Below, piece after piece: positions 1 to 64,000 of a DNA stretch of 64,000 nucleotides. Source of the stretch: Bacteroidales bacterium (GTDB lineage: Bacteria; Bacteroidota; Bacteroidia; Bacteroidales; WCHB1-69); assembly GCA_017540505.1 (NCBI GenBank), contig JAFYAW010000030.1:62001-126000 (forward strand), given 5' to 3'. The position numbers were made by a program, and so were the translations under genes. The stretch's first letter is position 1; every line of letters starts with the position of its first letter. A model generated the notes under the pieces. The model was given only the letters and a program-made list of their open reading frames with translations, did no database searches and had not been told where the DNA came from.

Positions 1-387
1 ATTGAGCCAGTGATGCGACCCTGCGGTTTCGACTGGCGGCAGAGTGTGTCGCTGCTGGCGGGCGTGGCGGCCAAGGAGGTGGTGGCCAGCACGATGGGCG
101 TGTTGTATGCTTCCGCCGCCGAGGAGACCCAATTGGAAGAGATTGGCATGGACAGCGATGAGGGCGAGCTGCACATCGCACGACTGGTGCAGGACAACAT
201 GTCGCCGTTGGCGGCTGCCAGTATGCTGTTGTTCATCCTGTTATATATGCCCTGCTTGTCCACTATCGTGGCCATCAAAAACGAGAGCGGAAAATGGAAG
301 TGGGCGTTGTTCACCGTGGCCTACACCATCGGACTGGCTTGGGTGGTATCTATGTTGTTTTTCCAAATCTGCAGTTTGATATTCTAA
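1..387 (+). CDS. feoB: Ferrous iron transporter FeoB, C-terminal end (5' partial)
   Basis: The frame is open from base 1 and stops with TAA at 385-387, so only the last 128 residues are present. What is visible is the C-terminal membrane part of FeoB, the inner-membrane Fe(II) permease with a cytoplasmic G domain (not in the window). The conserved stretch VAAKEVVASTMGVLY is typical of the FeoB gate region. It is followed by two hydrophobic helices, one around MLLFILLYMPCLSTIVAI and one near the very end (VAYTIGLAWVVSMLFF). The GTG at 10 and ATG at 13 are internal codons, not starts. The next gene begins one base after the stop and encodes the small Cys-rich FeoB partner, which supports the call. 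Confidence 0.9.
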   Translation: MEPVMRPCGFDWRQSVSLLAGVAAKEVVASTMGVLYASAAEETQLEEIGMDSDEGELHIARLVQDNMSPLAAASMLLFILLYMPCLSTIVAIKNESGKWKWALFTVAYTIGLAWVVSMLFFQICSLIF

Positions 388-388
388 T

Positions 389-541
389 ATGGCACAGATT
401 ATTATTGTGTTGATTGTGGTGACAGCCGCCCTCGCATTTGCGGGGCGCGCGCTGGTACGCACATTGAAAGGGAAGGGCGACTGCGGATGCGGATGTGACA
501 ATTGCCCGTATGCGGGGAAATCCTGCGACAAACAAAAATGA
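389..541 (+). CDS. FeoB-associated Cys-rich membrane protein
   Basis: A 50-residue protein starting MAQIIIVLIV, one base after the feoB stop. It has one N-terminal hydrophobic helix (about residues 3-18) followed by a short basic linker and a cluster of five cysteines (CGCGCDNCP ... SC, residues 32-46). Small proteins of this design directly downstream of feoB are a known family (FeoB-associated Cys-rich membrane protein). They have been suggested to help Fe(II) uptake, possibly by handling the metal at the membrane, but the function is not settled. Tight spacing implies co-transcription and translational coupling with feoB. Confidence 0.85.
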   Translation: MAQIIIVLIVVTAALAFAGRALVRTLKGKGDCGCGCDNCPYAGKSCDKQK

Positions 542-653
542 TCATCCACCAGCCGGTTGGGTGTTTGAAGTCTTTTTATCTGTGAATGTGTTTGTTCTGC
601 AACACGTATGAGGTTAATTTCCGAAAGTTGGTTCAACGTGTCGGATAATTGAT

Positions 654-661
654 TATTTTTG
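654..661 (+). promoter_or_regulatory. Bacteroidetes-type -7 box (TATTTTTG)
   Basis: TATTTTTG matches the Bacteroidetes -7 consensus TAnnTTTG. It lies 65 bases before the ATG of the DUF3857 gene, in an otherwise empty 185-base gap after the feo genes. A convincing -33 element was not seen. Confidence 0.45.
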
Positions 662-726
662 CTGCGGAAAAGGATTCATAGAATCATAAATGTATTTGTT
701 TGTCATAAACTAAATAGGATTTGTTC

Positions 727-2409
727 ATGAGAAAAAATATAAAACGCCTCTCTCTTCTGGTTCTTCTGCTTGTAATAACACAGACTGCTTTTTGTGGTAA
801 ACCCAAGCCCGATGCCGTTTATCATCTTATCCGGAAAGAATTCAAGATAAATGAAGATGGCTCTACCGATATGCGCTTCCGGAAGGAGATGCAGCTCTTC
901 TCGTATGATGCCTTCTTCCATACATACGGTGAAACGCTTATTCCCTATAATACGGATTTCCAAACGCTTACCATTAACGAAGCATACACTGTCCGCAAAG
1001 ATGGCAGCAAGGTGGAAACCCCGGCCAATGCTTTCAACCCGAGTCTGCCCGCTGGCTGCACCGATTGCGAACGTTTCAATACCATCCGGGAGATGGTGGT
1101 TACGCACACGGCTTTGGAGTATGATGCCACCATCGTGCTGGATTATACCATCCATACGGAAGCGAATTTCTTAGGCATTTGGATGGAACGGGTGGACTTG
1201 TGCGAGCCGGCACCCGTGGAACGCTATGAGGTTTCCGTCACCCTGCCCGCTGAATACAGTCTTCAGTATGTGGTCAACTGCTATGGCCGCCAGATGCAAC
1301 CTGCGAAGGACACACAGAATCTTCAATACCGGATGAGCTGGGTGTTCGAGGACTTGCCCCAGCGTCCGGCCGACGCTTACCTGCCGCACGATTATCTGCC
1401 TTTTATGATGATGACCACCATTGCCGACCCGACGGCTTTCATGAGCGAGCTGACCTTCCAGAATGCCTTTGTTCCAGTGGAGAAGAACTTTTACAGCGAG
1501 GCGGCGGCTATCACGGTGCATGCTGCTTCTGATATTGATAAAATGCTGGCCCTCCGCAACTATGTGGCGGATATGATCCATACCAACGATGTGTCGCTGA
1601 AGCAGATGAACTACATCGTCGCTTCCCCGTCTACGGTTTGGCAGACCAATTGCGGCAGTAGAGTGGACAAGGATTTGCTGCTCGCGACGTTGCTGCGCGC
1701 CTCGGGTTTTCGGACGGAATTCGGATTGCTGTATGGCAATCTTATGGATGATGCCGAGAGTGCTGTGAAGGTGACTGTTCAGAACGAAGATTTTTATATC
1801 TCGTCATCGGTGAAGTCGCCCAAGAGTCTCTCGGTGCTCAAAGCCGGCGATTCGTTCCTCTCGCAACAAGGGTATATTCAGAATTTTATCAAGCAACTGG
1901 GATCTGTGGACGTGGCCGCGGATGTGGAAGTGTTGATGGCGGATGGTTCCATGAAGACGAAAGTGAATGTTCAGCGGGCGGATGTCCGCACTTCGCAGTC
2001 GGCTACCATGCGCAAATCGTCGCTGAATCCTTCGTTCCGCATTAAAAACCTCGGCAGTGGCTATTATGAGATGACCTTGCCGGAGGATTATGGCTGTGAC
2101 CTGCAACCTTCGCGTATCGCGCCCGATCGTACCTTGCCGGTGGAAGTGGTGCCTACCGAAGAACATTACACTTATTCGATCACACTGCCCGTCGGAGCAC
2201 GCTGTCTGACCAAACCCTACAAGATTGAGCAGTCCAGCGAGTTTGGATCTGTGATGGTTGAACTCATTTGCGACGGACGCATCTTGACCGTGAACAGAAA
2301 ACTCTCTTTGAAAGAACCGTTTGTAAGCGGGAAAAAGAACCTGCGTCGCCTGCGGGATATGCTCGTTGTTTGGAAGACAAATAAACGTATTGTGTTTAAA
2401 AACAATTAA
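727..2409 (+). CDS. DUF3857 / transglutaminase-like secreted protein
   Basis: A 560-residue protein beginning MRKNIKRLSLLVLLLVITQTAFC, a signal peptide. The ATG at 727 is preferred over the upstream TTG at 721 because it gives a proper signal sequence. The N-terminal half resembles DUF3857 domains (KEFKINEDGSTDMRFRKEM..., a beta-rich region). It is followed around residues 275-345 by a transglutaminase-like helix and core (LLLATLLRASGF). In the family the core reads roughly G-D-C-K-D-K. Here it is NCGSRVDKD (Cys309, Asp314, Lys315), so the cysteine is not at the usual spacing and the protein may be non-catalytic. It is followed after 14 bases by the branching enzyme gene and is probably co-transcribed. 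Its role is unknown. Confidence 0.7.
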   Translation: MRKNIKRLSLLVLLLVITQTAFCGKPKPDAVYHLIRKEFKINEDGSTDMRFRKEMQLFSYDAFFHTYGETLIPYNTDFQTLTINEAYTVRKDGSKVETPANAFNPSLPAGCTDCERFNTIREMVVTHTALEYDATIVLDYTIHTEANFLGIWMERVDLCEPAPVERYEVSVTLPAEYSLQYVVNCYGRQMQPAKDTQNLQYRMSWVFEDLPQRPADAYLPHDYLPFMMMTTIADPTAFMSELTFQNAFVPVEKNFYSEAAAITVHAASDIDKMLALRNYVADMIHTNDVSLKQMNYIVASPSTVWQTNCGSRVDKDLLLATLLRASGFRTEFGLLYGNLMDDAESAVKVTVQNEDFYISSSVKSPKSLSVLKAGDSFLSQQGYIQNFIKQLGSVDVAADVEVLMADGSMKTKVNVQRADVRTSQSATMRKSSLNPSFRIKNLGSGYYEMTLPEDYGCDLQPSRIAPDRTLPVEVVPTEEHYTYSITLPVGARCLTKPYKIEQSSEFGSVMVELICDGRILTVNRKLSLKEPFVSGKKNLRRLRDMLVVWKTNKRIVFKNN

Positions 2410-2423
2410 TTACTGAATAAAGT

Positions 2424-4418
2424 ATGTCTGTCAATCCGAAACTGCTGCCGCCATTGGTCACGATTGACCCGTATTTGAAGCCCTTTGCGAACATTTTGCG
2501 TAAGCGCCACGAGCGTGCCGTACTTCGGGAGTTGGAGTTCACGGATGGGACACGCAACTTGTCGGAGGTGGCTAATGGGCATCTGTACTACGGCTTGCAT
2601 AAGACGGAGAACGGCTGGCTGTTTCGCGAGAAGGCACCCAACGCGACGGCTATATACCTGTACGGAGACTTTTCCCGTTGGCAGGTGAAGCCCGAATTCG
2701 CCCTGCATCCGATTGGGAACGGCGATTGGGAAATTGAACTTCCGGATTTCTGCTTGCAACATACGATGCTTTATAAGTTGTGGATGGTATGGCAGTCGGG
2801 AGCCGACGAGCGCCTGCCCGCCTACGCCACGCGCGTGGTGCAGGATGACAATACCAAGGTGTTTTGCGCGCAGGTGTGGGATCCGAAACCCTACCAGTGG
2901 CAGCATCCGCAGCCGCCCAAACCGAAACATCCGCTGATTTACGAGGCCCATATCGGCATGTCTTCGCAGGAAGCCAAGGTCTCCACCTATTGGGAGTTTA
3001 AGGAGACAGTACTGCCGAGAATTGTCAAGCTTGGCTACAATACCATCCAGCTTATGGCCGTGCAGGAACATCCTTATTACGGATCCTTCGGCTATCAGGT
3101 GGCCAATTTCTTCGCTCCGTCGTCACGTTTCGGTACGCCGGAGGAGTTGAAGGAACTTGTTGATACGGCGCATGCTGCGGGTATCTCTGTTATCCTCGAT
3201 GTGGTGCACTCGCACTCCGTCTCCAATGAGAAGGAAGGCCTCTCCCGCTTTGACGGCTCCGACCATCTGTACTTCCACTCTGGGGAGAAAGGACAGCATC
3301 CGGTTTGGGATTCGCGTTGCTTTGACTATGGCAAGGCCGAAACCCTCACATTCCTGTTGTCGAATCTGAAATATTGGCAGCAGGAGTTCCACTTCGACGG
3401 CTTCCGCTTCGACGGTGTGACCAGCATGAGCTATTGGAACCATGGCATAGGCGTTGATTTTGTGGATTATGCCCAATATTTTGATGATAATGTGGATGAG
3501 GATGCTCTCACATACCTCACGTTGGCCAACAATCTGATTCGGAAGGTCAACCCGCAGGCATTGACCATTGCCGAGGATGTGAGCGGAATGCCGGGGATGG
3601 CCTTCCCAACGGAAAAAGGCGGCCTTGGCTTCGACTACCGGATGTCGATGGGCATTGCCGACTATTGGATGAAAATCGTGAAGACCAAATCAGATGAGTA
3701 TTGGGGCGTGGGCGACATCTACTTCCATCTCACCGACAAGCGGCGCGAGGAACAGACCATCAGTTATGTGGAGTGTCACGATCAGGCGATGGTAGGGGAC
3801 AAGACGCTGATTTTTAGGTTGGTGGATAAAAACATGTACGATAAAATGTCCGTCTTTACGCCAGATTTGACGGTGGATAGGGGCGTGGCGTTGCACAAGA
3901 TGATCCGTCTTGTCACGCTGTCGTTGGCATCTGGCGGCTATCTCAACTTCATGGGCAACGAGTTCGGGCATCCCGAGTGGATCGACTTCCCACGTGAGGG
4001 GAACGGCTGGTCCTGCCAGCACGCCCGCCGGCAGTGGAATCTCGCCGATGATGAAACGTTGAAATATTCCGGTCTGAACCGCTTTGATGCGGACATGATT
4101 CATCTGGTGCGGAAGTACGACATCCTCTCTTCCGTACCGAATCTGATATGTCAAAATGAAGCGGACCAGGTGCTGGCTTTCGAGCGCCATGGTTTGTTGT
4201 TTGTCTTTAATTTTAACCCGGTAAAATCCTTTGAGGACTATGAAATCCCCATTGCGTCCGGTGATTATGTGCTGGCACTTGACTCTGATTCTCCACGTTA
4301 CGGCGGTTTTGGCAATGTGGACGAAACAATGGAGTACCATACTATAATATCTGAAGGTCGCTCAGCAGTGCGTCTCTATGTGCCCTCGCGCACGGCACTG
4401 GTGCTATATTCCAAATGA
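2424..4418 (+). CDS. glgB: 1,4-alpha-glucan branching enzyme (GH13, eukaryotic type)
   Basis: A 664-residue cytoplasmic enzyme that creates alpha-1,6 branches in glycogen. It has an N-terminal CBM48-like region (about residues 50-150, including FREKAPNATAIYLYGDFSRW) and a GH13 TIM barrel. Barrel motifs are DVVHSHS, FRFDGVTSM with nucleophile Asp330, TIAEDVSGM with acid/base Glu384, and ECHDQAMVG with Asp453. A C-terminal beta domain closes the protein. DGFRFDGVTSM and ECHDQ are characteristic of the GBE1-like (eukaryotic and Bacteroidetes) subgroup rather than the usual bacterial GlgB. No signal peptide is present, fitting intracellular glycogen storage. The gene ends 35 bases before the start chosen for the next one. 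Confidence 0.93.
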   Translation: MSVNPKLLPPLVTIDPYLKPFANILRKRHERAVLRELEFTDGTRNLSEVANGHLYYGLHKTENGWLFREKAPNATAIYLYGDFSRWQVKPEFALHPIGNGDWEIELPDFCLQHTMLYKLWMVWQSGADERLPAYATRVVQDDNTKVFCAQVWDPKPYQWQHPQPPKPKHPLIYEAHIGMSSQEAKVSTYWEFKETVLPRIVKLGYNTIQLMAVQEHPYYGSFGYQVANFFAPSSRFGTPEELKELVDTAHAAGISVILDVVHSHSVSNEKEGLSRFDGSDHLYFHSGEKGQHPVWDSRCFDYGKAETLTFLLSNLKYWQQEFHFDGFRFDGVTSMSYWNHGIGVDFVDYAQYFDDNVDEDALTYLTLANNLIRKVNPQALTIAEDVSGMPGMAFPTEKGGLGFDYRMSMGIADYWMKIVKTKSDEYWGVGDIYFHLTDKRREEQTISYVECHDQAMVGDKTLIFRLVDKNMYDKMSVFTPDLTVDRGVALHKMIRLVTLSLASGGYLNFMGNEFGHPEWIDFPREGNGWSCQHARRQWNLADDETLKYSGLNRFDADMIHLVRKYDILSSVPNLICQNEADQVLAFERHGLLFVFNFNPVKSFEDYEIPIASGDYVLALDSDSPRYGGFGNVDETMEYHTIISEGRSAVRLYVPSRTALVLYSK

Positions 4419-4453
4419 TATCCCTGAAGTTTCAATACTTTACTTTTCAGTAT

Positions 4454-7400
4454 ATGAAAAAAATCTGCCTTTTGCTCATCGGTTGCGTGTTCATATTGAA
4501 TGCCTTCGCCCAGGAGGCCGCCGATGCCAATCCCAACTTGGATCTGTCAGCCCAATACACGCCGCCCCGCGAGGCCGACGTGCGCGCGCATCTCGACCAA
4601 TGGCAGGACCTTAAATTCGGCATGATCATCCACTGGGGCCTCTACGCTGTGCCCGGCATCGTGGAGTCGTGGTCGATATGTTCTGAAGACGAAGATTGGA
4701 TCCCGCGCGATAGCACCATGGACTACAATGCCTACAAGCAATGGTACTGGAATCTCAATAAAGAATTTAATCCCAGACAGTTCAATCCTGACCAATGGGC
4801 TGCCTCGGCCAAAAGGGCAGGTATGAAATATGTGGTCTTTACTACCAAACATCACGATGGTTTTGCCATGTACGACACCAAGTACAGTGACTATTCCATC
4901 GCCAAAGGCCCCTTTGCCGACCATCCCAAAGCCGATGTGGCCAAATATGTGTTTGAGGCCTTCCGCAACCAGAATATGATGATTGGGGCCTATTTCTCCA
5001 AACCCGACTGGCATTCGCAGGACTATTGGTGGAACCGCTATGCCACCCCTGACCGGCATGTGAACTACACCATCGCCAATCATCCGCAACGCTGGAATGA
5101 TTTTAAGCAATTTGTTTTTAATCAGATAGATGAAATAACCTCCCGCTATGGTAAAATTGATATTCTCTGGTTGGATGGTGGTTGGGTGCGTGCGCCGCAG
5201 GAAGATATTGGCATGGACAATATTGCCCGTATGGCCCGCCGCAACCAGCCCGGGCTCATCATCGTGGATCGCACCGTGACCGGCGAGTACGAGAACTATC
5301 GCACGCCCGAGAAGATGATTCCCGAAAAACAGTTGCCATACCCGTGGGAGACATGCATGCCGCTGAGCAAAGACTGGGGGTTCGTGCCCGGTGCTGTTTT
5401 CAAGAACCCTGATGTGATTATCTCTACGCTGATAGAGGTGGTGGCTAAGGGCGGAAGTCTGTTGCTCGGCGTGGGACCCACACCTGAGGGTATTATTGAA
5501 CCCGAGGTGGTGCGCATTTTAGATGAGATTGGTCTATGGCTGAAAGAGAACGGCGAGGCTATCTACAATACCCGTAATACTCCGATATATCATAATCATA
5601 TTGGAAATGTCTGGTTTACTGCATCAAAAGACAAATTGACCACCTACGCCATCGTGCGTCCTGACGGTCCGATGCCCGCAACTGTTTCGTGGCACGGCAA
5701 TCTTCCCGCCAAGGGCTCGAAAATGGTTTTGCTGGCCGACCGCTCTGTTGTAAAATACAAAATTTCAGGTGATTCGGTCATCATTACTTTGCCCAAATCT
5801 GTGCGTACGAAGGGCATACCTTTTGCTGTAGCGTTCCAGATGGCTACGAATGGGTTTTCGTACAACGACTTGAACCGTAACGGCCAATGCGATCCGTATG
5901 AGAATCCGTACCTTACAGTAGAGGAAAGGGTAGAAGACCTACTTTCCAAGATGACCTTGGAAGAAAAGGCCGGCCAGTTGGTGATGACGATGGGGTGGGA
6001 GTATTATGAAAAGACTGGCAATCAATATGTTCTTACGGAAAAATTCAAGGATGCGATTCAAAATAAGCATATCGGCAGCACCTGGGCTGTTATGCGTGCT
6101 GACCCTTGGACGCAGAAGACGCTTCAGAACGGTCTCACCCCAGAGGCTGCGCACAACTTGACCAACGAGATGCAGCTCTGGAACCGTAAAAACACCCGCT
6201 TGGGTATTCCGTTGATGTTTGCGGAAGAGGCACCCCACGGGCACATGGCCATCGGTACTACGGTGTTGCCCACTGCCCTTGGCCGCGCCTCCACATTCAA
6301 TAAAACTTTGGAGGGAAAATTGGGTTGGTTGGTAGCCCGAGAAACAGGGTGTCAGGGTGCACACATTGCCTTCGGACCGGTGCTCGACATCGTGCGCGAC
6401 CCCCGCTGGTCGCGGATGGAGGAGACCTACGGCGAAGACCCCGAGCTGACAGGCCTGATGGGTGGCGCGTATGCCAGCGGATTGCAGGGATATGGTTTGA
6501 TTTCCACGCTGAAACACTTCACCGCACACGGCATTTCCGAAGGTGGCCACAATGGAAATTCTGCGCAGGTGGGCAAACGCGAGCTGCTATCCGTGCTCTC
6601 GTACCCTTTCCAGAAAGCACTATGGCTTGGCGGTGCCCAGTCGGTGATGACCGCTTACAACGATGTGGACGGAATTCCCTGTTCGGGGAATAAATGGTTG
6701 CTGCGCGACGTGCTGTGCCACGAATGGGGCTTTAAAGGACTCGTGATTTCCGATCTTTATGCCATCAACGGGCTGGTAAGCGCGCGCATCGCCGCCGACT
6801 ACTCCGAGGCCGCTGCGCTTGCTGTGAAAGCAGGTGTGTACATCGATCTCGGAGGCTCCTGCTACGGTGAACAGTTGGTGCAAGCCGTGAAAAACGGACT
6901 GGTGACGGAATACCAAATCGATGAGCTGGTAAAGCACGTGCTGTCGCAAAAATTCCAACTCGGCTTGTTTGACGCAACATTTGACAAGCCGTATGTGGCT
7001 TTTGACAAGACATTGCACGAGACTCAGAATCTGAAGGTGGCGCAAGAGTCCGTTATCTTGTTAAAGAATGATAATGAGACACTTCCTTTGTCAAAATCTG
7101 TAAAAAAAGTAGCCGTCATCGGGCCCAATGCCGACAATGTCTATAATATGTTAGGCGACTACACCGCACCCCAGGCCGACGGTTCCGTGATAACGGTCCT
7201 GCAAGGCATTCGTGAGAAACTGCCCAATGCGCAGGTGGAGTACGTGCAGGGCTGCCATATCCGCGATACCTCCTGGTCGGAAATTGACCGTGCGGTGAAA
7301 ATTGCTGCGGATGCAGATGTTGTAGTGGCGGTGATGGGCGGCTCCAGTGCCCGTGATTTCCGCACCAACTACAAGGAAACCGGCGCCGCCGAGGTGACAG

Positions 7401-8134
7401 GCCCAGCTATCAGCGATATGGATGCGGGCGAGGGCTTCGACCGTGCCACACTCAATATGCTTGGCAAACAGGAAGAATTGTTGAAGGCTTTATACGCTAC
7501 GGGCAAGCCCGTGGTGTTAGTGATGATCCAGGGCCGTCCGCTGGACCTCTCGTGGGCGGATGCGCACGTGCCCGCCATCCTCAACGCATGGTATCCCGGC
7601 TCGCAGGGCGGCAGGGCAATAGCTGACATCCTCTTCGGGGATGTCAACCCGTCGGGCAAACTGCCCATATCGTACCTGCGATCGGTGGGCCAGCTGCCGG
7701 TCTATTACAACGCCACGGAGGTGCGCCGCGACTACACCGACGCGCCTGCCAGTCCGCTCTATCCGTTCGGCCACGGACTGAGCTACACCACCTTCGAGTA
7801 CTCCAATTTGCTGTCCGTCTGGAAAAACGATACCACCATAGAGGTCTCCTTTCATTTGACCAACACAGGCCAATACGACGGTGCCGAAGCGGTGCAACTC
7901 TATATGCGTCATGAAAGTAGTTCGGTGAAAACACCGGAGCGCCAGTTGAAGGCCTTTGAAAAGGTGTTCTTGAAGAAAGGGGAGACGAAAACCGTAACGA
8001 TGATGCTCTCAAAGTCCGACTTTGCCATCCTGAATGCCGATTTGCGCTGGGTTGTTGAGCCGGGCACCGTCACGCTGATGGTGGGAAGCTCAAGCCAGGA
8101 CATCAGGTTGCAGACGACAGTGGAAGTGAAATAA
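4454..8134 (+). CDS. GH29 alpha-L-fucosidase / GH3 beta-glycosidase fusion
   Basis: A 1226-residue secreted protein. The ATG at 4454 (MKKICLLLIGCVFILNAFAQ) gives a clean signal peptide; the frame extends 13 codons upstream to 4415 but that overlaps the branching enzyme gene. Residues about 30-400 are GH29: KFGMIIHWGLY, TTKHHDGFAMYD, and DILWLDGGW with predicted nucleophile Asp241, then a beta-sandwich tail. Residues from about 470 are a complete GH3 enzyme. It starts with the typical YNDLNRNGQCDPYENP and MTLEEKAGQL segments, then the barrel (GEDPELTG, TLKHFTAHG, VISDLYAINGL with nucleophile Asp767), the alpha/beta sandwich (ILNAWYPGSQGG) and a C-terminal FnIII-like domain (YPFGHGLSYTTF). Both halves retain their expected catalytic aspartates. 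The substrate cannot be fixed from sequence; a fucosylated beta-linked oligosaccharide would use both activities. Confidence 0.92.
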   Translation: MKKICLLLIGCVFILNAFAQEAADANPNLDLSAQYTPPREADVRAHLDQWQDLKFGMIIHWGLYAVPGIVESWSICSEDEDWIPRDSTMDYNAYKQWYWNLNKEFNPRQFNPDQWAASAKRAGMKYVVFTTKHHDGFAMYDTKYSDYSIAKGPFADHPKADVAKYVFEAFRNQNMMIGAYFSKPDWHSQDYWWNRYATPDRHVNYTIANHPQRWNDFKQFVFNQIDEITSRYGKIDILWLDGGWVRAPQEDIGMDNIARMARRNQPGLIIVDRTVTGEYENYRTPEKMIPEKQLPYPWETCMPLSKDWGFVPGAVFKNPDVIISTLIEVVAKGGSLLLGVGPTPEGIIEPEVVRILDEIGLWLKENGEAIYNTRNTPIYHNHIGNVWFTASKDKLTTYAIVRPDGPMPATVSWHGNLPAKGSKMVLLADRSVVKYKISGDSVIITLPKSVRTKGIPFAVAFQMATNGFSYNDLNRNGQCDPYENPYLTVEERVEDLLSKMTLEEKAGQLVMTMGWEYYEKTGNQYVLTEKFKDAIQNKHIGSTWAVMRADPWTQKTLQNGLTPEAAHNLTNEMQLWNRKNTRLGIPLMFAEEAPHGHMAIGTTVLPTALGRASTFNKTLEGKLGWLVARETGCQGAHIAFGPVLDIVRDPRWSRMEETYGEDPELTGLMGGAYASGLQGYGLISTLKHFTAHGISEGGHNGNSAQVGKRELLSVLSYPFQKALWLGGAQSVMTAYNDVDGIPCSGNKWLLRDVLCHEWGFKGLVISDLYAINGLVSARIAADYSEAAALAVKAGVYIDLGGSCYGEQLVQAVKNGLVTEYQIDELVKHVLSQKFQLGLFDATFDKPYVAFDKTLHETQNLKVAQESVILLKNDNETLPLSKSVKKVAVIGPNADNVYNMLGDYTAPQADGSVITVLQGIREKLPNAQVEYVQGCHIRDTSWSEIDRAVKIAADADVVVAVMGGSSARDFRTNYKETGAAEVTGPAISDMDAGEGFDRATLNMLGKQEELLKALYATGKPVVLVMIQGRPLDLSWADAHVPAILNAWYPGSQGGRAIADILFGDVNPSGKLPISYLRSVGQLPVYYNATEVRRDYTDAPASPLYPFGHGLSYTTFEYSNLLSVWKNDTTIEVSFHLTNTGQYDGAEAVQLYMRHESSSVKTPERQLKAFEKVFLKKGETKTVTMMLSKSDFAILNADLRWVVEPGTVTLMVGSSSQDIRLQTTVEVK

Positions 8135-8162
8135 ATAAATTAATCATCAAATACACAATACT

Positions 8163-9191
8163 ATGGCATATCATTTTAAAAATCTGGTTTTTGAAGGCGG
8201 TGGCGTGAAAGGCATCGCATACGTGGGCGCTTTGGAAGTGCTCGACAGAGAAGGAATCCTGAACGACATCGAGCGGGTGGCGGGAACCTCCGCCGGTGCC
8301 ATGGTGGCTGTCATGGTGGCCTTGCGCTATACCGCGGATGAGATGAGACAAGTGCTTGAGAACCTCGACTTCAAGGATTTCAAGGACAGTTCCAAGGGCA
8401 TTGTTCGCGACACCATACGCCTCCTGAAGCATTATGGCTGGTACAAGGGTGACTACTTCCGCGACCTGATGGCCAAGTTGATCGAAAAGAAAACCGGCAA
8501 TGGCGAGATGACTTTTGAACAACTGGAGGAGACCGGCAAATACCGTGATCTCTATCTCGTGGGAGCGGATTTGAGCACCGGAGTCTCCAAGGTCTTCAGT
8601 GCACACGACCAGGAGTCCAAGACGATGAAAGTGGCGGATGCCGCACGCATCTCCATGTCCATCCCACTCTTCTTTTCAGCCGTGCGAGGCGGCAAGGACA
8701 ACAAGCATCTCTTTGTAGATGGCGGCCTGCTGGACAACTATACGGTCAAGACGTTCGACCGGCAGACCTATCTGGCAGACATAAACAATGCCAGACGCAC
8801 GGAGTATTACGAGAAAATCAATGAGAAGCTCAGGATGCAGCGAGCCACCACTAGAAACGAATATGTTTACAACAAAGAGACCCTCGGTTTCCGGCTGGAT
8901 GCCAAGGAAGACATCGCCATGTATCTCACGCATGAGGAAAACTTCAATGAAATCAATGGCTTCTTTGACTATACCAAGGCTTTGGTGACCACCCTCATCG
9001 ATTTCCAGACCAACGACCACTTGCACAGCGATGACTGGCAGCGCACCGTCTATATTGATACGTTAGGTGTCAGAGCCATTGATTTTGACATCCCGAAGGA
9101 GAAGAAAGATGAGCTGGTCGCCTCGGGAAAACTCTATACCGAGGCCTATCTGGAATGGTATAACAACGACGAGGAGAAGGCGAACAAATAA
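8163..9191 (+). CDS. Patatin-like phospholipase
   Basis: A 342-residue protein with the full patatin catalytic set. It has an oxyanion-hole glycine-rich motif (EGGGVKGIAYVGAL), the nucleophile elbow GTSAGA with Ser43, and the catalytic Asp186 in FVDGGLLDNY. No signal peptide or membrane segment is seen, so it is predicted to act in the cytoplasm or on the inner face of the membrane, hydrolysing acyl esters of lipids. The C-terminal 120 residues are rich in charged residues and specific to this protein. It follows the GH29-GH3 gene after 28 bases and ends in a convergent arrangement with the next gene, with an inverted repeat between them. Confidence 0.88.
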   Translation: MAYHFKNLVFEGGGVKGIAYVGALEVLDREGILNDIERVAGTSAGAMVAVMVALRYTADEMRQVLENLDFKDFKDSSKGIVRDTIRLLKHYGWYKGDYFRDLMAKLIEKKTGNGEMTFEQLEETGKYRDLYLVGADLSTGVSKVFSAHDQESKTMKVADAARISMSIPLFFSAVRGGKDNKHLFVDGGLLDNYTVKTFDRQTYLADINNARRTEYYEKINEKLRMQRATTRNEYVYNKETLGFRLDAKEDIAMYLTHEENFNEINGFFDYTKALVTTLIDFQTNDHLHSDDWQRTVYIDTLGVRAIDFDIPKEKKDELVASGKLYTEAYLEWYNNDEEKANK

Positions 9192-9259
9192 GGGATATGC
9201 GTGCCGTGCGCCGATTGATTACGAAAGGGCCGGACTTTTTTGGGGGACGTTATCACGAA

Positions 9260-9289
9260 AAATCACGTAATTACGTTATTACGTGATTT
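9260..9289. terminator. Inverted repeat between convergent genes
   Basis: Two perfect 12-base arms (AAATCACGTAAT and its complement) separated by 6 bases. The pairing extends further if two extra A bases are bulged. A run of G lies to the left and a run of C to the right. It sits between the ends of two convergent genes, so a bidirectional transcription terminator is the simplest reading, although a U-tract is lacking on both sides. Confidence 0.5.
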
Positions 9290-9301
9290 CGTACCCCCCC
9301 C

Positions 9302-10042
9302 TTACTCTACCTTCCTCGTCCCGTTGCATTCTGGGTAACCGGAGCAGCTCCAAAATTCTTTTCCCGCAGTGATTCCTCTCTTGGCCATCCGTTTCAGCAT
9401 TGGTTTGCCGCATTTGGGGCAGGTTGGGGCACTGGCTTTTGTGCTTTGCTCGGCACGGAAGGCGAGTCTCTCGGCAGTCAGTGCCTCTGAGAAACCGCCC
9501 TCTGAACGAAAGGTGGCCAGCTGGTTAGACAATTGTTTCCTCAGCATCAAGATCAGGCGGTTGCAGAGAACTAACAGACAGTTGGCCGCCACTATTGAGT
9601 TCTTTGATGCCAGCCATTCGTCAAATTTGTGTTTTTGGGTCAGGATGTGAATACTGCTCAGGTGTTGTACATCGTCCTTGTAGGCGGGCTTGTCAAGGTG
9701 GGTGTTTGCCACTTTGCGGTAGATGTCCGAGTTCACAGACCACGGGACCTCCTCGTGCTGCAAGAGCCAGTTAAGGTAGTCGTTAGCAAGCTCTGCAAGG
9801 CTGGCTCGTGCTACGTCAGTGAGTTTCATTTCGGTCTCCTTTGAGGTTGCGTGCCGTGAGTTACCCTCGGCGATGTTGGCGGGCACCGACCTCGCCGCCT
9901 GTGTCATCTGGTCGTATTGACGACCACACGGGTCGTTTGAGCGGTTGAGGAACCGCCTGCAGAAGTCTTGCGTGGCCAGTTGTATCACGTTTGACATTAC
10001 CCAAGTGTCTAGCCAGTAGTATCCAAAATTTCCTATTTTCAT
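9302..10042 (-). CDS. Four-helix-bundle 'suffix' protein with topoisomerase-type zinc ribbon
   Basis: A 246-residue protein. Residues about 10-180 look like the four-helix-bundle family related to the 23S rRNA intervening-sequence protein (LATQDFCRRFL, QMTQAARSVPANIAEGNSR, ARASLAELANDYLNWLL). The C-terminal 40 residues form a C4 zinc ribbon of the topoisomerase I tail type (CPKCGKPM ... FWSCSGYPEC). This combination is recognised as the four helix bundle suffix family and is common in Bacteroidetes. Members are not enzymatically characterised; the zinc ribbon suggests nucleic-acid contact. It is transcribed alone, convergent with the patatin gene. Confidence 0.8.
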   Translation of the reverse strand: MKIGNFGYYWLDTWVMSNVIQLATQDFCRRFLNRSNDPCGRQYDQMTQAARSVPANIAEGNSRHATSKETEMKLTDVARASLAELANDYLNWLLQHEEVPWSVNSDIYRKVANTHLDKPAYKDDVQHLSSIHILTQKHKFDEWLASKNSIVAANCLLVLCNRLILMLRKQLSNQLATFRSEGGFSEALTAERLAFRAEQSTKASAPTCPKCGKPMLKRMAKRGITAGKEFWSCSGYPECNGTRKVE

Positions 10043-10213
10043 TATAATATTTTCTTAATATTAATTAAACGATTATGAATGTTGGTTATTGTGCGCACAA
10101 TAATTTTTCTCAAAGTAACACAACGGCTGATGTTATTGTTTCACATTATAGTTTACAAAATCATAGGCGGTAAGAATTAAATCTCCCTCTTTTATCTTTC
10201 CCGCAAAAAAATG

Positions 10214-10221
10214 TACATTTG
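10214..10221 (+). promoter_or_regulatory. -7 box (TACATTTG) of the GH97 gene
   Basis: TACATTTG followed by 'c' lies 21 bases before the ATG at 10243, the typical Bacteroidetes arrangement. The 200-base gap holding it contains nothing else that could be recognised. Confidence 0.7.
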
Positions 10222-10242
10222 CACCTTCAAACCCCACCCGCT

Positions 10243-12315
10243 ATGAAAAAACATCTCCTCACCCTTCTGCTGCTCCTTGTCGGCTTCGCGGCCGTTCAGG
10301 CGCAGACCACCCAGACCATCACCTCCCCGGACCAGAAGCTGAAACTGAAGGTGGACCTTGGCGGCGACAGAATCCGCTACTCCGTCACCGTCGCCAACAG
10401 CGAGTTCCTGAAACCGTCGCAAATCGGGATGGAATTAGCCAACGGCACGGTGTTAGGCAGCGAGCCCATCCGCTCCCTGCGCAAGGGCGGCCGCCGGAGC
10501 GTCGACCGGATGGTGGCTTCCCCGCTGTACCGCAAGGACTCCATCCGCGACCAATACAACGAGCTGTACCTCCAATACAAAGCAGGCTATAGCGTCGTGT
10601 TCCGCGTCTATAACTCCGGTGTGGCCTACCGCTTCGAGACCGCCTTCAAGGATCCCATCACCGTTAAACACGAGATTGCGGAGTTCAACTTCTCGGAAGG
10701 CTATCCGGAGATGAGCACGGGCAGATTCATCGGCACAACAGCGATTTTGCCATACGTAAACCGCAAAGCGGCTGTCAATGGCGACTTCTCCGAACAATTT
10801 TGCACCTCGTTCGAGAATACCTACACTCAAATCCCGCTCAAGGAGATGGATGACAACCGCCTCGCCTTCCTGCCGATGTTGGTGGCGCAGACCTGTTCCG
10901 CTTCCGAAGGCGGATACTATGCTGGTTTGGGCTCCCGCCTTGCCGTCATCACCGAGTCCGACCTGCGCGACTATCCCGGTATGTACCTCAAACACACCGA
11001 GGGCAATTCCGTGATCGGCTATTTCGCGCCGCTGCCAAAAACCTGGGAGCAGGGTGGGCACAATAACCTGCAGTATATCGTGAAAGAGCGGGAGGACTAC
11101 ATCGCCAAGACCGCCGGCACGCGCACCTTCCCGTGGCGCATCATCGCCATTGCCCAAGAGGACAAGGAACTGGTGGATAACGACCTCGTCTATCTGCTCG
11201 CCGAGCCCTCCAAGGTGGAAAACATCTCCTGGATCAAACCCGGCAAGGTGGCCTGGGACTGGTGGAACAACTGGAACATCTGGGGCGTGGACTTCAAATC
11301 CGGCATAAACAACGAGACCTACGAGTACTACATCGACTTTGCCGCCGAGAAGGGCATCGAGTATGTGATTCTCGACGAGGGCTGGGCCGTGAACAAGCAG
11401 GCCGACCTCTTCCAGGTGGTGCCCGAAATTGACCTCCCGATGCTGGTAAAATATGCGGCCTCCAAGGGCGTCGGCATTGTGCTGTGGGCCGGTTACGCCG
11501 CGATGGACAAGGATATGGAGCACGTCTGCCAGCACTACGCCGAGATGGGCGTCAAGGGCTTCAAGGTCGATTTTATGGACCGCGACGACCAGATTGTGGT
11601 CGATTTCTACGAGCGGATGGCCGCAATGGCAGCCAAATACCACCTCTTCATCGACTTCCACGGGGCGTACAAGCCCACGGGACTGAGCCGCACCTATCCG
11701 AATGTACTGAATTACGAGGGCGTTTTCGGACTGGAACAGTGCAAGTGGGCGGACAGCAAGACGGATATGGTGAAATATGAGGTCACCATCCCGTTCATTC
11801 GGATGCTAGCTGGTCCGATGGACTTCACCCAGGGCGCAATGCGCAACGGCGCCAAGGATTGCTACTTCCCGAGTTGGAACGAGCCGATGAGCCAGGGCAC
11901 GCGCTGCCGCCAGCTGGCCGAGTATGTCATCTTTGACGCCCCCTTCGCGATGCTCTGCGACGCCCCGACCGCCTACTTGGAGGAGCCCGAATGCACGGAG
12001 TTCATCGCCAAGGTGCCCACCGTGTGGGACGAGACCCGCATCCTGGATGGCAAAGTTGGCGAGTACGTGATTTCCGCCAAACGCAAGGGCAACACCTGGT
12101 ACATCGGCGCCATCACCGACTGGAACGCCCGCACCGTCGAAATTGACCTCAAGGCCCTGGGTATCACCTCCGGCACGGTGACGATGTTCGTGGACGGCCC
12201 CAACGCCAAGCGCAAAGGCGTTGACTATCAGAAGAAAGCGATGCCTGTTCCCGCAGATGGCAAGTTGAGTGTGGAGTTGGCCCCGGGAGGAGGAACGGCG
12301 GTGATAATATTGTAG
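10243..12315 (+). CDS. GH97 family alpha-glycosidase
   Basis: A 690-residue secreted enzyme. The start at ATG 10243 (MKKHLLTLLLLLVGFAAVQAQ) gives a signal peptide and falls just after the -7 box; the longer frame starts inside the promoter. It has the N-terminal beta-sandwich, the central TIM barrel (WDWWNNWNIWG, YVILDEGWA, GFKVDFMDRDDQ, FHGAYKPTGLSRTYPN, NYEGVFGLEQCKW) and a small C-terminal beta domain, all at the usual GH97 length. GH97 includes inverting alpha-glucosidases (SusB) and a retaining alpha-galactosidase subgroup. The Asp443-containing FKVDFMDRDDQ and Glu492 in NYEG look more like the retaining group, so alpha-galactosidase is as likely as alpha-glucosidase; this is inference. 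It is not accompanied here by susC/susD. Confidence 0.9.
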   Translation: MKKHLLTLLLLLVGFAAVQAQTTQTITSPDQKLKLKVDLGGDRIRYSVTVANSEFLKPSQIGMELANGTVLGSEPIRSLRKGGRRSVDRMVASPLYRKDSIRDQYNELYLQYKAGYSVVFRVYNSGVAYRFETAFKDPITVKHEIAEFNFSEGYPEMSTGRFIGTTAILPYVNRKAAVNGDFSEQFCTSFENTYTQIPLKEMDDNRLAFLPMLVAQTCSASEGGYYAGLGSRLAVITESDLRDYPGMYLKHTEGNSVIGYFAPLPKTWEQGGHNNLQYIVKEREDYIAKTAGTRTFPWRIIAIAQEDKELVDNDLVYLLAEPSKVENISWIKPGKVAWDWWNNWNIWGVDFKSGINNETYEYYIDFAAEKGIEYVILDEGWAVNKQADLFQVVPEIDLPMLVKYAASKGVGIVLWAGYAAMDKDMEHVCQHYAEMGVKGFKVDFMDRDDQIVVDFYERMAAMAAKYHLFIDFHGAYKPTGLSRTYPNVLNYEGVFGLEQCKWADSKTDMVKYEVTIPFIRMLAGPMDFTQGAMRNGAKDCYFPSWNEPMSQGTRCRQLAEYVIFDAPFAMLCDAPTAYLEEPECTEFIAKVPTVWDETRILDGKVGEYVISAKRKGNTWYIGAITDWNARTVEIDLKALGITSGTVTMFVDGPNAKRKGVDYQKKAMPVPADGKLSVELAPGGGTAVIIL

Positions 12316-12336
12316 AGGCGTGCGGCCACGCGCCTT

Positions 12337-12891
12337 ATGAATTGGTGGAATCGGTTGAATATGCAGAGAAAAACAGATTGTCCAGACGATGAGGATGTCC
12401 TGTTTTACAACAAGCCGGACAAGGGAGGCATCATCCCTTGGGGTATCGCTTTGGGTATTCTCCTGCTGTTTTTCATCCCATTTTCAACCTTTATATTGAG
12501 AACCACTTGGTACCGGTGGGAGGATGTTCTTGTGATGTTTGTTTTTCTCGCATTGCCAGGCTATCTGATTTTCAACCTGATATACCGCATCCTTTGGGAA
12601 TTGATGGGGGAGGAGAAGGTGAGTTGCACGAGAACGCAACTCCGCATCCGTCAGAAAGTCCCTTTCACAAGGGAATATATCATACCGTTAAACAGCATAA
12701 TGGACGTTGTCCCGTATGACGAGCCACTGATCTATGCGGCGCTCCCAACTCGAGATCCGTGCGTGATAGTGTCATATAAAACCGGCAATAATAAAATCCG
12801 CAAAGTCTATTTCGGCTATCATCTCAGCCAAAAACAGCAGGAAAATCTGGTGGAGGATATCCGTGAGTTGCTGTTAGAGAGTATTGCGTGA
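12337..12891 (+). CDS. Membrane protein with C-terminal PH-like domain (paralogue 1)
   Basis: A 184-residue protein. Two hydrophobic segments (about residues 29-52 and 60-88) form a membrane hairpin. They are followed by a cytoplasmic beta-rich region (RTQLRIRQKVPFTREYIIPLNSIMDVVPYDEP...) and a terminal helix, resembling bacterial PH-type membrane proteins. It shares order and several motifs (GEE...V, IP..SI..V, Y, LxxxQQE.VVE.I.EL) with the protein at 14557-15135, so the two appear to be paralogues flanking a WG-repeat protein. The function is unknown. It starts 21 bases after the GH97 stop. Confidence 0.6.
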   Translation: MNWWNRLNMQRKTDCPDDEDVLFYNKPDKGGIIPWGIALGILLLFFIPFSTFILRTTWYRWEDVLVMFVFLALPGYLIFNLIYRILWELMGEEKVSCTRTQLRIRQKVPFTREYIIPLNSIMDVVPYDEPLIYAALPTRDPCVIVSYKTGNNKIRKVYFGYHLSQKQQENLVEDIRELLLESIA

Positions 12892-12902
12892 AAAAGAGTC
12901 CC

Positions 12903-13008
12903 CGTGCCGGAGGCACGATATCCTAGTAACCCCACATCAGCGTAACGAAGTGGAGCGCAGTTTGGGGAAGGACGTGCGCACACGGGAGCCTGCGTGTCGG
13001 AGACACGC
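12903..13008. repeat. Dispersed-repeat-like element with three small hairpins
   Basis: A GC-rich non-coding stretch between two genes. It contains a hairpin with arms GTGCC/GGCAC at 12904-12916, a longer CCCCA...TGGGG pairing around 12930-12967, and a strong hairpin with arms GCGTGTC/GACACGC at 12992-13008. Both small hairpins have the loop GGA. This organisation resembles dispersed palindromic elements seen in other Bacteroidales intergenic regions; that resemblance is from memory and untested. Confidence 0.5.
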
Positions 13009-13027
13009 CACGATTCCGAAAAAAGAC

Positions 13028-13035
13028 TATCTTTG
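13028..13035 (+). promoter_or_regulatory. -7 box (TATCTTTG) of the WG-repeat gene
   Basis: TATCTTTG followed by 'cc', 20 bases before the ATG at 13055. It lies directly after the hairpin element, so the WG-repeat gene probably has its own promoter. Confidence 0.65.
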
Positions 13036-13054
13036 CCGATGAGAAAAATCTCCA

Positions 13055-14548
13055 ATGAAAAAGCGATTGTATATACCGACATTTCTGCTACTTGCCAGCA
13101 TATTCGGGCTTCGTGCACAGACCGATGTCCCACATGTGACTGTCGAGCTAATACAAACGACCCCATCTACAATTATCTTCAATTATCATCCGAATGATGC
13201 CTGCCACCATTTTTATGTCTATACGGATCGCGGAAACGAGGTGGCACTTTGGTCAAATATTTTTGGTTTGACAGTAGATGATGTGATATGCATTTGGGGA
13301 GAACGAATTGACACTGTTTCAGTATGGAATTCTTATTGGACAGATCTTATTCCGAATAACCAATACCACATTTATATCGTTCCGTATGATTCAGTTGGAC
13401 ATCGATATCCCTGTGAGAGAACTCGATTTTCCACACCGGAATCAGGTATTACTGGACGTTCAAACATTCTAATATCAAGCAGCTTTATTACAGATACATC
13501 CGCGTATATTGTGTGTGTGCCAAACGAGGAAACGTTCTGTTATTACAACGGTATCATTCCCGCCGATTGGTTTTATAAAATAGGACTGGATTCGGTGTGC
13601 CGACTCGTGCTGAATTCATCAAGGTTGTATGAAACAGACCGATGGGGGCATCTTTTTCTGAACCGTGGCACGCAATATTGTGCCGTTGCGCTCGGACAAA
13701 ATGGACGAGGGGAGTTCGGAGACACCACCCTCCATTGGTTCACTACCTTGGGAAAGAAGCAGATTGTGGAGGAGGATACGGCACCGGTTATTTTCTACAA
13801 TACGAATGGGGCAGACATTGACCGCATTCCAGAGGAACAATGGAATCAATACGCTGTCCGGGCATACGTGGCCGATAAATCAAGAACCGTGCAGGAAGTG
13901 AGTCTGGGCCAAGGGAATATCATTCTTGCCACATTGCCAGTAAGTGATTATTACGTGGATATTGTTAGAAAATCAGATGAAAATGAGGTGAAGGAACTAC
14001 AGGTGAGCATTCGAAAAGAGGATATGACGAAGGAACGGCACATAGAGGAGGATGGCTTTGTATGGACGAAGATGCGGCAGGATTACAACTACGCCATTGG
14101 GGATGCCAGCGGGAAAGCCTTGACACCATTCATTTTCACAAAACTATCCTATTCAAACGGTGTTTTTATTGGCAAAACACATTTAGATAATAGATTATAT
14201 GATGTGTTGCTGACCCCCCAGGGCAAATATATTATCAATACAGACAGGCATTATGATAAGATTATGTATGATTCGTACTCGAAAAATCTGTATGTGTCGA
14301 AATCTGGGAAAGTGGGTGTGTGCGATATGAACGGCAGGGAAATTGTAAAGCCCTCTTACGATGACATTCTGGATATGGAGACATATTATAAAGTTCTGCA
14401 AAAGGGTCTATGGGGGTGCATTGATGCCACAGGAAAAATTATTTTCCCGCCCAAATACCAAGACTTTGAGAGGACGGACAGTGGTTATACGGTGATAAAA
14501 GATGGTGTTAAAGGTTATCTGGACCTGACAGGGAAGGAAATCCAATAA
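13055..14548 (+). CDS. Secreted protein with C-terminal WG-type repeats
   Basis: A 497-residue protein with signal peptide MKKRLYIPTFLLLASIFGLRAQ. The first 300 residues are beta-rich and unrecognised (a possible fibronectin-like stretch around residues 20-130). The last 150 residues contain WG/KWGY-like repeats: LYVSKSGKVGVCDMNGREIVKPSYDDI, LQKGLWGCIDATGKIIFPPKYQDFE, VIKDGVKGYLDLTGKEI. Such repeats form beta-propeller-like or solenoid folds in many Bacteroidetes exported proteins and suggest binding rather than catalysis. It lies between two paralogous membrane proteins, with 8 bases to the following one, which hints at a shared task at the envelope. Confidence 0.65.
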   Translation: MKKRLYIPTFLLLASIFGLRAQTDVPHVTVELIQTTPSTIIFNYHPNDACHHFYVYTDRGNEVALWSNIFGLTVDDVICIWGERIDTVSVWNSYWTDLIPNNQYHIYIVPYDSVGHRYPCERTRFSTPESGITGRSNILISSSFITDTSAYIVCVPNEETFCYYNGIIPADWFYKIGLDSVCRLVLNSSRLYETDRWGHLFLNRGTQYCAVALGQNGRGEFGDTTLHWFTTLGKKQIVEEDTAPVIFYNTNGADIDRIPEEQWNQYAVRAYVADKSRTVQEVSLGQGNIILATLPVSDYYVDIVRKSDENEVKELQVSIRKEDMTKERHIEEDGFVWTKMRQDYNYAIGDASGKALTPFIFTKLSYSNGVFIGKTHLDNRLYDVLLTPQGKYIINTDRHYDKIMYDSYSKNLYVSKSGKVGVCDMNGREIVKPSYDDILDMETYYKVLQKGLWGCIDATGKIIFPPKYQDFERTDSGYTVIKDGVKGYLDLTGKEIQ

Positions 14549-14556
14549 GAGTTATT

Positions 14557-15135
14557 ATGTGTGCAAGTAACAATATAGCCTACGACGAGCTCAACGGCCG
14601 CACCATACTGCTGCGCAGCCGGCCGGAGCCGGATAATATACTGGTGTTCGGTGGTACAACCCTGATTGGGCTGTTTTTCTGCTTCACGGCGTTTTATTTT
14701 GTGATTTCCGAGATTATTAAAATCGGTTGGCGAGGCTTGGACGGATTTTGGCCGTTTATGAACGGTTTTTTCCAGGCGTTCATCATCTGCGGTGTTCCCA
14801 TCGCTTACACGCTAATGGTTTTGGATATGCTGATTTGGCAGATAAAAGGCGAGGAGCTTGTCACCTATTCGGAAAAGGACTTGCTCATCCAGCATAAGAG
14901 TTTGTTCAGCGGGGAGTGGCGGATTCCGTGGGACTGCATCCTGGAAGTGAAAGCATATTCTTATCCGTGGTACAAATTTAAAGGGCGAGATGGGGACGAA
15001 ACGCTCTGTCTGACCTATAAAAACGCGAAAGACAAGACCAAAAAGGTGCGGTTCGGACTGTTGCTCAACGAAGACCAACAGGAGTTTGTTGTAGAGCGCA
15101 TCAAGGAGCTGTGCGTGAAGAACTTCGGAAAATAA
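14557..15135 (+). CDS. Membrane protein with C-terminal PH-like domain (paralogue 2)
   Basis: A 192-residue protein starting 8 bases after the WG-repeat gene. It has two hydrophobic segments (about residues 27-51 and 70-92) and then a PH-like region: GEELVTYSEKDLLIQHKSLFSGEWRIPWDCILEVKAYSYPW. A terminal helix, LNEDQQEFVVERIKELC, closes it. The arrangement matches the protein at 12337-12891, including IP-W/L-x2-I and the QQE-x-V-x2-I-x-EL tail. The function is unknown. It ends convergently with the toxin-antitoxin pair. Confidence 0.6.
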   Translation: MCASNNIAYDELNGRTILLRSRPEPDNILVFGGTTLIGLFFCFTAFYFVISEIIKIGWRGLDGFWPFMNGFFQAFIICGVPIAYTLMVLDMLIWQIKGEELVTYSEKDLLIQHKSLFSGEWRIPWDCILEVKAYSYPWYKFKGRDGDETLCLTYKNAKDKTKKVRFGLLLNEDQQEFVVERIKELCVKNFGK

Positions 15136-15150
15136 TAATAGGCGATAGGT

Positions 15151-15470
15151 CTATTCCAATTCCGACAAATGATATGGGATGCTATTGGGATCTTGGTAAT
15201 TGTTCCAAACGGCAAGAATAGTCACTTTGTCGGACTGAGGAGAATAAAAAACGGTAATTTGTCGAATGACAATCTTTCGAACTTCACAACCTTTGTATGT
15301 TGCGCCTTCATATTGCTCTCCGATATGGGGGAATGAGGCAAGCTGTTCGACATTATCCATTATCTGTAGGTTTTCCGAGCGGCTCCAAATCCAAACCTGC
15401 CAAGCACATATTCGATTTCGGCGTCAAGTTCACGTTGAGCACCTCGCAACCACTCTATTTCAAAAACCAT
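15151..15470 (-). pseudogene. ParE/RelE-family toxin, frameshifted
   Basis: Read leftward, the first part (from ATG at 15470: MVFEIEWLRGAQRELDAEIEYVLGRFG...) ends at a TAA after AARKTYR. The rest of the toxin continues at once in another frame (MDNVEQLASFPHIG ... ILAVWNNYQDP). The join reads aga-taa-tgg; one additional base would restore TYR-I-MDNV. The combined product of about 105 residues has the ParE/RelE fold signature: N-terminal helical hairpin, then the VRKIVIRQITVFYSP and KVTILAVWNNYQDP strands. ParE toxins act on gyrase and RelE toxins cleave mRNA; which applies here cannot be said. A one-base deletion (decay or read error) is the simplest explanation. It overlaps the antitoxin gene by 11 bases. 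Confidence 0.75.
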
Positions 15471-15735
15471 ACTTCGAACGGATTGAATCAGAAACTTCCT
15501 GATGAGAGACCACAGACTCTTCACCAGCTTCAGCCCTACGGATGCGGTCAAGCAGAATGACCTGCATCTCCTCGGCGGTATGTGCATTGGGGGATGTGAT
15601 AGGTGTGGCGGCAAGTTCCGAAATCAGCAGATTCACTTTGTCTTGGAGCCATTGGCCTATACTTTCACGAGTGGTGAGGTCGGGATTAATACGCCTCACA
15701 GTGGCATCATCTACATTTATTGTTACAGTACACAT
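15460..15735 (-). CDS. Antitoxin of a ParE/RelE-type module
   Basis: A 91-residue protein (MCTVTINVDDATVRRINPDL...) upstream of and overlapping the toxin frame by 11 bases, the usual antitoxin-toxin order. The first 35 residues resemble a short DNA-binding antitoxin N-terminus. The middle is alanine-rich and flexible, and the acidic tail EAGEESVVSHQEVSDSIRSKYGF would wrap the toxin. With the toxin broken it may now act only as a DNA-binding repressor. A variant -7 box lies 26 bases upstream. Confidence 0.7.
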   Translation of the reverse strand: MCTVTINVDDATVRRINPDLTTRESIGQWLQDKVNLLISELAATPITSPNAHTAEEMQVILLDRIRRAEAGEESVVSHQEVSDSIRSKYGF

Positions 15736-15760
15736 AGTTTCTATATCCTATTTCGAACCG

Positions 15761-15768
15761 CGAAAGTA
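15761..15768 (-). promoter_or_regulatory. Variant -7 box (TACTTTCG) of the toxin-antitoxin operon
   Basis: Read on the minus strand the box is TACTTTCG, 26 bases before the antitoxin ATG. The CG ending, rather than TG, also occurs in front of three MPHHR paralogues in this window. Confidence 0.45.
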
Positions 15769-15875
15769 CTATTTTTTCCGTTATGCTACGATGCGTTAAC
15801 GTAATTTAACACTGTCGGTCTCAAATCTTAGATTTCAGGAGATTTCCTTCTTGAAAATTGAAACCGAAAAAATAC

Positions 15876-15883
15876 TACTTTTG
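15876..15883 (+). promoter_or_regulatory. -7 box (TACTTTTG)
   Basis: TACTTTTG followed by 'ccc', 19 bases before the ATG at 15902. It fixes that ATG as the start, because the longer frame beginning at 15851 would span the promoter. Confidence 0.65.
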
Positions 15884-15901
15884 CCCTCCAAAAAGAATGT
15901 T

Positions 15902-16747
15902 ATGAGACACAAACTGTTATTGTACGCCTTATGCCTGCTCTTCCTCGCTGGCACGCCGCTCGCAGGGTCCGCGCAGGATCCTGGCCAAAGGGAGCTGTTG
16001 GAGCGTGCTTACGATACAAAATCGTACGTCTTATTGGAACAGTTTTTCGACAATTGGCAGAAGGAATATGCTGATAACGAGGCGGAAGCACCCGACAAAT
16101 GGGTTGCGGAGGCGCACAAGGTGTTCGCTGCAATGCTACGTCCGGATATTTCCTCGGAGATTGGGATTGAGGTTCTCGGACCAGTGCTTGTCGTACAAAG
16201 CACGTTGGATAAAATAGGTTATGTGAATAAGAAATCAATGGCTTTTCAAAAAGGTGATTTGGACAAAACAGTATATGTCACCGTTGATTCCGCCATAGAT
16301 TTCCGACCAAAATACCAAATCGAAGGACTTACGGCAGTTTATCTGACTGAAGGTTATAAAACTATCGTCAACGATTATCTTACAACATTCATGCTTCCTC
16401 CGTTGGAAATTGAAACATTTGATGATTGGGAACTGGTGGAAAAAGACGGTATTGTGACTATAACAGGTAATGAGAAAGAACCTTACGACTTTGAAGAGGC
16501 AAAATTACAAGAAGAATTAGAGAGAATATTTTTTTTGAGAGATTATGCCGGTAGGATATACTGCCCTCACATGTTTGGTCCAACTACTATTGTTCCTTTT
16601 TTTACCATTCACAAGATTGTATTTGACCGTTCGCTTCATTACGCTGTCGTGGTTTATAGTCAATGTATTTCAGGAGGAACTGTCGTGCTTAAGAAAGTAA
16701 AAAACAAATGGATTTTCGACCATCAGTATGAACTGTGGATAGAGTAG
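15902..16747 (+). CDS. Hypothetical secreted protein
   Basis: A 281-residue protein with signal peptide MRHKLLLYALCLLFLAGTPLAGSAQ. The mature part starts with a helical, acidic region (RELLERAYDTKSYVLLEQFFDNWQKEY). It continues with a mixed alpha/beta domain ending HYAVVVYSQCISGGTVVLKKVKNKW, which looks like the last strands of a small alpha/beta domain found in many Bacteroidetes periplasmic proteins. No family was recognised. It has its own promoter. The galM gene follows after 24 bases with no separate promoter visible, so galM may be transcribed from here. Confidence 0.55.
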   Translation: MRHKLLLYALCLLFLAGTPLAGSAQDPGQRELLERAYDTKSYVLLEQFFDNWQKEYADNEAEAPDKWVAEAHKVFAAMLRPDISSEIGIEVLGPVLVVQSTLDKIGYVNKKSMAFQKGDLDKTVYVTVDSAIDFRPKYQIEGLTAVYLTEGYKTIVNDYLTTFMLPPLEIETFDDWELVEKDGIVTITGNEKEPYDFEEAKLQEELERIFFLRDYAGRIYCPHMFGPTTIVPFFTIHKIVFDRSLHYAVVVYSQCISGGTVVLKKVKNKWIFDHQYELWIE

Positions 16748-16771
16748 TAATAGTGTCTCTGAAAGTGTTAT

Positions 16772-17800
16772 ATGCTTATGAAACAGAAAGTAACTCTTTA
16801 CACCCTCCGCAACTCCCACGGCCTCCGGGCGACCATCACCAACCTCGGCGGGCGCGTCGTGTCGCTGTTCGTGCCCGACAGAAACGGCATTCTGCGCGAT
16901 GTGGTGCTCGGGTTCGAAAACGTGGAAGACTATCTTCCCGAAAACCACCTCTCCGACTTCGGGGCGGCGATCGGAAGATACGCCAACCGTCTGAACAACG
17001 GGCAGATAACCATCGACGGGAAAACGTACCAGCTGCCGCAGAACGATGGCAAGAACTGTCTGCATGGCGGTCCCGACGGCTGGCAGTACCGGTTGTTCAA
17101 CGTGGAATCTGTGAGCAACCACCGGCTCGTGCTGAGTTTAGTCAGCGAGGATGGCGACAGCGGGTTCCCGGGCAACGTGTGTGCCCACGTTACCTACACG
17201 CTGACGGACGACAATGCGCTGGATATTCAGTATGAAGCGGTTACGGACGAGCCGACAGTCATCAACATAACCAACCACAGCTACTTCAACCTCAATGGGG
17301 ACGCATCCACCGATATCCTCAACCATCTGCTGACCGTCGATGCCGACCGCTACACCCCGATTGATAAGACCTTCATCCCGACGGGCGAGCTGGCCACAGT
17401 AGAGGGCACGCCGATGGATTTCCGGCAGCCCAAAGCTATTGGTCGCGACATTGCCGCCGATTTTGAGCAGCTGCGCATCGGGCGCGGCTACGACCACAAC
17501 TGGGTGTTGAACACGAAGGGCAACGATTCCCGTCCGTGCGCCCGCTTGGAGAGTCCCGTAACGGGCATTGCCTTAGAGGTTTACACTACTGAACCGGGGA
17601 TGCAAGTCTATACCGGCAACTTCCTTGACGGAACGTTCGTCGGGAAGGGTGGGGTAGTCTATCAACAGCGGGCGGCCGTTTGCCTCGAAACGCAGAAGTT
17701 CCCCGACTCGCCGAACCAGCACTGGCCGGAATCAAACGCGTTTTTGCGGCCGGGGGAGGTGTATCGGAGCAGGACGAAATTCCAGTTTGAAACATCGTAG
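16772..17800 (+). CDS. galM: Aldose 1-epimerase (galactose mutarotase)
   Basis: A 342-residue protein that interconverts the alpha and beta anomers of galactose for GalK. Family motifs are visible in order: LRATITNLGGRVVSLFVPDR, AAIGRYANRLNNGQ, NCLHGGPDGW with its histidine, ITNHSYFNL with the catalytic-type histidine, and RGYDHNWVL. EVYTTEPGMQVYTGNFLDG and a tail (CLETQKFPDSPN) where the acidic catalytic residue is expected complete the set. Either ATG 16772 or 16778 could be the start. No signal peptide is present, so it is cytoplasmic. Together with galK at 18946 it makes part of a galactose (Leloir) locus; galT and galE are not in the window. Confidence 0.92.
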   Translation: MLMKQKVTLYTLRNSHGLRATITNLGGRVVSLFVPDRNGILRDVVLGFENVEDYLPENHLSDFGAAIGRYANRLNNGQITIDGKTYQLPQNDGKNCLHGGPDGWQYRLFNVESVSNHRLVLSLVSEDGDSGFPGNVCAHVTYTLTDDNALDIQYEAVTDEPTVINITNHSYFNLNGDASTDILNHLLTVDADRYTPIDKTFIPTGELATVEGTPMDFRQPKAIGRDIAADFEQLRIGRGYDHNWVLNTKGNDSRPCARLESPVTGIALEVYTTEPGMQVYTGNFLDGTFVGKGGVVYQQRAAVCLETQKFPDSPNQHWPESNAFLRPGEVYRSRTKFQFETS

Positions 17801-17914
17801 AGACGGTGCTTTTATGCTCCCAGACCATTCATTCAAAATCCGTTTCTTTCTTCGTCATTGGTTTTAGAATTTCACCGGTTAGCGCAGAAGGTATGGTGAC
17901 ACTCAATTTTTTTG

Positions 17915-17922
17915 TATTTTTG
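17915..17922 (+). promoter_or_regulatory. -7 box (TATTTTTG) of MPHHR paralogue 1
   Basis: TATTTTTG followed by 'cacctgta' lies 20 bases before the ATG at 17943. The same 'cacctg' context recurs before the other paralogues. Confidence 0.65.
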
Positions 17923-17942
17923 CACCTGTATAATTTACCGTT

Positions 17943-18860
17943 ATGCCTCACCACCGACATACGCTTTTCGTTACAGCTTTAGTCGCCGTGCTGGTACTGC
18001 TGGCGGCGGGGCCTGCACGGGGACAGCAGCAGTTCAGACTAGAAGTGGACACGTTGTACCTGATGGCGGGCGAAGAGATGAACTTGAATTTCGACGACTA
18101 CACCCTTCGATACAAAGAAACGTTCCCGTTTTACGAGGATGACCGTTACACCGTAGTATACGAGCGTGGATTTGGTTGCGGCGCGGGAGGAAGCGTCATT
18201 TTTGAGGAAAAAGAAATCAGTTGGTACCCTGTGACCAAGAACGGTTGGCTGCAATACGAACCCGTACACCGCAGGTATTTGTGCGACGGAGCACCCGGCA
18301 GGATCGTCCGTACCGATTCGACATATTATCTGGTGTACCCAGACCGTGTGTGCAGTTTTGACATCGGCGAAAATCCCGGACAGATCGGCTATCTGAACGA
18401 ATTACCTAAAGACGATCTCTTTGATTTTCCTTGGATGAAAGAAAAGTGGTATTATCCTAACAAGATTGGCAACACTCTCAACAAACAAGAGTTTAATGGT
18501 ACTGTTGTGTTGCACGGTTGTCAAATTGGTCGCAAGTACCACTATCAGAAACCTGACACCTGCATCGAGCAAGCATTCTGTGTTGATAATCGGGTTTACT
18601 GCATCGTGACTACACCAGAAACGACGAGCATTGAACAGGTTGATAACGGCCGTTTCGAGCGGGTGGCGGATCTCGGACGGCGGTTCGACTTCATCAATGG
18701 TTTCTACCCTGAGTGGCAATTAGACGACCATCTTAGAGACTTCAACCGCAGTAATGATGGCTGTCGGCTGGTGTTCAGAGATGCCTTCCACAACGGCATC
18801 CTTACTGTGAAAGACTACACGGTGCATATCCAGTATGTAAGATTGAACGTGTTGCCGTAA
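17943..18860 (+). CDS. MPHHR-family secreted protein, paralogue 1 (short form)
   Basis: A 305-residue protein starting MPHHRHTLFVTALVAVLVLLAAGPARGQQ, a signal peptide. It belongs to a set of four paralogues here (with 20154, 21907 and 23604). Shared features are the opening, a central IVRTDSTYYLVYPD segment, and a later block FCVDNRVYCIVTTPETTSIEQVDNGRFERVADLGRRFDF. It lacks the C-terminal domain of about 180 residues seen in paralogues 2 and 3. No known family was recognised. The repeated short beta-strand segments suggest a propeller-like beta fold, which is an inference. It lies between galM and galK. Confidence 0.6.
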   Translation: MPHHRHTLFVTALVAVLVLLAAGPARGQQQFRLEVDTLYLMAGEEMNLNFDDYTLRYKETFPFYEDDRYTVVYERGFGCGAGGSVIFEEKEISWYPVTKNGWLQYEPVHRRYLCDGAPGRIVRTDSTYYLVYPDRVCSFDIGENPGQIGYLNELPKDDLFDFPWMKEKWYYPNKIGNTLNKQEFNGTVVLHGCQIGRKYHYQKPDTCIEQAFCVDNRVYCIVTTPETTSIEQVDNGRFERVADLGRRFDFINGFYPEWQLDDHLRDFNRSNDGCRLVFRDAFHNGILTVKDYTVHIQYVRLNVLP

Positions 18861-18882
18861 AAAACTAATCACTAAAAAATCG

Positions 18883-18890
18883 TACTTTTG
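18883..18890 (+). promoter_or_regulatory. -7 box (TACTTTTG) of galK
   Basis: TACTTTTG followed by 'cccc', 55 bases before the galK ATG. The leader is longer than usual for this genome. Confidence 0.6.
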
Positions 18891-18945
18891 CCCCCTAAAA
18901 AACCGAGACGCGACATGCCACGTCTACAAGGGTAAAACTCCGACT

Positions 18946-20055
18946 ATGCTGCAAACCGAACGCCACTTTTTCGCCCCTGGGCGCGTGAACCTCATCGGTG
19001 ATCACACTGATTATAATGGGGGACTCGTCTTCCCCGCTGCGCTTAATATGGGTACGTATCTTACTGTGAAACAGAACGATGATGCGAATCTCTTCCGTTT
19101 TATCTCCGAAAACGATTCGGCGGAGTTTCTGATTCGTAAGGAGGAACTGTCGCTAAAGCGGAACAGCTGGGTGGATTACCCGCTCGGCGTGATCAAGGAG
19201 TTCACCGACAGGGGAATTCCCGTGAGCGGTCTCCAGTTCCACTACCGCGGTGACCTGCCCATCGGGGCCGCGCTCTCCTCCTCCGCTTCCATCGAAATGG
19301 TGACAGCTGTGGCCCTCAACGCCCTGAACGGCAGTCCGTTCACGATGTTAGAGCTCGTGCAGATGGCTCAGCACGCAGAGAACGACTTCGTGGGGATGAA
19401 CTGCGGTATCATGGACCAGTTCGCTTCGGGCTTTGGAAAGAAAGATTGCGCTATTGCGCTGGATTGCAACATGTTGGAGTACGAGCACGTGCCGTTGGAG
19501 ATGCGCGGGCTGAAGTTTGTTATCGCCAACACGAACAAGAAACGCGGGTTGGTGGACTCGGCCTACAACCAGCGGCGTACCGAATGCCAGCAGGCATTGG
19601 AGACGCTACGGCAACATGTGGAAGCAGATAACCTCTGCCAATATTCGCCAGAGCAGTTCGGGCAACTCTCTGTGCATCTGAGCGGTGACATCCTCAAGCG
19701 GGCGCGGCACACCGTGAGCGAGCATGCCCGTGTGAAAGAAGCCATTGTCGCCCTGGAAAACGGTGACATGGCCCGTTTCGGCCAGCTGATGAACGCCTCG
19801 CACGCCTCCCTGCGCGACGATTATGAGGTCACTTGTCCTGAACTGGACTTCCTGGCCAAATGGGCGCAGCAGTTTCCCGGCGTGCTCGGCAGCCGCATGA
19901 CCGGCGCGGGCTTCGGCGGCTGCACGGTGACGTTGATAGCGGAAAACCAGGTGGATGCGTTTGTTGGAAATGTTGGAACCGCCTACGGGCAACAGTTCCA
20001 TATCAAGGCCGATTTTTATGTGGCGGAGATTGGTGACGGGGCAGGGGATAGATAA
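18946..20055 (+). CDS. galK: Galactokinase
   Basis: A 369-residue GHMP kinase that phosphorylates galactose at C1 with ATP. The galactokinase signature GRVNLIGDHTDYNGGLVFPAAL is at residues about 9-30. The ATP-binding glycine/serine loop follows as IGAALSSSASIEM, then NCGIMDQFASGFGKK, and the C-terminal GHMP motif MTGAGFGGCTVTLI. The length is close to that of typical bacterial enzymes. It is cytoplasmic. Unusually for a gal locus it is embedded among four paralogous secreted proteins of unknown role. Confidence 0.95.
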   Translation: MLQTERHFFAPGRVNLIGDHTDYNGGLVFPAALNMGTYLTVKQNDDANLFRFISENDSAEFLIRKEELSLKRNSWVDYPLGVIKEFTDRGIPVSGLQFHYRGDLPIGAALSSSASIEMVTAVALNALNGSPFTMLELVQMAQHAENDFVGMNCGIMDQFASGFGKKDCAIALDCNMLEYEHVPLEMRGLKFVIANTNKKRGLVDSAYNQRRTECQQALETLRQHVEADNLCQYSPEQFGQLSVHLSGDILKRARHTVSEHARVKEAIVALENGDMARFGQLMNASHASLRDDYEVTCPELDFLAKWAQQFPGVLGSRMTGAGFGGCTVTLIAENQVDAFVGNVGTAYGQQFHIKADFYVAEIGDGAGDR

Positions 20056-20124
20056 TAGTTTAGAGTTGAGAGTTTAGGGTTGAGAGTGCGAGCGTATGGA
20101 CGTGCGGCAGAAAATAATATTTTG

Positions 20125-20132
20125 TATTTTCG
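20125..20132 (+). promoter_or_regulatory. Variant -7 box (TATTTTCG) of MPHHR paralogue 2
   Basis: TTTGTATTTTCGCACCTGTA, almost the same as the sequence before paralogue 1 but with CG instead of TG in the box. It lies 21 bases before the ATG at 20154. Confidence 0.55.
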
Positions 20133-20153
20133 CACCTGTAAAAAAATCCCGCT

Positions 20154-21806
20154 ATGCCTCACCACCGAAATGCACATCTAATCATGGTCTTCGCGGCTTT
20201 GCTGCTTCTACTGGCGGCCTGCTCCAAGCAGCCAGAACAACAATTCTCGGTGGTTCAGGATACTCTTCACATTAACGCGCCAGATTATTTCACTCCATAC
20301 ACCAGAATTGAGTTGCAATGGTCTGTCCCATATCAAGATTGGTATTTCTGCATCTTTGAGGAAAATGATATCTACGAACCTTGGAGAAACCAATATGTCT
20401 TTTTAGCCATCTCCAAAGACGGAAAACACATACGGAAACTGGATTGCCCCAAAGAATTCAATCTTCATACTTCTGGTGATTTATATGTGAGGCAGGACAA
20501 CCTGTTCCTTTATATACCCTACGATCTGTTCGATCCTCGCTATTACTATTTTGACCTGAAACAATGGAAATGGAAACCTGCCAAGGGTGAATCCAATCTC
20601 CTTTATGAAGATGATGCTTATCAAATTGCAGCCGTGAATATGGGCGAATGGGGCAGTTACACCTGGTTTATAGATAAGCAGCGCAATAATGACGAAATGC
20701 GAAAAAAACATACTCAATATGTTAGACCTTATGTAGTATCCGAAAGAATAATCCGATCTGACAGCATCTACTACTTTGTGCATCCGTATGGCATTTACAC
20801 CACTTCTGTCAAGGGCCCCAAAGGTGTGCTTTGCGACGACTCCACATCTTATCGGATTGGGGAGGAAAGGGACTATCGGTTTATAGGCGGATTGTTTTAT
20901 TGGCCGATACTCAATGAAACAGGCATCAAAGTGGATTCATTTCCCTCATATTTCCATTTTACTGGTAAAAAGGTTGTTGGGAACGATTCATGGAAGGAGA
21001 GTACGGTGACAAGATATGATTCGATAACGCAATATGATACCGTTATCAACCAGGCATTCCTTAGCAATAACCAACTTTACTGTATTGTTACTACGCCAAA
21101 GAACTCTTTTATTTCACAAATCAGGGATGGAAAGATGATTCCTGAATTGGATTTGGGCGAACGATATGACTTTTCCCGTCATCGAGGGTCGTTTCGTAGT
21201 GTGAATCTGGCCGACAACAAGTGTTTTCTCCAATTTGAAGAAGATTTTTCCACGTATGGCCTGATGGATGTGGAGGATCGAACAATCCGTATCCGCCATT
21301 TGGTTATCCACCAGGACACGTTGCCCTTTGTAGGGACGGACAATGTAAAGCCGTTGTTGGAGTTTCTGTTGATGCGTTTGGGTAATCTGTCCTTGGATGA
21401 ATTGCGCCGCTATGAAACACAATTGGGCGGAATATGCTATCAGAAATATCGCGACCCCAACGGTTATTTCCCGGATGAATATCAAAATAAAGACAAATAT
21501 TTCAGTCCGACATTTTACAAAAGAGTCAATGGCCAGCAGACTTTTGTCACCGAATATTGTGTCTCTATGTCTGACTCAATGGTCAAAAAGGTCTTTATGG
21601 AATGGGTAAAGACGAATTTCTTCAACTCTCACCTGTATAGATATAAAACGTGTGACAACTTAGCTGCCAAATGTGCGGAAATATCCGAAATCGTTTCTAA
21701 GATTACCGGCACAAAACCCAAACGGGAAAAGAATTACTTGAAATGGACTTTCAATGGCCTTACTATCAAACTGTACGAAAAGGATGGGCGTATGGTGATC
21801 TCTTGA
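20154..21806 (+). CDS. MPHHR-family lipoprotein, paralogue 2 (long form)
   Basis: A 550-residue protein, MPHHRNAHLIMVFAALLLLLAAC, in which LLAAC is a lipobox, so this copy is probably a lipoprotein; its relatives have WPARAQ or similar instead. The N-terminal about 370 residues match paralogue 3 throughout: WYFCIFEENDIYEPW, GEWGSYTWFID, IIRSDSIYYFVHP, LYCIVTTPKNSFISQI, LDVEDRTIRI. The C-terminal 180 residues form a second domain beginning GTDNVKPLLEFLL and including PDEYQNKDKYFSPTFYKRV, DSMVKKVFMEWVKTNFFNS and a final strand pair. No catalytic motif was recognised. It is transcribed from its own variant promoter. Confidence 0.6.
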   Translation: MPHHRNAHLIMVFAALLLLLAACSKQPEQQFSVVQDTLHINAPDYFTPYTRIELQWSVPYQDWYFCIFEENDIYEPWRNQYVFLAISKDGKHIRKLDCPKEFNLHTSGDLYVRQDNLFLYIPYDLFDPRYYYFDLKQWKWKPAKGESNLLYEDDAYQIAAVNMGEWGSYTWFIDKQRNNDEMRKKHTQYVRPYVVSERIIRSDSIYYFVHPYGIYTTSVKGPKGVLCDDSTSYRIGEERDYRFIGGLFYWPILNETGIKVDSFPSYFHFTGKKVVGNDSWKESTVTRYDSITQYDTVINQAFLSNNQLYCIVTTPKNSFISQIRDGKMIPELDLGERYDFSRHRGSFRSVNLADNKCFLQFEEDFSTYGLMDVEDRTIRIRHLVIHQDTLPFVGTDNVKPLLEFLLMRLGNLSLDELRRYETQLGGICYQKYRDPNGYFPDEYQNKDKYFSPTFYKRVNGQQTFVTEYCVSMSDSMVKKVFMEWVKTNFFNSHLYRYKTCDNLAAKCAEISEIVSKITGTKPKREKNYLKWTFNGLTIKLYEKDGRMVIS

Positions 21807-21878
21807 GTTTCGTTTCCCGCAGAAGGCGCAGATTTTATTGGGCGCATATACACACAATATGCGAAGATAAAAAAATCG

Positions 21879-21886
21879 TATTTTCG
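21879..21886 (+). promoter_or_regulatory. Variant -7 box (TATTTTCG) of MPHHR paralogue 3
   Basis: TATTTTCG followed by 'cacctg', 20 bases before the ATG at 21907. The upstream intergenic sequence (ccgcagaaggcgcagatt, then gcgcatatacacac) is repeated before paralogue 4, so promoter and gene were duplicated together. Confidence 0.55.
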
Positions 21887-21906
21887 CACCTGAAATTAAT
21901 CCCGCT

Positions 21907-23496
21907 ATGCCTCACCACCGACATATACATCTGATCATGGTCTTCGCTGCTGCATTGCTGCTGTTGGCGGCGTGGCCTGCGCGGGCGCAACAGCATTTCA
22001 CCGTGATACGGGATACCGTTCACATTAACGCAGCGGACTTTTTCAGCCCCATTTCCGCGGTGTCGCTTGGGTGGACGGCTAAATATCAAGGCTGGTACTT
22101 TTGCATTTTCGAGGAAGAGGACATTTTCGAGCCCTGGAAAGGGAACCGAATCCTGTTGGCGATTTCTGAGGACGGACATAAGGTCAGAAGAGTGGATTTC
22201 CCTTCCCAAAAATTCAGCGTTTACGGTGACTTTTTCGTCCGGGACGGGAATTTGATTCTTAAACCCTATCATACGGAGATTGCCGGGAATGGATTCGTCT
22301 TTGACAACAAAAATTGGTCGTGGAAACCAACAAATTCCATTTCTGATATTATTTACAAAGATGATTTATATACTGTTGCCTTTAAGGACTATGGAGAATG
22401 GGGAGATTACACATGGTTTATAAATAACAGGTTTAAAACCCAATATCTCCGACCGGAAGGTTTCTCCAGAATAATTAGAATTGACAGCGTCTATTATTTT
22501 GTGCATCAGAACCGGATTGATTCCGTTCCCGTATCTGACACGATGGGTTGTCGAATCAGGGGCTTATGGTATTATGATAATTCAAACATGTGGTTGTTTG
22601 AGCGCGAAATGTACAGAGACAACTCGGGAATGCTCACAACCCTTTCCTCAGTTAAGCCACAACCGTCAATTTTTATAACCAAGGGGAAAAAGGAGCCTGT
22701 TGCTTTTTTGCCGGGGATCATCTACGATACATTATTAGAGCACGCATTTAGTGTCGGGAAGCAGATATTCTCCATAGTCACAACCCCTCAAAAGACCATT
22801 CTTGCAACGGTAAGGGGTGGCCAGTTGCAGGAGGTGGTTGACTTTGGTCGCAAATACAACTTCATCCGAAAATATGACTGCTATCGGGGTGTAAATGTCG
22901 CCAACAACCAAAGCCTTCTCGGATTTAAGGAGAGCTACCATACCTCCGGTATCATAGATGTGGAGGATTCGGTTATCAGAATCCTAAACATCACACACAA
23001 TCAGGATACGCTTCATGCTTTGGGCACAGACAATGTCGGGAAACTGTTAGAATTCCTCTTAAAAAAACTTAATCGTTTGTCAACAAAGGTTTTGGATGGT
23101 TGTGAAAGGCGATTGGGCGGAACCGGTAATTATCAGTTCGAACCCATTGAAAACGGTTATTTCCCTGATGAGTATAAGAATGCTGCAGAATATGTTGGAA
23201 CGCAATACTACAAAGTGGTTGATGACACCCAGACACTTGTCACCTCGTACTGTATCCATCTGCCGGATTCGATGGTCAAAGGTGTTTATTTAGAGTGGGT
23301 TAAAACTAACTTTTTCAACTCAGCCACCCACTGGGTGGCTCCTGCCAAGGGCAATGAGGCAAAATGCACAGAGCTTTCCGATATTGTCACACATCTCACC
23401 GGCAAAAAGCCCAAACAGGTGGAAAAACATCTGGAATGGGAATACAAGGGTTTGATAATCAAGTTATACGGTGACGCCCGTCTGGTCATCTACTGA
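21907..23496 (+). CDS. MPHHR-family secreted protein, paralogue 3 (long form)
   Basis: A 529-residue protein with signal peptide MPHHRHIHLIMVFAAALLLLAAWPARAQ. It is the closest relative of paralogue 2 across both domains: WYFCIFEEEDIFEPW, GEWGDYTWFINN, YYFVHQNRIDS, FSIVTTPQKTILATV, GTDNVGKLLEFLLKKL, NGYFPDEYKN, DSMVKGVYLEWVKTNFFNS. The lipobox cysteine of paralogue 2 is absent. The function is unknown. The strong similarity and head-to-tail order point to recent local duplication. Confidence 0.6.
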   Translation: MPHHRHIHLIMVFAAALLLLAAWPARAQQHFTVIRDTVHINAADFFSPISAVSLGWTAKYQGWYFCIFEEEDIFEPWKGNRILLAISEDGHKVRRVDFPSQKFSVYGDFFVRDGNLILKPYHTEIAGNGFVFDNKNWSWKPTNSISDIIYKDDLYTVAFKDYGEWGDYTWFINNRFKTQYLRPEGFSRIIRIDSVYYFVHQNRIDSVPVSDTMGCRIRGLWYYDNSNMWLFEREMYRDNSGMLTTLSSVKPQPSIFITKGKKEPVAFLPGIIYDTLLEHAFSVGKQIFSIVTTPQKTILATVRGGQLQEVVDFGRKYNFIRKYDCYRGVNVANNQSLLGFKESYHTSGIIDVEDSVIRILNITHNQDTLHALGTDNVGKLLEFLLKKLNRLSTKVLDGCERRLGGTGNYQFEPIENGYFPDEYKNAAEYVGTQYYKVVDDTQTLVTSYCIHLPDSMVKGVYLEWVKTNFFNSATHWVAPAKGNEAKCTELSDIVTHLTGKKPKQVEKHLEWEYKGLIIKLYGDARLVIY

Positions 23497-23575
23497 GTTA
23501 AGGTTACCGCAGAACGCGCAGATTGGCGCAGAAATTATTATGCGCATATACGCACAACACGTGGAGAAAAAAATG

Positions 23576-23583
23576 TATTTTCG
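23576..23583 (+). promoter_or_regulatory. Variant -7 box (TATTTTCG) of MPHHR paralogue 4
   Basis: TATTTTCG followed by 'cacc', 20 bases before the ATG at 23604. This placement fixes that ATG as the start, since the longer frame from 23523 runs through the promoter. Confidence 0.55.
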
Positions 23584-23603
23584 CACCGTTTAAAAAGCCC
23601 ACT

Positions 23604-24734
23604 ATGCCTCACCACCGATATACACATCTGGTTATGCTCCTCGTTGCTTTGCTACTGCTACTGGCGGCACGGCCTGTGCGGGCGCAGCAGCTGTTCTCGG
23701 TAACGACGGACACTATTCCGATTGCATTGGACGATTTGGGGTCCTATTCAAACTTTCATGTGGCTTCGGCCATTAAGTACCACAACTATTACTACTTAAA
23801 TGTCAAGGCCGTTGACGCTACAAACCATTACAAAAACATGATTCTGGCCGTCTCGACTGACGGGAAACAGCAGAAGATTGTGGATTTTCCTAACACCGGA
23901 ATGGGATGGTATGCGAAAAGATTGTATGTCAGGAATGATACTTTGTTTTTAAGCTGTGACATTTTCGAGGAAAGCTCCTTTGGGCACTATTTTGACGACT
24001 CTCTATGGCAATGGTATTTCTCGGATGCTCTAACAGATGTGGTCTATGAAGATGATCTTTATTCTGCATCTTTCCGACTGATTCCCGGATGCAGATGGTC
24101 ACAATTATGGTTTACTGAAAAGCAAAGCACCTTCCACATGGAGACCAAAAACGGTTGGCTTCAGCCAGAATACACCCATCGTAAGTATATGGTTTACAAC
24201 AAACCATTTCGAATTGTCAGAAACGAGGATACCTACTATTTCGTTTACCAACGTGGGGTAAGCAAAGTGGATGTTCACCAACGACCAGGCATTGAATTGC
24301 GAAAAAGCATTTACCATGACAATATCTGGGATAACACTTTGGGGCAATATGGTTATGGGTCTTATTTCCCGTATAATGAGGATGATGATGTCATCCATCT
24401 ATTCGGCAATTATCAGCAGCCATGGTGGACAAAAACCGATACGTTTTTCCAGCAGGCCTTTTGCTACAACGGGCAGATGTATTATGTGGTCACCACCCCA
24501 AAAGGAACCAGTATTGCACAAATTGTTGAAGGGCAACTGAAAGAGGTAATTCCATTGTTATCGAATGAAATTCACATATCCTCTAACCAAAACATTATAG
24601 ACGAAAATTGCCTGATCTGCTTCAACCCCTCACACGAGGCTTTAGGTGTCATTGACATTGACTGCGGTCATGTGCGGATCTTGTATTTCTCGATGCAACC
24701 GAAAACGCTACCGTATAAAGTGAGGTTTCAATAA
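23604..24734 (+). CDS. MPHHR-family secreted protein, paralogue 4 (short form)
   Basis: A 376-residue protein with signal peptide MPHHRYTHLVMLLVALLLLLAARPVRAQ. It shares the N-terminal domain of the family (VYEDDLYSASF, NGWLQPEYTHRKY, IVRNEDTYYFVYQRG, QAFCYNGQMYYVVTTPKGTSIAQIVEGQLKEV). It ends after the DIDCGHVRILYFS block without the second domain. Its NGWLQPEYTHRKYM motif is closest to paralogue 1 (NGWLQYEPVHRRYL). So the array contains two short forms (1 and 4) on the outside and two long forms (2 and 3) inside. The function is unknown. Confidence 0.6.
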   Translation: MPHHRYTHLVMLLVALLLLLAARPVRAQQLFSVTTDTIPIALDDLGSYSNFHVASAIKYHNYYYLNVKAVDATNHYKNMILAVSTDGKQQKIVDFPNTGMGWYAKRLYVRNDTLFLSCDIFEESSFGHYFDDSLWQWYFSDALTDVVYEDDLYSASFRLIPGCRWSQLWFTEKQSTFHMETKNGWLQPEYTHRKYMVYNKPFRIVRNEDTYYFVYQRGVSKVDVHQRPGIELRKSIYHDNIWDNTLGQYGYGSYFPYNEDDDVIHLFGNYQQPWWTKTDTFFQQAFCYNGQMYYVVTTPKGTSIAQIVEGQLKEVIPLLSNEIHISSNQNIIDENCLICFNPSHEALGVIDIDCGHVRILYFSMQPKTLPYKVRFQ

Positions 24735-24845
24735 ATATAATAAATATTACGTGCAGATACGTGTGATTTGCTGCAGTAAAGCCGTGTGCAATCGCAGCAC
24801 AAATCACTAGTCACTAATTACTATTCACGGCTCACTAAAAAATCG

Positions 24846-24853
24846 TACCTTTG
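24846..24853 (+). promoter_or_regulatory. -7 box (TACCTTTG)
   Basis: TACCTTTG followed by 'cag', 27 bases before the ATG at 24881. The upstream 110 bases contain only low-complexity 'tcactaa' repeats. Confidence 0.6.
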
Positions 24854-24880
24854 CAGTCGATTTATTGAATTCCGATAATC

Positions 24881-26623
24881 ATGAATAGACTGAAAATATC
24901 CCTCCATGTCGCCTTTATGGCGCTATGCCTCATTGTTTTACAACCGATTGCCACCAACGCGCAAGGTACAAAGAATTCCCTCAAATGCACGGCTCCTGCC
25001 TATCTGAAGTCTGGTGACAAGGTGGCACTCATCACGCCATCGTATTACGGTTCCGAAGTGAGCACCCGCAAGGCGGCTAAGGTGTTACGCAATTGGGGCT
25101 TCAAACCGGTTGTCGGACCGAATGTGGGACGCAAGTACCTGACCCATTATGCCGGCACGGCCGAGGAACGACTCGCCGACCTTCGTTGGGCACTCCAGAA
25201 TCCTGACATCAAGGCCATTGTCTGCATGCGCGGAGGCTACGGTACCCTGCATCTGGTGGAGGGACTGCCCTTGCAAGAAATGGCGGCCTCGCCCAAGTGG
25301 ATTGTCGGTTACAGCGACGTCACCACGCTGCTGGATATGGAAGCGAGTGCCGGCGTGATGGGAATCCACGGAGTCATGGGCTGCAATATCGGCGGTCGGG
25401 GCGGCGCAGACCTCTCGTGTACGCTTGTGCGCGACCTGCTTGCGGGCCAGGTGCCCCAGTATGAGCTGCCCGTTCATCCGCTCAATATCCCGGGCCGTGC
25501 CACAGGCACGCTCGTGGGCGGCAACCTCGCCACTTTTGTTCCGCTGTTAGGAACCCGGGCAGATGTTTTCGGCAATTCCGACATTATTCTTTTTGTGGAA
25601 GAGTTGGATGAAACTCACCATAGTATCGACCGCCTGTTCAACATCTTGAAAATGAACGGAGTGCTTGCGCATTGCAAAGGCATTATCTTGGGCGATTTTA
25701 CCGATTGTAAAAATGATGTGGGCTATGAAAGTGTGGAGGCGATGCTGCGCGAGTACATCGCCCCGTACAACATCCCGCTGCTATGCGGTTTCCCGGCCGG
25801 TCATGAAAAGGTGAACCTGCCCCTCGTGATGGGCGCGCCGGTTACGCTTGACGTGCGTGCGGACGGCGCTACGCTCACCTTCAATATTTCCGGCAAGCAG
25901 AAAACTGTGCGCACCGAAGGACTTCGCCCGCTTCAGACAGACAAACCCGAAGAGGATGCCAGCCGGTTTGTGAACATCACCGATGTGGTGCCGGATGTCA
26001 TCTTGGAAATCCGCTATTTCGGCACTTATAACTTTGTGGGCCAGCGTATTGACGGCTACCAGCAGCCCATTGCCCTGATGACGAAGCGTGCCGCCGATAG
26101 TCTGAAAGCCGTCAGCGACGACGTGATGCGCATGGGCTATCGGTTGAAGATTTACGATGCCTATCGTCCGCAGATGGCCGTGGACCATTTTGTGCGCTGG
26201 GCCGCCGACATCCCCGACACGATGATGCGGCAGTATTTCTATCCCGAAGTGGATAAGCGTTTTCTTTTTGACCAAGGTTACATTGCGGCGAAAAGCGGCC
26301 ACACGCGTGGCTCCACCGTTGACCTTACCCTTTTCGACATGGCCACGGAAAAGGAAGTTGATATGGGCGGCACTTTTGACTGGTTTGGAAAGGAGAGCCA
26401 TCCCGATTTCGGCGGTAACCCGGAGACGGGCGTTTATGACGGGAAACCGTCGCCCGCGGGCCGCACCATCACCGAAGAGCAGTTCCGCAACCGTATGATC
26501 CTGCGTGCGGCGATGCTGCGCCACGGCTTCAAACCCATCGATGAAGAGTGGTGGCACTTTACCCTGAAAGACGAGCCCTATCCAGGGACCTATTTCGAGT
26601 TCCCGGTGATGAAAATCGAGTAA
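24881..26623 (+). CDS. LD-carboxypeptidase (S66) / D-Ala-D-Ala dipeptidase (VanX-type) fusion
   Basis: A 580-residue protein with a signal peptide (MNRLKISLHVAFMALCLIVL...NAQG). Residues about 38-330 are an S66 LD-carboxypeptidase, which removes the terminal D-Ala from cell-wall tetrapeptides. Nucleophile Ser145 is in GYSDVT, Glu240 in LFVEELDETHHSIDR, and His308 in GFPAGHEKVNLPL. Residues about 365-580 are an M15 D-alanyl-D-alanine dipeptidase of the VanX/DdpX type. Its Zn ligands are His474 and Asp481 in SGHTRGSTVDLTL and His559 in EEWWHF, with AYRPQ upstream. Both active sites look intact. The two activities act on peptidoglycan peptides and on free D-Ala-D-Ala, so wall-fragment recycling in the periplasm is the likely role; vancomycin resistance is not implied. 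Confidence 0.88.
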   Translation: MNRLKISLHVAFMALCLIVLQPIATNAQGTKNSLKCTAPAYLKSGDKVALITPSYYGSEVSTRKAAKVLRNWGFKPVVGPNVGRKYLTHYAGTAEERLADLRWALQNPDIKAIVCMRGGYGTLHLVEGLPLQEMAASPKWIVGYSDVTTLLDMEASAGVMGIHGVMGCNIGGRGGADLSCTLVRDLLAGQVPQYELPVHPLNIPGRATGTLVGGNLATFVPLLGTRADVFGNSDIILFVEELDETHHSIDRLFNILKMNGVLAHCKGIILGDFTDCKNDVGYESVEAMLREYIAPYNIPLLCGFPAGHEKVNLPLVMGAPVTLDVRADGATLTFNISGKQKTVRTEGLRPLQTDKPEEDASRFVNITDVVPDVILEIRYFGTYNFVGQRIDGYQQPIALMTKRAADSLKAVSDDVMRMGYRLKIYDAYRPQMAVDHFVRWAADIPDTMMRQYFYPEVDKRFLFDQGYIAAKSGHTRGSTVDLTLFDMATEKEVDMGGTFDWFGKESHPDFGGNPETGVYDGKPSPAGRTITEEQFRNRMILRAAMLRHGFKPIDEEWWHFTLKDEPYPGTYFEFPVMKIE

Positions 26624-26706
26624 ATCACAAATCTTCGGCTTGACAACACATCCAATGGTATATAAATCATTGACAACAGGGATCAAGCCCAAACAATAAA
26701 TTATAG

Positions 26707-27255
26707 ATGATGAACAAAAAAATGAAAGACATTTACCTCGCGGGAGGCTGTTTCTGGGGAACGGAACACTTCTTCAAGCAAGTGGAAGGCGTTGTGGAAA
26801 CCGAAGTGGGATTCGCTAACGGACATACGGAAAACCCGACCTACAAGGAGGTCTATACCGACGAAACAGGCTATGCAGAAACCGTCCGCGTGCGCTACAA
26901 TCCCGATGTGGTGAGTCTGGCATTCCTGCTGCAGATGTTCTTCAAGGCCATCGATCCTGTGAGTCTGAACAAGCAGGGGCACGATGAGGGGACACGCTAT
27001 CGTACGGGCATTTATTACACAGATGCAGAAGACTTGCCTGTAATCGACAAAGTATATGCCGAGGAGCAACAGCAGTACAACCAACCGTTGGCCGTGGAGA
27101 AGCAGACGCTGGAACGATTTTTCACCGCGGAGGAGTACCACCAAGATTATCTCGACAAGAATCCCGATGGCTACTGTCACTTGCCCCAGTCGCTCTTTGA
27201 ATTTGCAAGAAAGGCGAAAGACAAACATCCCAGAAGAGGAACAGATCCATTATGA
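26707..27255 (+). CDS. msrA: Peptide-methionine (S)-S-oxide reductase
   Basis: A 182-residue MsrA that reduces methionine-S-sulfoxide in proteins. The catalytic cysteine is in GGCFWGTEHFF near the N-terminus. Other family motifs are VGFANGHTENPTYKEV, YAETVRVRYNP, FFKAIDPVSLNKQGHDEGTRYRTGIYY and the C-terminal FFTAEEYHQDYLDKNP. There are alternative ATG codons at 26707 and 26710. No MsrB domain is fused, and no export signal is present. It is followed by a bidirectional hairpin shared with the convergent glyA. Confidence 0.94.
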   Translation: MMNKKMKDIYLAGGCFWGTEHFFKQVEGVVETEVGFANGHTENPTYKEVYTDETGYAETVRVRYNPDVVSLAFLLQMFFKAIDPVSLNKQGHDEGTRYRTGIYYTDAEDLPVIDKVYAEEQQQYNQPLAVEKQTLERFFTAEEYHQDYLDKNPDGYCHLPQSLFEFARKAKDKHPRRGTDPL

Positions 27256-27310
27256 TATATAACAGATTGTCTTTCTGATTGCGGACAAAATTTTAAATTA
27301 AGATAAAAAA

Positions 27311-27338
27311 GAAGAGACGCGCCATAGCACGTCTCTTC
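27311..27338. terminator. Bidirectional intrinsic terminator between msrA and glyA
   Basis: Perfect 9-base arms GAAGAGACG/CGTCTCTTC around a 10-base loop, with A6 on the left and a run of T on the right. Both convergent transcripts would end in a hairpin plus U-tract. Confidence 0.8.
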
Positions 27339-27364
27339 TTTTTACGAAAGGATCGTATGTTTGC

Positions 27365-28645
<1,281 letters not shown>

Positions 28646-28695
28646 ATTATAATTGATTGATTGTTAGATTGTATCTTCTTTTTTCAGAACAGCGG

Positions 28696-28703
28696 CAAAG
28701 ATA
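28696..28703 (-). promoter_or_regulatory. -7 box (TATCTTTG) of glyA
   Basis: On the minus strand TATCTTTG followed by 'ccgc', 50 bases before the glyA ATG. It lies 33 bases from the rightward box of the next gene, so the two promoters are divergent and very close. Confidence 0.6.
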
Positions 28704-28735
28704 TAAAAAATACTTTAATGGACCTGCAAAAAGTG

Positions 28736-28743
28736 TATCTTTG
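28736..28743 (+). promoter_or_regulatory. -7 box (TATCTTTG) of the GmhB-like gene
   Basis: TATCTTTG followed by 'ccgcg', 22 bases before the ATG at 28765. It places the start downstream of the first ATG-like codon of the longer open frame (28657). Confidence 0.65.
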
Positions 28744-28764
28744 CCGCGTAATTCTGGCAATGAT

Positions 28765-29331
28765 ATGGAAGATTTGGAAATGATGACGTTAAGTGCCTTG
28801 TTTTTAGACCGTGACGGCGTGCTCAACGAGCAGATTGTGGACGGCTATGTCATGCAGTGGGAGGACTTTGTCTTCAAAGAGGGCGTGTTCGAGGCGTTGC
28901 GTCTTTTGCGCGGGAAGTGCGACCGCATGCTGCTGGTGACCAACCAACAGTGCGTGGGGAAGGGGCTTTGCTCGATGGAGGATATTGAACTTATCCACGC
29001 ACGTATGCAGGCGGAACTGTACGAGCACGGGTGCGCCTTCGACCGGATATATTGCTGTCCCCATCTTGCGGCTGAAAACTGCTCCTGTCGGAAACCTCGT
29101 CCCGGCATGGCGATGCGGGCATTTGCCGATTATCCCGACATTGTCCCGGCCCGCTCGGTGATGGTGGGTGACAGTCTGTCGGATATGCGCTTTGCGCAGA
29201 ATGCCGGCCTGATTCCCGTGCATGTGGGCGCAAAACGTGATCTGGAATTTAATGAGATTCAGAAGATTACACAATATCATTTTGAAACACTGTTTGATTT
29301 TGCCCGTTATCTACATACGCCCCAACTATGA
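28765..29331 (+). CDS. D-glycero-D-manno-heptose 1,7-bisphosphate phosphatase-like HAD hydrolase
   Basis: A 188-residue HAD-IIIA phosphatase. Motif I is ALFLDRDGVLNEQ with nucleophile and acid aspartates, motif II VTNQQCVGKG, and motif III plus IV KPRPGM ... VGDSLSDMRFAQNAGL. A Cys/His zinc loop CCPHLAAENCSCRKP is characteristic of GmhB-type enzymes, which dephosphorylate heptose bisphosphate in LPS-core or S-layer sugar synthesis. ATG 28765 follows the promoter properly; in-frame ATGs at 28780 and 28783 are alternatives. The stop overlaps the start of the acyltransferase gene (4 bases), so the two genes form a lipid A/LPS-type pair. Confidence 0.82.
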   Translation: MEDLEMMTLSALFLDRDGVLNEQIVDGYVMQWEDFVFKEGVFEALRLLRGKCDRMLLVTNQQCVGKGLCSMEDIELIHARMQAELYEHGCAFDRIYCCPHLAAENCSCRKPRPGMAMRAFADYPDIVPARSVMVGDSLSDMRFAQNAGLIPVHVGAKRDLEFNEIQKITQYHFETLFDFARYLHTPQL

Positions 29332-30203
29332 TCACCCGCCTACTGATATACCTGTTCTGCTATCCATTGGCACTGCTGCCGATGTGTTTGCTCTATGTAC
29401 TTGCGGGACCGCTGTATCTGGTTCTTAACTACATGATTCGCTATCGTCGCAAGGTTATTGATGAGAACTTGAAAAACTCGTTTCCGGAGAAATCCGCCTC
29501 CGAACTTCGGCGCCTGCGCAACCGCTACTATTGGCATCTGTCGCAGATTGTCGTGGAGATGATCAAGATGCTGGTGATGAGCCGCCGCAACCTGAAACGC
29601 CGCTATCACTGTTCAAACCCCGAACTTGTAAATCAATATTTCCGGCAGGGCAAAAGTGTTATTCTGATGTCTTCGCATTTCAACAACTGGGAATGGATGA
29701 TCTTAGCGTTGGATGAGATGTTCGAACACCATGGGGTGGGGGTGGGCAAGCCCAATTCCGACAAGGGGTTTGAGAAGACCGTCAACCGCGCCCGTACCCG
29801 CTACGGCACGGAGGTGGTCTTCGCTGATACAGTGCGTGAAACATTCGAACATTATGAAAGCCAACATATTCCAGCCGCTTATATGATGCTCAGTGACCAG
29901 TCGCCTAACAGCAAAAAACGCTGTTATGTGACGCAATTTCTTAACCAGACTACTGGCGTGATTTTCGGGGCGGAGCATTTTGCCCGCAAATACAACATCC
30001 CCGTGCTCTACTATGAGGTGGTCAAGGAGCGCATGGGCCACTATCGTGTGGATGTGCATGTCATCGCGGACAATCCTGCCGAATGGGACGAGTACGCCAT
30101 CACCCAGAAATATGTGGAATTCCTCGAAAAAACCATTCGCCGCGACCCGCCGTACTGGCTATGGAGCCACCGCCGGTGGAAATTTGTTTTCGAAGAAGAT
30201 TAA
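29328..30203 (+). CDS. Lipid A-type lysophospholipid acyltransferase (LpxL/HtrB-like)
   Basis: A 291-residue inner-membrane protein with an N-terminal hydrophobic anchor (residues about 3-33). The HtrB/LpxL acyltransferase motif follows: SSHFNNWEWM, a His-x4-acidic catalytic pair, at about residue 110. Later come PNSDKGFEKTVNRARTRYG, a substrate-binding segment, MMLSDQSPNSKKRC and YWLWSHRRWKF at the C-terminus, as in the family. It should transfer a fatty acyl chain to a lipid A precursor. It overlaps the GmhB-like gene by 4 bases. Confidence 0.85.
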   Translation: MITRLLIYLFCYPLALLPMCLLYVLAGPLYLVLNYMIRYRRKVIDENLKNSFPEKSASELRRLRNRYYWHLSQIVVEMIKMLVMSRRNLKRRYHCSNPELVNQYFRQGKSVILMSSHFNNWEWMILALDEMFEHHGVGVGKPNSDKGFEKTVNRARTRYGTEVVFADTVRETFEHYESQHIPAAYMMLSDQSPNSKKRCYVTQFLNQTTGVIFGAEHFARKYNIPVLYYEVVKERMGHYRVDVHVIADNPAEWDEYAITQKYVEFLEKTIRRDPPYWLWSHRRWKFVFEED

Positions 30204-30245
30204 AGTCCTTTCCACCTCCTTGTCGTTGATGAAGATGGTTGCCCT

Positions 30246-30461
30246 GCGGTAGAACAGATGCCGCCGCACACCTCACGTCCCGACAGAGGCAAAAGCTTGG
30301 TAGGAACAGGCCCGCATGCAATATCGCGGCGCGGCAGGCGCGTGCCCGTGAAATGTCTCGAAGAGACATCATCCCAATAATCCCAGACCAAGCGGCTGAG
30401 CGCGGTCTGGGGCTGGACGGCACACCTCGTACCTCCACGCGGCGCGGCAGGCGCGTGAGGC
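30246..30461. repeat. GC-rich dispersed repeat cluster left of the SIR2 island
   Basis: The 392-base gap after the acyltransferase gene has no gene but holds a GC-rich repeat. A 20-base unit (CGCGGCGCGGCAGGCGCGTG) occurs at 30325-30344 and again at 30438-30457. The second copy extends to a 24-base block (30438-30461) whose exact reverse complement is at 33898-33921. About 105 bases from 30246 match, with many differences, the reverse complement of 33906-34012, including GGCAAAAG and GGTAGGAAC. Apparent open frames here are artefacts of the GC-rich repeat. Confidence 0.75.
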
Positions 30462-30561
30462 AGAGAACGGAATGGAACCGCCGCGAAAGGACGAACATGT
30501 GCATTAGAAAACATCAAATAAAAACAACCTTGCATCCTTGCGTTTTTATGGTAAATAATAT

Positions 30562-30569
30562 TATCTTTG
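30562..30569 (+). promoter_or_regulatory. -7 box (TATCTTTG) of the SIR2 island operon
   Basis: TATCTTTG followed by 'c', 27 bases before the ATG at 30596. A T-rich element lies 19 bases upstream of it. It lies after the repeat cluster, so the two-gene unit carries its own promoter. Confidence 0.65.
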
Positions 30570-30595
30570 CAATATAATTAGAAGAACTCATCAAT

Positions 30596-32569
30596 ATGTC
30601 AAAAGAAATTAAGCAAGATAAGAAATCCATTAGTGCAGCCAGCGAATCCTATCCCGAAAATTGGCGTTATCTTTTCCCAATAGAGCTTTGGGATCAGTCT
30701 TTTGAAAAATTGCTGTTATTTTTTTTGAAAAGTTTTATTATTAATATTATTGGAATTACTATTATTATTTTGTCTGTTGTCGTTTTTGCTGCACCTCTCA
30801 TAGTTGGAATCATAATTTCTCGATGTACCAAATTAGGTTTTATTGTCTTTTTATCATTCCTTTTACAGATTGCTTGGGGAATGTGTCTTATAGATTTTAT
30901 ATTTATACTATTCGAAATATTGGCCTACAATTTCTCCTCCTTATACAAAGCTGCCAAGGGATTGTTTCATTACAAAACCATCCATGAATACATTGATTTC
31001 ATTCAATATTTATGCAGAATAGATCAAAACACGAGCACGATTTGTAATAGTATTACTTCTAATATGTCACCTTCAATGAACAAACTAATTAGAGGGACGG
31101 GAAAAGGTCCAAGAAGGGGGAAGTACAATAGGGCCGATTTCAGTTCAGACATTGTATTTTTCCGAAGCGTATTACAGGAAAAGCAAAAACTTCAAAATTT
31201 GTTTCTCAAAAAAAAAGAAGAACTAATCGAAACAGCATATTTAAAAGAACAAAAATGTGATTTTGTGTGTGGGCTTGCTTGGTGGGAAAATTGTATAACA
31301 ATAGGTCATAGACAATTTCACTGGACGTACAAAACTGATGATTCCATAAATGTGGCTTGTGAGTTCTATCGACGTTCATATAATCGAATTCCTGAAAAAT
31401 GGATGTTGTATTTTCAGCAGTATGAGAATGAATTCCCTATTTTCACAAAAGAGCCTGTAGATTTCTCAAAGAATTTCACAATTTATATATCAGATTTGGG
31501 AGAGTATTCTGCAGAAGAATATTTTACCAATTTTATTTCAAAAATTTCAAAATTATCCAATCCAAGGATACACTTGGTCTCGTTTAAAACAAATCTAGAT
31601 TTCTTTCAAATAATTCTTTTGGGAAAAGAGTTTGAGGAGCAACAAGACAACATTTGGGGTCGTAACGACAATGAAAATAAGCCTGTTTTTCATCATATTA
31701 TAATTTTTGAGGAGGTTTCAACGGATGAAGTTCATGAGTACCTATTTTCAAAGCTTAAAATAAATGAATGGCCCCCAAGCCATACTGTTTCTGTACTTAT
31801 TTTATTTTTAAAAACCTCCGAAGAAGAATTCAGTACTATTATTGAGGAAAATTACAACGCTCGAATGGAACGTGAAACATTAAGACTTCAAGAAGAAAAG
31901 AAGAGAGAAGAGGAACGTAAGAAAAAAGACGAGGAAATAAGAATTGCAAAAGAAGAACACGAAAATTTTGTCAAAAGAATACATCAGGCAGTAAGACAAT
32001 GGTCAAAAATCAAAAATATCCCATCCCATTCGTTTATTCCATATTTTCCAAATAAAACATTACACACTTTTATTCAACAACGTGCCCAAGAGGTAGTTTT
32101 AGATTTCAAAAATGGTGATAGTTTTGTCCAAGAGCCATTTATAAAACAACTTGTCTCGTTTCTGAAAACAACCTTCGAAAATGATTTAACAAAAATGACT
32201 TTTGTTTGTATTCCTGCTTCAAACATAAGAGACAATGATAAACGCTATAGATATTTCAGTGAAAAAATATGTGAGACAACTGGTATGCAGAACGCTTTCG
32301 AACATATCAGAATTATAGAAAGTGCAACCTCAAAGCATCTTGGTGGAACATCTGCTCATTTATTGTATGATTCTGAGTATTTCAATGAAAAACACATTGT
32401 ACTTTTTGATGACATTATCACAAGTGGAAACACAATTTCCTCTATGAAACAAGAACTTGAGCGTTATGGTGCCGACGTTATTTGTGCAATCTCATTTGGC
32501 ATCACTACGCAAGACTCTTATTATAGCGATATTAAGTTGAAAGAGTTGATCAGGCCTTATGACATATGA
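30596..32569 (+). CDS. Membrane-anchored coiled-coil protein with C-terminal phosphoribosyltransferase domain
   Basis: A 657-residue protein much richer in AT than its neighbours. After a short soluble start it has two strong hydrophobic helices (about residues 45-74 and 79-111), predicted to anchor it in the inner membrane. A middle region (about 130-420) is unrecognised. It is followed by a highly charged coiled coil (about 423-462, rich in E/K/R). The last 170 residues resemble a type I phosphoribosyltransferase domain: FVCIPASNI, then the PRPP-binding motif VLFDDIITSGNT with Asp605 and Asp606, and GADVICAISFG. In the related ComF-like domains of defence loci the IPAS and DDIITSG motifs are similarly arranged. 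The gene overlaps the following SIR2 gene by 4 bases (ATGA), indicating coupled translation and a joint function. A role in phage defence is inferred from context. Confidence 0.7.
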   Translation: MSKEIKQDKKSISAASESYPENWRYLFPIELWDQSFEKLLLFFLKSFIINIIGITIIILSVVVFAAPLIVGIIISRCTKLGFIVFLSFLLQIAWGMCLIDFIFILFEILAYNFSSLYKAAKGLFHYKTIHEYIDFIQYLCRIDQNTSTICNSITSNMSPSMNKLIRGTGKGPRRGKYNRADFSSDIVFFRSVLQEKQKLQNLFLKKKEELIETAYLKEQKCDFVCGLAWWENCITIGHRQFHWTYKTDDSINVACEFYRRSYNRIPEKWMLYFQQYENEFPIFTKEPVDFSKNFTIYISDLGEYSAEEYFTNFISKISKLSNPRIHLVSFKTNLDFFQIILLGKEFEEQQDNIWGRNDNENKPVFHHIIIFEEVSTDEVHEYLFSKLKINEWPPSHTVSVLILFLKTSEEEFSTIIEENYNARMERETLRLQEEKKREEERKKKDEEIRIAKEEHENFVKRIHQAVRQWSKIKNIPSHSFIPYFPNKTLHTFIQQRAQEVVLDFKNGDSFVQEPFIKQLVSFLKTTFENDLTKMTFVCIPASNIRDNDKRYRYFSEKICETTGMQNAFEHIRIIESATSKHLGGTSAHLLYDSEYFNEKHIVLFDDIITSGNTISSMKQELERYGADVICAISFGITTQDSYYSDIKLKELIRPYDI

Positions 32570-33807
32570 ATTTTTCGTATAAAACAACAGTAATGGATAG
32601 TTTATTAGAGTATAATGGCGAACACGTCATCAGAAAAACATGTTGTAAAAGACCAAACATCTCAATTATTCTTGGTGCAGGTTTTTCGGTTCCTATGGGT
32701 TATCCTATGGGAAAGGATATCAACAATGTGCTTTCACACTTTGATTTTAATCAAACCGATATTTCTATGTCTGGTAGATTATCCCGGTTAAATATATCTA
32801 ATCCTCAAGCCTACCAATCCCATTGCTATGTGGAATTCTGCCATCGGATTATAGATACTTATATCACTAATCGCGGATTTTTTGATTACGAAGAATTCTT
32901 TGATTTTATCCGTAGTAATGAGATTTTTGAGCAAACGTATCAAGATTCAACAAAGGATTTAATTTCTAATAAGAATTATGGTCAATTTGTTTTTGCTTTA
33001 AATAATATATTGCCTCAAATGATTGAATGTGTTATAAAAGATAAAGATGGGGATATTTGGTATGATAATAAGCCTTTTCATTTGGGACCTGTTTTTGAAT
33101 ACGATGTGTTTCTGCAAGTATTGTCAAGATGGAGTGATGACAATACCATTAACGTGCATACTCTAAATCACGATATGGTGTTTGAATCATTTGACAAGAC
33201 AGAATATTTATCTGATAAAATATGTGATGGATTCGCTATTTATGGGTCCAAGTATTTTGGAGAACTTAAAACCAACGAAGGACGACTGTATAATGTTCAA
33301 TTGGAATATTATACAGGCAAGTATGATAAGCCTATTCGGTTATACAAACTACATGGCAGTTTAGATTATGTCATGAATTGGAAACAACAGAATTCAGTTA
33401 TGGTGCCTGATAAATGTATAAAGATACGGCCAGATATTGATTTGACATCAATTAAACACGAGAGTACTCATAGGGAGAAATTTGATGAATATCAAGGCAC
33501 ATGTCATTCTTATTTTTTGTCAGGCGTAACAAGTAAAATCAAACAATATAACAATCCATTTTTTTACAACTTGCACAAACAATTTCATAAAAATCTAAGT
33601 TCCTCCCAAAAGTTAGTAATTATTGGTTATGGAGGCCATGATACAGGGATAAACGAAGCAATCTATAAGAATTTCAAACATCATAATAAAACAACCATAA
33701 TTGTTGATCCAAAACCATCGCCAAATTTGATGTTGTTAAAAAATAATCTTGAAGCAAAATTAATCGAAAAAGACATCTCTAAGATATCTCCGAGTGACTT
33801 ATTATGA
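32566..33807 (+). CDS. SIR2-family protein (predicted NAD-acting effector)
   Basis: A 413-residue AT-rich gene. SIR2-like motifs are in order: the NAD-binding loop ILGAGFS (residues 35-41), HTLNHD with the T-x-N-x-D pattern at 199-203, and the catalytic-type histidine His263 in LYKLHGSLDYV. KLVIIGYGGHDTGINEAI closes the Rossmann fold. Proteins of this kind lacking classical deacetylase zinc cysteines are common NADase effectors of anti-phage systems (for example Thoeris ThsA, DSR, SIR2-pAgo). By analogy this one may deplete NAD+ on infection; that is inference. The start at 32566 overlaps the previous stop; an alternative ATG is at 32593. No signal peptide or membrane helix is present. Confidence 0.8.
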   Translation: MNFSYKTTVMDSLLEYNGEHVIRKTCCKRPNISIILGAGFSVPMGYPMGKDINNVLSHFDFNQTDISMSGRLSRLNISNPQAYQSHCYVEFCHRIIDTYITNRGFFDYEEFFDFIRSNEIFEQTYQDSTKDLISNKNYGQFVFALNNILPQMIECVIKDKDGDIWYDNKPFHLGPVFEYDVFLQVLSRWSDDNTINVHTLNHDMVFESFDKTEYLSDKICDGFAIYGSKYFGELKTNEGRLYNVQLEYYTGKYDKPIRLYKLHGSLDYVMNWKQQNSVMVPDKCIKIRPDIDLTSIKHESTHREKFDEYQGTCHSYFLSGVTSKIKQYNNPFFYNLHKQFHKNLSSSQKLVIIGYGGHDTGINEAIYKNFKHHNKTTIIVDPKPSPNLMLLKNNLEAKLIEKDISKISPSDLL

Positions 33808-33897
33808 TTAATTAAATAAATGACAAATTATCCTATTACAAGTTTTTTTTCTACAACCATATCATTTCCTTTTTCGCGGCGTGCACACCTTTTCTCC

Positions 33898-34012
33898 GCC
33901 TCACGCGCCTGCCGCGCCGCGATGACACGTATGGACGCATCGTTCCTACCGATCTTTTGCCCCTATCGGGGCATTCATGTGTGCGTGGGCATATTTTCTA
34001 CCGGGCTTTCGT
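33898..34012. repeat. GC-rich dispersed repeat right of the SIR2 island (inverted relative to the left copy)
   Basis: Bases 33898-33921 are the exact reverse complement of 30438-30461. From 33906 to 34012 the sequence aligns, diverged, with the reverse complement of 30246-30350. It also carries two small hairpins, GCCCC/GGGGC around 33959-33972 and GTCCC/GGGAC around 34011-34024. Together with the left copy it brackets the two-gene island. Open frames crossing it are not credible genes. Confidence 0.75.
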
Positions 34013-34180
34013 CCCTGTCGGGACATTTTTATTTTTGATGGCTGCATTGCAACCGAAAGGTTTAAAGGCCAGCCTGATATCAGCTTACCGAGACCGTGCG
34101 GCATATGCACACTGCATTGGCGTCATCTTCTTGGTGATAAACTTTTACATAAATAAAATTAAACTATAAATATTTATTGT

Positions 34181-34284
34181 ATTTTTGCAAAATTAAAAAC
34201 ACGCTGAGGATGAATATACCATCAGTTGGAATCAAACGTTTTGGTGAGAAAATCCAATATTGCATTACCGTAATAAAGGCATAA
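34181..34284 (+). other. Promoter-like box and possible 24-residue peptide
   Basis: In the 820-base region after the SIR2 gene there is a TATTTTTG box at 34181-34188. It is followed 22 bases later by an ATG (34210) with a GCTGAGG sequence just before it, opening a 24-codon frame, MNIPSVGIKRFGEKIQYCITVIKA. The next 100 bases have coding-like pieces in other frames (KGIKKEIDRLARSKGHHQIMDA) interrupted by stops, so this may be the decayed start of an unrecognised gene rather than a functional peptide. Confidence 0.25.
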
Positions 34285-34471
34285 AAAAAGAAATCGACAG
34301 GTTGGCTCGCTCGAAAGGTCATCACCAAATTATGGACGCCTGAACAGGACTGTTCCCCTATTGATTTCCGGCTGCAAAAATATAAAAATTATATTTAGAA
34401 AACAATTATGAATAAAATTTTTTACAAAACACATAACACGTAAACCGTAAACCGCAAATCGAAAAAAACAC

Positions 34472-34577
34472 TATCTTTGCCCCCGATATGCCGAGGTATG
34501 TTCACTTTAAATCCCGGCACTGCCAAATCATCTTGATGGCGCTTTTTGAACTTGATCTGCATCTGTTCTTTAAGTAA
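34472..34577 (+). other. Promoter box and possible 29-residue leader peptide before the nitroreductase gene
   Basis: TATCTTTG at 34472-34479 followed by 'cccc' looks like a good Bacteroidetes promoter but lies 149 bases before the nitroreductase ATG. Inside this leader, nine bases after the box, an ATG at 34488 opens 29 codons (MPRYVHFKSRHCQ...HLFFK) ending at 34577. It could be a leader peptide, an untranslated leader or a gene remnant. The rest of 34041-34627 shows nothing else recognisable. Confidence 0.3.
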
Positions 34578-34627
34578 TGCGTGTATCAGGATGAATGTCA
34601 TTTAGTTGAAAATTATAAAAATATATT

Positions 34628-35383
34628 ATGTCTGACGTATTAGAAACCCTTTACCACCACGTGAGCGTCCGCGAATATACGGACCAGAAAGTGGATGAAA
34701 CTGTTTTAAACCAAATATTGAAGGCCGCGTGCAGTGGCTCCACGATGGGCAACATGCAGCTGTTCAGCATCATCGTGACCGAAGATGATGAGATGAAACG
34801 CAAAATGGCCCCCTTCCATTTCAACCAGCCGATGGCCACACAGGCCCCGTTGATCCTGACGTTTTGTGCCGATTTCCGCCGTTTCAACCGCTATTGCGAG
34901 TTCCGCGATGCGGAGACGGAGGCGTACAGCAACCTGCAAAGCTACCATTGGGCCGTCACCGATGCGCTGATTGCCGCCCAAAACGCCTGCGTGGCTGCCG
35001 AATCCCTCGGTTTAGGCTTCTGCTGGTTGGGGACCATCACCTACAATGCCGATAAATTCATAGAAGTGCTGGAACTTCCCCGCCATGTGGTGCCGGTGGC
35101 CTGCATTACGATGGGCTATCCGAAAGCGAAACCCGCTCTTACACAGAAACTTCCGGTGGAGGCGATGGTGCATCGCGAAACCTATCACGATTATGACAAG
35201 GCAACTATTGACCGGCTGTATGCGGAAAAAGAGGCTTCGGAAGAGACTAAAAAGCTGTTGGAAGAGAACCAATTGCCCAATCTGGCCCAGATTTTCACCC
35301 AACGACGTTATGTGAAAAAGGATAACGAATATTTTGCAGAGGTTTTGAGTGAAACATTGAAAAAACAGGGCTTTCTGAAATAA
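34628..35383 (+). CDS. Nitroreductase-family NAD(P)H-dependent flavin oxidoreductase
   Basis: A 251-residue FMN enzyme. The typical N-terminal SVREYTDQKVDETVLNQILKAACSGSTMGNMQ binds FMN phosphate. A central AVTDALIAAQNACVAAESLGLGFCWLGTI and the final VACITMGYP are also as in NfsA-like nitroreductases. The C-terminal extension (about residues 185-251) with YVKKDNEYFAEVL is also common in that subgroup. Substrates could be quinones or nitro compounds. It is cytoplasmic. The beta-mannosidase gene follows after 23 bases. Confidence 0.88.
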   Translation: MSDVLETLYHHVSVREYTDQKVDETVLNQILKAACSGSTMGNMQLFSIIVTEDDEMKRKMAPFHFNQPMATQAPLILTFCADFRRFNRYCEFRDAETEAYSNLQSYHWAVTDALIAAQNACVAAESLGLGFCWLGTITYNADKFIEVLELPRHVVPVACITMGYPKAKPALTQKLPVEAMVHRETYHDYDKATIDRLYAEKEASEETKKLLEENQLPNLAQIFTQRRYVKKDNEYFAEVLSETLKKQGFLK

Positions 35384-35406
35384 AACATAATTTTTTTCGG
35401 CAAAAT

Positions 35407-38046
35407 ATGAGGAACCCCATCTCTTTTTGCATTATCCTGTGGGTAATCTGCCTGCTGTCGGGATGTCAGAAACAGAAACCGTCAACGGAGGACACGATGG
35501 TGTTGGATTCCCGTTATGGGTGTGTGCGCAACGAGTGGCAGTTCCTGTACAATGGACAATGGTATCCCGCCACCGTGCCAGGCAACATTCACGACGACCT
35601 GCTCCGCAACGGATTGATTCCCGACCCCTTCGTGGGCACCAACGAGGATTCCGTGCAATGGGTCTCCGACAGCATCTGGACCTACCGGCTCATCTTTGAT
35701 GAGAATTGCGCCGATGAAAAACAGTTTACGCATAAGGAGTTGATATTCGATGGGTTGGACACTTATACTGAAGTATTACTTAATGGCAGGAGACTTTCCA
35801 ATACGGATGGTGACACCTTGGCCAACAACATGTTTCGGAAATGGGTTTTTCCGGTGGAGGATATTCTAAAAAAGAAAAATAACGAGTTAGTTGTACGTTT
35901 CCTGCCAACGGCTCCGTTCGACAGCGTGGCCGCCTCGCGATTGCCATATCGTATGCCGGACAATCGTGTCTTCACCCGAAAGGCACAATACGAATCGGGG
36001 TGGGACTGGGGCCCGCGGCTCAATACCTGCGGCATCTGGAAGGATGTGTGCCTGCGCCGCTGGAACGGTTTCCGCCTGGAGGATGTCTATGTGCGCGACA
36101 CCAAGCCCACCCTCGACACCAACGGCGTGTGGGAGACCAGCGTGGAGGTAACGATTGTGTCGGATGCCAAGCGAAAAGTGCGCGTCCACGTGGATAACTA
36201 CGAAGGGAACATCACAAAATCATCCCGCCGCGTGACGTTGAAGGAGGGCACCAACAAAGTATCCATCCCGGTGAATATAAAGCAGCCGCGGCTGTGGTGG
36301 CCCAACGGCATGGGCGATCCTCATTTGTACTATTTTTATGTGTCTGTGGATGACCACCATTGTAGCAGCCATACGATAGCTCCCGTGGAACACGGTTTGC
36401 GCACCATCGAGCTCCGTCGTGAAAAGGATTCGATAGGGGAGAGCTTCGCCTTTGTGGTGAACGGCAAGCCCTGCTTCATGCGTGGAGCCAACTGGATTCC
36501 GGCCTCTTCCTATCCGGGCACTCTCAAGGCCGGCTTTGATGACGATTATGTTTACTATCATCTGCTCAAAGCCGCACAGGATGTGAACATGAACATGATT
36601 CGCGTCTGGGGTGGCGGCCTGTATGAGCATGAGGAGTTTTACAGAACCTGTGACCGCTTGGGACTGTTGGTGTGGCAGGATTTCATGTTCGCCTGCAATC
36701 CCTATCCGGCAGACAAGACGTTTCTGGATAATGTGCGTCGTGAGGCGGAGGAACAGGTGGTGCGTCTGCGCAACCATCCCTGTCTGGCCCTCTGGAACGG
36801 CAACAACGAGGTACACAACGGCTTGGAGGACTGGGGCTGGCTGGCAGCCCTTGGCTGGACAGAGTCCCAATACCAGGAGTTGATGGGGAATTATAGTTTG
36901 TTGTTCGAAAAAATGATTTCCGATGTGGTACGGGAAAACGCGTCCAATACGCCCTATATTCCCACGTCGCCCACGTTCGGGTGGGGACATCCCGAGTGTA
37001 CAACGCACGGATGCTCGCACTATTGGGGCGTGTGGTGGGGAGAACTGCCCTTCGAGGTATGGTGGGACAAGACGGGCCGCTTCATGGCCGAGTACGGGTT
37101 CCAGTCCTATCCCGAGATGGCCACATGGCGTACCGTGGAGGACAGTGCCCGATTTGACCCGCATGCGCTGTCATTAGGTTCCGCTACGATGCGACAGCAT
37201 CAGAAACATGGTCGTGGTGTGGAGATTATCCGCAAGGCCATGAAGGAGTATTTCGGTTACGAACGCACTACCGACTTGGGCGAGTTTGCGCACGTGAGTC
37301 AGTTAGTGCAGGCATACGGCATCACGCGGGCCATTGACGCGCACCGCATCCGCCGCGACCGCTGCCGGGGCACACTCTACTGGCAACTCAACGACTGCTG
37401 GCCGGTGGCCTCCTGGAGCAGTATCGATTATACAGGTCGTTGGAAGGCCCTGCATTACCGTCTGCGCGAAGCATACGCCAATGTGGCCGTTGCCACCCGT
37501 CTGCTTGAGGGTGATGCGTTGGAGATCTTTGTGGTCAATGATTCCTTACGGGAGGTGGCGGGCGAACTCCAAATCGCCCTGTATTCCACCGATGGGAATC
37601 GGAAAGTCGAGTTGCCAACGCGTAAGATTTCCGTTCCTTCGGATGGTGTGAGCAAGGGAATTGTCATGGATTCGAAGGCGTTGGACGGTCTTCGTCCGGA
37701 GCAGGCCGTATTGCATATCCGGTTTGTGGTTGGCGGCAAGGTGCTGGCCGAGAAAGTGGATTTCCTCGTCCTGCCCGCACGCTTGGAGCTGAAAAAACAG
37801 GAAATCAGCCGTGAGATGCGCCATTACGGTGATTACGACGAGTTTGCAGAGGTTACGCTTGTGTCGCCGGTGTTCCAGTATGGTGTCTTCGTAGAGGAGG
37901 TTTCCGGTAAGAACATATTTTGTTCGGACAATTATTTCCATCTTCTGCCGGGCGTGCCGAAAACGGTGCATATCGATATTGCGTATGATGCGGAGACGGA
38001 TGGCAAACCGACGTTCCAGGTGAGATCATTATATACCAGTAAATAA
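35407..38046 (+). CDS. GH2 beta-mannosidase (lipoprotein)
   Basis: An 879-residue enzyme with a lipoprotein signal peptide (MRNPISFCIILWVICLLSGC). It has the GH2 layout: sugar-binding beta domain with GNIHDDLLRNGLIPDPF, an immunoglobulin-like domain, and a TIM barrel with MRGANWIPASSY. Acid/base Glu468 is in WNGNNEVHNG and nucleophile Glu562 in FMAEYGFQSYPE. Two C-terminal beta domains follow. WIPASSY and the GNNE motif are those of beta-mannosidases rather than beta-galactosidases. Expected role: releasing mannose from beta-manno-oligosaccharides in the periplasm or at the outer membrane. It follows the nitroreductase gene closely and ends at a terminator hairpin. Confidence 0.92.
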   Translation: MRNPISFCIILWVICLLSGCQKQKPSTEDTMVLDSRYGCVRNEWQFLYNGQWYPATVPGNIHDDLLRNGLIPDPFVGTNEDSVQWVSDSIWTYRLIFDENCADEKQFTHKELIFDGLDTYTEVLLNGRRLSNTDGDTLANNMFRKWVFPVEDILKKKNNELVVRFLPTAPFDSVAASRLPYRMPDNRVFTRKAQYESGWDWGPRLNTCGIWKDVCLRRWNGFRLEDVYVRDTKPTLDTNGVWETSVEVTIVSDAKRKVRVHVDNYEGNITKSSRRVTLKEGTNKVSIPVNIKQPRLWWPNGMGDPHLYYFYVSVDDHHCSSHTIAPVEHGLRTIELRREKDSIGESFAFVVNGKPCFMRGANWIPASSYPGTLKAGFDDDYVYYHLLKAAQDVNMNMIRVWGGGLYEHEEFYRTCDRLGLLVWQDFMFACNPYPADKTFLDNVRREAEEQVVRLRNHPCLALWNGNNEVHNGLEDWGWLAALGWTESQYQELMGNYSLLFEKMISDVVRENASNTPYIPTSPTFGWGHPECTTHGCSHYWGVWWGELPFEVWWDKTGRFMAEYGFQSYPEMATWRTVEDSARFDPHALSLGSATMRQHQKHGRGVEIIRKAMKEYFGYERTTDLGEFAHVSQLVQAYGITRAIDAHRIRRDRCRGTLYWQLNDCWPVASWSSIDYTGRWKALHYRLREAYANVAVATRLLEGDALEIFVVNDSLREVAGELQIALYSTDGNRKVELPTRKISVPSDGVSKGIVMDSKALDGLRPEQAVLHIRFVVGGKVLAEKVDFLVLPARLELKKQEISREMRHYGDYDEFAEVTLVSPVFQYGVFVEEVSGKNIFCSDNYFHLLPGVPKTVHIDIAYDAETDGKPTFQVRSLYTSK

Positions 38047-38064
38047 GGTGGTTGAAAACGTTGT

Positions 38065-38088
38065 AGGGACGCATGGAAATGCGTCCCT
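38065..38088. terminator. Hairpin terminator after the beta-mannosidase gene
   Basis: Perfect 10-base arms AGGGACGCAT/ATGCGTCCCT around a GGAA loop, 19 bases after the stop and between two convergent genes. A U-tract is weak or absent. Confidence 0.55.
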
Positions 38089-38114
38089 GCATGATTGCCC
38101 TGCGTTTTAAACGG

Positions 38115-39002
38115 TCATTGCACGGAGGATTTCCAGACAATGAAATTCAGGTTTTTGTATTTTTCAAAATATTGAGGATTGCTCCAGGATTCAAGACTTG
38201 TGAGCGAATCGCTGGCGGAGAGATGCTTTCCATTGCGGAGAAAGCCGTAGGAGGCTCCGCCCGTAAGGGCTATGGCATTCTGCACACCGAGGTCGGCGAC
38301 AGCTTGTGCGAAATCATGGAACGACTCCTTGTCAAGGCTGCTCACGGTCACGATTCGGCCGTTGAGTTCGCAGAGCGCGTGGCGCAACGCCTTGTTCTTA
38401 GGTTTGTTGTCCACCATCTGCCCGTTGTACACCAACGGATACTGGCGGAAAAAGTAACCCTCTTTGTCGATGGCCTCTTCAAACAGCGGAGTGCTCTCTG
38501 CCATGCCGAGTTGGATTTTTCCACCTATGATGGAACAGAAGCCTTTTTTTGCCACCCCTCGCGACAGTAGTTCTCCTTTGAGAATAAATGCCCCGACAAT
38601 GTCGTGGTTGTCGGCACGGATGTCGGCGGCTTGGAAGCATAAGATGAGCGATTGGTCCATTGTGTCGGGCATGCCGATGAGGAGCTCTGGGATGGCATTT
38701 ACGGGGGTGAGCAGGCGCAGAGGCACATCGTTAATGACAGTGTCGCGCATTATCACGTATGCGGGCTCGGCCGTCACTATCGTTGGGGCCACCGCCACAT
38801 TGGTTGATGCTGTATTCTTTTGTGCATCAGTTGGTTGTTTTTCTATATTACGAAGTATGAAAAAGAGAATGAGGACCGTCAGCAGGCATATGGCTGCCAC
38901 GACAGTCCAGAACCACCATCGCTTGAATAGTGGCTTCCGTATCACCTCCTGCCGGCCGATGATGCGGATTTCATCGTCTTGTATGTCATCAAAATGTTTC
39001 AT
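38115..39002 (-). CDS. Membrane-anchored phosphodiester glycosidase-like (NAGPA-type) protein
   Basis: A 295-residue protein with one transmembrane helix (about residues 30-51, WFWTVVAAICLLTVLILFFILR) after a short cytoplasmic start. The outer part (about 85-295) has features resembling the NAGPA/phosphodiester glycosidase domain. These are FFRQYPLVYNGQMVDN, RHALCELNGRIVTVSS and DLGVQNAIALTGGASYGFLRNG, where the family has a glycine-rich loop after an alternating strand-helix unit. This assignment is tentative. The start overlaps the stop of the LytTR regulator gene by 4 bases (ATGA), so the two are translated together. Confidence 0.45.
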   Translation of the reverse strand: MKHFDDIQDDEIRIIGRQEVIRKPLFKRWWFWTVVAAICLLTVLILFFILRNIEKQPTDAQKNTASTNVAVAPTIVTAEPAYVIMRDTVINDVPLRLLTPVNAIPELLIGMPDTMDQSLILCFQAADIRADNHDIVGAFILKGELLSRGVAKKGFCSIIGGKIQLGMAESTPLFEEAIDKEGYFFRQYPLVYNGQMVDNKPKNKALRHALCELNGRIVTVSSLDKESFHDFAQAVADLGVQNAIALTGGASYGFLRNGKHLSASDSLTSLESWSNPQYFEKYKNLNFIVWKSSVQ

Positions 39003-39364
39003 TTGTTGTTGGCATTTTCAAGATAATCCTTCAGTTTCCGCAAAGCCTCCTTGGAGGCCTCTAACGTGAACTTGAAGGTGTGGTTGTCAGAAAGTATGAG
39101 CTGTCGTCTCATCGGGTGGATGTAGTGCACGAAGTGCAGGTTCACAATCAGACTCTTGCCGATGCGTACGAAATTGTCCCCGTTGGCGAGGAACTGCTGG
39201 TGGATCAGCTCTTCGATGTTGCCTAACTGTACGGTGATGGTGCGCTTTCCCCCGTCTCGCGTGTGTATGTCCGAATAGTTACCATCACTGGAAATATAGA
39301 CCAGGCTTTCCGCCGTAAAGCGGACAAACTCGTTGGTATTGGTGATGGTCAGGAAATCGGACAT
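38999..39364 (-). CDS. LytTR DNA-binding protein
   Basis: A 121-residue protein consisting almost only of a LytTR domain (FTAESLVYISSDGNYSDIHTRDG, IEELIHQQF, FVRIGKSLIVNLHFVHYIHPMRRQLIL, and a C-terminal helix). There is no receiver domain. The frame opens with a TTG at 39373, but ATG 39364 (MSDFLTITN) is preferred; the -7 box lies at 39384-39391. Such stand-alone LytTR proteins are often paired with a membrane regulator or act on adjacent genes. Here the next gene, overlapping by 4 bases, encodes a one-helix membrane protein that could control it. That pairing is inference. Confidence 0.8.
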   Translation of the reverse strand: MSDFLTITNTNEFVRFTAESLVYISSDGNYSDIHTRDGGKRTITVQLGNIEELIHQQFLANGDNFVRIGKSLIVNLHFVHYIHPMRRQLILSDNHTFKFTLEASKEALRKLKDYLENANNK

Positions 39365-39383
39365 GCTCTTCAAAAATCGGGTG

Positions 39384-39391
39384 CAAATGTA
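39384..39391 (-). promoter_or_regulatory. -7 box (TACATTTG) of the LytTR gene
   Basis: On the minus strand TACATTTG followed by 'cacc', 19 bases before the preferred ATG at 39364. It lies in the 33-base gap after the TPR-like lipoprotein gene, so the LytTR pair has its own promoter. Confidence 0.6.
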
Positions 39392-39397
39392 TAAAAA

Positions 39398-41641
39398 TCA
39401 ATAATACCAAACACTGGAGAGCCAATTCGGATTCGAATATCCGTTGTGGTCGTCGAACCGGTCGCAGAAGGTGGAGCGCACCTCCTTGTTGAATTGTTGT
39501 ACGTTCACCTCTCCCCACGAATATTTCACTGTGACGGTCTCTTTCAATTGGCTCTGATAACGGCGGTGCGGAATCTTGCATTTCATGCTGAAAACCTTGT
39601 CTTTTTTGTATTTCATCGCCCTGTCCAGCCATTGCTCCACTTTGTTTTGCCGCTCTTTAAGAGATTTGTCGGCATCTTTGGGAATGTCGCCGGGAACAGA
39701 AGGATTGTCCCAGAAACTGGTGTAATATCGGTTCAAGGCCCAGGCATAGCCGATGCTGCTCTGGTATACTCCGATGGCGTATGCGTAAGCGGCCTTAGCC
39801 CGTTTTTCGGCGGTGTTGGCCGTCTGGATTTCCTTCTGAAGTCGGATCATAAGCTGGCAGAAGGTCAGTTTGCCGGGGTTTTTGGCATATTCCTTCATAG
39901 GATTGAAGGAAAGCCCATACACGCCTTGGTTTTCCTTTTTGGTGATCCATTCCTCTGCAAAGGGATTCTGTTTGGCGGTGAGATATTCCGCAATGCGTTG
40001 CTCTTGGCGAAAATCCTCAGATACTTTTTCCAGATAGGGGAGTGCAGCGGCATATTGCTCCGTTCGCATGTATTGGGTCCCGATGAAATCATAAAAGTAG
40101 TTTATGTTTTTGTGGTTGTTTTGGATGAGGAATTTCTCCATGGGCGTTCTGCCACCCGATTGCAGGAATCGTGCATACCGAATGATATCCCCCACACGGG
40201 TGGTGTCCAGATAATAGAGGAGTTCAGACTCCCGAAACACAACGTCATACAGGTTCAGGTAGGCGATGCTCTTGTAGGTTTGTCCGATTTTTTTGAAATG
40301 AGGCATGGCTCCGAGAAAGATTACCCGGCGTAAGACTTTTACACGGTGTGACGCAAGATTAGAAGAATAGGGGCCCTCTCCGCATAAAACAGAATAATCA
40401 TTAAGTTGGTTACAAGAACAATAGGCCTTATGTAGATGATTTGAAAGACAGGAGTCTCTTACGCACAAGTCTCTTTGGATGTTTTGGGCCAGCCATTTTA
40501 GGTCCGGATATAGTTTTGCTTCATAGATGGAGTCGATGTCGGTGCGTGTGGAGTTGACGATGAGTCGCAGCATCCGGATGTTCTCCTTCACGACGGGGGT
40601 GCCGCGCATCTTCTCGGCTTCAGCCAATAGCTGCACAGCCTTTGGGGTGTCGCGGTTGATGTAAGCGATTGTCGCCTGCGCCGACCGCCAGAGGGCGGGG
40701 TTCCGGTTCCGTCCCGCACGCACAATCTCGTCAGCCAAACTGTTGAATGCCTCCGCTTTGCTCTTTTTCGGATGGTCGAAATACTGGTTGACGAACTGCT
40801 GCACCATAAATTCAAACTCCTTGCAGTTGGGCTGTTTCTGGTACACCTTGCGCAGCACATCGGGGTTGTAGTGCAGGTAAACGTCGAAATAGCCGATGCC
40901 CGCATACACGGTGGCCGCCTCCGCTTCGCGGCCCATGCGCAAGAGCGCCCCGCCATAGTAGTTCATACATTGCGTGCGGAGGGCACTCTCCGGGACTTTG
41001 GCTCCATATTTCTTCCAAACGGAAATACATTTCGCAAAATTCTCTGTATAGAAATATTTCCGCATCACCTGCAAGAGGTATCGGTTCCGGATTTCCGCCT
41101 GCCGGCACTGCTGTATGCACGCCTCGTCCAACTCCCGGACCTTTAAAATGCTCAAATCAACAGGAGAATCTTCGGACTCTGTTCCGGACCTGTCGTTGAA
41201 CAAATTCCAGTTGTCATTTCCATCTGTTTCAGGATACCACCAGGCTGACTGCTTCCATCGTAACTGTTTCACATACACGGAATCATTGGATTTCAAGCTC
41301 ATCCAATAATGGAGGGCGGTAGTGTCGTGATGATCTAAAAGATAACGGAAGAAGGCATTGGTGCTATGCGCATCCAGAAGGATTTCATCATACAGCGCCG
41401 CCTCCACGGCATATCGGTGGACAGACTTTCCTACATAGTCATGCCAGAAGTCGATGTTCTCTTTGCGGAATTTCTCATCCAGATCACTGCGCCAGTAGGT
41501 ACTCTTTGCATCATACATTCTATAACCCGTATAAAACAGCCAATGCTGCTCCGGAGGTATGATGGATAAGGGACCACAGGCCAGTAATGGGAGACTGAAT
41601 ATCAGCAGTATGCTACTTGTAAAAAGCTTTGATTTCATCAT
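39398..41641 (-). CDS. Large TPR-like lipoprotein
   Basis: A 747-residue protein. The preferred start (ATG 41641 or 41638) gives MMKSKLFTSSILLIFSLPLLAC, a lipoprotein signal. The mature part is mostly helical, with repeated segments of TPR/SEL-like character: ALRTQCMNYYGGALLRMGREAEAATVYAGIGYFDVY, IGTQYMRTEQYAAALPYLEKVSEDF. The last 100 residues contain KNPGKLTFCQLMIRLQKEIQTANTAEKRAKAAYAYAIGVYQSS and a final aromatic segment. The family is unrecognised, and no catalytic motif is seen. It overlaps the upstream lipoprotein gene by about 29 bases. Scaffold or binding function at the periplasmic face is plausible but unproven. Confidence 0.55.
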   Translation of the reverse strand: MMKSKLFTSSILLIFSLPLLACGPLSIIPPEQHWLFYTGYRMYDAKSTYWRSDLDEKFRKENIDFWHDYVGKSVHRYAVEAALYDEILLDAHSTNAFFRYLLDHHDTTALHYWMSLKSNDSVYVKQLRWKQSAWWYPETDGNDNWNLFNDRSGTESEDSPVDLSILKVRELDEACIQQCRQAEIRNRYLLQVMRKYFYTENFAKCISVWKKYGAKVPESALRTQCMNYYGGALLRMGREAEAATVYAGIGYFDVYLHYNPDVLRKVYQKQPNCKEFEFMVQQFVNQYFDHPKKSKAEAFNSLADEIVRAGRNRNPALWRSAQATIAYINRDTPKAVQLLAEAEKMRGTPVVKENIRMLRLIVNSTRTDIDSIYEAKLYPDLKWLAQNIQRDLCVRDSCLSNHLHKAYCSCNQLNDYSVLCGEGPYSSNLASHRVKVLRRVIFLGAMPHFKKIGQTYKSIAYLNLYDVVFRESELLYYLDTTRVGDIIRYARFLQSGGRTPMEKFLIQNNHKNINYFYDFIGTQYMRTEQYAAALPYLEKVSEDFRQEQRIAEYLTAKQNPFAEEWITKKENQGVYGLSFNPMKEYAKNPGKLTFCQLMIRLQKEIQTANTAEKRAKAAYAYAIGVYQSSIGYAWALNRYYTSFWDNPSVPGDIPKDADKSLKERQNKVEQWLDRAMKYKKDKVFSMKCKIPHRRYQSQLKETVTVKYSWGEVNVQQFNKEVRSTFCDRFDDHNGYSNPNWLSSVWYY

Positions 41642-42632
41642 CTTGGTATTTTGAAAGATTTTTAGTGTCAAGGTGATAAAGCACTACGGGGGTTTCCCCA
41701 TAATGCCGGGTTATCAGTTTCTTCACCTCTAAAATGGTCTCAGCAGACACCTCTTCGTAGCGCGCATACTTTGCAACATTTATCTCGTATGGGTCCACCA
41801 CCTCATACCGGTTATCTTTGAGATGTTTGTAACGGGTGGTGTCATGAAGGTTCTCCAAGTAGTCGTACTCGTTCAGTGTCACGAATTTCTTGTTTTCATT
41901 AAACATTACAATCCAGGAATAGGTGGGGAGAGCCAGTGTCAGCGGCAGACGGTAGGTGTTCAAATATTTCAGATAAGGTTTCACATCTTTGATTTCCAAA
42001 ATGGAATTTTTCGTGTCGTAATTCTTGAAATCGCCGGTGTTGTAGCACATCAGCACGCCGTAGTCCACCGCGGGAGGATCTTGAGCGAGCTGGTGCAACC
42101 GGATGGTGGAGGAGATGGCGATGTTAGTGTCGAAATACTGTTTTAGAGCCTCCCGCACATCCACAAGGAACTGGAAGTAAGCATCGCGGGTGCTGGTGGT
42201 CCAGTCGCAGTCGAACTGCACCTCGCGGATATCTATCCGGTGTTTATGGCACATGGCATAAATCCGGTGCGCTAAATTGTCGGTGAACGACGGGTAATCT
42301 TTGATGGCCTTGGGCGTGATGAAGACCACGGGAACCACTTCGATTTGCTGGTCGAGAATCGGATCCAGATTGTACAAATCAATGGTGGCCACTGGAGCGC
42401 ACATGTCGGAAAACGTGCTGTTTTTGTTGATGTCCACGTCAAAAAAGCGTACATACATGGTCTTTACTTGGTTCTTCCGCAGGAAATCCTCTTCGTCCTT
42501 GTCAGGCGAGAGGACGGTTTTCCAGTAATAGACCGCGTTGCCCTTGCGGGGCGTTTTGTGGATTCCTGTGTTGAAATTGCAGCTGGTGAGGCATAACAGG
42601 ATGATGGGGTAGAGGATACATGTTTTTTTCAT
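41613..42632 (-). CDS. Lipoprotein with putative TIM-barrel fold
   Basis: A 339-residue protein with signal peptide and lipobox MKKTCILYPIILLCLTSC. The mature part alternates strands and helices as a TIM barrel does: VKTMYVRFFDVDIN, IEVVPVVFITPKAI, IREVQFDCDWTTSTRDAYFQFLVDVREAL, YGVLMCYNTGDF, LPLTLALPTYSW, TPVVLYHLDTKNLSKY. The acidic strand end VQFDCDW and the PTYSW segment resemble glycoside-hydrolase-like uncharacterised barrels (possibly DUF3142-like), but no family is certain. It is translationally overlapped with the downstream TPR-like lipoprotein, suggesting a joint complex at the outer membrane. Confidence 0.5.
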   Translation of the reverse strand: MKKTCILYPIILLCLTSCNFNTGIHKTPRKGNAVYYWKTVLSPDKDEEDFLRKNQVKTMYVRFFDVDINKNSTFSDMCAPVATIDLYNLDPILDQQIEVVPVVFITPKAIKDYPSFTDNLAHRIYAMCHKHRIDIREVQFDCDWTTSTRDAYFQFLVDVREALKQYFDTNIAISSTIRLHQLAQDPPAVDYGVLMCYNTGDFKNYDTKNSILEIKDVKPYLKYLNTYRLPLTLALPTYSWIVMFNENKKFVTLNEYDYLENLHDTTRYKHLKDNRYEVVDPYEINVAKYARYEEVSAETILEVKKLITRHYGETPVVLYHLDTKNLSKYQDDEIKAFYK

Positions 42633-42654
42633 TGCCGTGTGTTTTTTCAGGCGG

Positions 42655-42662
42655 CAAAAATA
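42655..42662 (-). promoter_or_regulatory. -7 box (TATTTTTG) of the lipoprotein pair
   Basis: On the minus strand TATTTTTG followed by 'ccgcc', 22 bases before the ATG at 42632. It would drive both overlapping lipoprotein genes. Confidence 0.6.
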
Positions 42663-42788
42663 GCATGGTTTCCACTCGGATTTCCATGCCCGTCCGGCCC
42701 ATTGTATGAAATGGTGGCTAGGCTGTATGAAATGAAATTTTTAGGGTAATGGCTTTTTGATGATAACGAACGACAATAGATTTTTTTG

Positions 42789-42796
42789 TATCTTTG
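42789..42796 (+). promoter_or_regulatory. -7 box (TATCTTTG)
   Basis: TATCTTTG followed by 'cacgc', 44 bases before the ATG at 42841. Confidence 0.6.
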
Positions 42797-42840
42797 CACG
42801 CTTATTTCTTGAAATAGTAAAAACTATAAATTAATTCAGT

Positions 42841-44001
42841 ATGATATACTTAGACAATTCTGCAACTTCCTTTCCGAAACCGAAAGAGGTTTACGATTTC
42901 ATGGATAATTTCTATCGTGTGCACGGGGTCAGCCCCGGGCGTGCGGGTTATGATGCCGGCATTGAGACGGGTGAGCTCCTGACGGACACGCGCCGTCTGC
43001 TGGCAAGCCTGTTCAACGGCGGTGCCAAAGTTGATGAGCGTCGTCTTACGTTCAGCTACAATGCCACCGACTCCCTGAACATCCTGATTCAGGGTCTTGC
43101 ACAGAAGGGTTCCCATGTGATCACCACCATGCTGGAGCACAATTCCGTGCTGCGCCCCTTGTATTGCCTCGAGCAACAGGGCATCATTGAGGTTACCTAT
43201 CTGCCTTTTGATGAGGCCGGTTATGTGCATCCCGATGATTTCAAGAAGGCCATCAAGCCGAATACGAAGATGGTGGTTTGCACCCAGTGCTCCAACGTCA
43301 TCGGTACGGTTCAGCCTATCAAGGAGATTGGTAAGGTTTGTAAGGAAAACGGCCTGATCTTCGTGGTGGATGGCAGCCAGGGTGCTGGTGCTGTGGAAAT
43401 CAACATGTTGGAGGATGGTGTGGATGCGTATGCCTTCACAGGCCACAAGTGCCTGATGGGACCCACAGGCATCGGCGGCTCCTACGTGGCCGACGGTGTG
43501 GAGGTGCGTCAGACCCGCTTCGGCGGCACGGGCGTGCGTTCGGCCGTCCGTACCCATCTGGACGAATATCCATACCGTTTGGAAGCCGGTACCATGAACA
43601 TGCTCGGCATCAGCGGCTTGTATCGTGGTGTGAAATGGATTATGGAAAAAGGCATTCAGAATATCCATGATGAGGAGATGAAACTCTGGAAGCGTCTGCG
43701 CGACGGCGTGAAGGATGTGGAGGGTGTCACGGTCTATTGCGCCACCTCTGTGGAGAACCAGAATCCGGTGCTGTCGCTCAACGTGCGCGGCTTCGAGGCC
43801 ATGGATGTGGGTACGATGCTGAATGTGGACTACGACATCGCCTGCCGTACCGGTCTGCAATGTGCCCCGCTGGTCCACGAGCGCCTCGGAACGCTGCCTA
43901 TCGATGGCACAGTGCGTCTGAGTGTGGGTGCCTTCAACACGGAAGAGGAAATCGATACTTGCATCACCGCCATCAAGGAGATTGCCGCATTGAAAAACTA
44001 A
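42841..44001 (+). CDS. Class V aminotransferase / cysteine desulfurase family protein
   Basis: A 386-residue PLP enzyme. It opens with MIYLDNSATSFPKPKEV, the family's characteristic start. HVITTMLEHNSVLRP contains the PLP-stacking histidine, and VDGSQGAGAVEI the PLP-binding Asp. AFTGHKCLMGPTGIGG carries the Schiff-base lysine, and ACRTGLQCAP the mobile-loop cysteine. The best family fit is the cysteine desulfurase (SufS/CsdA-like) group, including bacterial proteins of undetermined substrate. No suf genes are nearby, so its sulfur acceptor is unknown. The DMT transporter gene follows after 6 bases. Confidence 0.87.
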   Translation: MIYLDNSATSFPKPKEVYDFMDNFYRVHGVSPGRAGYDAGIETGELLTDTRRLLASLFNGGAKVDERRLTFSYNATDSLNILIQGLAQKGSHVITTMLEHNSVLRPLYCLEQQGIIEVTYLPFDEAGYVHPDDFKKAIKPNTKMVVCTQCSNVIGTVQPIKEIGKVCKENGLIFVVDGSQGAGAVEINMLEDGVDAYAFTGHKCLMGPTGIGGSYVADGVEVRQTRFGGTGVRSAVRTHLDEYPYRLEAGTMNMLGISGLYRGVKWIMEKGIQNIHDEEMKLWKRLRDGVKDVEGVTVYCATSVENQNPVLSLNVRGFEAMDVGTMLNVDYDIACRTGLQCAPLVHERLGTLPIDGTVRLSVGAFNTEEEIDTCITAIKEIAALKN

Positions 44002-44007
44002 CACCCC

Positions 44008-44940
44008 TTGAGCTCCCAGAATCGCAAGTGGGTCGGGCATGTGGCCGCTTTGGCCGTGTACATCATTTTCGGGGTCAATCCGAATTGTTCCAAGGTGGTT
44101 GTCCCGCAATACATGTCCCCAGAAGTCTATACCGCCGTCCGAATGATCTTCGGTACGGCGGTATTTTGGTTGTTGTCCCTTCTGCCGTTCACCTTCAACG
44201 GTCAGTCGGTGCGTGCCGAGCGGGTGCCCGCCCGTGATGTGGGCGTCTTCGCCTGGGGTGGCATCCTCCTGGCGGGCACCTTGTTCGCCTTCTCCGAGGC
44301 TTTCCGCTATACGTCGCCCTGCTATGTCTCGCTGGTTTCCGCCACCAGCCCCATCTTTGTGATGCTTATGGCCGCTCTCTTCCTGAAGGAGCCTATCTCC
44401 GTGCGCAAGGTGGCCGGCGTGATGGTCGGCATCGGCGGTGCCATGATGATTGTGCTGTTCTCTTGGGGAATAGATGCCAATGCCACGCCGATTGGACTGC
44501 TTTTGTGTTTTGTCAACATCCTCTTCTACGCGGCCTATCTGGTCTTCACCCGCGGCATCTCCAAACGGTATCATCCAGTGACTATGATGAAATGGGTGTT
44601 CCTGTTCGGCTCGCTGGTGTGCGTGCCCTTCTGCCTGCCCTTCTTTTCGGCGCAGAGTTGTCCCATCCTTTTCGGCGATGCACCCGCCATCGCGTACGTG
44701 AGCCTGTTCACGGTGCTGATTTTCGCCACCGTGGTTTCCTATTTCCTGCTGCCCATAAGCCTGCGCCATATCCGGCCCACCACAGTGAGCATGTACAGCA
44801 ACCTGCAACCGGTGGTCACGGCCTGTGTGGCCATCGCCCTTGGTCAGGATATCTTCACATGGAACAAACCAGTAGCCCTGCTTCTGATCGTCGCAGGCGT
44901 TTACCTGGTGACCACAAGCAGGGCTAAAGATAACGGGTAG
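44008..44940 (+). CDS. EamA/DMT-family transporter
   Basis: A 310-residue inner-membrane protein with about ten hydrophobic helices in two EamA repeats. Repeat 1 includes VYIIFGVNPNCSKVVVPQYMSPEVYTAVRMIFGTAVFW and FRYTSPCYVSLVSATSPIFVMLMA. Repeat 2 includes LLLCFVNILFYAAYLVFTRG and the conserved YSNLQPVVTACVAI. It exports metabolites or amino acids; the substrate is unknown. No ATG fits the beginning, so TTG at 44008, six bases after the previous stop, is taken as start. It is likely co-transcribed with the cysteine-desulfurase-like gene. Confidence 0.85.
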   Translation: MSSQNRKWVGHVAALAVYIIFGVNPNCSKVVVPQYMSPEVYTAVRMIFGTAVFWLLSLLPFTFNGQSVRAERVPARDVGVFAWGGILLAGTLFAFSEAFRYTSPCYVSLVSATSPIFVMLMAALFLKEPISVRKVAGVMVGIGGAMMIVLFSWGIDANATPIGLLLCFVNILFYAAYLVFTRGISKRYHPVTMMKWVFLFGSLVCVPFCLPFFSAQSCPILFGDAPAIAYVSLFTVLIFATVVSYFLLPISLRHIRPTTVSMYSNLQPVVTACVAIALGQDIFTWNKPVALLLIVAGVYLVTTSRAKDNG

Positions 44941-44960
44941 GGTAGGAAGTGTTCGCCCTT

Positions 44961-46451
44961 CTACGGGTGTCTTTCCTTATCTATTTTTTCATATTCTTCC
45001 AAGAATTGGGGAATGGCCTTCATGTCGATACGGCGGTTAAGGATGATTTCGTGCCTCGGGTTGATGATGTACATGGCCGGATTGCCGATCTCATAGATGC
45101 CGAAATAATCCAGATAGTCGATGTTGCCCTTATTACCGCCGACGTTGATCCAAGGATAATTATTCTCCTTGACGTATTTTTTCCAGGCTTCGATGGTATC
45201 GTCGTTACCGATGGCATACACCTCGAAGTTGCGCTTTCCAATGGTTTCCAAGGAGTCGTAAACGGCGCGGAGGGCTTTGGATTCCTTCTTGCAGGTGGGA
45301 CAGTTGGGGTCGAAGAACCAGAGAATGGTGTAGGGTTTGCCAGTACGGTAGGAGGATTTCCATAGCCGCACATCATCGTACAGGTTGGTGTCAGGGATGA
45401 GCAGCTCTGGTGCGATTTGCCCAATAAGGGTGGGTTTGAGTCGTTTGCAGCGCTTCTGGTACTTGGCAAGGATGTCGTCGTCCAGCCAATAGCACTTACC
45501 GGCCAGCTGGTTGTTGGTGGCGATGTGGTAGAAGACAGCATCATGGCCGATCACCTTGCTGGTCTCGAACTGGTAGGAGAGCCAGTCCACGCAGAAATGG
45601 TACATAAGCGTGTCTGGGGTGGTCTTGGTGAGGAACATGTCCACATATTTGTTGATGGTGTCAGCCTCCTGATGGTAAAGAATCTTGGTGAAATAATCTT
45701 TCAATTTTGGCTCAAAGGAGGGGATGTAGATGAAACGGTGGTCGGTCAGGTCGAAGTTGTCCCAGTAATGCGTGCGGTAGTAGGCACCCTGTTTGATGTA
45801 GTCGGGATTGCCTTCCGCGTCCTTATATTCCGGAACGTCAATGTTCTTGTATGATTTCTGCATTTTGGAGAACAGAAAGTCCGGATGCCGGTCGATCAGG
45901 TCGTTGATGAAGGTCATCATCTCCTCATTGAGGTTGTTGAGCTTGTTCTTGTAATATTCGGAACTGTCTTTTTTTCCGGCCTCATCGAACGATTTGACTT
46001 TTTTGGCCCATTCGGAGGCAGACTGTTGGGCGTGGCTGGTCTTGCGCTGGAATTTCAGCATCTCCTCGTTCTCGGGTGAGTTCTTTACACTGAAATTGTC
46101 CACATTGCCCGTCGTGTCCAAATTGTATTCGAAGAACTGGTTTCGGTCGATGATGAAGTTCATGTAGAGCTTCTTCTTCTCCGAGACAATTGAATACATG
46201 CCGTCGTCGTAAGGCTTATCCCCTTTGAACAGGAATTTGCCCGGGGCAATGGGTGCGACAGAATCCTTTAAGATGAGTTTCTCGTTGTAATGGATGACCA
46301 GATAGATGATCTTGTCGTTGGAATTCTTGATGTTGAAAAGCAGCTCGTGGCCTTTCTTGGGAGGGGCAGATGTTGTTTTACCCTTTTGGGCATGGATGTT
46401 GCCGAGTGTGAAGGCCAGTAAAAGGAACAGACATAAAAATTGCTTTCTCAT
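44961..46451 (-). CDS. Periplasmic thioredoxin-like protein (TlpA/DUF5106 type)
   Basis: A 496-residue protein with signal peptide MRKQFLCLFLLLAFTLGNIHAQ. The first about 330 residues are a lineage-typical N-terminal part: a beta domain LLFNIKNSNDKIIYLVIHYNE, then a helical region with KAEGNPDYIKQGAYYRTHYWDNFD. The last about 150 residues are a thioredoxin fold with the redox pair in FFDPNCPTCKKESKAL and a cis-Pro region near IYEIGNPAMYIINP. It resembles TlpA-like reductases of Bacteroidetes periplasm. The next gene upstream encodes a second protein of the same design, separated by 12 bases. Confidence 0.75.
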   Translation of the reverse strand: MRKQFLCLFLLLAFTLGNIHAQKGKTTSAPPKKGHELLFNIKNSNDKIIYLVIHYNEKLILKDSVAPIAPGKFLFKGDKPYDDGMYSIVSEKKKLYMNFIIDRNQFFEYNLDTTGNVDNFSVKNSPENEEMLKFQRKTSHAQQSASEWAKKVKSFDEAGKKDSSEYYKNKLNNLNEEMMTFINDLIDRHPDFLFSKMQKSYKNIDVPEYKDAEGNPDYIKQGAYYRTHYWDNFDLTDHRFIYIPSFEPKLKDYFTKILYHQEADTINKYVDMFLTKTTPDTLMYHFCVDWLSYQFETSKVIGHDAVFYHIATNNQLAGKCYWLDDDILAKYQKRCKRLKPTLIGQIAPELLIPDTNLYDDVRLWKSSYRTGKPYTILWFFDPNCPTCKKESKALRAVYDSLETIGKRNFEVYAIGNDDTIEAWKKYVKENNYPWINVGGNKGNIDYLDYFGIYEIGNPAMYIINPRHEIILNRRIDMKAIPQFLEEYEKIDKERHP

Positions 46452-46463
46452 ACCTGTGTGTTT

Positions 46464-47729
46464 TTATTTTTTTTCTTGATTCTTTTCAAAAAAATGTTCA
46501 AGCTCATCTAACGTAATCTGACGGGCTATTATTGTGTGTTCTTTAGAATTATCAATCAAAAAGACAACGGGGGTCGTCATGATGTCAAAATATTCGATGA
46601 AGTCAAGGTTTTGGTCGCCCATAGAGGTGCTCAGGTTGGTCCAGTCCCACAGATGATGCTGGTCGGAGAAGGCCACCCAGCGGTCGTGGTCATCGTTCAC
46701 CTCCACGGCAAACACTTCAAAATCCCACGCGTCGGCATGCTCTTGGTACATCTTGTGCAGTACGGGGGTCATCTCCTGGCAGTGGTCGCAGTCGGGGTCC
46801 CAGAACCAGAGTACGGTGTATTTGTTCTTTATCTCGTTGGTGGAATGGGCTTTGCCATCCTTGTCGTGGGAGATGAGTTCCGGAATCTGCGCTCCGGGCA
46901 CAATCTTGCGCAGGTTGTCGATCTTGCGCTTGTAACGCCCTTCTCGACCCTCTTCAATCCAACTCTTGTCGAATTTGTCGTAAAGGTAGATTAACGCCGG
47001 GTCGTAGTCGGGATTGTGCACATCCAATGCTTGAAACAGTTTGTCAATGAGATGGTTTTGAATTATCGGCGACATGGGACGATGCAGAAGTGTGTTCAGA
47101 TAGTCAAGAATTTCTTCCGTGGATGTGATTTCTTCGTCGCGGATAGGCTTGTCGGCCCACAGGAGTGTGCGTACGGGGGAATGGAGCAGCCTTGGCTCGG
47201 TGAAATCGGTAACCTCGCATAGTGCCAGCATCTTTTCCAGCGTGGTGGTTACGTTGTCAATGCTAACCCCGTAGTTGGCCATAATGTATTTGCCGACAAA
47301 GGATTGGGGCATGGACTGGGCCATCTCCTGGCTTTGCTGCGGCCATTCCCGACCTGGTAGGGCTTGGAATTGGTTGAGCAGCTGGCTCTCTTCGGAACCC
47401 TCGATGGAAACGGTCTGGCCGTTGATGGTAACGGCAATCTTGTTGTCGTGGTTGAGAATGATGTCCACCGGACGACCGCCGCTTTGGGATGATAGGGTAT
47501 AGACACCACAAGGAATGTCGGCTTTGCTTTTGAAAAGGGCAGAACCTTTCTTCATCCGTGCGCTGTCCATACATAAACGTTGCGACCCGTCGTAGCCGTA
47601 TAGGAAGACCTTCTCACAGGGCATCGTGGTCTTGACCTTAATACGGTATCCCTTTTGCGTGGGCTGGCCCTGCAATCCTGTCAGGCAAAGCAGCGTCATT
47701 ATAATATAAATGTATAAGCTTCTTCTCAT
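46464..47729 (-). CDS. Periplasmic thioredoxin-like protein, second of a pair
   Basis: A 421-residue protein. ATG 47729 (MRRSLYIYIIMTLLCLTGLQGQ) is the best start, since it gives a signal peptide; the longer frame overlaps glmM. It has an N-terminal beta domain (KVFLYGYDGSQRLCMDSARM, a DUF4369-like layout), a helical middle, and a C-terminal thioredoxin fold. The redox pair is in FWDPDCDHCQEMTPVL and a cis-proline in DIMTTPVVFLID. It is a paralogue of the downstream protein, with CDHC instead of CPTC. Both may receive electrons from a CcdA/DsbD-type membrane protein not present in the window. Confidence 0.75.
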   Translation of the reverse strand: MRRSLYIYIIMTLLCLTGLQGQPTQKGYRIKVKTTMPCEKVFLYGYDGSQRLCMDSARMKKGSALFKSKADIPCGVYTLSSQSGGRPVDIILNHDNKIAVTINGQTVSIEGSEESQLLNQFQALPGREWPQQSQEMAQSMPQSFVGKYIMANYGVSIDNVTTTLEKMLALCEVTDFTEPRLLHSPVRTLLWADKPIRDEEITSTEEILDYLNTLLHRPMSPIIQNHLIDKLFQALDVHNPDYDPALIYLYDKFDKSWIEEGREGRYKRKIDNLRKIVPGAQIPELISHDKDGKAHSTNEIKNKYTVLWFWDPDCDHCQEMTPVLHKMYQEHADAWDFEVFAVEVNDDHDRWVAFSDQHHLWDWTNLSTSMGDQNLDFIEYFDIMTTPVVFLIDNSKEHTIIARQITLDELEHFFEKNQEKK

Positions 47730-47776
47730 AGTATGATGTTGCATCGTGTCAATGGGTGGGAGTGCCCGCGAATGTG

Positions 47777-49165
47777 TCACTGGATCATTTCACGGATGTC
47801 AAGCATGATTTTCTTGGCGATGTTGTCGGCGATATTCTCTGTCAGTGCCTCGGCATAGATGCGGAGGATGGGTTCGGTATTGGAGCTGCGCACATGCACC
47901 CAGCAGTCTTCGAAGTCTATTTTCACGCCGTCGGCGCGGTTCACGTCATAGCTGGCATACTTTTCCGCGATGGAGTCCAGGAGTTTGGGAATGTCGATAT
48001 CGTCTTTAAGTTCGATTTTGTTCTTGGAGATGGTGTATTCGGGATAGAGGGAACGGATTTCGATGCAGTTCTTGCCGGAACGGGCCATATAGGAGAGGAA
48101 GAGGGCGGTGCCCACGAGTGCGTCGCGGCCATAGTGCAGTTCGGGATAGATGACCCCGCCGTTGCCCTCGCCGCCGATGATGGCCTGGGTGGCTTTCATC
48201 TGCTCCACCACATTGACCTCGCCCACGGCGGAAGGCGTGTAGGTGACGCCATACTGTCGGCTCACGTCGCGGAGTGCGCGGGAGGAGGAGAGGTTGGAAA
48301 CGGTATTGCCCAACTGGTGCTGCAGCACGTAGTCGGCCACAGCCACTAACGTATATTCCTCACCGAACATCTCGCCGTCGGGCTTGATGAAGGCCAAGCG
48401 GTCCACATCCGGATCCACCACAATGCCGAGGTCGTAGCGTCCACGTTTCATCTCGTCGGAGATGCCGTACAGGTGCTCTGGGATAGGCTCGGGGTTGTGG
48501 GCGAACAGGCCGTTTGGCTCGCCGTTGAGGATGGTGATGTTCTTTACGCCCAAGGCGCGCAACAGCGGCGGGATGGAAATGGCCCCCGTGGAGTTGACCG
48601 CATCAAGAATGATGGAGAAATTGGCCTTGGCGATGGCATCCTTGTCCACTAAGGGCAGTTGCAGGATGGCATCGATATGGTCTTGGATGGCGTTTTCGTA
48701 CACGCTGTAAGTGCCTAACTTCTTCACATCGGCATACGCGAACTCATGGCGGCTGGCCACCGACTGCAGACGCAGTCCCTCTTCGCCGGAGATGAACTCG
48801 CCCTTGGCGTTGAGCAGCTTCAGGGCATTCCACTGCATGGGGTTGTGCGAGGCCGTCACGATGACGCCGCCGTCGGCATGATGGTGCAGCACGGCCATCT
48901 CGGTGGTCGGCGTGGTGGAAAGCCCCGTGTCGATCACATCAACACCCATGCCCTGCAGGGTGCCACAGACCAGCCGGCTGACCATGTCGCCCGAGATGCG
49001 GGCGTCGCGACCCACCACGACGGTCAGCCTCTTGTCCGGTGCCGAATCCTGTAGGAAAACGGCGAAGGCGGAAGTCAGTTCGATGATGTCGATGGGGGTG
49101 AGGTTTTCGCCGGCATGGCCACCGATGGTCCCCCGAATGCCGGAAATGGATTTGATGAGCGTCAT
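47777..49165 (-). CDS. glmM: Phosphoglucosamine mutase
   Basis: A 462-residue alpha-D-phosphohexomutase. It has the phosphoserine loop VTASHNPMQWNALKL, the metal-binding loop DPDVDRLAF, the sugar-binding GEGNGGVIYP and the phosphate-binding RSSNTEPILRIYAE. It starts SGIRGTIGG. These features fit GlmM or the closely related PMM/PGM group; GlmM makes glucosamine-1-phosphate for cell-wall UDP-GlcNAc. It is cytoplasmic. It lies upstream of the thioredoxin pair with a 47-base gap. Confidence 0.85.
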   Translation of the reverse strand: MTLIKSISGIRGTIGGHAGENLTPIDIIELTSAFAVFLQDSAPDKRLTVVVGRDARISGDMVSRLVCGTLQGMGVDVIDTGLSTTPTTEMAVLHHHADGGVIVTASHNPMQWNALKLLNAKGEFISGEEGLRLQSVASRHEFAYADVKKLGTYSVYENAIQDHIDAILQLPLVDKDAIAKANFSIILDAVNSTGAISIPPLLRALGVKNITILNGEPNGLFAHNPEPIPEHLYGISDEMKRGRYDLGIVVDPDVDRLAFIKPDGEMFGEEYTLVAVADYVLQHQLGNTVSNLSSSRALRDVSRQYGVTYTPSAVGEVNVVEQMKATQAIIGGEGNGGVIYPELHYGRDALVGTALFLSYMARSGKNCIEIRSLYPEYTISKNKIELKDDIDIPKLLDSIAEKYASYDVNRADGVKIDFEDCWVHVRSSNTEPILRIYAEALTENIADNIAKKIMLDIREMIQ

Positions 49166-49190
49166 AGATTAGTATGGTTTTTCAAGGTTG

Positions 49191-49198
49191 CAAAAATA
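49191..49198 (-). promoter_or_regulatory. -7 box (TATTTTTG) of glmM
   Basis: On the minus strand TATTTTTG followed by 'caacc', 25 bases before the glmM ATG. Confidence 0.6.
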
Positions 49199-49277
49199 CA
49201 AAAAAATCCTATTGTTGTGCCACTGGTGCTGACGAATCAAATCCAACAGCCTTGTGTTAGCAATTGTGAAAAATTCT

Positions 49278-49285
49278 TATTTTTG
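49278..49285 (+). promoter_or_regulatory. -7 box (TATTTTTG) of the DUF3667 gene
   Basis: TATTTTTG followed by 'cacc', 18 bases before the ATG at 49304. It rules out the much longer frame from 49115 that would overlap glmM on the other strand. Confidence 0.65.
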
Positions 49286-49303
49286 CACCATCATTATGAT
49301 AAT

Positions 49304-50245
49304 ATGAAAAAGAAATTCAACATTAAGGAAAAATACCGGAATTTCAAGGCTTGGCGGGAACAGCCGCACCAGGTGGCCCCGATGTCGGAGAAGGAGCACG
49401 ACTGCGCCACCTGCGGCACGCACTTCATGGGCAACTACTGTCCCCGCTGCGGGCAGGCGTCGCGTATCGGACGATTCTCATTCAAGACCGGTATTCTGAA
49501 CTTTCTTGATGTGTGGGGATTGGGCAACCGTAATATGTTCCTCACCTTGCGCGACCTCATCCTGCGCCCTGGCTACATGATCCGCGATTACCTCAAAGGC
49601 ATGCAGATGGCCTATTTCCCGCCTTTCAAGATGTTCTTCCTGCTCGCCGCTCTCTCCCTCGTCGTGACCCACGGCCTCAACATAAAGGGGCAGGATCTCA
49701 CCCGCGATTCGAAATCGGAGCCGGCAGCTCAGGAAGTTGTTGTGGAGGAACCGACGGAAACCTCCTCCAGCGTAAGCGTAGAAGTAGAAGATGTGGTGGA
49801 TGTTGTAAATGCCAAGGACAATGTCGCTAAACGCACAAAAGAAATCTTCCATAACGCAATTGATTTCTTCGAACGCTTCCAGATGCGTTTCCCCAATATA
49901 TACAACTTGATGCTGCTGATGGTGGAGTCCGTTTTCCTCTACCTTTTCTTCCGGCATAGTCCGAACATTCCTGATCTGCGTTATTCGGAATTCTTTGTCT
50001 CACAGGTGTATATGGCCAATATGCTCGCCATCTACACCATTTTATTCAATTTCTTCTGCCTGACAAAACTGGCGAGCTTTTCCTTTGTCCTTGCCCTGAT
50101 TCCGCTCAAGCAGCTGAGCGGTTTCAGCTGGTGGCGCACTATCCTGAAATCCGTTGCGGCCTTGACGCTCATGTTTTTGTCAATTGTGCTCTTCATCGTG
50201 CTGTCTGCCTTCGTGACCGTCCTCTTGGTTAAATGGCTCGGATGA
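49304..50245 (+). CDS. DUF3667 membrane protein
   Basis: A 313-residue protein. It has a soluble N-terminus with a zinc-ribbon-like CATCGTHFMGNYCPRCGQ (four cysteines), then NMFLTLRDLILRPGYMIRDYLKGMQMAYFPPFKMFFLLAAL. This is the conserved core of DUF3667 with the first hydrophobic helix. A hydrophilic loop follows, then four further hydrophobic segments to the C-terminus. It is found widely in Bacteroidetes; the function is unknown. It is monocistronic or leads into the alcohol dehydrogenase gene 51 bases later. Confidence 0.8.
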   Translation: MKKKFNIKEKYRNFKAWREQPHQVAPMSEKEHDCATCGTHFMGNYCPRCGQASRIGRFSFKTGILNFLDVWGLGNRNMFLTLRDLILRPGYMIRDYLKGMQMAYFPPFKMFFLLAALSLVVTHGLNIKGQDLTRDSKSEPAAQEVVVEEPTETSSSVSVEVEDVVDVVNAKDNVAKRTKEIFHNAIDFFERFQMRFPNIYNLMLLMVESVFLYLFFRHSPNIPDLRYSEFFVSQVYMANMLAIYTILFNFFCLTKLASFSFVLALIPLKQLSGFSWWRTILKSVAALTLMFLSIVLFIVLSAFVTVLLVKWLG

Positions 50246-50296
50246 CGTAAATATTGTTAAAACTCTAAACCCTAAACTCTCAACTCTCAACTTATC

Positions 50297-51502
50297 ATGG
50301 ACACTTACAAATTCAGAAAACAGATTCATCGTTTGCCGGGCAAGGTGATCCGCCGCGTGCCGCTGCCGGAGCCGCAGGTTGTGGAAGGGCACGGCGCACG
50401 GGCCAATATCGGCGAGATATGCCGTGAGTGCGGTTACAAACACGTTCTTATTGTTACGGACCAGACCCTGCACCAGCTTGGTTATGAGCAGAAGATTGTG
50501 CAGTCGCTGGAGACCGCTGGGGTAGGGTGCACGCTGTTCTCCGACATCAACTCCGAACCCACGGTGGCTTTGATTGATGCGGGGCGCGAGGCTGCTGCGG
50601 AGTGCAAGGCCGAGTGTGTGATCGCGTTGGGTGGCGGCTCGGTGATGGATACCTGCAAGATGATTGCCGCCGGCGCACGGTTATCCCATCTGAGCACCAA
50701 AGCCCTTCTGCTCAAGTTTCTAGTGGTGCCTGGCAAGACCCTGCCGATGATTACGGTGCCTTCTACCGCCGGCACGGGCGCGGAGGTGACCGTGGGCGCG
50801 GTCGTGACCAACTCGCGCGGAACCAAAGGCTCCACGGTGCTGGTCGGTCTGGACGTGACGCATGTGATTCTCGACAGCGAACTCACCATCCACGCGCCGC
50901 AAGTGGTGACCGCAGCCTGTGGGATGGACGCCCTCAGCCATGTGGTGGAGGGGGTGATCAGCGATGTGTTTCAGGATATGGAGAATTTCCGGCTCTCGAT
51001 GGAGGGCGTGCGGCTGATTTTCCGGCATCTGCCCATCGTGATGCGCGAGCCGGACAACATAGAATCCCGGTTGGCGATGTGCCGCGCGGCCATGTACGGC
51101 GGCAACGCCATCAACACGCAGCTCGCGGGCTACGTGCACGCCTTCGCGCACAGCATCGGGGCCAAGTATCACATTCCTCACGGCCAGGCCATCACGCTGA
51201 TGCTCCTGCCCGTGTTGGAGTATCAGAAGGAGGTCTGTATGACGAAATACGCGATGCTGGCCCGCTACTGTCACCTTGTTGACGACAGCGCCGACGACCA
51301 GGAGGCAGCGAATCGGTTCTTGGAGACAATCCGCGAGCTCATCGTCACCTGTGGTCTCGACAAGTTGGCAATACCCGTGAAACCATCTGATTATGAGGAA
51401 CTCACCCGCATGATTGTCAAGGACTCCATCAACTACTCCGCTCCGATGACGTTCAGCGACGAGGACATTGTGAAGGTGCTGGGGAGGGTGAGTGAACAGT
51501 GA
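50297..51502 (+). CDS. Iron-containing alcohol dehydrogenase
   Basis: A 401-residue protein of the group III (Fe-ADH) family. The NAD-binding region includes VIALGGGSVMDTCKM, followed by TVPSTAGTGAEVT and the metal ligands: an Asp in VILDSELTIHAP, then the His residues of MDALSHVVEG, HAFAHSIG and IPHGQAITL. Substrates of this family range from butanol and ethanol to lactaldehyde. The sequence alone does not choose, but nearby crotonase and 3-hydroxyacyl-CoA dehydrogenase genes are suggestive of C4 fermentation. The 51 bases before it contain only 'aaactctaaaccc'-type low-complexity repeats. Confidence 0.85.
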   Translation: MDTYKFRKQIHRLPGKVIRRVPLPEPQVVEGHGARANIGEICRECGYKHVLIVTDQTLHQLGYEQKIVQSLETAGVGCTLFSDINSEPTVALIDAGREAAAECKAECVIALGGGSVMDTCKMIAAGARLSHLSTKALLLKFLVVPGKTLPMITVPSTAGTGAEVTVGAVVTNSRGTKGSTVLVGLDVTHVILDSELTIHAPQVVTAACGMDALSHVVEGVISDVFQDMENFRLSMEGVRLIFRHLPIVMREPDNIESRLAMCRAAMYGGNAINTQLAGYVHAFAHSIGAKYHIPHGQAITLMLLPVLEYQKEVCMTKYAMLARYCHLVDDSADDQEAANRFLETIRELIVTCGLDKLAIPVKPSDYEELTRMIVKDSINYSAPMTFSDEDIVKVLGRVSEQ

Positions 51503-51527
51503 TCAGTGAATAGTGATTTGCACGAAT

Positions 51528-51558
51528 AAAATGCAGGATATGATAAATTCTGCATTTT
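51528..51558. terminator. Terminator after the alcohol dehydrogenase gene
   Basis: Arms AAAATGCAG/CTGCATTTT with a 13-base loop followed by a run of T. It lies between convergent genes and is A-rich on the left side, so it could serve both strands. Confidence 0.7.
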
Positions 51559-51601
51559 TTTATGCAGTTTTCGAATGGAGGATGTCGGGGGATGTTTCAC
51601 C

Positions 51602-52207
51602 TCATCCTCCGAAGATAGCATTGCGACCGGTTATCTGAAATTCTGTTTCAAACGGCTCCAGATAAAACAAACGCACTGTCATTTCCCAAAATTCCGCCAT
51701 CTTCTGCAGGGTTTCGCGGGAGTTGTTGGACTTCCCCCGTGTCAGATCCGAGAGACGCACCTCTTGCTGCCGATTTATATGAGAAAACTTCAGGCAAAAT
51801 TCCTTGGGCGAGGGTTCCCGTCCATTTAAAGATCTCATATAAACCAATGGCCCTTTGTAATCTTTCCAGTCGTATGAGGCACGTTGGATGCCCAACAACC
51901 CTGTTAACACCCTACAACCATGTCTGCTGATAATCACAGAATAGGAGGGTTCCGATAGAAGTCCATACGCAGTGGCAACGCCAATCGAAACTATGACGAC
52001 TTCGATGTTTAGGTTGGCAATTCCCAACCACATCCCCAATAGGCCTAAAAGGGAGATAATGATTGTTTTACAAATCATATTGCCTCGCGGCGCGGCAAAT
52101 GTTATGGTGCCGTCCCGTTCAGAAACGGAAACGTGCACATTGCCCGACATCGTGTCAGCAAATGCCTGCAGTTGGGGAAATGTGGGTTGCTCGTTGGAAT
52201 TCATCAT
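51602..52207 (-). CDS. Hypothetical membrane protein
   Basis: A 201-residue protein with two adjacent hydrophobic segments (about residues 45-62 and 66-85). It ends in a region with SVIISRHGCRVLTGLLGIQRASYDWKDYKGPLVYMRS and KFSHINRQQEVRLSDLTRG. This layout (membrane hairpin, then a beta-rich part with a basic SRHGCRV strand) resembles the PH-like proteins at 12337 and 14557 in design, but sequence similarity is not evident. The function is unknown. A possible -7 box (TACTTTTG on the minus strand, 52320-52327) lies 113 bases upstream. Confidence 0.55.
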   Translation of the reverse strand: MMNSNEQPTFPQLQAFADTMSGNVHVSVSERDGTITFAAPRGNMICKTIIISLLGLLGMWLGIANLNIEVVIVSIGVATAYGLLSEPSYSVIISRHGCRVLTGLLGIQRASYDWKDYKGPLVYMRSLNGREPSPKEFCLKFSHINRQQEVRLSDLTRGKSNNSRETLQKMAEFWEMTVRLFYLEPFETEFQITGRNAIFGG

Positions 52208-52412
52208 GATGACTTTAAGAGTTTAATGATCTCATCTTTGTTTTTACTCTTTTCAATTATTCTCATTGGTGAATCAGTTTATAAATTCAATTTCAAAAGT
52301 GTTGTTAATGATGCGTGGGCAAAAGTAGGAAAAATAGTGATACCATGATATGCAAACCACGAAGGCGGCGTCAGGGGAGGCAAAAAAAGGAATTCCCTAT
52401 TTGAAAAAAAAG

Positions 52413-52420
52413 TATATTTG
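52413..52420 (+). promoter_or_regulatory. -7 box (TATATTTG)
   Basis: TATATTTG followed by 'catcc', 19 bases before the ATG at 52440. It fixes this start against the longer frame from 52350. Confidence 0.6.
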
Positions 52421-52439
52421 CATCCCTAATCCTTGTGTG

Positions 52440-53216
52440 ATGAGAAAGTTTGTTCCCCTCTTCCTGCTTACGGCCCTTCTGATGGCTCCGCAATGGTGTG
52501 CGGCACAACTGTCGGTGAAGTTCAAAACATTAAGGGTTAATAATATAACAAACAATTTGACAACTCCGGCGATGACTTCTCTTCCTTTTGATGCTTTAGT
52601 CCTTTCTGATGTCGGACTCGCAATAGATGTTGAGCTTGTAAATGATGGGGATTCAGCGGTAAATCTTTATGCGGAAACGGCTACAATAGGCTTGCTCTAT
52701 TATGATTCTCCGTATGGCTGGCGAAAGATTGACAGACTGGATGATAGAGATTGTCGGATTCCTTTGCAATCAGGTCTTGTATATTTGCAGCATCCCAACA
52801 TAAAGGCGCACACCAGCGTGACTATCCAGCGGTTTTGGTATTATAGACTGCCCACTTTTTATTATATAAGTTCCTTGTATTATGTTTCCAGTACGGTGCC
52901 AACGATGCGCTTGGTTTTGATGGTGCCCGGACAGGAGCCGATATTGTCGGATATTCCCGAGACCGTTTACGTAAATGGTTTAATGCTTGACGATGATTGG
53001 CAGGAGTGCGGTAAGTGTGACTCATACCAGTTGTTAAGCAATGGGTTGCTGAAGGATTATATGCATGAGAACCCCTACCTGTTTGGGACCGAATTCTCGC
53101 AAGACTTGATCCGGAAGGAATTCCAGTGCAATATGGCCTTCGCGTGGAAGCAGTACTCGCTTTTGGTGCCACCCGCCAAGGAGCTCGGCCTTTCTGTCCG
53201 TTGCCTTCGCGACTAA
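52440..53216 (+). CDS. Hypothetical secreted protein
   Basis: A 258-residue protein with signal peptide MRKFVPLFLLTALLMAPQWCAAQ. The mature part is beta-rich (IDVELVNDGDSAVNLYAETATIGLLYYDSPYG, TSVTIQRFWYYRL), with a C-terminal helical section (LIRKEFQCNMAFAWKQYSLL). No family was recognised; an immunoglobulin-like beta-sandwich is possible from the DVELVNDGDSAVNLY pattern. It stands alone between a divergent gene and a strong terminator. Confidence 0.5.
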   Translation: MRKFVPLFLLTALLMAPQWCAAQLSVKFKTLRVNNITNNLTTPAMTSLPFDALVLSDVGLAIDVELVNDGDSAVNLYAETATIGLLYYDSPYGWRKIDRLDDRDCRIPLQSGLVYLQHPNIKAHTSVTIQRFWYYRLPTFYYISSLYYVSSTVPTMRLVLMVPGQEPILSDIPETVYVNGLMLDDDWQECGKCDSYQLLSNGLLKDYMHENPYLFGTEFSQDLIRKEFQCNMAFAWKQYSLLVPPAKELGLSVRCLRD

Positions 53217-53244
53217 AGGATTTTGAGCATATTCAAAAAAACAT

Positions 53245-53279
53245 CGCGCCCCGCCGGATTATCAACCTGGCGGGGCGCG
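53245..53279. terminator. Strong GC hairpin between convergent genes
   Basis: Eleven-base perfect arms CGCGCCCCGCC/GGCGGGGCGCG with a 13-base loop, flanked by A7 upstream on the left side. It separates the secreted protein gene and the leftward dehydrogenase gene and should stop both. Confidence 0.75.
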
Positions 53280-53316
53280 CGTTTACACAAAAAGAGTGTA
53301 TGGTGGGAATGTACGC

Positions 53317-54156
53317 CTATTCGTAGGTGTAGAATCCGCGACCGGTCTTGCGGCCGAGCAGACCGGCACGCACCATCTTGCGCAACAGCGGGTGCGGACG
53401 GTACTTGGGATCGCCGAACTCGTTGTACAAGACTTCCATAATGGCCAGATTCACATCGTTGCCAATCAGGTCAACCAGGGCCAGCGGGCCCATCGGGTGG
53501 TTGGCACCCAGCATCATGCACTTGTCGATGTCTTCCGCACTGGCGATGCCGTCGGCGAGGATGCCCACCGCCTCGTTGATCATCGGGATGAGGATCCTGT
53601 TGACCACGAAGCCGGGAGCTTCATTCACCAAGACCGGCGTTTTGCCGATGGAAGCGGCCAGCTCCACAATGCACTTGCACACCTCCTCGGATGTAACCTG
53701 TCCCTTGATGACCTCCACCAACGCCATACGGTCGGCGGGGTTGAAGAAGTGCATCCCGATGAATTGAGTGGGACGGCTGGTGCAGGCGGCAATCTCCGTG
53801 ATGGAAAGCGATGAGGAGTTGGTGGCGAAGATGGTCTCCGGCTTGCAGATTTTGTCTAACTCGGTGAACACATCCTTCTTCAGCTGCATGTCTTCCACAG
53901 CAGCCTCAATCACGAGGTCGGCATCGGCAAAAGTGGCGTAATCCGTCGTCGTGGTGATGTTTTTCAAGATGGCGTCCACGGCTTCCTGTGTGAGTTTTCC
54001 CTTCTCCACGAGTTTGCCGTAACCTTTTGCAAAAGAAGCCATAGCCTTGTCCAGGCTGGCCTGGGTTCTACTTTTCATGACCACCGGCATCTTGGCGGCG
54101 AAAGCCTTCACAATGCCCTTGGCCATCGTACCTGTTCCGATAACACAAATTTTCAT
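53317..54156 (-). CDS. hbd: 3-hydroxybutyryl-CoA dehydrogenase
   Basis: A 279-residue NAD-dependent enzyme. It has an N-terminal Rossmann motif [12 protein letters not shown], the catalytic region [40 protein letters not shown] with the active histidine in MHFFNP, and [35 protein letters not shown] is in the helical C-terminal domain. The length and motifs fit stand-alone Hbd enzymes of C4 (acetoacetyl-CoA to crotonyl-CoA) metabolism. The crotonase gene lies just upstream on the same strand, so the two catalyse consecutive steps. Confidence 0.92.
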
Positions 54157-54235
54157 AAGCGATTTATTTTAAATAGTTTAGAGTTTAATGTTTAGAGTTT
54201 AGAGAAGCTAATGGCCAATAGCCAACGGCCAATGG

Positions 54236-55012
54236 CTATTTGTTTCTAAACTCGGGTTTTGTCTTATTCAAGAATGCCGACATGCCTTCTTTCTGGTCCT
54301 GCGTTTCAAAGCAGCGACCGAAGGCGTTGTTCTCATAAAGGATGGCATCGTCGGCAGCGAGGTCGTATTCAGCGTCGATGCTTTCCTTGGCGATACGCAC
54401 GGCGATGGGGGCGTTGGCAATAATCCGAATGGCTAATGCTTCGGCTTCCGCCATCAACTGCTCCGGCTCATAGACGGCGTTCACCAGCCCGATGCGCAGG
54501 GCTTCGTCGGCGCGAATGGCCCGTCCGGTATAGATCATCTCCTTGGCATAGCCCATGCCCACCAGCTTGGCGAGACGGTAGGTGCCGGAGAATCCGGGTA
54601 TGATGCCCAATCCCACCTCCGGCTGTCCGAATTTGGCCTTGTTGGAGGCGATGCGGATGTCGCAGGCCATGGCCAACTCGCAGCCGCCGCCGAGGGCGAA
54701 ACCGTTCACAGCGGCAATGACGGGAATGGGTAACGTCTCGATCTTGCGGAAGACCAGTGCGCCTAAGCGTCCGAACGCGTAACCCTCTTCGCGGTTCAGG
54801 TTGCACATCTCCGAGATGTCGGCACCTGCCACGAAAGACTTCTCCCCGTCACCGGTGATGATGAGCACCCGTACGTCTGCGGGGATGTTGGACACGAAAT
54901 CGTCCAACTCTTTCAGGATGGTAGAATTGAGTGCGTTCAGCGACTTGGGTGCCGAGATGGCCAGCGTGCAAATCGCATTTTCATTTTTGATTTTTAAATA
55001 GTTGTATTCCAT
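54236..55012 (-). CDS. Enoyl-CoA hydratase (crotonase)
   Basis: A 258-residue crotonase-fold enzyme. It has the oxyanion-hole segment GADISEM, GGGCELAMACDIRIAS and QPEVGLGIIPGFSGTYRLAKLVG with the catalytic-type glutamates (CELAMA, PEVGLG), and RIGLVNAVYEPEQL. It probably hydrates crotonyl-CoA or removes water from 3-hydroxybutyryl-CoA. It is transcribed first, with hbd 79 bases downstream; the gap contains only short repeats ('gtttagagttt', 'ggccaatggc'). Confidence 0.9.
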   Translation of the reverse strand: MEYNYLKIKNENAICTLAISAPKSLNALNSTILKELDDFVSNIPADVRVLIITGDGEKSFVAGADISEMCNLNREEGYAFGRLGALVFRKIETLPIPVIAAVNGFALGGGCELAMACDIRIASNKAKFGQPEVGLGIIPGFSGTYRLAKLVGMGYAKEMIYTGRAIRADEALRIGLVNAVYEPEQLMAEAEALAIRIIANAPIAVRIAKESIDAEYDLAADDAILYENNAFGRCFETQDQKEGMSAFLNKTKPEFRNK

Positions 55013-55038
55013 ATCCGATTATTTTCTTTTTGGGTTTG

Positions 55039-55046
55039 CAAATTTA
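55039..55046 (-). promoter_or_regulatory. -7 box (TAAATTTG) of the crotonase-hbd pair
   Basis: On the minus strand TAAATTTG followed by 'caaaccc', 26 bases before the crotonase ATG. Confidence 0.5.
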
Positions 55047-55068
55047 CAAAAAAATCCGGCCCAAGCGG

Positions 55069-55776
55069 CTATCCTTCCAAAATCTTCCGGAAAAGCGGGT
55101 TGAAGGGTTCCGCCAGCACTTCCACGGGCACGTGCGCCACGGGATGTTCGAACGCGATGCGGCGGGCGTGCAGCAAGATGGAACCATCCTCATTGGAACG
55201 TCGGGCTCCATATTTCAAATCCCCTTTGATGGGACATCCGATGGCGGATAGCTGGGCACGAATCTGATGATGACGGCCGGTGAGCAACGTCACTTCTATG
55301 AGACTATATCGTTCGGAAGCGGCTAACAGCTTGTAGGTCAGCTCGGCGCGCTGCCAGTCCTTTTTCTCTGTTTCCGACACATAGCTGCGGTTGTTTCCGC
55401 TGTTTCTATATAAATAATGTATCAGGTGGTCGGTGTCCGCCGGGGGACGACCCTCCACGATGGCCCAATACTGTTTCTCGATGTTGCGCTGCCGGATAAG
55501 CTCGTTCATGCGCGCAAGGCATTTGGAGGTTTTGGCGAAGATCACCGCACCGCTGACAGGTCTGTCCAAACGGTGGACCAGACCGCAGAAGACGTTGCCC
55601 GGCTTGTTGCCGACGACACGAATATAGTCGCGGGCTGTCTCCAACAACGGCTTGTCGCCGGTCTGGTCGCCCTGCACAATCTCTCCCGCCATCTTGTTGA
55701 GAATCAGCAGATGGTTGTCCTCGTAGAGGATACGGTCGTGGAGTAGGGTGGGCCGATCAGTATTGTTCGGAAGCAT
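55069..55776 (-). CDS. RluA-family pseudouridine synthase
   Basis: A 235-residue protein that isomerises uridine to pseudouridine in RNA. It has the catalytic motif [12 protein letters not shown] with the active Asp, [21 protein letters not shown], a standard RluA opening, and [23 protein letters not shown]. There is no N-terminal S4 domain, so it is a short form like many Bacteroidetes RluA homologues; the RNA target is unknown. It overlaps the end of panB by 20 bases, so it is translated from the same mRNA. Confidence 0.9.
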
Positions 55777-56578
55777 TGGGGAAGTTCTGTTCTTTCACAT
55801 CCTGGATATAATGCTCAATGGCACCTACAATTTCCTCACTGAGATTGAGATAACGCCGCAGGAAGCGGGGCGTGAACTGCTGGGTGATACCCATCATGTC
55901 ATGGAATACGAGCACTTGTCCGCTGGTGGCTCCGCCGGCCCCGATGCCGATGGTGGGGATGGTGAGCGCTTCGGTGACCTTCTGCGCTAAGGTGGCGGGG
56001 ATTTTCTCCAACACAAGGGCGAAGCAGCCGTGTTGTTCCAGCAACTTGGCATTCTCGTACAGGGCAGTGGCCTCGTCTTCCGTGGTGGCCCTGACAGCAT
56101 ACGTGCCGAACTTGTTGATGGACTGCGGCGTGAGGCCGAGGTGCCCCATCACGGGGATGCCGGCGCTGAGGATGCGGTCGATGGACTCCAACACTTCGGA
56201 GCCGCCCTCTAACTTGATGGCATCCGCTCCCGACTCCTTCATGATGCGGATGGCGGAGCTGAGCGCCATCTTGGAGTTGCCCTGGTAGGTTCCGAAGGGC
56301 ATGTCCACGACCACTAAGGCGTGCTTCACGGCACGGACCACGGAGGAGGCGTGGTATATCATCTCGTCCAATGTGATGGGCAGGGTGGTCTTGTAACCGG
56401 CCATCACGTTGGCGGCGGAATCGCCCACTAACACGACATCGATTTTCGCCATATCCAACAGAGTGGCGATGGAATAGTCGTAGGCGGTCAGCATCGCAAT
56501 GCGCTCGCCCTCGTTGCGCATACGCTGTAATGTGTTGGTAGTAACCTTGTTGACGTTACTGGAAAGATACTGTGACAT
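55757..56578 (-). CDS. panB: 3-methyl-2-oxobutanoate hydroxymethyltransferase
   Basis: A 273-residue PanB that makes ketopantoate for coenzyme A synthesis. Typical segments are [100 protein letters not shown] and [11 protein letters not shown]. It is cytoplasmic, with Mg2+-binding Asp residues in VGDSAAN. A -7 box lies 20 bases upstream. Confidence 0.96.
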
Positions 56579-56597
56579 AGTCGTAGAATTTGGGTTG

Positions 56598-56605
56598 CAA
56601 ATGTA
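56598..56605 (-). promoter_or_regulatory. -7 box (TACATTTG) of panB
   Basis: On the minus strand TACATTTG followed by 'caaccc', 20 bases before the panB ATG and divergent from the hpt promoter. Confidence 0.6.
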
Positions 56606-56672
56606 CTATTATTAACGATAAATTCCAAAAACACACGCATATTTTCATAATATTAAATCAGCATTTTTTTAC

Positions 56673-56680
56673 TATCTTTG
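56673..56680 (+). promoter_or_regulatory. -7 box (TATCTTTG) of the hpt-adk-dxr-rsgA run
   Basis: TATCTTTG followed by 'ccgcc', 30 bases before the ATG at 56710. It fixes the hpt start after the box instead of the longer frame from 56590. Confidence 0.65.
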
Positions 56681-56709
56681 CCGCCGTTATATGCAATTCC
56701 CTACTGATT

Positions 56710-57255
56710 ATGTGCGAACGTGTAACCCTGCTCGACAAGACCTTTGTCAAATTCATCCCCTCCGAGGAGGTGGATGCGGCCATTGAACGGCTGGCAGACC
56801 AGATAAATAGCGACTACCGCGACGATGATCCCATCCTGTTGGTCACCCTCAACGGAGCCATCGTCTTTGCCGTGGATCTGCTTAAAAAACTGACCATCCG
56901 TTGCAAGGTGTCCTGTGTGAAACTCTCCTCCTATAGCGGCACACAGTCCACCAATAATGTGAAAAGCCTCATCGGGCTGAACGAGGACCTGCGCGGCAAG
57001 CGCGTGCTTGTGCTTGAGGATATCATCGACACGGGACGCACCTACGGGCATATCACGGAGATGCTGAAGGATTCCGGCCTCAAGGACCTTCGCATCGCCA
57101 CCATGACCTACAAGCCGGATGCCTACAAATCCGACCTGCCCATCCATTATGTCGGCTTCCCCATCCCGGACAAATTTGTGGTCGGGCGGGGACTGGACTA
57201 CGACGGCTACGGACGCAACCTGCCGGACATCTACCAGTTAGACACCAGCGTTTGA
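56710..57255 (+). CDS. hpt: Hypoxanthine phosphoribosyltransferase
   Basis: A 181-residue purine salvage enzyme. It has LVTLNGAIVFAVDLLKKL, KLSSYSGTQSTNNV and the PRPP-binding motif VLVLEDIIDTGRTYGHITEML. DLPIHYVGFPIPDKFVVGRGLDYDGYGRNLPDIYQL follows; this VVGRGLDYDGYGRNLP tail is typical of HPRT. It converts hypoxanthine (and guanine) plus PRPP to IMP or GMP. It is first of a tight rightward group ahead of adk (37 bases). Confidence 0.93.
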   Translation: MCERVTLLDKTFVKFIPSEEVDAAIERLADQINSDYRDDDPILLVTLNGAIVFAVDLLKKLTIRCKVSCVKLSSYSGTQSTNNVKSLIGLNEDLRGKRVLVLEDIIDTGRTYGHITEMLKDSGLKDLRIATMTYKPDAYKSDLPIHYVGFPIPDKFVVGRGLDYDGYGRNLPDIYQLDTSV

Positions 57256-57292
57256 TTTTTTTCGGATTATTAACTATTAACACTATAAAAAA

Positions 57293-57862
57293 ATGACCAA
57301 TATCGTATTATTCGGTGCCCCCGGCAGCGGCAAAGGCACACAGGCTAAGTTAATTGCCGAGAAGTTCGGCTTCGACCATGTATCCACCGGCGACCTCTTC
57401 CGGTATGAGATCTCCCACAAGACCCCCCTTGGCCTCAAGGCTCAGGAAATCATCAATCGTGGCGACCTCTGTCCGGACGACATCACCCTTGGTATGCTCA
57501 ACAACCACATCCAGAAGCATGCCGACAGCAAGGGCTTCATCTTCGACGGTGTGCCTCGCACCATCAAGCAAGCTGAAATGCTGGACGACAAGTCCCTCTT
57601 CCCGAATCTGAACATCGACATGGTGCTCTATCTCTATGTGGAGATGGAGGAGGTGGAGAAACGTATTCTCAAACGCGCCCAGCTTGAGAACCGCGCCGAC
57701 GATACGCCGGAGACCGTCAAATCCCGCGTTGCCAATTTCTTCGAGCAGACCATGCCGTTGGTGGATTATTACAAAAACCAGGGTAAGCTGATCCAACTCA
57801 ATGGTATGCAGGATATTGAACACGTGTTTGCCGACATCTGCGCGACGATTGAAAATCGATAA
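57293..57862 (+). CDS. adk: Adenylate kinase
   Basis: A 189-residue kinase that equilibrates ATP, AMP and ADP. It has the P-loop FGAPGSGKGTQAKLI, the NMP-binding STGDLFRYEI and GFIFDGVPRT. A short LID-type region (KRAQLENRADDTPETVKSRV) without zinc cysteines is followed by a C-terminal helix. The length is that of short-LID bacterial enzymes. It is followed 2 bases later by dxr. Confidence 0.95.
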   Translation: MTNIVLFGAPGSGKGTQAKLIAEKFGFDHVSTGDLFRYEISHKTPLGLKAQEIINRGDLCPDDITLGMLNNHIQKHADSKGFIFDGVPRTIKQAEMLDDKSLFPNLNIDMVLYLYVEMEEVEKRILKRAQLENRADDTPETVKSRVANFFEQTMPLVDYYKNQGKLIQLNGMQDIEHVFADICATIENR

Positions 57863-57864
57863 TC

Positions 57865-59031
57865 ATGGATAATGCCGCCAACAAACGCCGGATAGCCCTG
57901 CTTGGCTCCACCGGATCGATGGGTGTGCAGTCGTTAGAGGTGATCGCACAACATCCTGACTGTCTGCAGTTGGAGGTGATTGCCGCCCATTCTAGTGCCG
58001 ACCAGCTGATAAGGCAGGCGAAGGAATACCAACCCAACATCGTGGTGGTAGTGCAGGAAGCCGCCTATAAGATTGTCAAAGAGGCATTGGCTGACGAGGA
58101 TATCAAGGTTTTCTGCGGTGAGCAGTCGCTGTGCGACGTGTGTGCGATGGAGTGCGTGGACATGGTGCTCTCCTGCATCGTGGGCGTGGCGGGCCTGCGC
58201 CCGATATACCACGCTATCGACAATGGGAAACAGGTCGCGCTGGCCAACAAGGAGACTCTCGTGGTGGCCGGGGAGCTGATGACGCGCCGGGCTGCCGAGC
58301 AGAATATCGGTATCCTGCCGGTGGACTCGGAACACTCCGCCATCTTCCAATCGTTGGTCGGTGAGCATTACAATCCCGTCGAGAAGCTGATCATTACTGC
58401 TTCCGGAGGTCCGTTCCGGGGATGGAGTCGTGAGGCCCTGCAAAGCGTCACACCCGAGCAGGCACTGAAACATCCCAACTGGAACATGGGTCCGAAAATC
58501 ACCATCGACAGTGCCTCCCTGATGAACAAAGGCTTGGAGGTGATTGAGGCCAAATGGCTCTTTAATGTGCCGTTGGACAACATCGAAGTGGTGGTGCATC
58601 CGCAGTCGGTCGTCCATTCGTTAGTGCAGTTCCATGACGGGTCCATCAAGGCGCAACTCGGCCTGCCAGACATGAAGCTGCCCATCCAATACGCACTTAC
58701 ATTTCCGCTACGCTTGGAGAACCAGTTCCCCAGACTGGATTTTGCCGACTACCCGCAGCTCACGTTCGAAAAGCCGGACCTGGAGGCGTTTCCCTGTCTT
58801 TGTATCGCGTACCAGGCCTCCCGCGAGGGCGGCTGTATGCCTTGCGTCATGAATGCCGCCAATGAGGTGGCCGTGCAGTGGTTCTTGCAGAAAAAGATCG
58901 GATTCACCGACATCCCGCGTGTCATCCGTCAGGCGATGGAGCAGGCCGAACGCACCACGCCGGCCTCCGTGGATGAATATCTGGCCATTGACCGCGAAAC
59001 CCGCCAGCGGCTCCTAACTGAAAACCGATAA
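57865..59031 (+). CDS. dxr: 1-deoxy-D-xylulose-5-phosphate reductoisomerase
   Basis: A 388-residue enzyme of the MEP isoprenoid pathway that converts DXP to MEP with NADPH. The NADPH motif is ALLGSTGSMGVQSLEV. ALANKETLVVAGELM, VDSEHSAIFQ with metal-binding Asp and Glu, and TASGGPFRGWSREAL follow. MNKGLEVIEAKWLF and VVHPQSVVHSLVQFHDGSIKAQLGLPDMKLPIQYAL are also family motifs. It is cytoplasmic. It is followed 3 bases later by rsgA, so the group is clearly one transcript. Confidence 0.96.
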   Translation: MDNAANKRRIALLGSTGSMGVQSLEVIAQHPDCLQLEVIAAHSSADQLIRQAKEYQPNIVVVVQEAAYKIVKEALADEDIKVFCGEQSLCDVCAMECVDMVLSCIVGVAGLRPIYHAIDNGKQVALANKETLVVAGELMTRRAAEQNIGILPVDSEHSAIFQSLVGEHYNPVEKLIITASGGPFRGWSREALQSVTPEQALKHPNWNMGPKITIDSASLMNKGLEVIEAKWLFNVPLDNIEVVVHPQSVVHSLVQFHDGSIKAQLGLPDMKLPIQYALTFPLRLENQFPRLDFADYPQLTFEKPDLEAFPCLCIAYQASREGGCMPCVMNAANEVAVQWFLQKKIGFTDIPRVIRQAMEQAERTTPASVDEYLAIDRETRQRLLTENR

Positions 59032-59034
59032 GGG

Positions 59035-59967
59035 ATGGACGGCATCGTAGTCAAGTCAACGGGTAGCTGGTATAATGTCCGTCAGGACGACGGTAGGGTG
59101 GTGGAATGCCGCCTTCGGGGGCAGTTCCGCATCCATGGCATCAAAAGCACCAACCCCGTGGTGGTGGGCGACCATGTGCACTTTGAGATGGAACCGGACG
59201 GCACAGGCACCATCCTGAATATCTCACCCCGCAAGAATTACATCGAACGGAAGTCCACCAATCTGTCCAAAATCAGCCATATCATCGCCGCCAACATCGA
59301 CCAAGCGTTCCTGTTGGTGACCTTGAAACAGCCACGCACATCCTTGGGCTTCATTGACCGTTTCCTGGTGGCTGCCGAGGGATTCCGCATTCCTGTGTGT
59401 CTGGTTTTTAACAAGATGGATTTATACACGCCGGAAGAACTGGCGGTGGTGGAGGAACTTACCTTATTGTATGGCAGCATCGGTTACGGAACCTTGCGCA
59501 CCTCTGCCGTCACGGGCGAAGGCGTGGCACAACTGCGTAACATGATGGCGGACAAGGTGTCGCTGTTCAGCGGCCACTCCGGCACGGGCAAGAGCGCGCT
59601 GATCCGGCAGATAGACCCGTCGCTCGACATCCGTGTGGGCGAAATCTCGCGCCAGCACCAGAAGGGCAAGCACACGACCACCTTTGCCGAGATGTTTCCC
59701 GTGGCCGGCGGCTACATGATGGACACGCCCGGCATCAAGGAATTTGGTCTTATCCAATATTCCAAGGAAGAGATCCGGGATTATTTCCCCGAAATACGCG
59801 CCTACAACAACCAGTGCCGCTTTGACGACTGCACGCATGTACACGAGCCCGACTGCGCGGTGATGAAGGCGGTGGAGCAGGGGCTCATCGCGGAGACCCG
59901 ATACCTGAACTACCTGGCCATCCTGGAAGATGACGACATGAAATTAGCTGACTGGAAGTTGGATTGA
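59035..59967 (+). CDS. rsgA: Ribosome small subunit-dependent GTPase A
   Basis: A 310-residue circularly permuted GTPase that helps mature the 30S subunit. It has an N-terminal OB fold (SWYNVRQDDGRVVECRLRGQF), the G4 motif FNKMDLYTPEEL before the P-loop (SGHSGTGKSALIRQI), and the G3-like MMDTPGIKEFGL. A C-terminal zinc knuckle CRFDDCTHVHEPDC with the three cysteines and a histidine completes it. Order G4-G1-G3 is the permutation expected of RsgA. It is last of the group. Confidence 0.95.
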   Translation: MDGIVVKSTGSWYNVRQDDGRVVECRLRGQFRIHGIKSTNPVVVGDHVHFEMEPDGTGTILNISPRKNYIERKSTNLSKISHIIAANIDQAFLLVTLKQPRTSLGFIDRFLVAAEGFRIPVCLVFNKMDLYTPEELAVVEELTLLYGSIGYGTLRTSAVTGEGVAQLRNMMADKVSLFSGHSGTGKSALIRQIDPSLDIRVGEISRQHQKGKHTTTFAEMFPVAGGYMMDTPGIKEFGLIQYSKEEIRDYFPEIRAYNNQCRFDDCTHVHEPDCAVMKAVEQGLIAETRYLNYLAILEDDDMKLADWKLD

Positions 59968-60016
59968 ATCTTTTCTTGGCTTTGCGCCATTGTCCGTTCC
60001 GAGGCCCGACCAATTA

Positions 60017-60949
60017 TCACAGTATCTTCCTCGCCGGCAGTTCCAACTTCGAGAACGCGAACAGCCTCTTGCCCAAATCCTTCAGTGAGGCCCCAAGGTG
60101 ATACACGGTGCCATCGATGATCAGGAATCGGTCGTGGTAATCCGGCCGCTCCTGCACCTCGATGGGCGGGTACTGCTGGCGGTACCGCTCCAGGTCCAGG
60201 CGTAGCGTGTCAGTGATCTTCCTTGTCACTATCATAGCACGGACATCCTCCCTCCGCTTTGCCAGCATCAGCAATACCGATTCATCGATGTAGTTGTCAA
60301 TCAGCACGATGCTTTCCGTGGCAGATTTAATCAAATCCGAGGCAAACGTATAGGCATCGAAAATCTGGCCCTCGTAGAACACGCCTTGTATTGGGATGTT
60401 TTTCTCTTGGTCGAGACGATTGAAAATTTCGGCTACTTGTTTGTTTAATTCCAATTGGTTTTGTAGTAATGCCAAGTGATGAAATTCAACCAACTCCAAA
60501 CGTCGCAGCACAGGGCCATTGGCCGAAATGGCTTGACGGAGTTTCGTGAAAATTCGCATTATTTGAATATTCGTGGCAATTGCTACGGGTGAACGAAGTA
60601 CGCTGCTTAGCATGGCGATGCCATTTTCAGTGAACGCATACGGCAAGTATTTTATGTTTTGACCCCGTTTCCCGTTCAAGGTCACAAATTGTGACCTTGA
60701 ACACTCATCCATGCTAAGCTGAAACATGAAATCCTCAGGGAATCTTTCGATATTACGTTTCACGGCCTGATTAAGCACTTTTGTCTCAACCCCATACAGC
60801 TTTGCCAAATCGCGGTCCAAGATCACTTGCCTATCCCGCACAGTTATAATCATAGACTCTATTGACACGGATGAGTTTTCTTCCCGCGTACCAGGCGGCA
60901 GTGTATCTGCTGCTATCAAATCCTCTCTACTCATTCTTTCGCTCTTCAT
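60017..60949 (-). CDS. ORF6N-domain protein with PLD-like C-terminal domain
   Basis: A 310-residue protein. Residues about 28-120 are an ORF6N domain (VSIESMIITVRDRQVILDRDLAKLYGVETKVLNQAVKRNIERFPEDFMFQLS, then YAFTENGIAMLSSVL), a DNA-binding-type domain frequent in phages and Bacteroidetes. A linker helix follows. The last 120 residues, beginning GVFYEGQIFDAYTFASDLIK, look like a phospholipase-D-like domain with YHDRFLIIDGTVYHLGASLKDLG, a H-x-K-like motif in which arginine stands two residues after the histidine. The same C-terminal domain is found in the two leftward genes at 61-62.7 kb with only about eleven differences in 120 residues from the complete one (counted by eye). The function is unknown; a defence or mobile-element role is possible. 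Confidence 0.75.
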   Translation of the reverse strand: MKSERMSREDLIAADTLPPGTREENSSVSIESMIITVRDRQVILDRDLAKLYGVETKVLNQAVKRNIERFPEDFMFQLSMDECSRSQFVTLNGKRGQNIKYLPYAFTENGIAMLSSVLRSPVAIATNIQIMRIFTKLRQAISANGPVLRRLELVEFHHLALLQNQLELNKQVAEIFNRLDQEKNIPIQGVFYEGQIFDAYTFASDLIKSATESIVLIDNYIDESVLLMLAKRREDVRAMIVTRKITDTLRLDLERYRQQYPPIEVQERPDYHDRFLIIDGTVYHLGASLKDLGKRLFAFSKLELPARKIL

Positions 60950-60983
60950 TTTAAAATGTGCTATTCTTTATTCTATTAGATAA

Positions 60984-61149
60984 CATCCAAGTTGAAGTAT
61001 TCTATATTTCGTAAAACATTTCGACCATGCTCTGTTTACAATATCTTCTCCGCCGGCAGCTCCAACTTCGAGAACGCGAAGAGCCTCTTACCCAAATCCT
61101 TCAGCGAGGCCCCAAGGTGATACACGGTGCCGTCGATGATCAGGAAGCG
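60984..61149 (-). pseudogene. Fused fragments of RhuM/PLD-like gene copies
   Basis: Bases 61033-61149 encode on the minus strand only the last about 38 residues of the PLD-like domain (FLIIDGTVYHLGASL...LELPAEKIL), the missing end of the truncated copy at 61293-61853. Directly downstream of its stop (60984-61032) is a short piece nearly identical to part of the RhuM domain region of the third copy (62470-62525 on the + strand, with 'gttgaagtattctatatttcg'). So this stretch is a patchwork of two pieces from different parts of the same gene type. Confidence 0.75.
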
Positions 61150-61173
61150 TAATCATACAGCAAAACAATAAAT

Positions 61174-61316
61174 GCCGCATTGGCAAGTGGATTGCGTGAA
61201 AAAACGAGGTGAGTGGAGGCGTTAAGAACACTGACTGTTTGAGCTTGCGATAGCAAGCGAGTTTCAGTGTTTAGCCTTCAGTTGCCCGTTTTTTAGCAAT
61301 CCACTTGTGTAGCGGC
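61174..61316. mobile_element. MITE-like inverted-repeat element
   Basis: Nearly perfect terminal inverted repeats: 61184-61206 (CAAGTGGATTGC... ACG) against 61287-61307, with GCCGC/GCGGC pairs just outside at 61174-61178 and 61312-61316. Inside is a long hairpin, arms AACACTGA (61227-61234) and TCAGTGTT (61264-61271), with an inner GCTTGC/GCAAGC pair. No reading frame of its own is present. It lies exactly where the PLD-like domain of the second RhuM copy is interrupted. Confidence 0.65.
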
Positions 61317-61853
61317 GAAGGCAACTTTTCTTTGCAACTTTCTTTTTTTGCCTGAAAAAGAAAGTTGATAAAATGTTTGACCCTCGTAGAACACGCCCTC
61401 TACCGGCGGCAGGGCCGTGCGCACGAAGAGTCCTATTTGTTCTTCGGTTTTGCTGACACGCCGCTCCAGTCTTTCAAATCGTTGGCTGATAGCGTATCCC
61501 CGCAGCAAATATTCCTTCAGTACGGAGTTTGCCCATTGGCGGAATTTTGTGGCGTTTTTTGAGCTGACACGGTACCCCACCGACAATATTGCATCCAAAT
61601 TATAATGTGTAATCCGGCGTTTGACCTTCCGGTTTCCTTCAAATCGAACTACCGAGATTTCCTCGGTAGTTGCCCTTGATTCGATTTCTCCTTCAGCATA
61701 TAAGTTTTTCAAATGAAAACCTATGTTGTCTTGAGAACAGCCAAACAGCATCGCCATCTGTGCCTGCGTGAGCCACACCGTCTCGTTCTCCATCCGCACC
61801 TCCAACCGTATCGAATTGTCCGGCTGGTATAATATGATCTCCCCTGCGTTCAT
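61293..61853 (-). pseudogene. RhuM-family protein, truncated second copy
   Basis: A 186-residue open frame starting MNAGEIILYQPDNSIRLEV, the start of RhuM-type (virulence protein RhuM/Fic-DOC N-terminal) proteins. It continues through WLTQAQMAMLFGCSQDNIGFHLKNLY and ILSVGYRVSSKNATKFRQWANSVLKEYLL. The normal sequence ends at GVFYEGQ, exactly at the start of the PLD-like domain, and the remaining about 20 residues are read from the inverted-repeat insertion. About 100 residues of the PLD domain are missing and the end lies beyond the insertion at 61033-61149. The RhuM domain alone could still be made. The degraded -7 region upstream also suggests decay. Confidence 0.75.
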
Positions 61854-61908
61854 TCCGTTGTGTTTTAATTTGCAAAATTTAATTCTGATGTCTTGGGCGG
61901 CCGATGTT

Positions 61909-62733
61909 TTACAGTATCTTCTCCGCCGGCAGTTCCAATTTCGAGAACGCGAAGAGCCTCTTGCCCAAATCCTTCAATGAAGCCCCGAGGTGAAACACGG
62001 TGCCGTCGATGATCAGGAATCTGTCATGGAAATCCGGTCGTTCCTGCACCTCGATGGGCGGGTACTGCTGGCGGTGCCGTTCCAGGTCCAAGCGTAGCGT
62101 CTCCGTAAATTTCCTCGTCACAATCATGGCATGGACATTCTCCTTCCGTTTTGACAGCATCAGCAATACGGATTCATCGATGTAGTTGTCAATCAGCACG
62201 ATGCTTTCCTTGGCGGATTTGATCAAATCCGAGGCAAACGTATAGGCATCGAAAATTTGTCCTTCGTAGAAAACTCCTTCAACGGGTGGCAGGGCTGTGC
62301 GCACGAAGAAATCGATTTTCTTTTCTGCATCGTGCATCCGATGCTCAAGTTTCTCGATTCGCTGACAAATAGTGTGTCTGTGCAGCAAATGGTCTTTCAG
62401 TACCATATTTGCCCACTGACGGAACCGTGTCCCTTGAATGCTTTTCACACGATACCCGACAGATATTATAACATCCAAGTTGAAGTATTCTATATTTCGT
62501 AAAACACTTCGACCATGCTCTGTTTGAACTGTTGCAAAATTTGCAACAGTTGGTTCTCGTTGCAATTCCATTTCCAGATAGATGTTTCGTATGTGTCTGG
62601 ATATTACAGATTTGTCTCTTCCGAACAATATGTCCATTTGATTTAGGTTCAGCCACACCGTCTCGTTCTCCATCCGCACCTCCAACCGTATCGAATTGTC
62701 CGGCTGGTATAATATGATCTCCCCTGCATTCAT
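61909..62733 (-). CDS. RhuM-family protein with PLD-like C-terminal domain
   Basis: A 274-residue protein. ATG 62733 (MNAGEIILYQPDNS) is preferred to the upstream TTG at 62763, because the latter lies inside the -7 box. The RhuM domain includes WLNLNQMDILFGRDKSVISRHIRNIY, VQTEHGRSVLRNIEYFNLDVIISVGYRV and RFRQWANMVLKDHLL. A helical linker follows, and then the PLD-like domain from GVFYEGQIF (about residue 153), with FHDRFLIIDGTVFHLGASL. The RhuM part differs from the ORF6N part of the gene at 60017, whereas the C-terminal domain is almost the same. The function is unknown. Confidence 0.8.
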   Translation of the reverse strand: MNAGEIILYQPDNSIRLEVRMENETVWLNLNQMDILFGRDKSVISRHIRNIYLEMELQREPTVANFATVQTEHGRSVLRNIEYFNLDVIISVGYRVKSIQGTRFRQWANMVLKDHLLHRHTICQRIEKLEHRMHDAEKKIDFFVRTALPPVEGVFYEGQIFDAYTFASDLIKSAKESIVLIDNYIDESVLLMLSKRKENVHAMIVTRKFTETLRLDLERHRQQYPPIEVQERPDFHDRFLIIDGTVFHLGASLKDLGKRLFAFSKLELPAEKIL

Positions 62734-62752
62734 TCTCTTATGTTTTAGTTTG

Positions 62753-62760
62753 CAAAAATA
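62753..62760 (-). promoter_or_regulatory. -7 box (TATTTTTG) of the RhuM-PLD gene
   Basis: On the minus strand TATTTTTG followed by 'c', 19 bases before ATG 62733. Divergent from the box at 62831. Confidence 0.6.
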
Positions 62761-62830
62761 CAAATTAATACTATATGATTTTTAAAATTGTAAAGTACTT
62801 TCCGAGTGCAGCAAGTAAACAAAAATTTAG

Positions 62831-62838
62831 TATTTTTG
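62831..62838 (+). promoter_or_regulatory. -7 box (TATTTTTG) before a long leader or RNA gene
   Basis: TATTTTTG followed by 'cggcgg'. The next open gene begins about 300 bases later, which suggests either a very long leader or a non-coding RNA in between. Confidence 0.55.
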
Positions 62839-62843
62839 CGGCG

Positions 62844-63060
62844 GTGTTGCGGGGGGAAATCCGCAGCATTCGGAAAGCGCATTTTCGCTTTGTTCCGTAA
62901 CGTGAAACTCGACACTTCACAAAAGTCAAATCGGGATAATGGGAGAGTGAGTTAGCCTTGTTCGTATTTGTGCCATTTTAGAATTATGGGCGTAGGCTGT
63001 TCTCTATTCTTGTCCGGACGGGGATTTGGATCTTCATAAACGGAACAAAAGAAGATGACA
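62844..63060 (+). ncRNA. Candidate structured RNA with long interrupted hairpin (6S-like?)
   Basis: Downstream of a good -7 box lies about 270 bases with no credible gene. They can fold as one long rod: 62889-62898 pairs with 63040-63049 (TTTGTTCCGT, perfect 10), 62927-62932 with 63023-63028, 62944-62947 with 63002-63005, and 62954-62958 with 62994-62998. A small terminal loop closes the rod, with unpaired bulges between helices. A long hairpin with a central bubble is the shape of 6S RNA, which binds RNA polymerase. Ends are uncertain, and other structured leaders are possible. No tmRNA or RNase P signature was found. Confidence 0.4.
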
Positions 63061-63137
63061 GGTCTCGCTTTCTTGTAATTCGTTTGTTCGCTGGAGGCCT
63101 AAAGCGAAAGTATGGTTTAATACCAAACAAATACAAT

Positions 63138-64000
63138 ATGGGGCTGTTAGATATATTCCAGAAAGGAAAACAAACGTTAACGGAGGTTCAAGAAGAGATT
63201 GACAATTGGAGATCTATCGATTCGGAAGTGCTTCGCGCCATTGCAGAAGAGGATCTTTTTTTAGCCAAAAACCTTTATATACAAAAGACGGGAGCATCAA
63301 GAGTAAGAGCCGCTTTGGTGGTGGAGAGAATTGCCAAGACTGTCTTGAGAGATTATGACCCCTCCCTAAAGGATGATGTGATGGAGGCCATTGCTGACGT
63401 ATGGCCTTATGGAGACTCTTCAATTATAGCTTTTAGACCGGATTCCGCCGGCAAGACTGTACATATCGGAAAGGTATGGATGGATACAGATCTGGAAGGA
63501 AATTACATTTTTCATTCCGATTTTTTTCGGCATGAGAACGAATCCTATCGTGCTATCATAAAGGATGGAGTTATTTATCTAAATGATAACGGCAATGTTT
63601 TTGAAATAGAAGACCTAAAATTGGGAGATATTAATTTTAACACCCAAAATTCAGAGTATATTCGGTATAAAAAGACTCTTGATCGATTTGTGTCGGAAAG
63701 TAGCTATGAAACATTTGAACAAAAGGATCTTGAAAAAGTTAAGAATGGAGAGATGAGCGAAAGGGCTTTAATGGCAGCCGCAACCCGCTATAAATTCACT
63801 TTTAGCAAAGACCATGATGTATGTTGGAATGAAGTGAGGCTGGATTGTTCGGATCATAGATATAATATTGCAGAGATTTTCAATAGAATGTTTTTTATGT
63901 ATTATAAAGGAGATCTTAATACCGAACAAGAAGATCCCGATCATTTTCAAAAATGTCCCTGGAAAATAGAATCGATGTTCGATGCTTTTGATTTTGCAAT
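63138..64000 (+). CDS. Unrecognised protein, 3' partial
   Basis: From ATG 63138 the frame is open through the last base, 287 complete codons (MGLLDIFQKGKQTLTEVQEEI...). The sequence is AT-rich compared with the core of the window. No signal peptide is present. The first 100 residues are helical and rich in charged residues, including KTVLRDYDPSLKDDVMEAIADVWP. Then follows a beta-rich domain (KTVHIGKVWMDTDLEGNYIFHSDFF, AIIKDGVIYLNDNGNVFEIEDL). The end includes HDVCWNEVRLDCSDHRYNIAEIFNRMFFMYYKGDL. No family was recognised. It lies after the possible RNA gene and beside the RhuM-PLD cluster. Confidence 0.55.
   Translation, partial: MGLLDIFQKGKQTLTEVQEEIDNWRSIDSEVLRAIAEEDLFLAKNLYIQKTGASRVRAALVVERIAKTVLRDYDPSLKDDVMEAIADVWPYGDSSIIAFRPDSAGKTVHIGKVWMDTDLEGNYIFHSDFFRHENESYRAIIKDGVIYLNDNGNVFEIEDLKLGDINFNTQNSEYIRYKKTLDRFVSESSYETFEQKDLEKVKNGEMSERALMAAATRYKFTFSKDHDVCWNEVRLDCSDHRYNIAEIFNRMFFMYYKGDLNTEQEDPDHFQKCPWKIESMFDAFDFA

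What the first reader, a model, noticed from the sequence alone, without database searches (positions are those of the whole stretch)
30596..33807. Two-gene SIR2 plus membrane-anchored phosphoribosyltransferase unit: candidate undescribed defence system
Seen: an AT-rich gene for a protein with two N-terminal transmembrane helices, a charged coiled coil and a C-terminal PRTase domain (DDIITSGNT). It overlaps by 4 bases (ATGA) a SIR2-family gene with GAGFS, HTLNHD, LHGS and GYGGHD motifs. The pair has its own promoter. Known: SIR2-like effectors deplete NAD+ in several anti-phage systems, and PRTase-like domains bind PRPP or nucleotide ligands. Inference: the membrane/PRTase protein may sense infection or damaged envelope or a nucleotide signal and control the SIR2 NADase. 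I do not know a named system with exactly this pair.
Basis: partly seen in the sequence, partly recalled or inferred. Interest (0 to 1): 0.82.

Follow-up and report, generated by a model that had tools for sequence, protein, structure and literature searches.

The report
Acquired SIR2 and membrane-phosphoribosyltransferase gene pair
A bacterium carries a small, apparently foreign insert with two overlapping genes, a probable NAD-destroying enzyme and a membrane-tied relative of a known anti-phage toxin; both look like phage-defence parts, but this exact combination was seen only in this one genome.

Summary
Two AT-rich genes (32% GC; window 50%) overlap by ATGA at 30596-33807: a 657-aa protein with a hydrophobic N-terminal block, a charged stretch and a C-terminal phosphoribosyltransferase (PRTase), then a 413-aa SIR2 with the NADase motifs. 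They are the only substantial genes of a ~4.4-kb stretch missing from the three closest congeners.

The PRTase matches the toxin side of ShosTA/PsyrTA (PADLOC ShosT 1.7e-11). In many relatives the next gene encodes DprA or SLOG, with the same ATGA junction in 5 of 9 PsyrTA-like loci; here SIR2 occupies that slot. The SIR2 belongs to an unnamed group (13 relatives read; the two active-site residues are kept in all). Seven of 13 have a recognised defence-type gene in the stretch read (5 within ~1.3 kb); others are solo, beside a recombinase or in a viral contig. None of the 13 has a clade PRTase nearby, and none of the PRTase loci read has this SIR2: the pairing is a singleton in what was searched.

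Best reading: an acquired abortive-infection unit with SIR2 as NADase effector, controlled or aided by the membrane PRTase protein. A new variant of known kinds; not shown to be recurrent, and no activity was tested.

The parts
30190..34640 (.). Stretch absent from the three closest congeners, read as an insert (boundaries approximate)
   Evidence: In G005, G024 and G012 the nitroreductase gene follows the acyltransferase directly; alignment breaks at about 30190 and resumes at about 34640.
30562..30569 (+). Candidate Bacteroidetes-type -7 promoter element TATCTTTG
   Evidence: Pattern match, 26 nt upstream of the first ATG; consensus recalled, not evidence of function.
30596..32569 (+). 657-aa membrane protein with C-terminal ShosT/PsyrT-class phosphoribosyltransferase domain (P0001)
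30701..30943 (+). Codons 36-116: hydrophobic block, two to four membrane spans
   Evidence: Hydropathy.
31994..32566 (+). PRTase region (codons 467-657) with CIPAS (538) and DDIITSGNT (605) motifs
   Evidence: Alignment A3 with stand-alone PRTases; PADLOC ShosT match at residues 504-646.
32566..32569 (+). ATGA: start of the second gene and stop of the first
   Evidence: Sequence; same ATGA in 5 of 9 RecQ-PRTase/DprA-like pairs.
32566..33807 (+). 413-aa SIR2-family protein (P0002), predicted NADase; N201 and H263 as the active-site pair
30277..30467 (+). GC-rich dispersed repeat copies, left of the pair
   Evidence: inverted with respect to copies at 33892-34024; 9 exact copies of the 15-base core in the genome, 3 of them at this locus.
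33892..34024 (-). GC-rich dispersed repeat copies, right of the pair

Best explanation
A horizontally acquired, co-translated two-gene phage-defence unit of the abortive-infection type. The SIR2 protein is the NAD+-cleaving effector. The membrane-anchored PRTase protein holds it at the inner membrane and switches it on during infection, using its membrane/middle part and its PRPP- or nucleotide-binding PRTase domain as the sensor. Shown: gene structure, family membership, kept catalytic motifs, presence of both genes in one stretch that close relatives lack. Inferred: insertion rather than loss in the relatives, NADase activity (from family), physical partnership (from the ATGA coupling and joint presence), and the direction sensor -> effector.
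For: Both genes lie in one ~4.4-kb stretch absent from the three closest congeners, with little else in it, similar GC (32.6 and 31.7%) and an ATGA junction. SIR2: 37 invariant columns in the 11-row alignment, including N201 and H263; both are also kept in the three relatives aligned later, so in all 13. The profile reaches PDB SIR2 entries 8yhx, 8j4u and 8w9l (the last two recalled as SIR2-HerA). In V. cholerae Nezha, changing an active-site N or H of the SIR2 abolished immunity (PMC11559045, passages). Recognised defence-type genes lie within about 1.3 kb of the SIR2 in 5 of 13 relatives (type III RM, Dnd/HerA-like, HKD-SNF2; type IIG RM; McrBC) and 4-8 kb away in two more (AriA-like, oligonucleotide cyclase). 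A multi-span membrane protein is encoded directly upstream in two of the 11 relatives whose upstream side could be read (G486, 26-bp gap; G844, 52-bp gap; hydropathy), so a membrane partner may be a recurring theme.
Against: The pair was found in one genome only: SIR2 in 1 of 40 genus and 1 of 104 family genomes, i.e. its own. 0 of 13 SIR2 relatives has a clade PRTase in the stretch read and several stand alone, so the SIR2 group does not need this partner. The membrane proteins of G486 and G844 are not similar to P0001. ShosT is reported as a toxin (review passage in PMC12593503), which argues against a pure sensor role. Neighbouring genes were tested selectively and no background rate of defence genes was measured.
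Confidence: 0.42

Rival explanations
1. Dual-effector lock-out: both proteins are toxic enzymes. SIR2 destroys NAD+, and the ShosT-like PRTase consumes PRPP or spoils the nucleotide pool, which also blocks PRPP-dependent NAD+ rebuilding by host or phage.
For: PRTase of the ShosT/PsyrT class with a DDIITSGNT motif; ShosT is reported as phosphoribosyltransferase and pyrophosphatase that disturbs purine metabolism (review passage in PMC12593503; the primary paper was not seen); PDB holds chains named ShosT and ShosT_PRPP; phage ICP1_2001 counters a SIR2 system with NAD+-regenerating enzymes (PMC11559045, passages).
Against: Nothing else in the insert looks like an antitoxin; two unguarded toxins would be hard to carry. 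The PRTase profile matches the PDB ShosT only over 38 positions at E 0.0027, and the window domain alone did not hit it at E 10; the PADLOC ShosT model has 237 positions and the PDB ShosT 432 residues, so that they are the same protein family was not checked. Pair never seen elsewhere.
Confidence: 0.2
2. Two independent genes that share an acquired stretch: a stand-alone SIR2 defence gene and an unrelated PRTase gene, adjacent by chance.
For: SIR2 relatives occur without an evident partner in G616, G623 and G809 and in a viral contig; no co-occurrence with a clade PRTase.
Against: ATGA overlap, similar base composition and joint presence at a site that is empty in the closest relatives.
Confidence: 0.2
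3. Toxin-antitoxin unit of ShosTA/PsyrTA logic in which the SIR2 replaces the DprA/SLOG protein as the Rossmann-fold guard of a membrane-anchored PRTase toxin.
For: In relatives of the PRTase the next gene is DprA-like (9 RecQ-PRTase loci; two tested match PsyrA at 1.6e-74 and 3.6e-72; also the tandem PRTases of G703) or SLOG (L005, L006, L033); 5 of the 9 have the identical ATGA junction; SIR2 sits in that slot.
Against: The SIR2 keeps its NADase residues and exists without the PRTase in other genomes, unlike an antitoxin. The slot is not always DprA/SLOG: in 13 viral-contig PRTases with a readable next gene, the 3 tested next genes are RadC-like, and the PRTases of G644 and G017 have neither beside them as far as tested or seen.
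Confidence: 0.13

Closest known systems
ShosTA (PRTase toxin ShosT + DprA-like ShosA)
   Same: PRTase domain of the same class (PADLOC ShosT 1.7e-11, residues 504-646), two-gene unit.
   Different: PADLOC's ShosT model has 237 positions, no room for the ~460-residue membrane/middle part of P0001; partner is SIR2 and matches no ShosA model. Whether the 432-residue PDB ShosT has a comparable N-terminal part was not examined.
PsyrTA / RqlHI (RecQ-PRTase + DprA-like)
   Same: PRTase at the C-terminus of a protein of similar size (open frames of 667-743 aa in the nine loci); downstream partner joined by ATGA in 5 of 9.
   Different: N-terminal part is a membrane/middle region, not a RecQ helicase; partner is SIR2.
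SIR2-HerA (Nezha) and other SIR2 NADase defence systems (DSR, Thoeris ThsA, SPARSA)
   Same: SIR2 motifs with N201 and H263; PADLOC best hits Aga_SIR2 and SIR2.
   Different: No HerA, TIR, pAgo/APAZ or large C-terminal region in the pair; partner is a membrane PRTase.
Type III retrons with PRTase effector
   Same: PRTase as effector gene (PMC12548924, passages).
   Different: Neither ORF of the insert is a reverse transcriptase, no Rfam match; P0001 matches the ShosT and PsyrT models but no retron PRTase model.

Membership tests
ShosTA | ShosT-type PRTase | tested here: met
   PADLOC ShosT 42.4 bits, E 1.7e-11; alignment A3. PADLOC's own cut-off was not available; match to the PDB ShosT is weak.
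ShosTA | DprA/SLOG-type ShosA partner | tested here: not met
   The partner matches SIR2 models and no ShosA, DprA or SLOG model.
PsyrTA/RqlHI | RecQ helicase fused to PRTase, DprA partner | tested here: not met
   PsyrT match only at residues 452-638; no helicase match in Pfam.
SIR2 NADase effector | NAD-binding and catalytic residues (GxGFS, N in TLN, H in LHGS, GY near the C-terminus) | tested here: met
   G37, G39, F40, S41, L200, N201, H263, G354 and Y355 invariant in 11 rows; T199 and G356 in at least 90%; N201 and H263 also in the three later relatives.
SIR2 NADase effector | NAD+ hydrolysis on infection | not testable with these tools
   Needs biochemistry.
SIR2-HerA (Nezha) | HerA ATPase partner | tested here: not met
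   P0001 has no HerA match; genes outside the insert are an acyltransferase and a nitroreductase (named by eye) that the closest congeners also have.
Thoeris | TIR protein plus SIR2-SLOG effector | tested here: not met
   No TIR or SLOG match in either protein.
Short pAgo SPARSA | SIR2-APAZ with adjacent pAgo | tested here: not met
   Best Aga_SIR2 match covers residues 191-399 of the SIR2; P0001 has no pAgo match.
Type III retron | Reverse transcriptase and msr-msd RNA | tested here: not met
   Neither of the two substantial ORFs matches a reverse transcriptase; no Rfam match at E 0.1 in 29000-36000.
A conserved two-gene system | The two genes recur together | tested here: not met
   0 of 13 SIR2 relatives, and none of 37 PRTase loci besides the window's own (38 locus ids read, some from the same place).

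The most novel reading that the evidence does not exclude
A hybrid of two defence lineages: a ShosT-class PRTase, put on a membrane anchor, whose DprA/SLOG guard has been exchanged for a catalytically intact SIR2, so that one trigger removes both NAD+ and PRPP (or its products) and blocks PRPP-dependent NAD+ rebuilding that phages can use as counter-defence.
Probability: 0.17. Interest if true: 0.8.

Novelty: new variant of a known kind. Interest (0 to 1): 0.5.

Why it matters
PRTase toxins and SIR2 NADases both act on phosphoribosyl/NAD metabolism but are described in separate systems in the papers I saw. A coupled pair would make testable whether a defence can shut the NAD+ salvage route while it drains NAD+, and whether a SIR2 protein can take the place of a DprA/SLOG guard. 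Independently, the work brings together an unnamed group of about 400-aa SIR2 proteins, often near defence genes, that mostly occurs without this partner and is worth testing on its own.

Tried and rejected
Close-relative scans of the 84,980-species genome collection with each protein confirmed no relative, and the SIR2 had no match in plasmid or phage records. P0001 matched 7 phage records, over the PRTase part only; their neighbours were not read. Viral-contig scans: P0001 none, window PRTase none, L073 and L075 SIR2 none, P0002 one short match in a 150-aa ORF (L004, not used), A1 one SIR2 (L072), L072 only itself, plasmid PRTase 15 loci. Single-sequence PDB searches gave nothing for the SIR2 and only weak hits for P0001. 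A faint DnaG helicase-binding-domain match in the middle region (P0001 against PDB E 0.31-0.33; L032 against Pfam E 0.0056) was judged too weak. Retron, DSR, SIR2-HerA and Thoeris were considered and dropped. No Rfam match. Sigma-70-like sites: 23 against 18.8 in shuffles; terminator-like sites: 8 against 3.1, one of them at 34011-34024 some 200 bp after the pair; neither was used. The GC-rich inverted flanking repeats were considered as ends of a mobile element and not adopted, because copies lie beside unrelated genes.

Rows dropped before the count of 13 SIR2 relatives: the weak hits (7 of its 10 non-own genomes) and (17 of its 23 non-own genomes). The weak places (9, in 8 stretches) were read by eye: one beside a TIR-like gene, two beside HerA-like genes; they were not tested with the PRTase profile. 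L080-L082 (weak places) were fetched and not analysed. Two of the 13 (G210, L072) lie at a contig end, so their upstream side is unknown. Two of the 13 (G897, G945) are distant (21-22% identity; 111-123 bits against 363 or more for the others). Of 34 plasmid records with a PRTase match two were opened. Of 15 viral PRTases two were cut off; of the other 13 next genes three were tested. Genes around the 13 SIR2 were tested selectively, chosen by eye.
Full report
OBSERVATION. The window lies in a 2.5-Mb draft genome of 51 contigs, 91% complete. No tool names the organism; Bacteroidota is my inference from the plasmid hits and promoter style. Two + strand ORFs at 30596-32569 (657 aa, P0001) and 32566-33807 (413 aa, P0002) share the bases ATGA. 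P0001 has a hydrophobic block at 36-116, a middle part matching no family convincingly, a charged stretch and a C-terminal PRTase domain with CIPAS (538) and DDIITSGNT (605). P0002 carries GAGFS (37), HTLNHD (198), LHGS (262) and GYGGHD (354). The pair has 32.3% GC against 49.6% for the window. Pfam matches are below gathering for both (PF00156 24.0 of 26.3 bits; SIR2_2 19.6 of 24.5); PADLOC gives ShosT E 1.7e-11 and PsyrT 3.2e-6 for P0001, Aga_SIR2 4e-14 and SIR2 3.7e-13 for P0002.

INSERTION. The gene before the pair, an acyltransferase (LpxL/HtrB-like by eye), was found in 36 of 40 genus genomes; 30 places became loci, one of them the window's own. In the three genomes with the most similar copy (G024 98%, G005 94%, G012 93% identity) the nitroreductase that follows the pair in the window comes directly after the acyltransferase; in G026 (69%) it follows after about 1.1 kb; in the other 25 loci it is not within the 1.5 kb held. 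Homology to the window breaks at about 30190 and resumes at about 34640. With the deviating GC and the absence of both genes from the other 39 genus genomes (for P0001 only a PRTase-domain match in G017) this reads as an insert of about 4.4 kb in the window genome. Its only substantial plausible genes are the pair; a 134-aa antisense ORF and smaller ones lie in the flanks. The flanks hold a GC-rich repeat, inverted on the two sides, of a dispersed family: 9 exact copies of its 15-base core in the genome, 3 of them here, others beside unrelated genes.

THE PRTase. Tblastn of P0001 against 72,556 plasmids gave 34 records; the 20 listed match residues 467-638 only; the two I opened have a PRTase gene of about 190 codons followed at once by a SLOG/DUF1273 gene. 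Seven phage records match over the same part. A profile of six such domains (A3) searched in 295 order genomes found 15 with E <= 1e-6, the window's own included, and 17 places. Reading the 17: 9 are RecQ-PRTase proteins followed by a DprA-like gene, by eye except two that were tested and match PsyrT at 1.6e-245 and 1.3e-238 and PsyrA at 1.6e-74 and 3.6e-72; one (G703) is a PRTase with a SLOG gene that matches YpsA and, weakly, ShosA; two, also in G703, are tandem PRTases followed by a DprA gene; one is the window; one (G644) is a 677-aa protein with N-terminal membrane segments and a C-terminal PRTase, aligning to P0001 only over the PRTase (E 2e-10), with no SIR2 next to it; three are short ComF-like PRTases by eye. 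In 5 of the 9 RecQ-PRTase loci the junction to the DprA-like gene is the same ATGA as in the window. In 13 of 15 viral-contig PRTases a next gene could be read, 1-19 bp downstream; the 3 tested are RadC-like. For P0001 residues 1-465 the 393 order genomes gave only two short doubtful matches, one with stops inside and one over the charged stretch.

THE SIR2. P0002 was found in its own genome only, among 40 genus and 104 family genomes; 11 of 395 phylum genomes had some match, 3 of them near full length besides the window. A profile (A1) found 24 of 393 order genomes at E <= 1e-3, 6 of them besides the window at E < 1e-40; a larger profile (A6) found 4 of 294 class genomes at E <= 1e-20, one of them the window; one viral contig was found. 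These give 13 relatives. Window plus ten were aligned: closest are G844 (42% identity) and G841 (39%); 37 columns are invariant, with N201 and H263 among them. The other three were aligned later: N201 and H263 are kept, but G897 and G945 are distant (21-22%) and lack H198. The A6 profile reaches PDB SIR2 entries 8yhx (1.4e-11), 8j4u (7.4e-7) and 8w9l (1.1e-5).

CONTEXT OF THE 13. Recognised defence-type genes within about 1.3 kb of the SIR2: 5 of 13 (G210 type III RM, G844 DndH/HerA-like and DndD-like, G945 HKD-SNF2 helicase; G227 type IIG RM; G948 McrBC). Further off in the stretch read: G841 an AriA-like ATPase at about 4 kb and G486 an oligonucleotide cyclase at about 8 kb, so 7 of 13 in all. 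Mobile or phage context: L072 viral contig, G897 recombinase, G945 integrase. G616, G623, G809 and G658 showed none in the genes tested, apart from a marginal PADLOC candidate match (4.2e-6) of the 1425-aa gene upstream in G658. A multi-span membrane protein is encoded directly upstream in G486 (341 aa) and G844 (205 aa), without Pfam or PADLOC match and not similar to P0001; the 1425-aa upstream protein of G658 has hydrophobic segments too. Genes were chosen for testing by eye and no background rate was measured, so the defence association is descriptive.

CO-OCCURRENCE. Profile A3 against all ORFs of the 13 SIR2 neighbourhoods plus the window found only P0001; profile A6 against all ORFs of 38 PRTase loci (L005, L006, L032-L035, L083-L099, L130-L144; some cover the same place) found only the window's own SIR2. 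Many of the PRTase loci hold 1.5 kb on each side, enough for the adjacent gene. So the pair is not recurrent in what I could read.

MECHANISM. The SIR2 most likely hydrolyses NAD+ (0.8, from residues and family). That the pair is one functional unit I put at about 0.6: joint presence in the insert, similar composition and ATGA coupling speak for it, absence elsewhere against. Given a unit, the role of the PRTase is open. PMC9122126 (passages) reports that a DprA-PRTase pair protects against T7 and lambda and suggests that DprA senses and the PRTase kills; PMC12593503 (passage) reports ShosT as phosphoribosyltransferase and pyrophosphatase with DNA-binding ShosA as antitoxin. By that precedent the PRTase would be an effector. 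The complete SIR2 and the membrane segments make a membrane sensor-regulator of SIR2 my first choice (0.42), with dual effector (0.2) and chance adjacency (0.2) next.

LITERATURE. Six searches that could have shown this pair listed no title or abstract start on a SIR2-PRTase system. Of ten papers (PMC9122126, PMC13092281, PMC10952713, PMC12548924, PMC7824862, PMC9503650, PMC5512222, PMC11559045, PMC12593503, PMC9519451) I saw only the passages shown by term. DefensePredictor (PMC13092281) names a PRTase in a figure legend without detail. Most preprints and subscription papers are not held, so absence in print is not established.

VERDICT. A real, apparently acquired, defence-like gene pair that joins two known component families in a way not seen elsewhere in the sampled genomes. 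New variant of a known kind; interest 0.5.

Noticed in passing
30277-30467, 33892-34024; also L145-L150: GC-rich dispersed repeat (core CGCGGCAGGCGCGTG, 9 exact copies in the genome), at several places as inverted pairs, here on both sides of the acquired pair; it may mark insertion-prone intergenic sites.
   Followed up: partly
L029, L030, L031, L072-L078, L160 (distant: L161, L162): An unnamed group of ~400-aa SIR2 proteins; the ten aligned share F-x-YE-x-F-x-D, H-x-LNHD and FL-x-G with the window protein. Several have no evident partner; candidate stand-alone NADase defence genes.
   Followed up: partly
L030:8023-14057: Possible three-gene unit: 1243-aa protein without Pfam or PADLOC match, 341-aa membrane protein, SIR2 of this group, in an ICE-like stretch (by eye); an oligonucleotide-cyclase gene (PADLOC 5e-80) lies at 17358-18170.
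   Followed up: partly
L075:6560-9768: 205-aa two-span membrane protein, SIR2 of this group, and a second divergent SIR2 in a row, next to split DndH/HerA-like and DndD-like genes.
   Followed up: partly
L077:12446-14253: AriA-like ATPase gene (PADLOC 7.2e-23) beside a 227-aa gene that looks TOPRIM-like by eye but has no PADLOC match; about 4 kb from the SIR2.
   Followed up: partly
L130-L142: Stand-alone PRTases in viral contigs followed 1-19 bp downstream by a ~190-200-aa gene (RadC-like in 3 of 3 tested), a different partner from DprA/SLOG.
   Followed up: partly
L032:5793-7826: 677-aa protein with N-terminal membrane segments and a C-terminal PRTase of the same clade, without SIR2 beside it: a second membrane-PRTase architecture.
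   Followed up: partly
17943-24734: Four genes (17943, 20154, 21907, 23523), with one other gene between the first two, whose products contain the same MPHHR... signal-peptide-like start; apparently a local expansion of an exported protein family.
   Followed up: no
60017-62763: Three neighbouring minus-strand ORFs that look like RhuM/ORF6N-type proteins (by eye), two sharing a near-identical N-terminal stretch.
   Followed up: no
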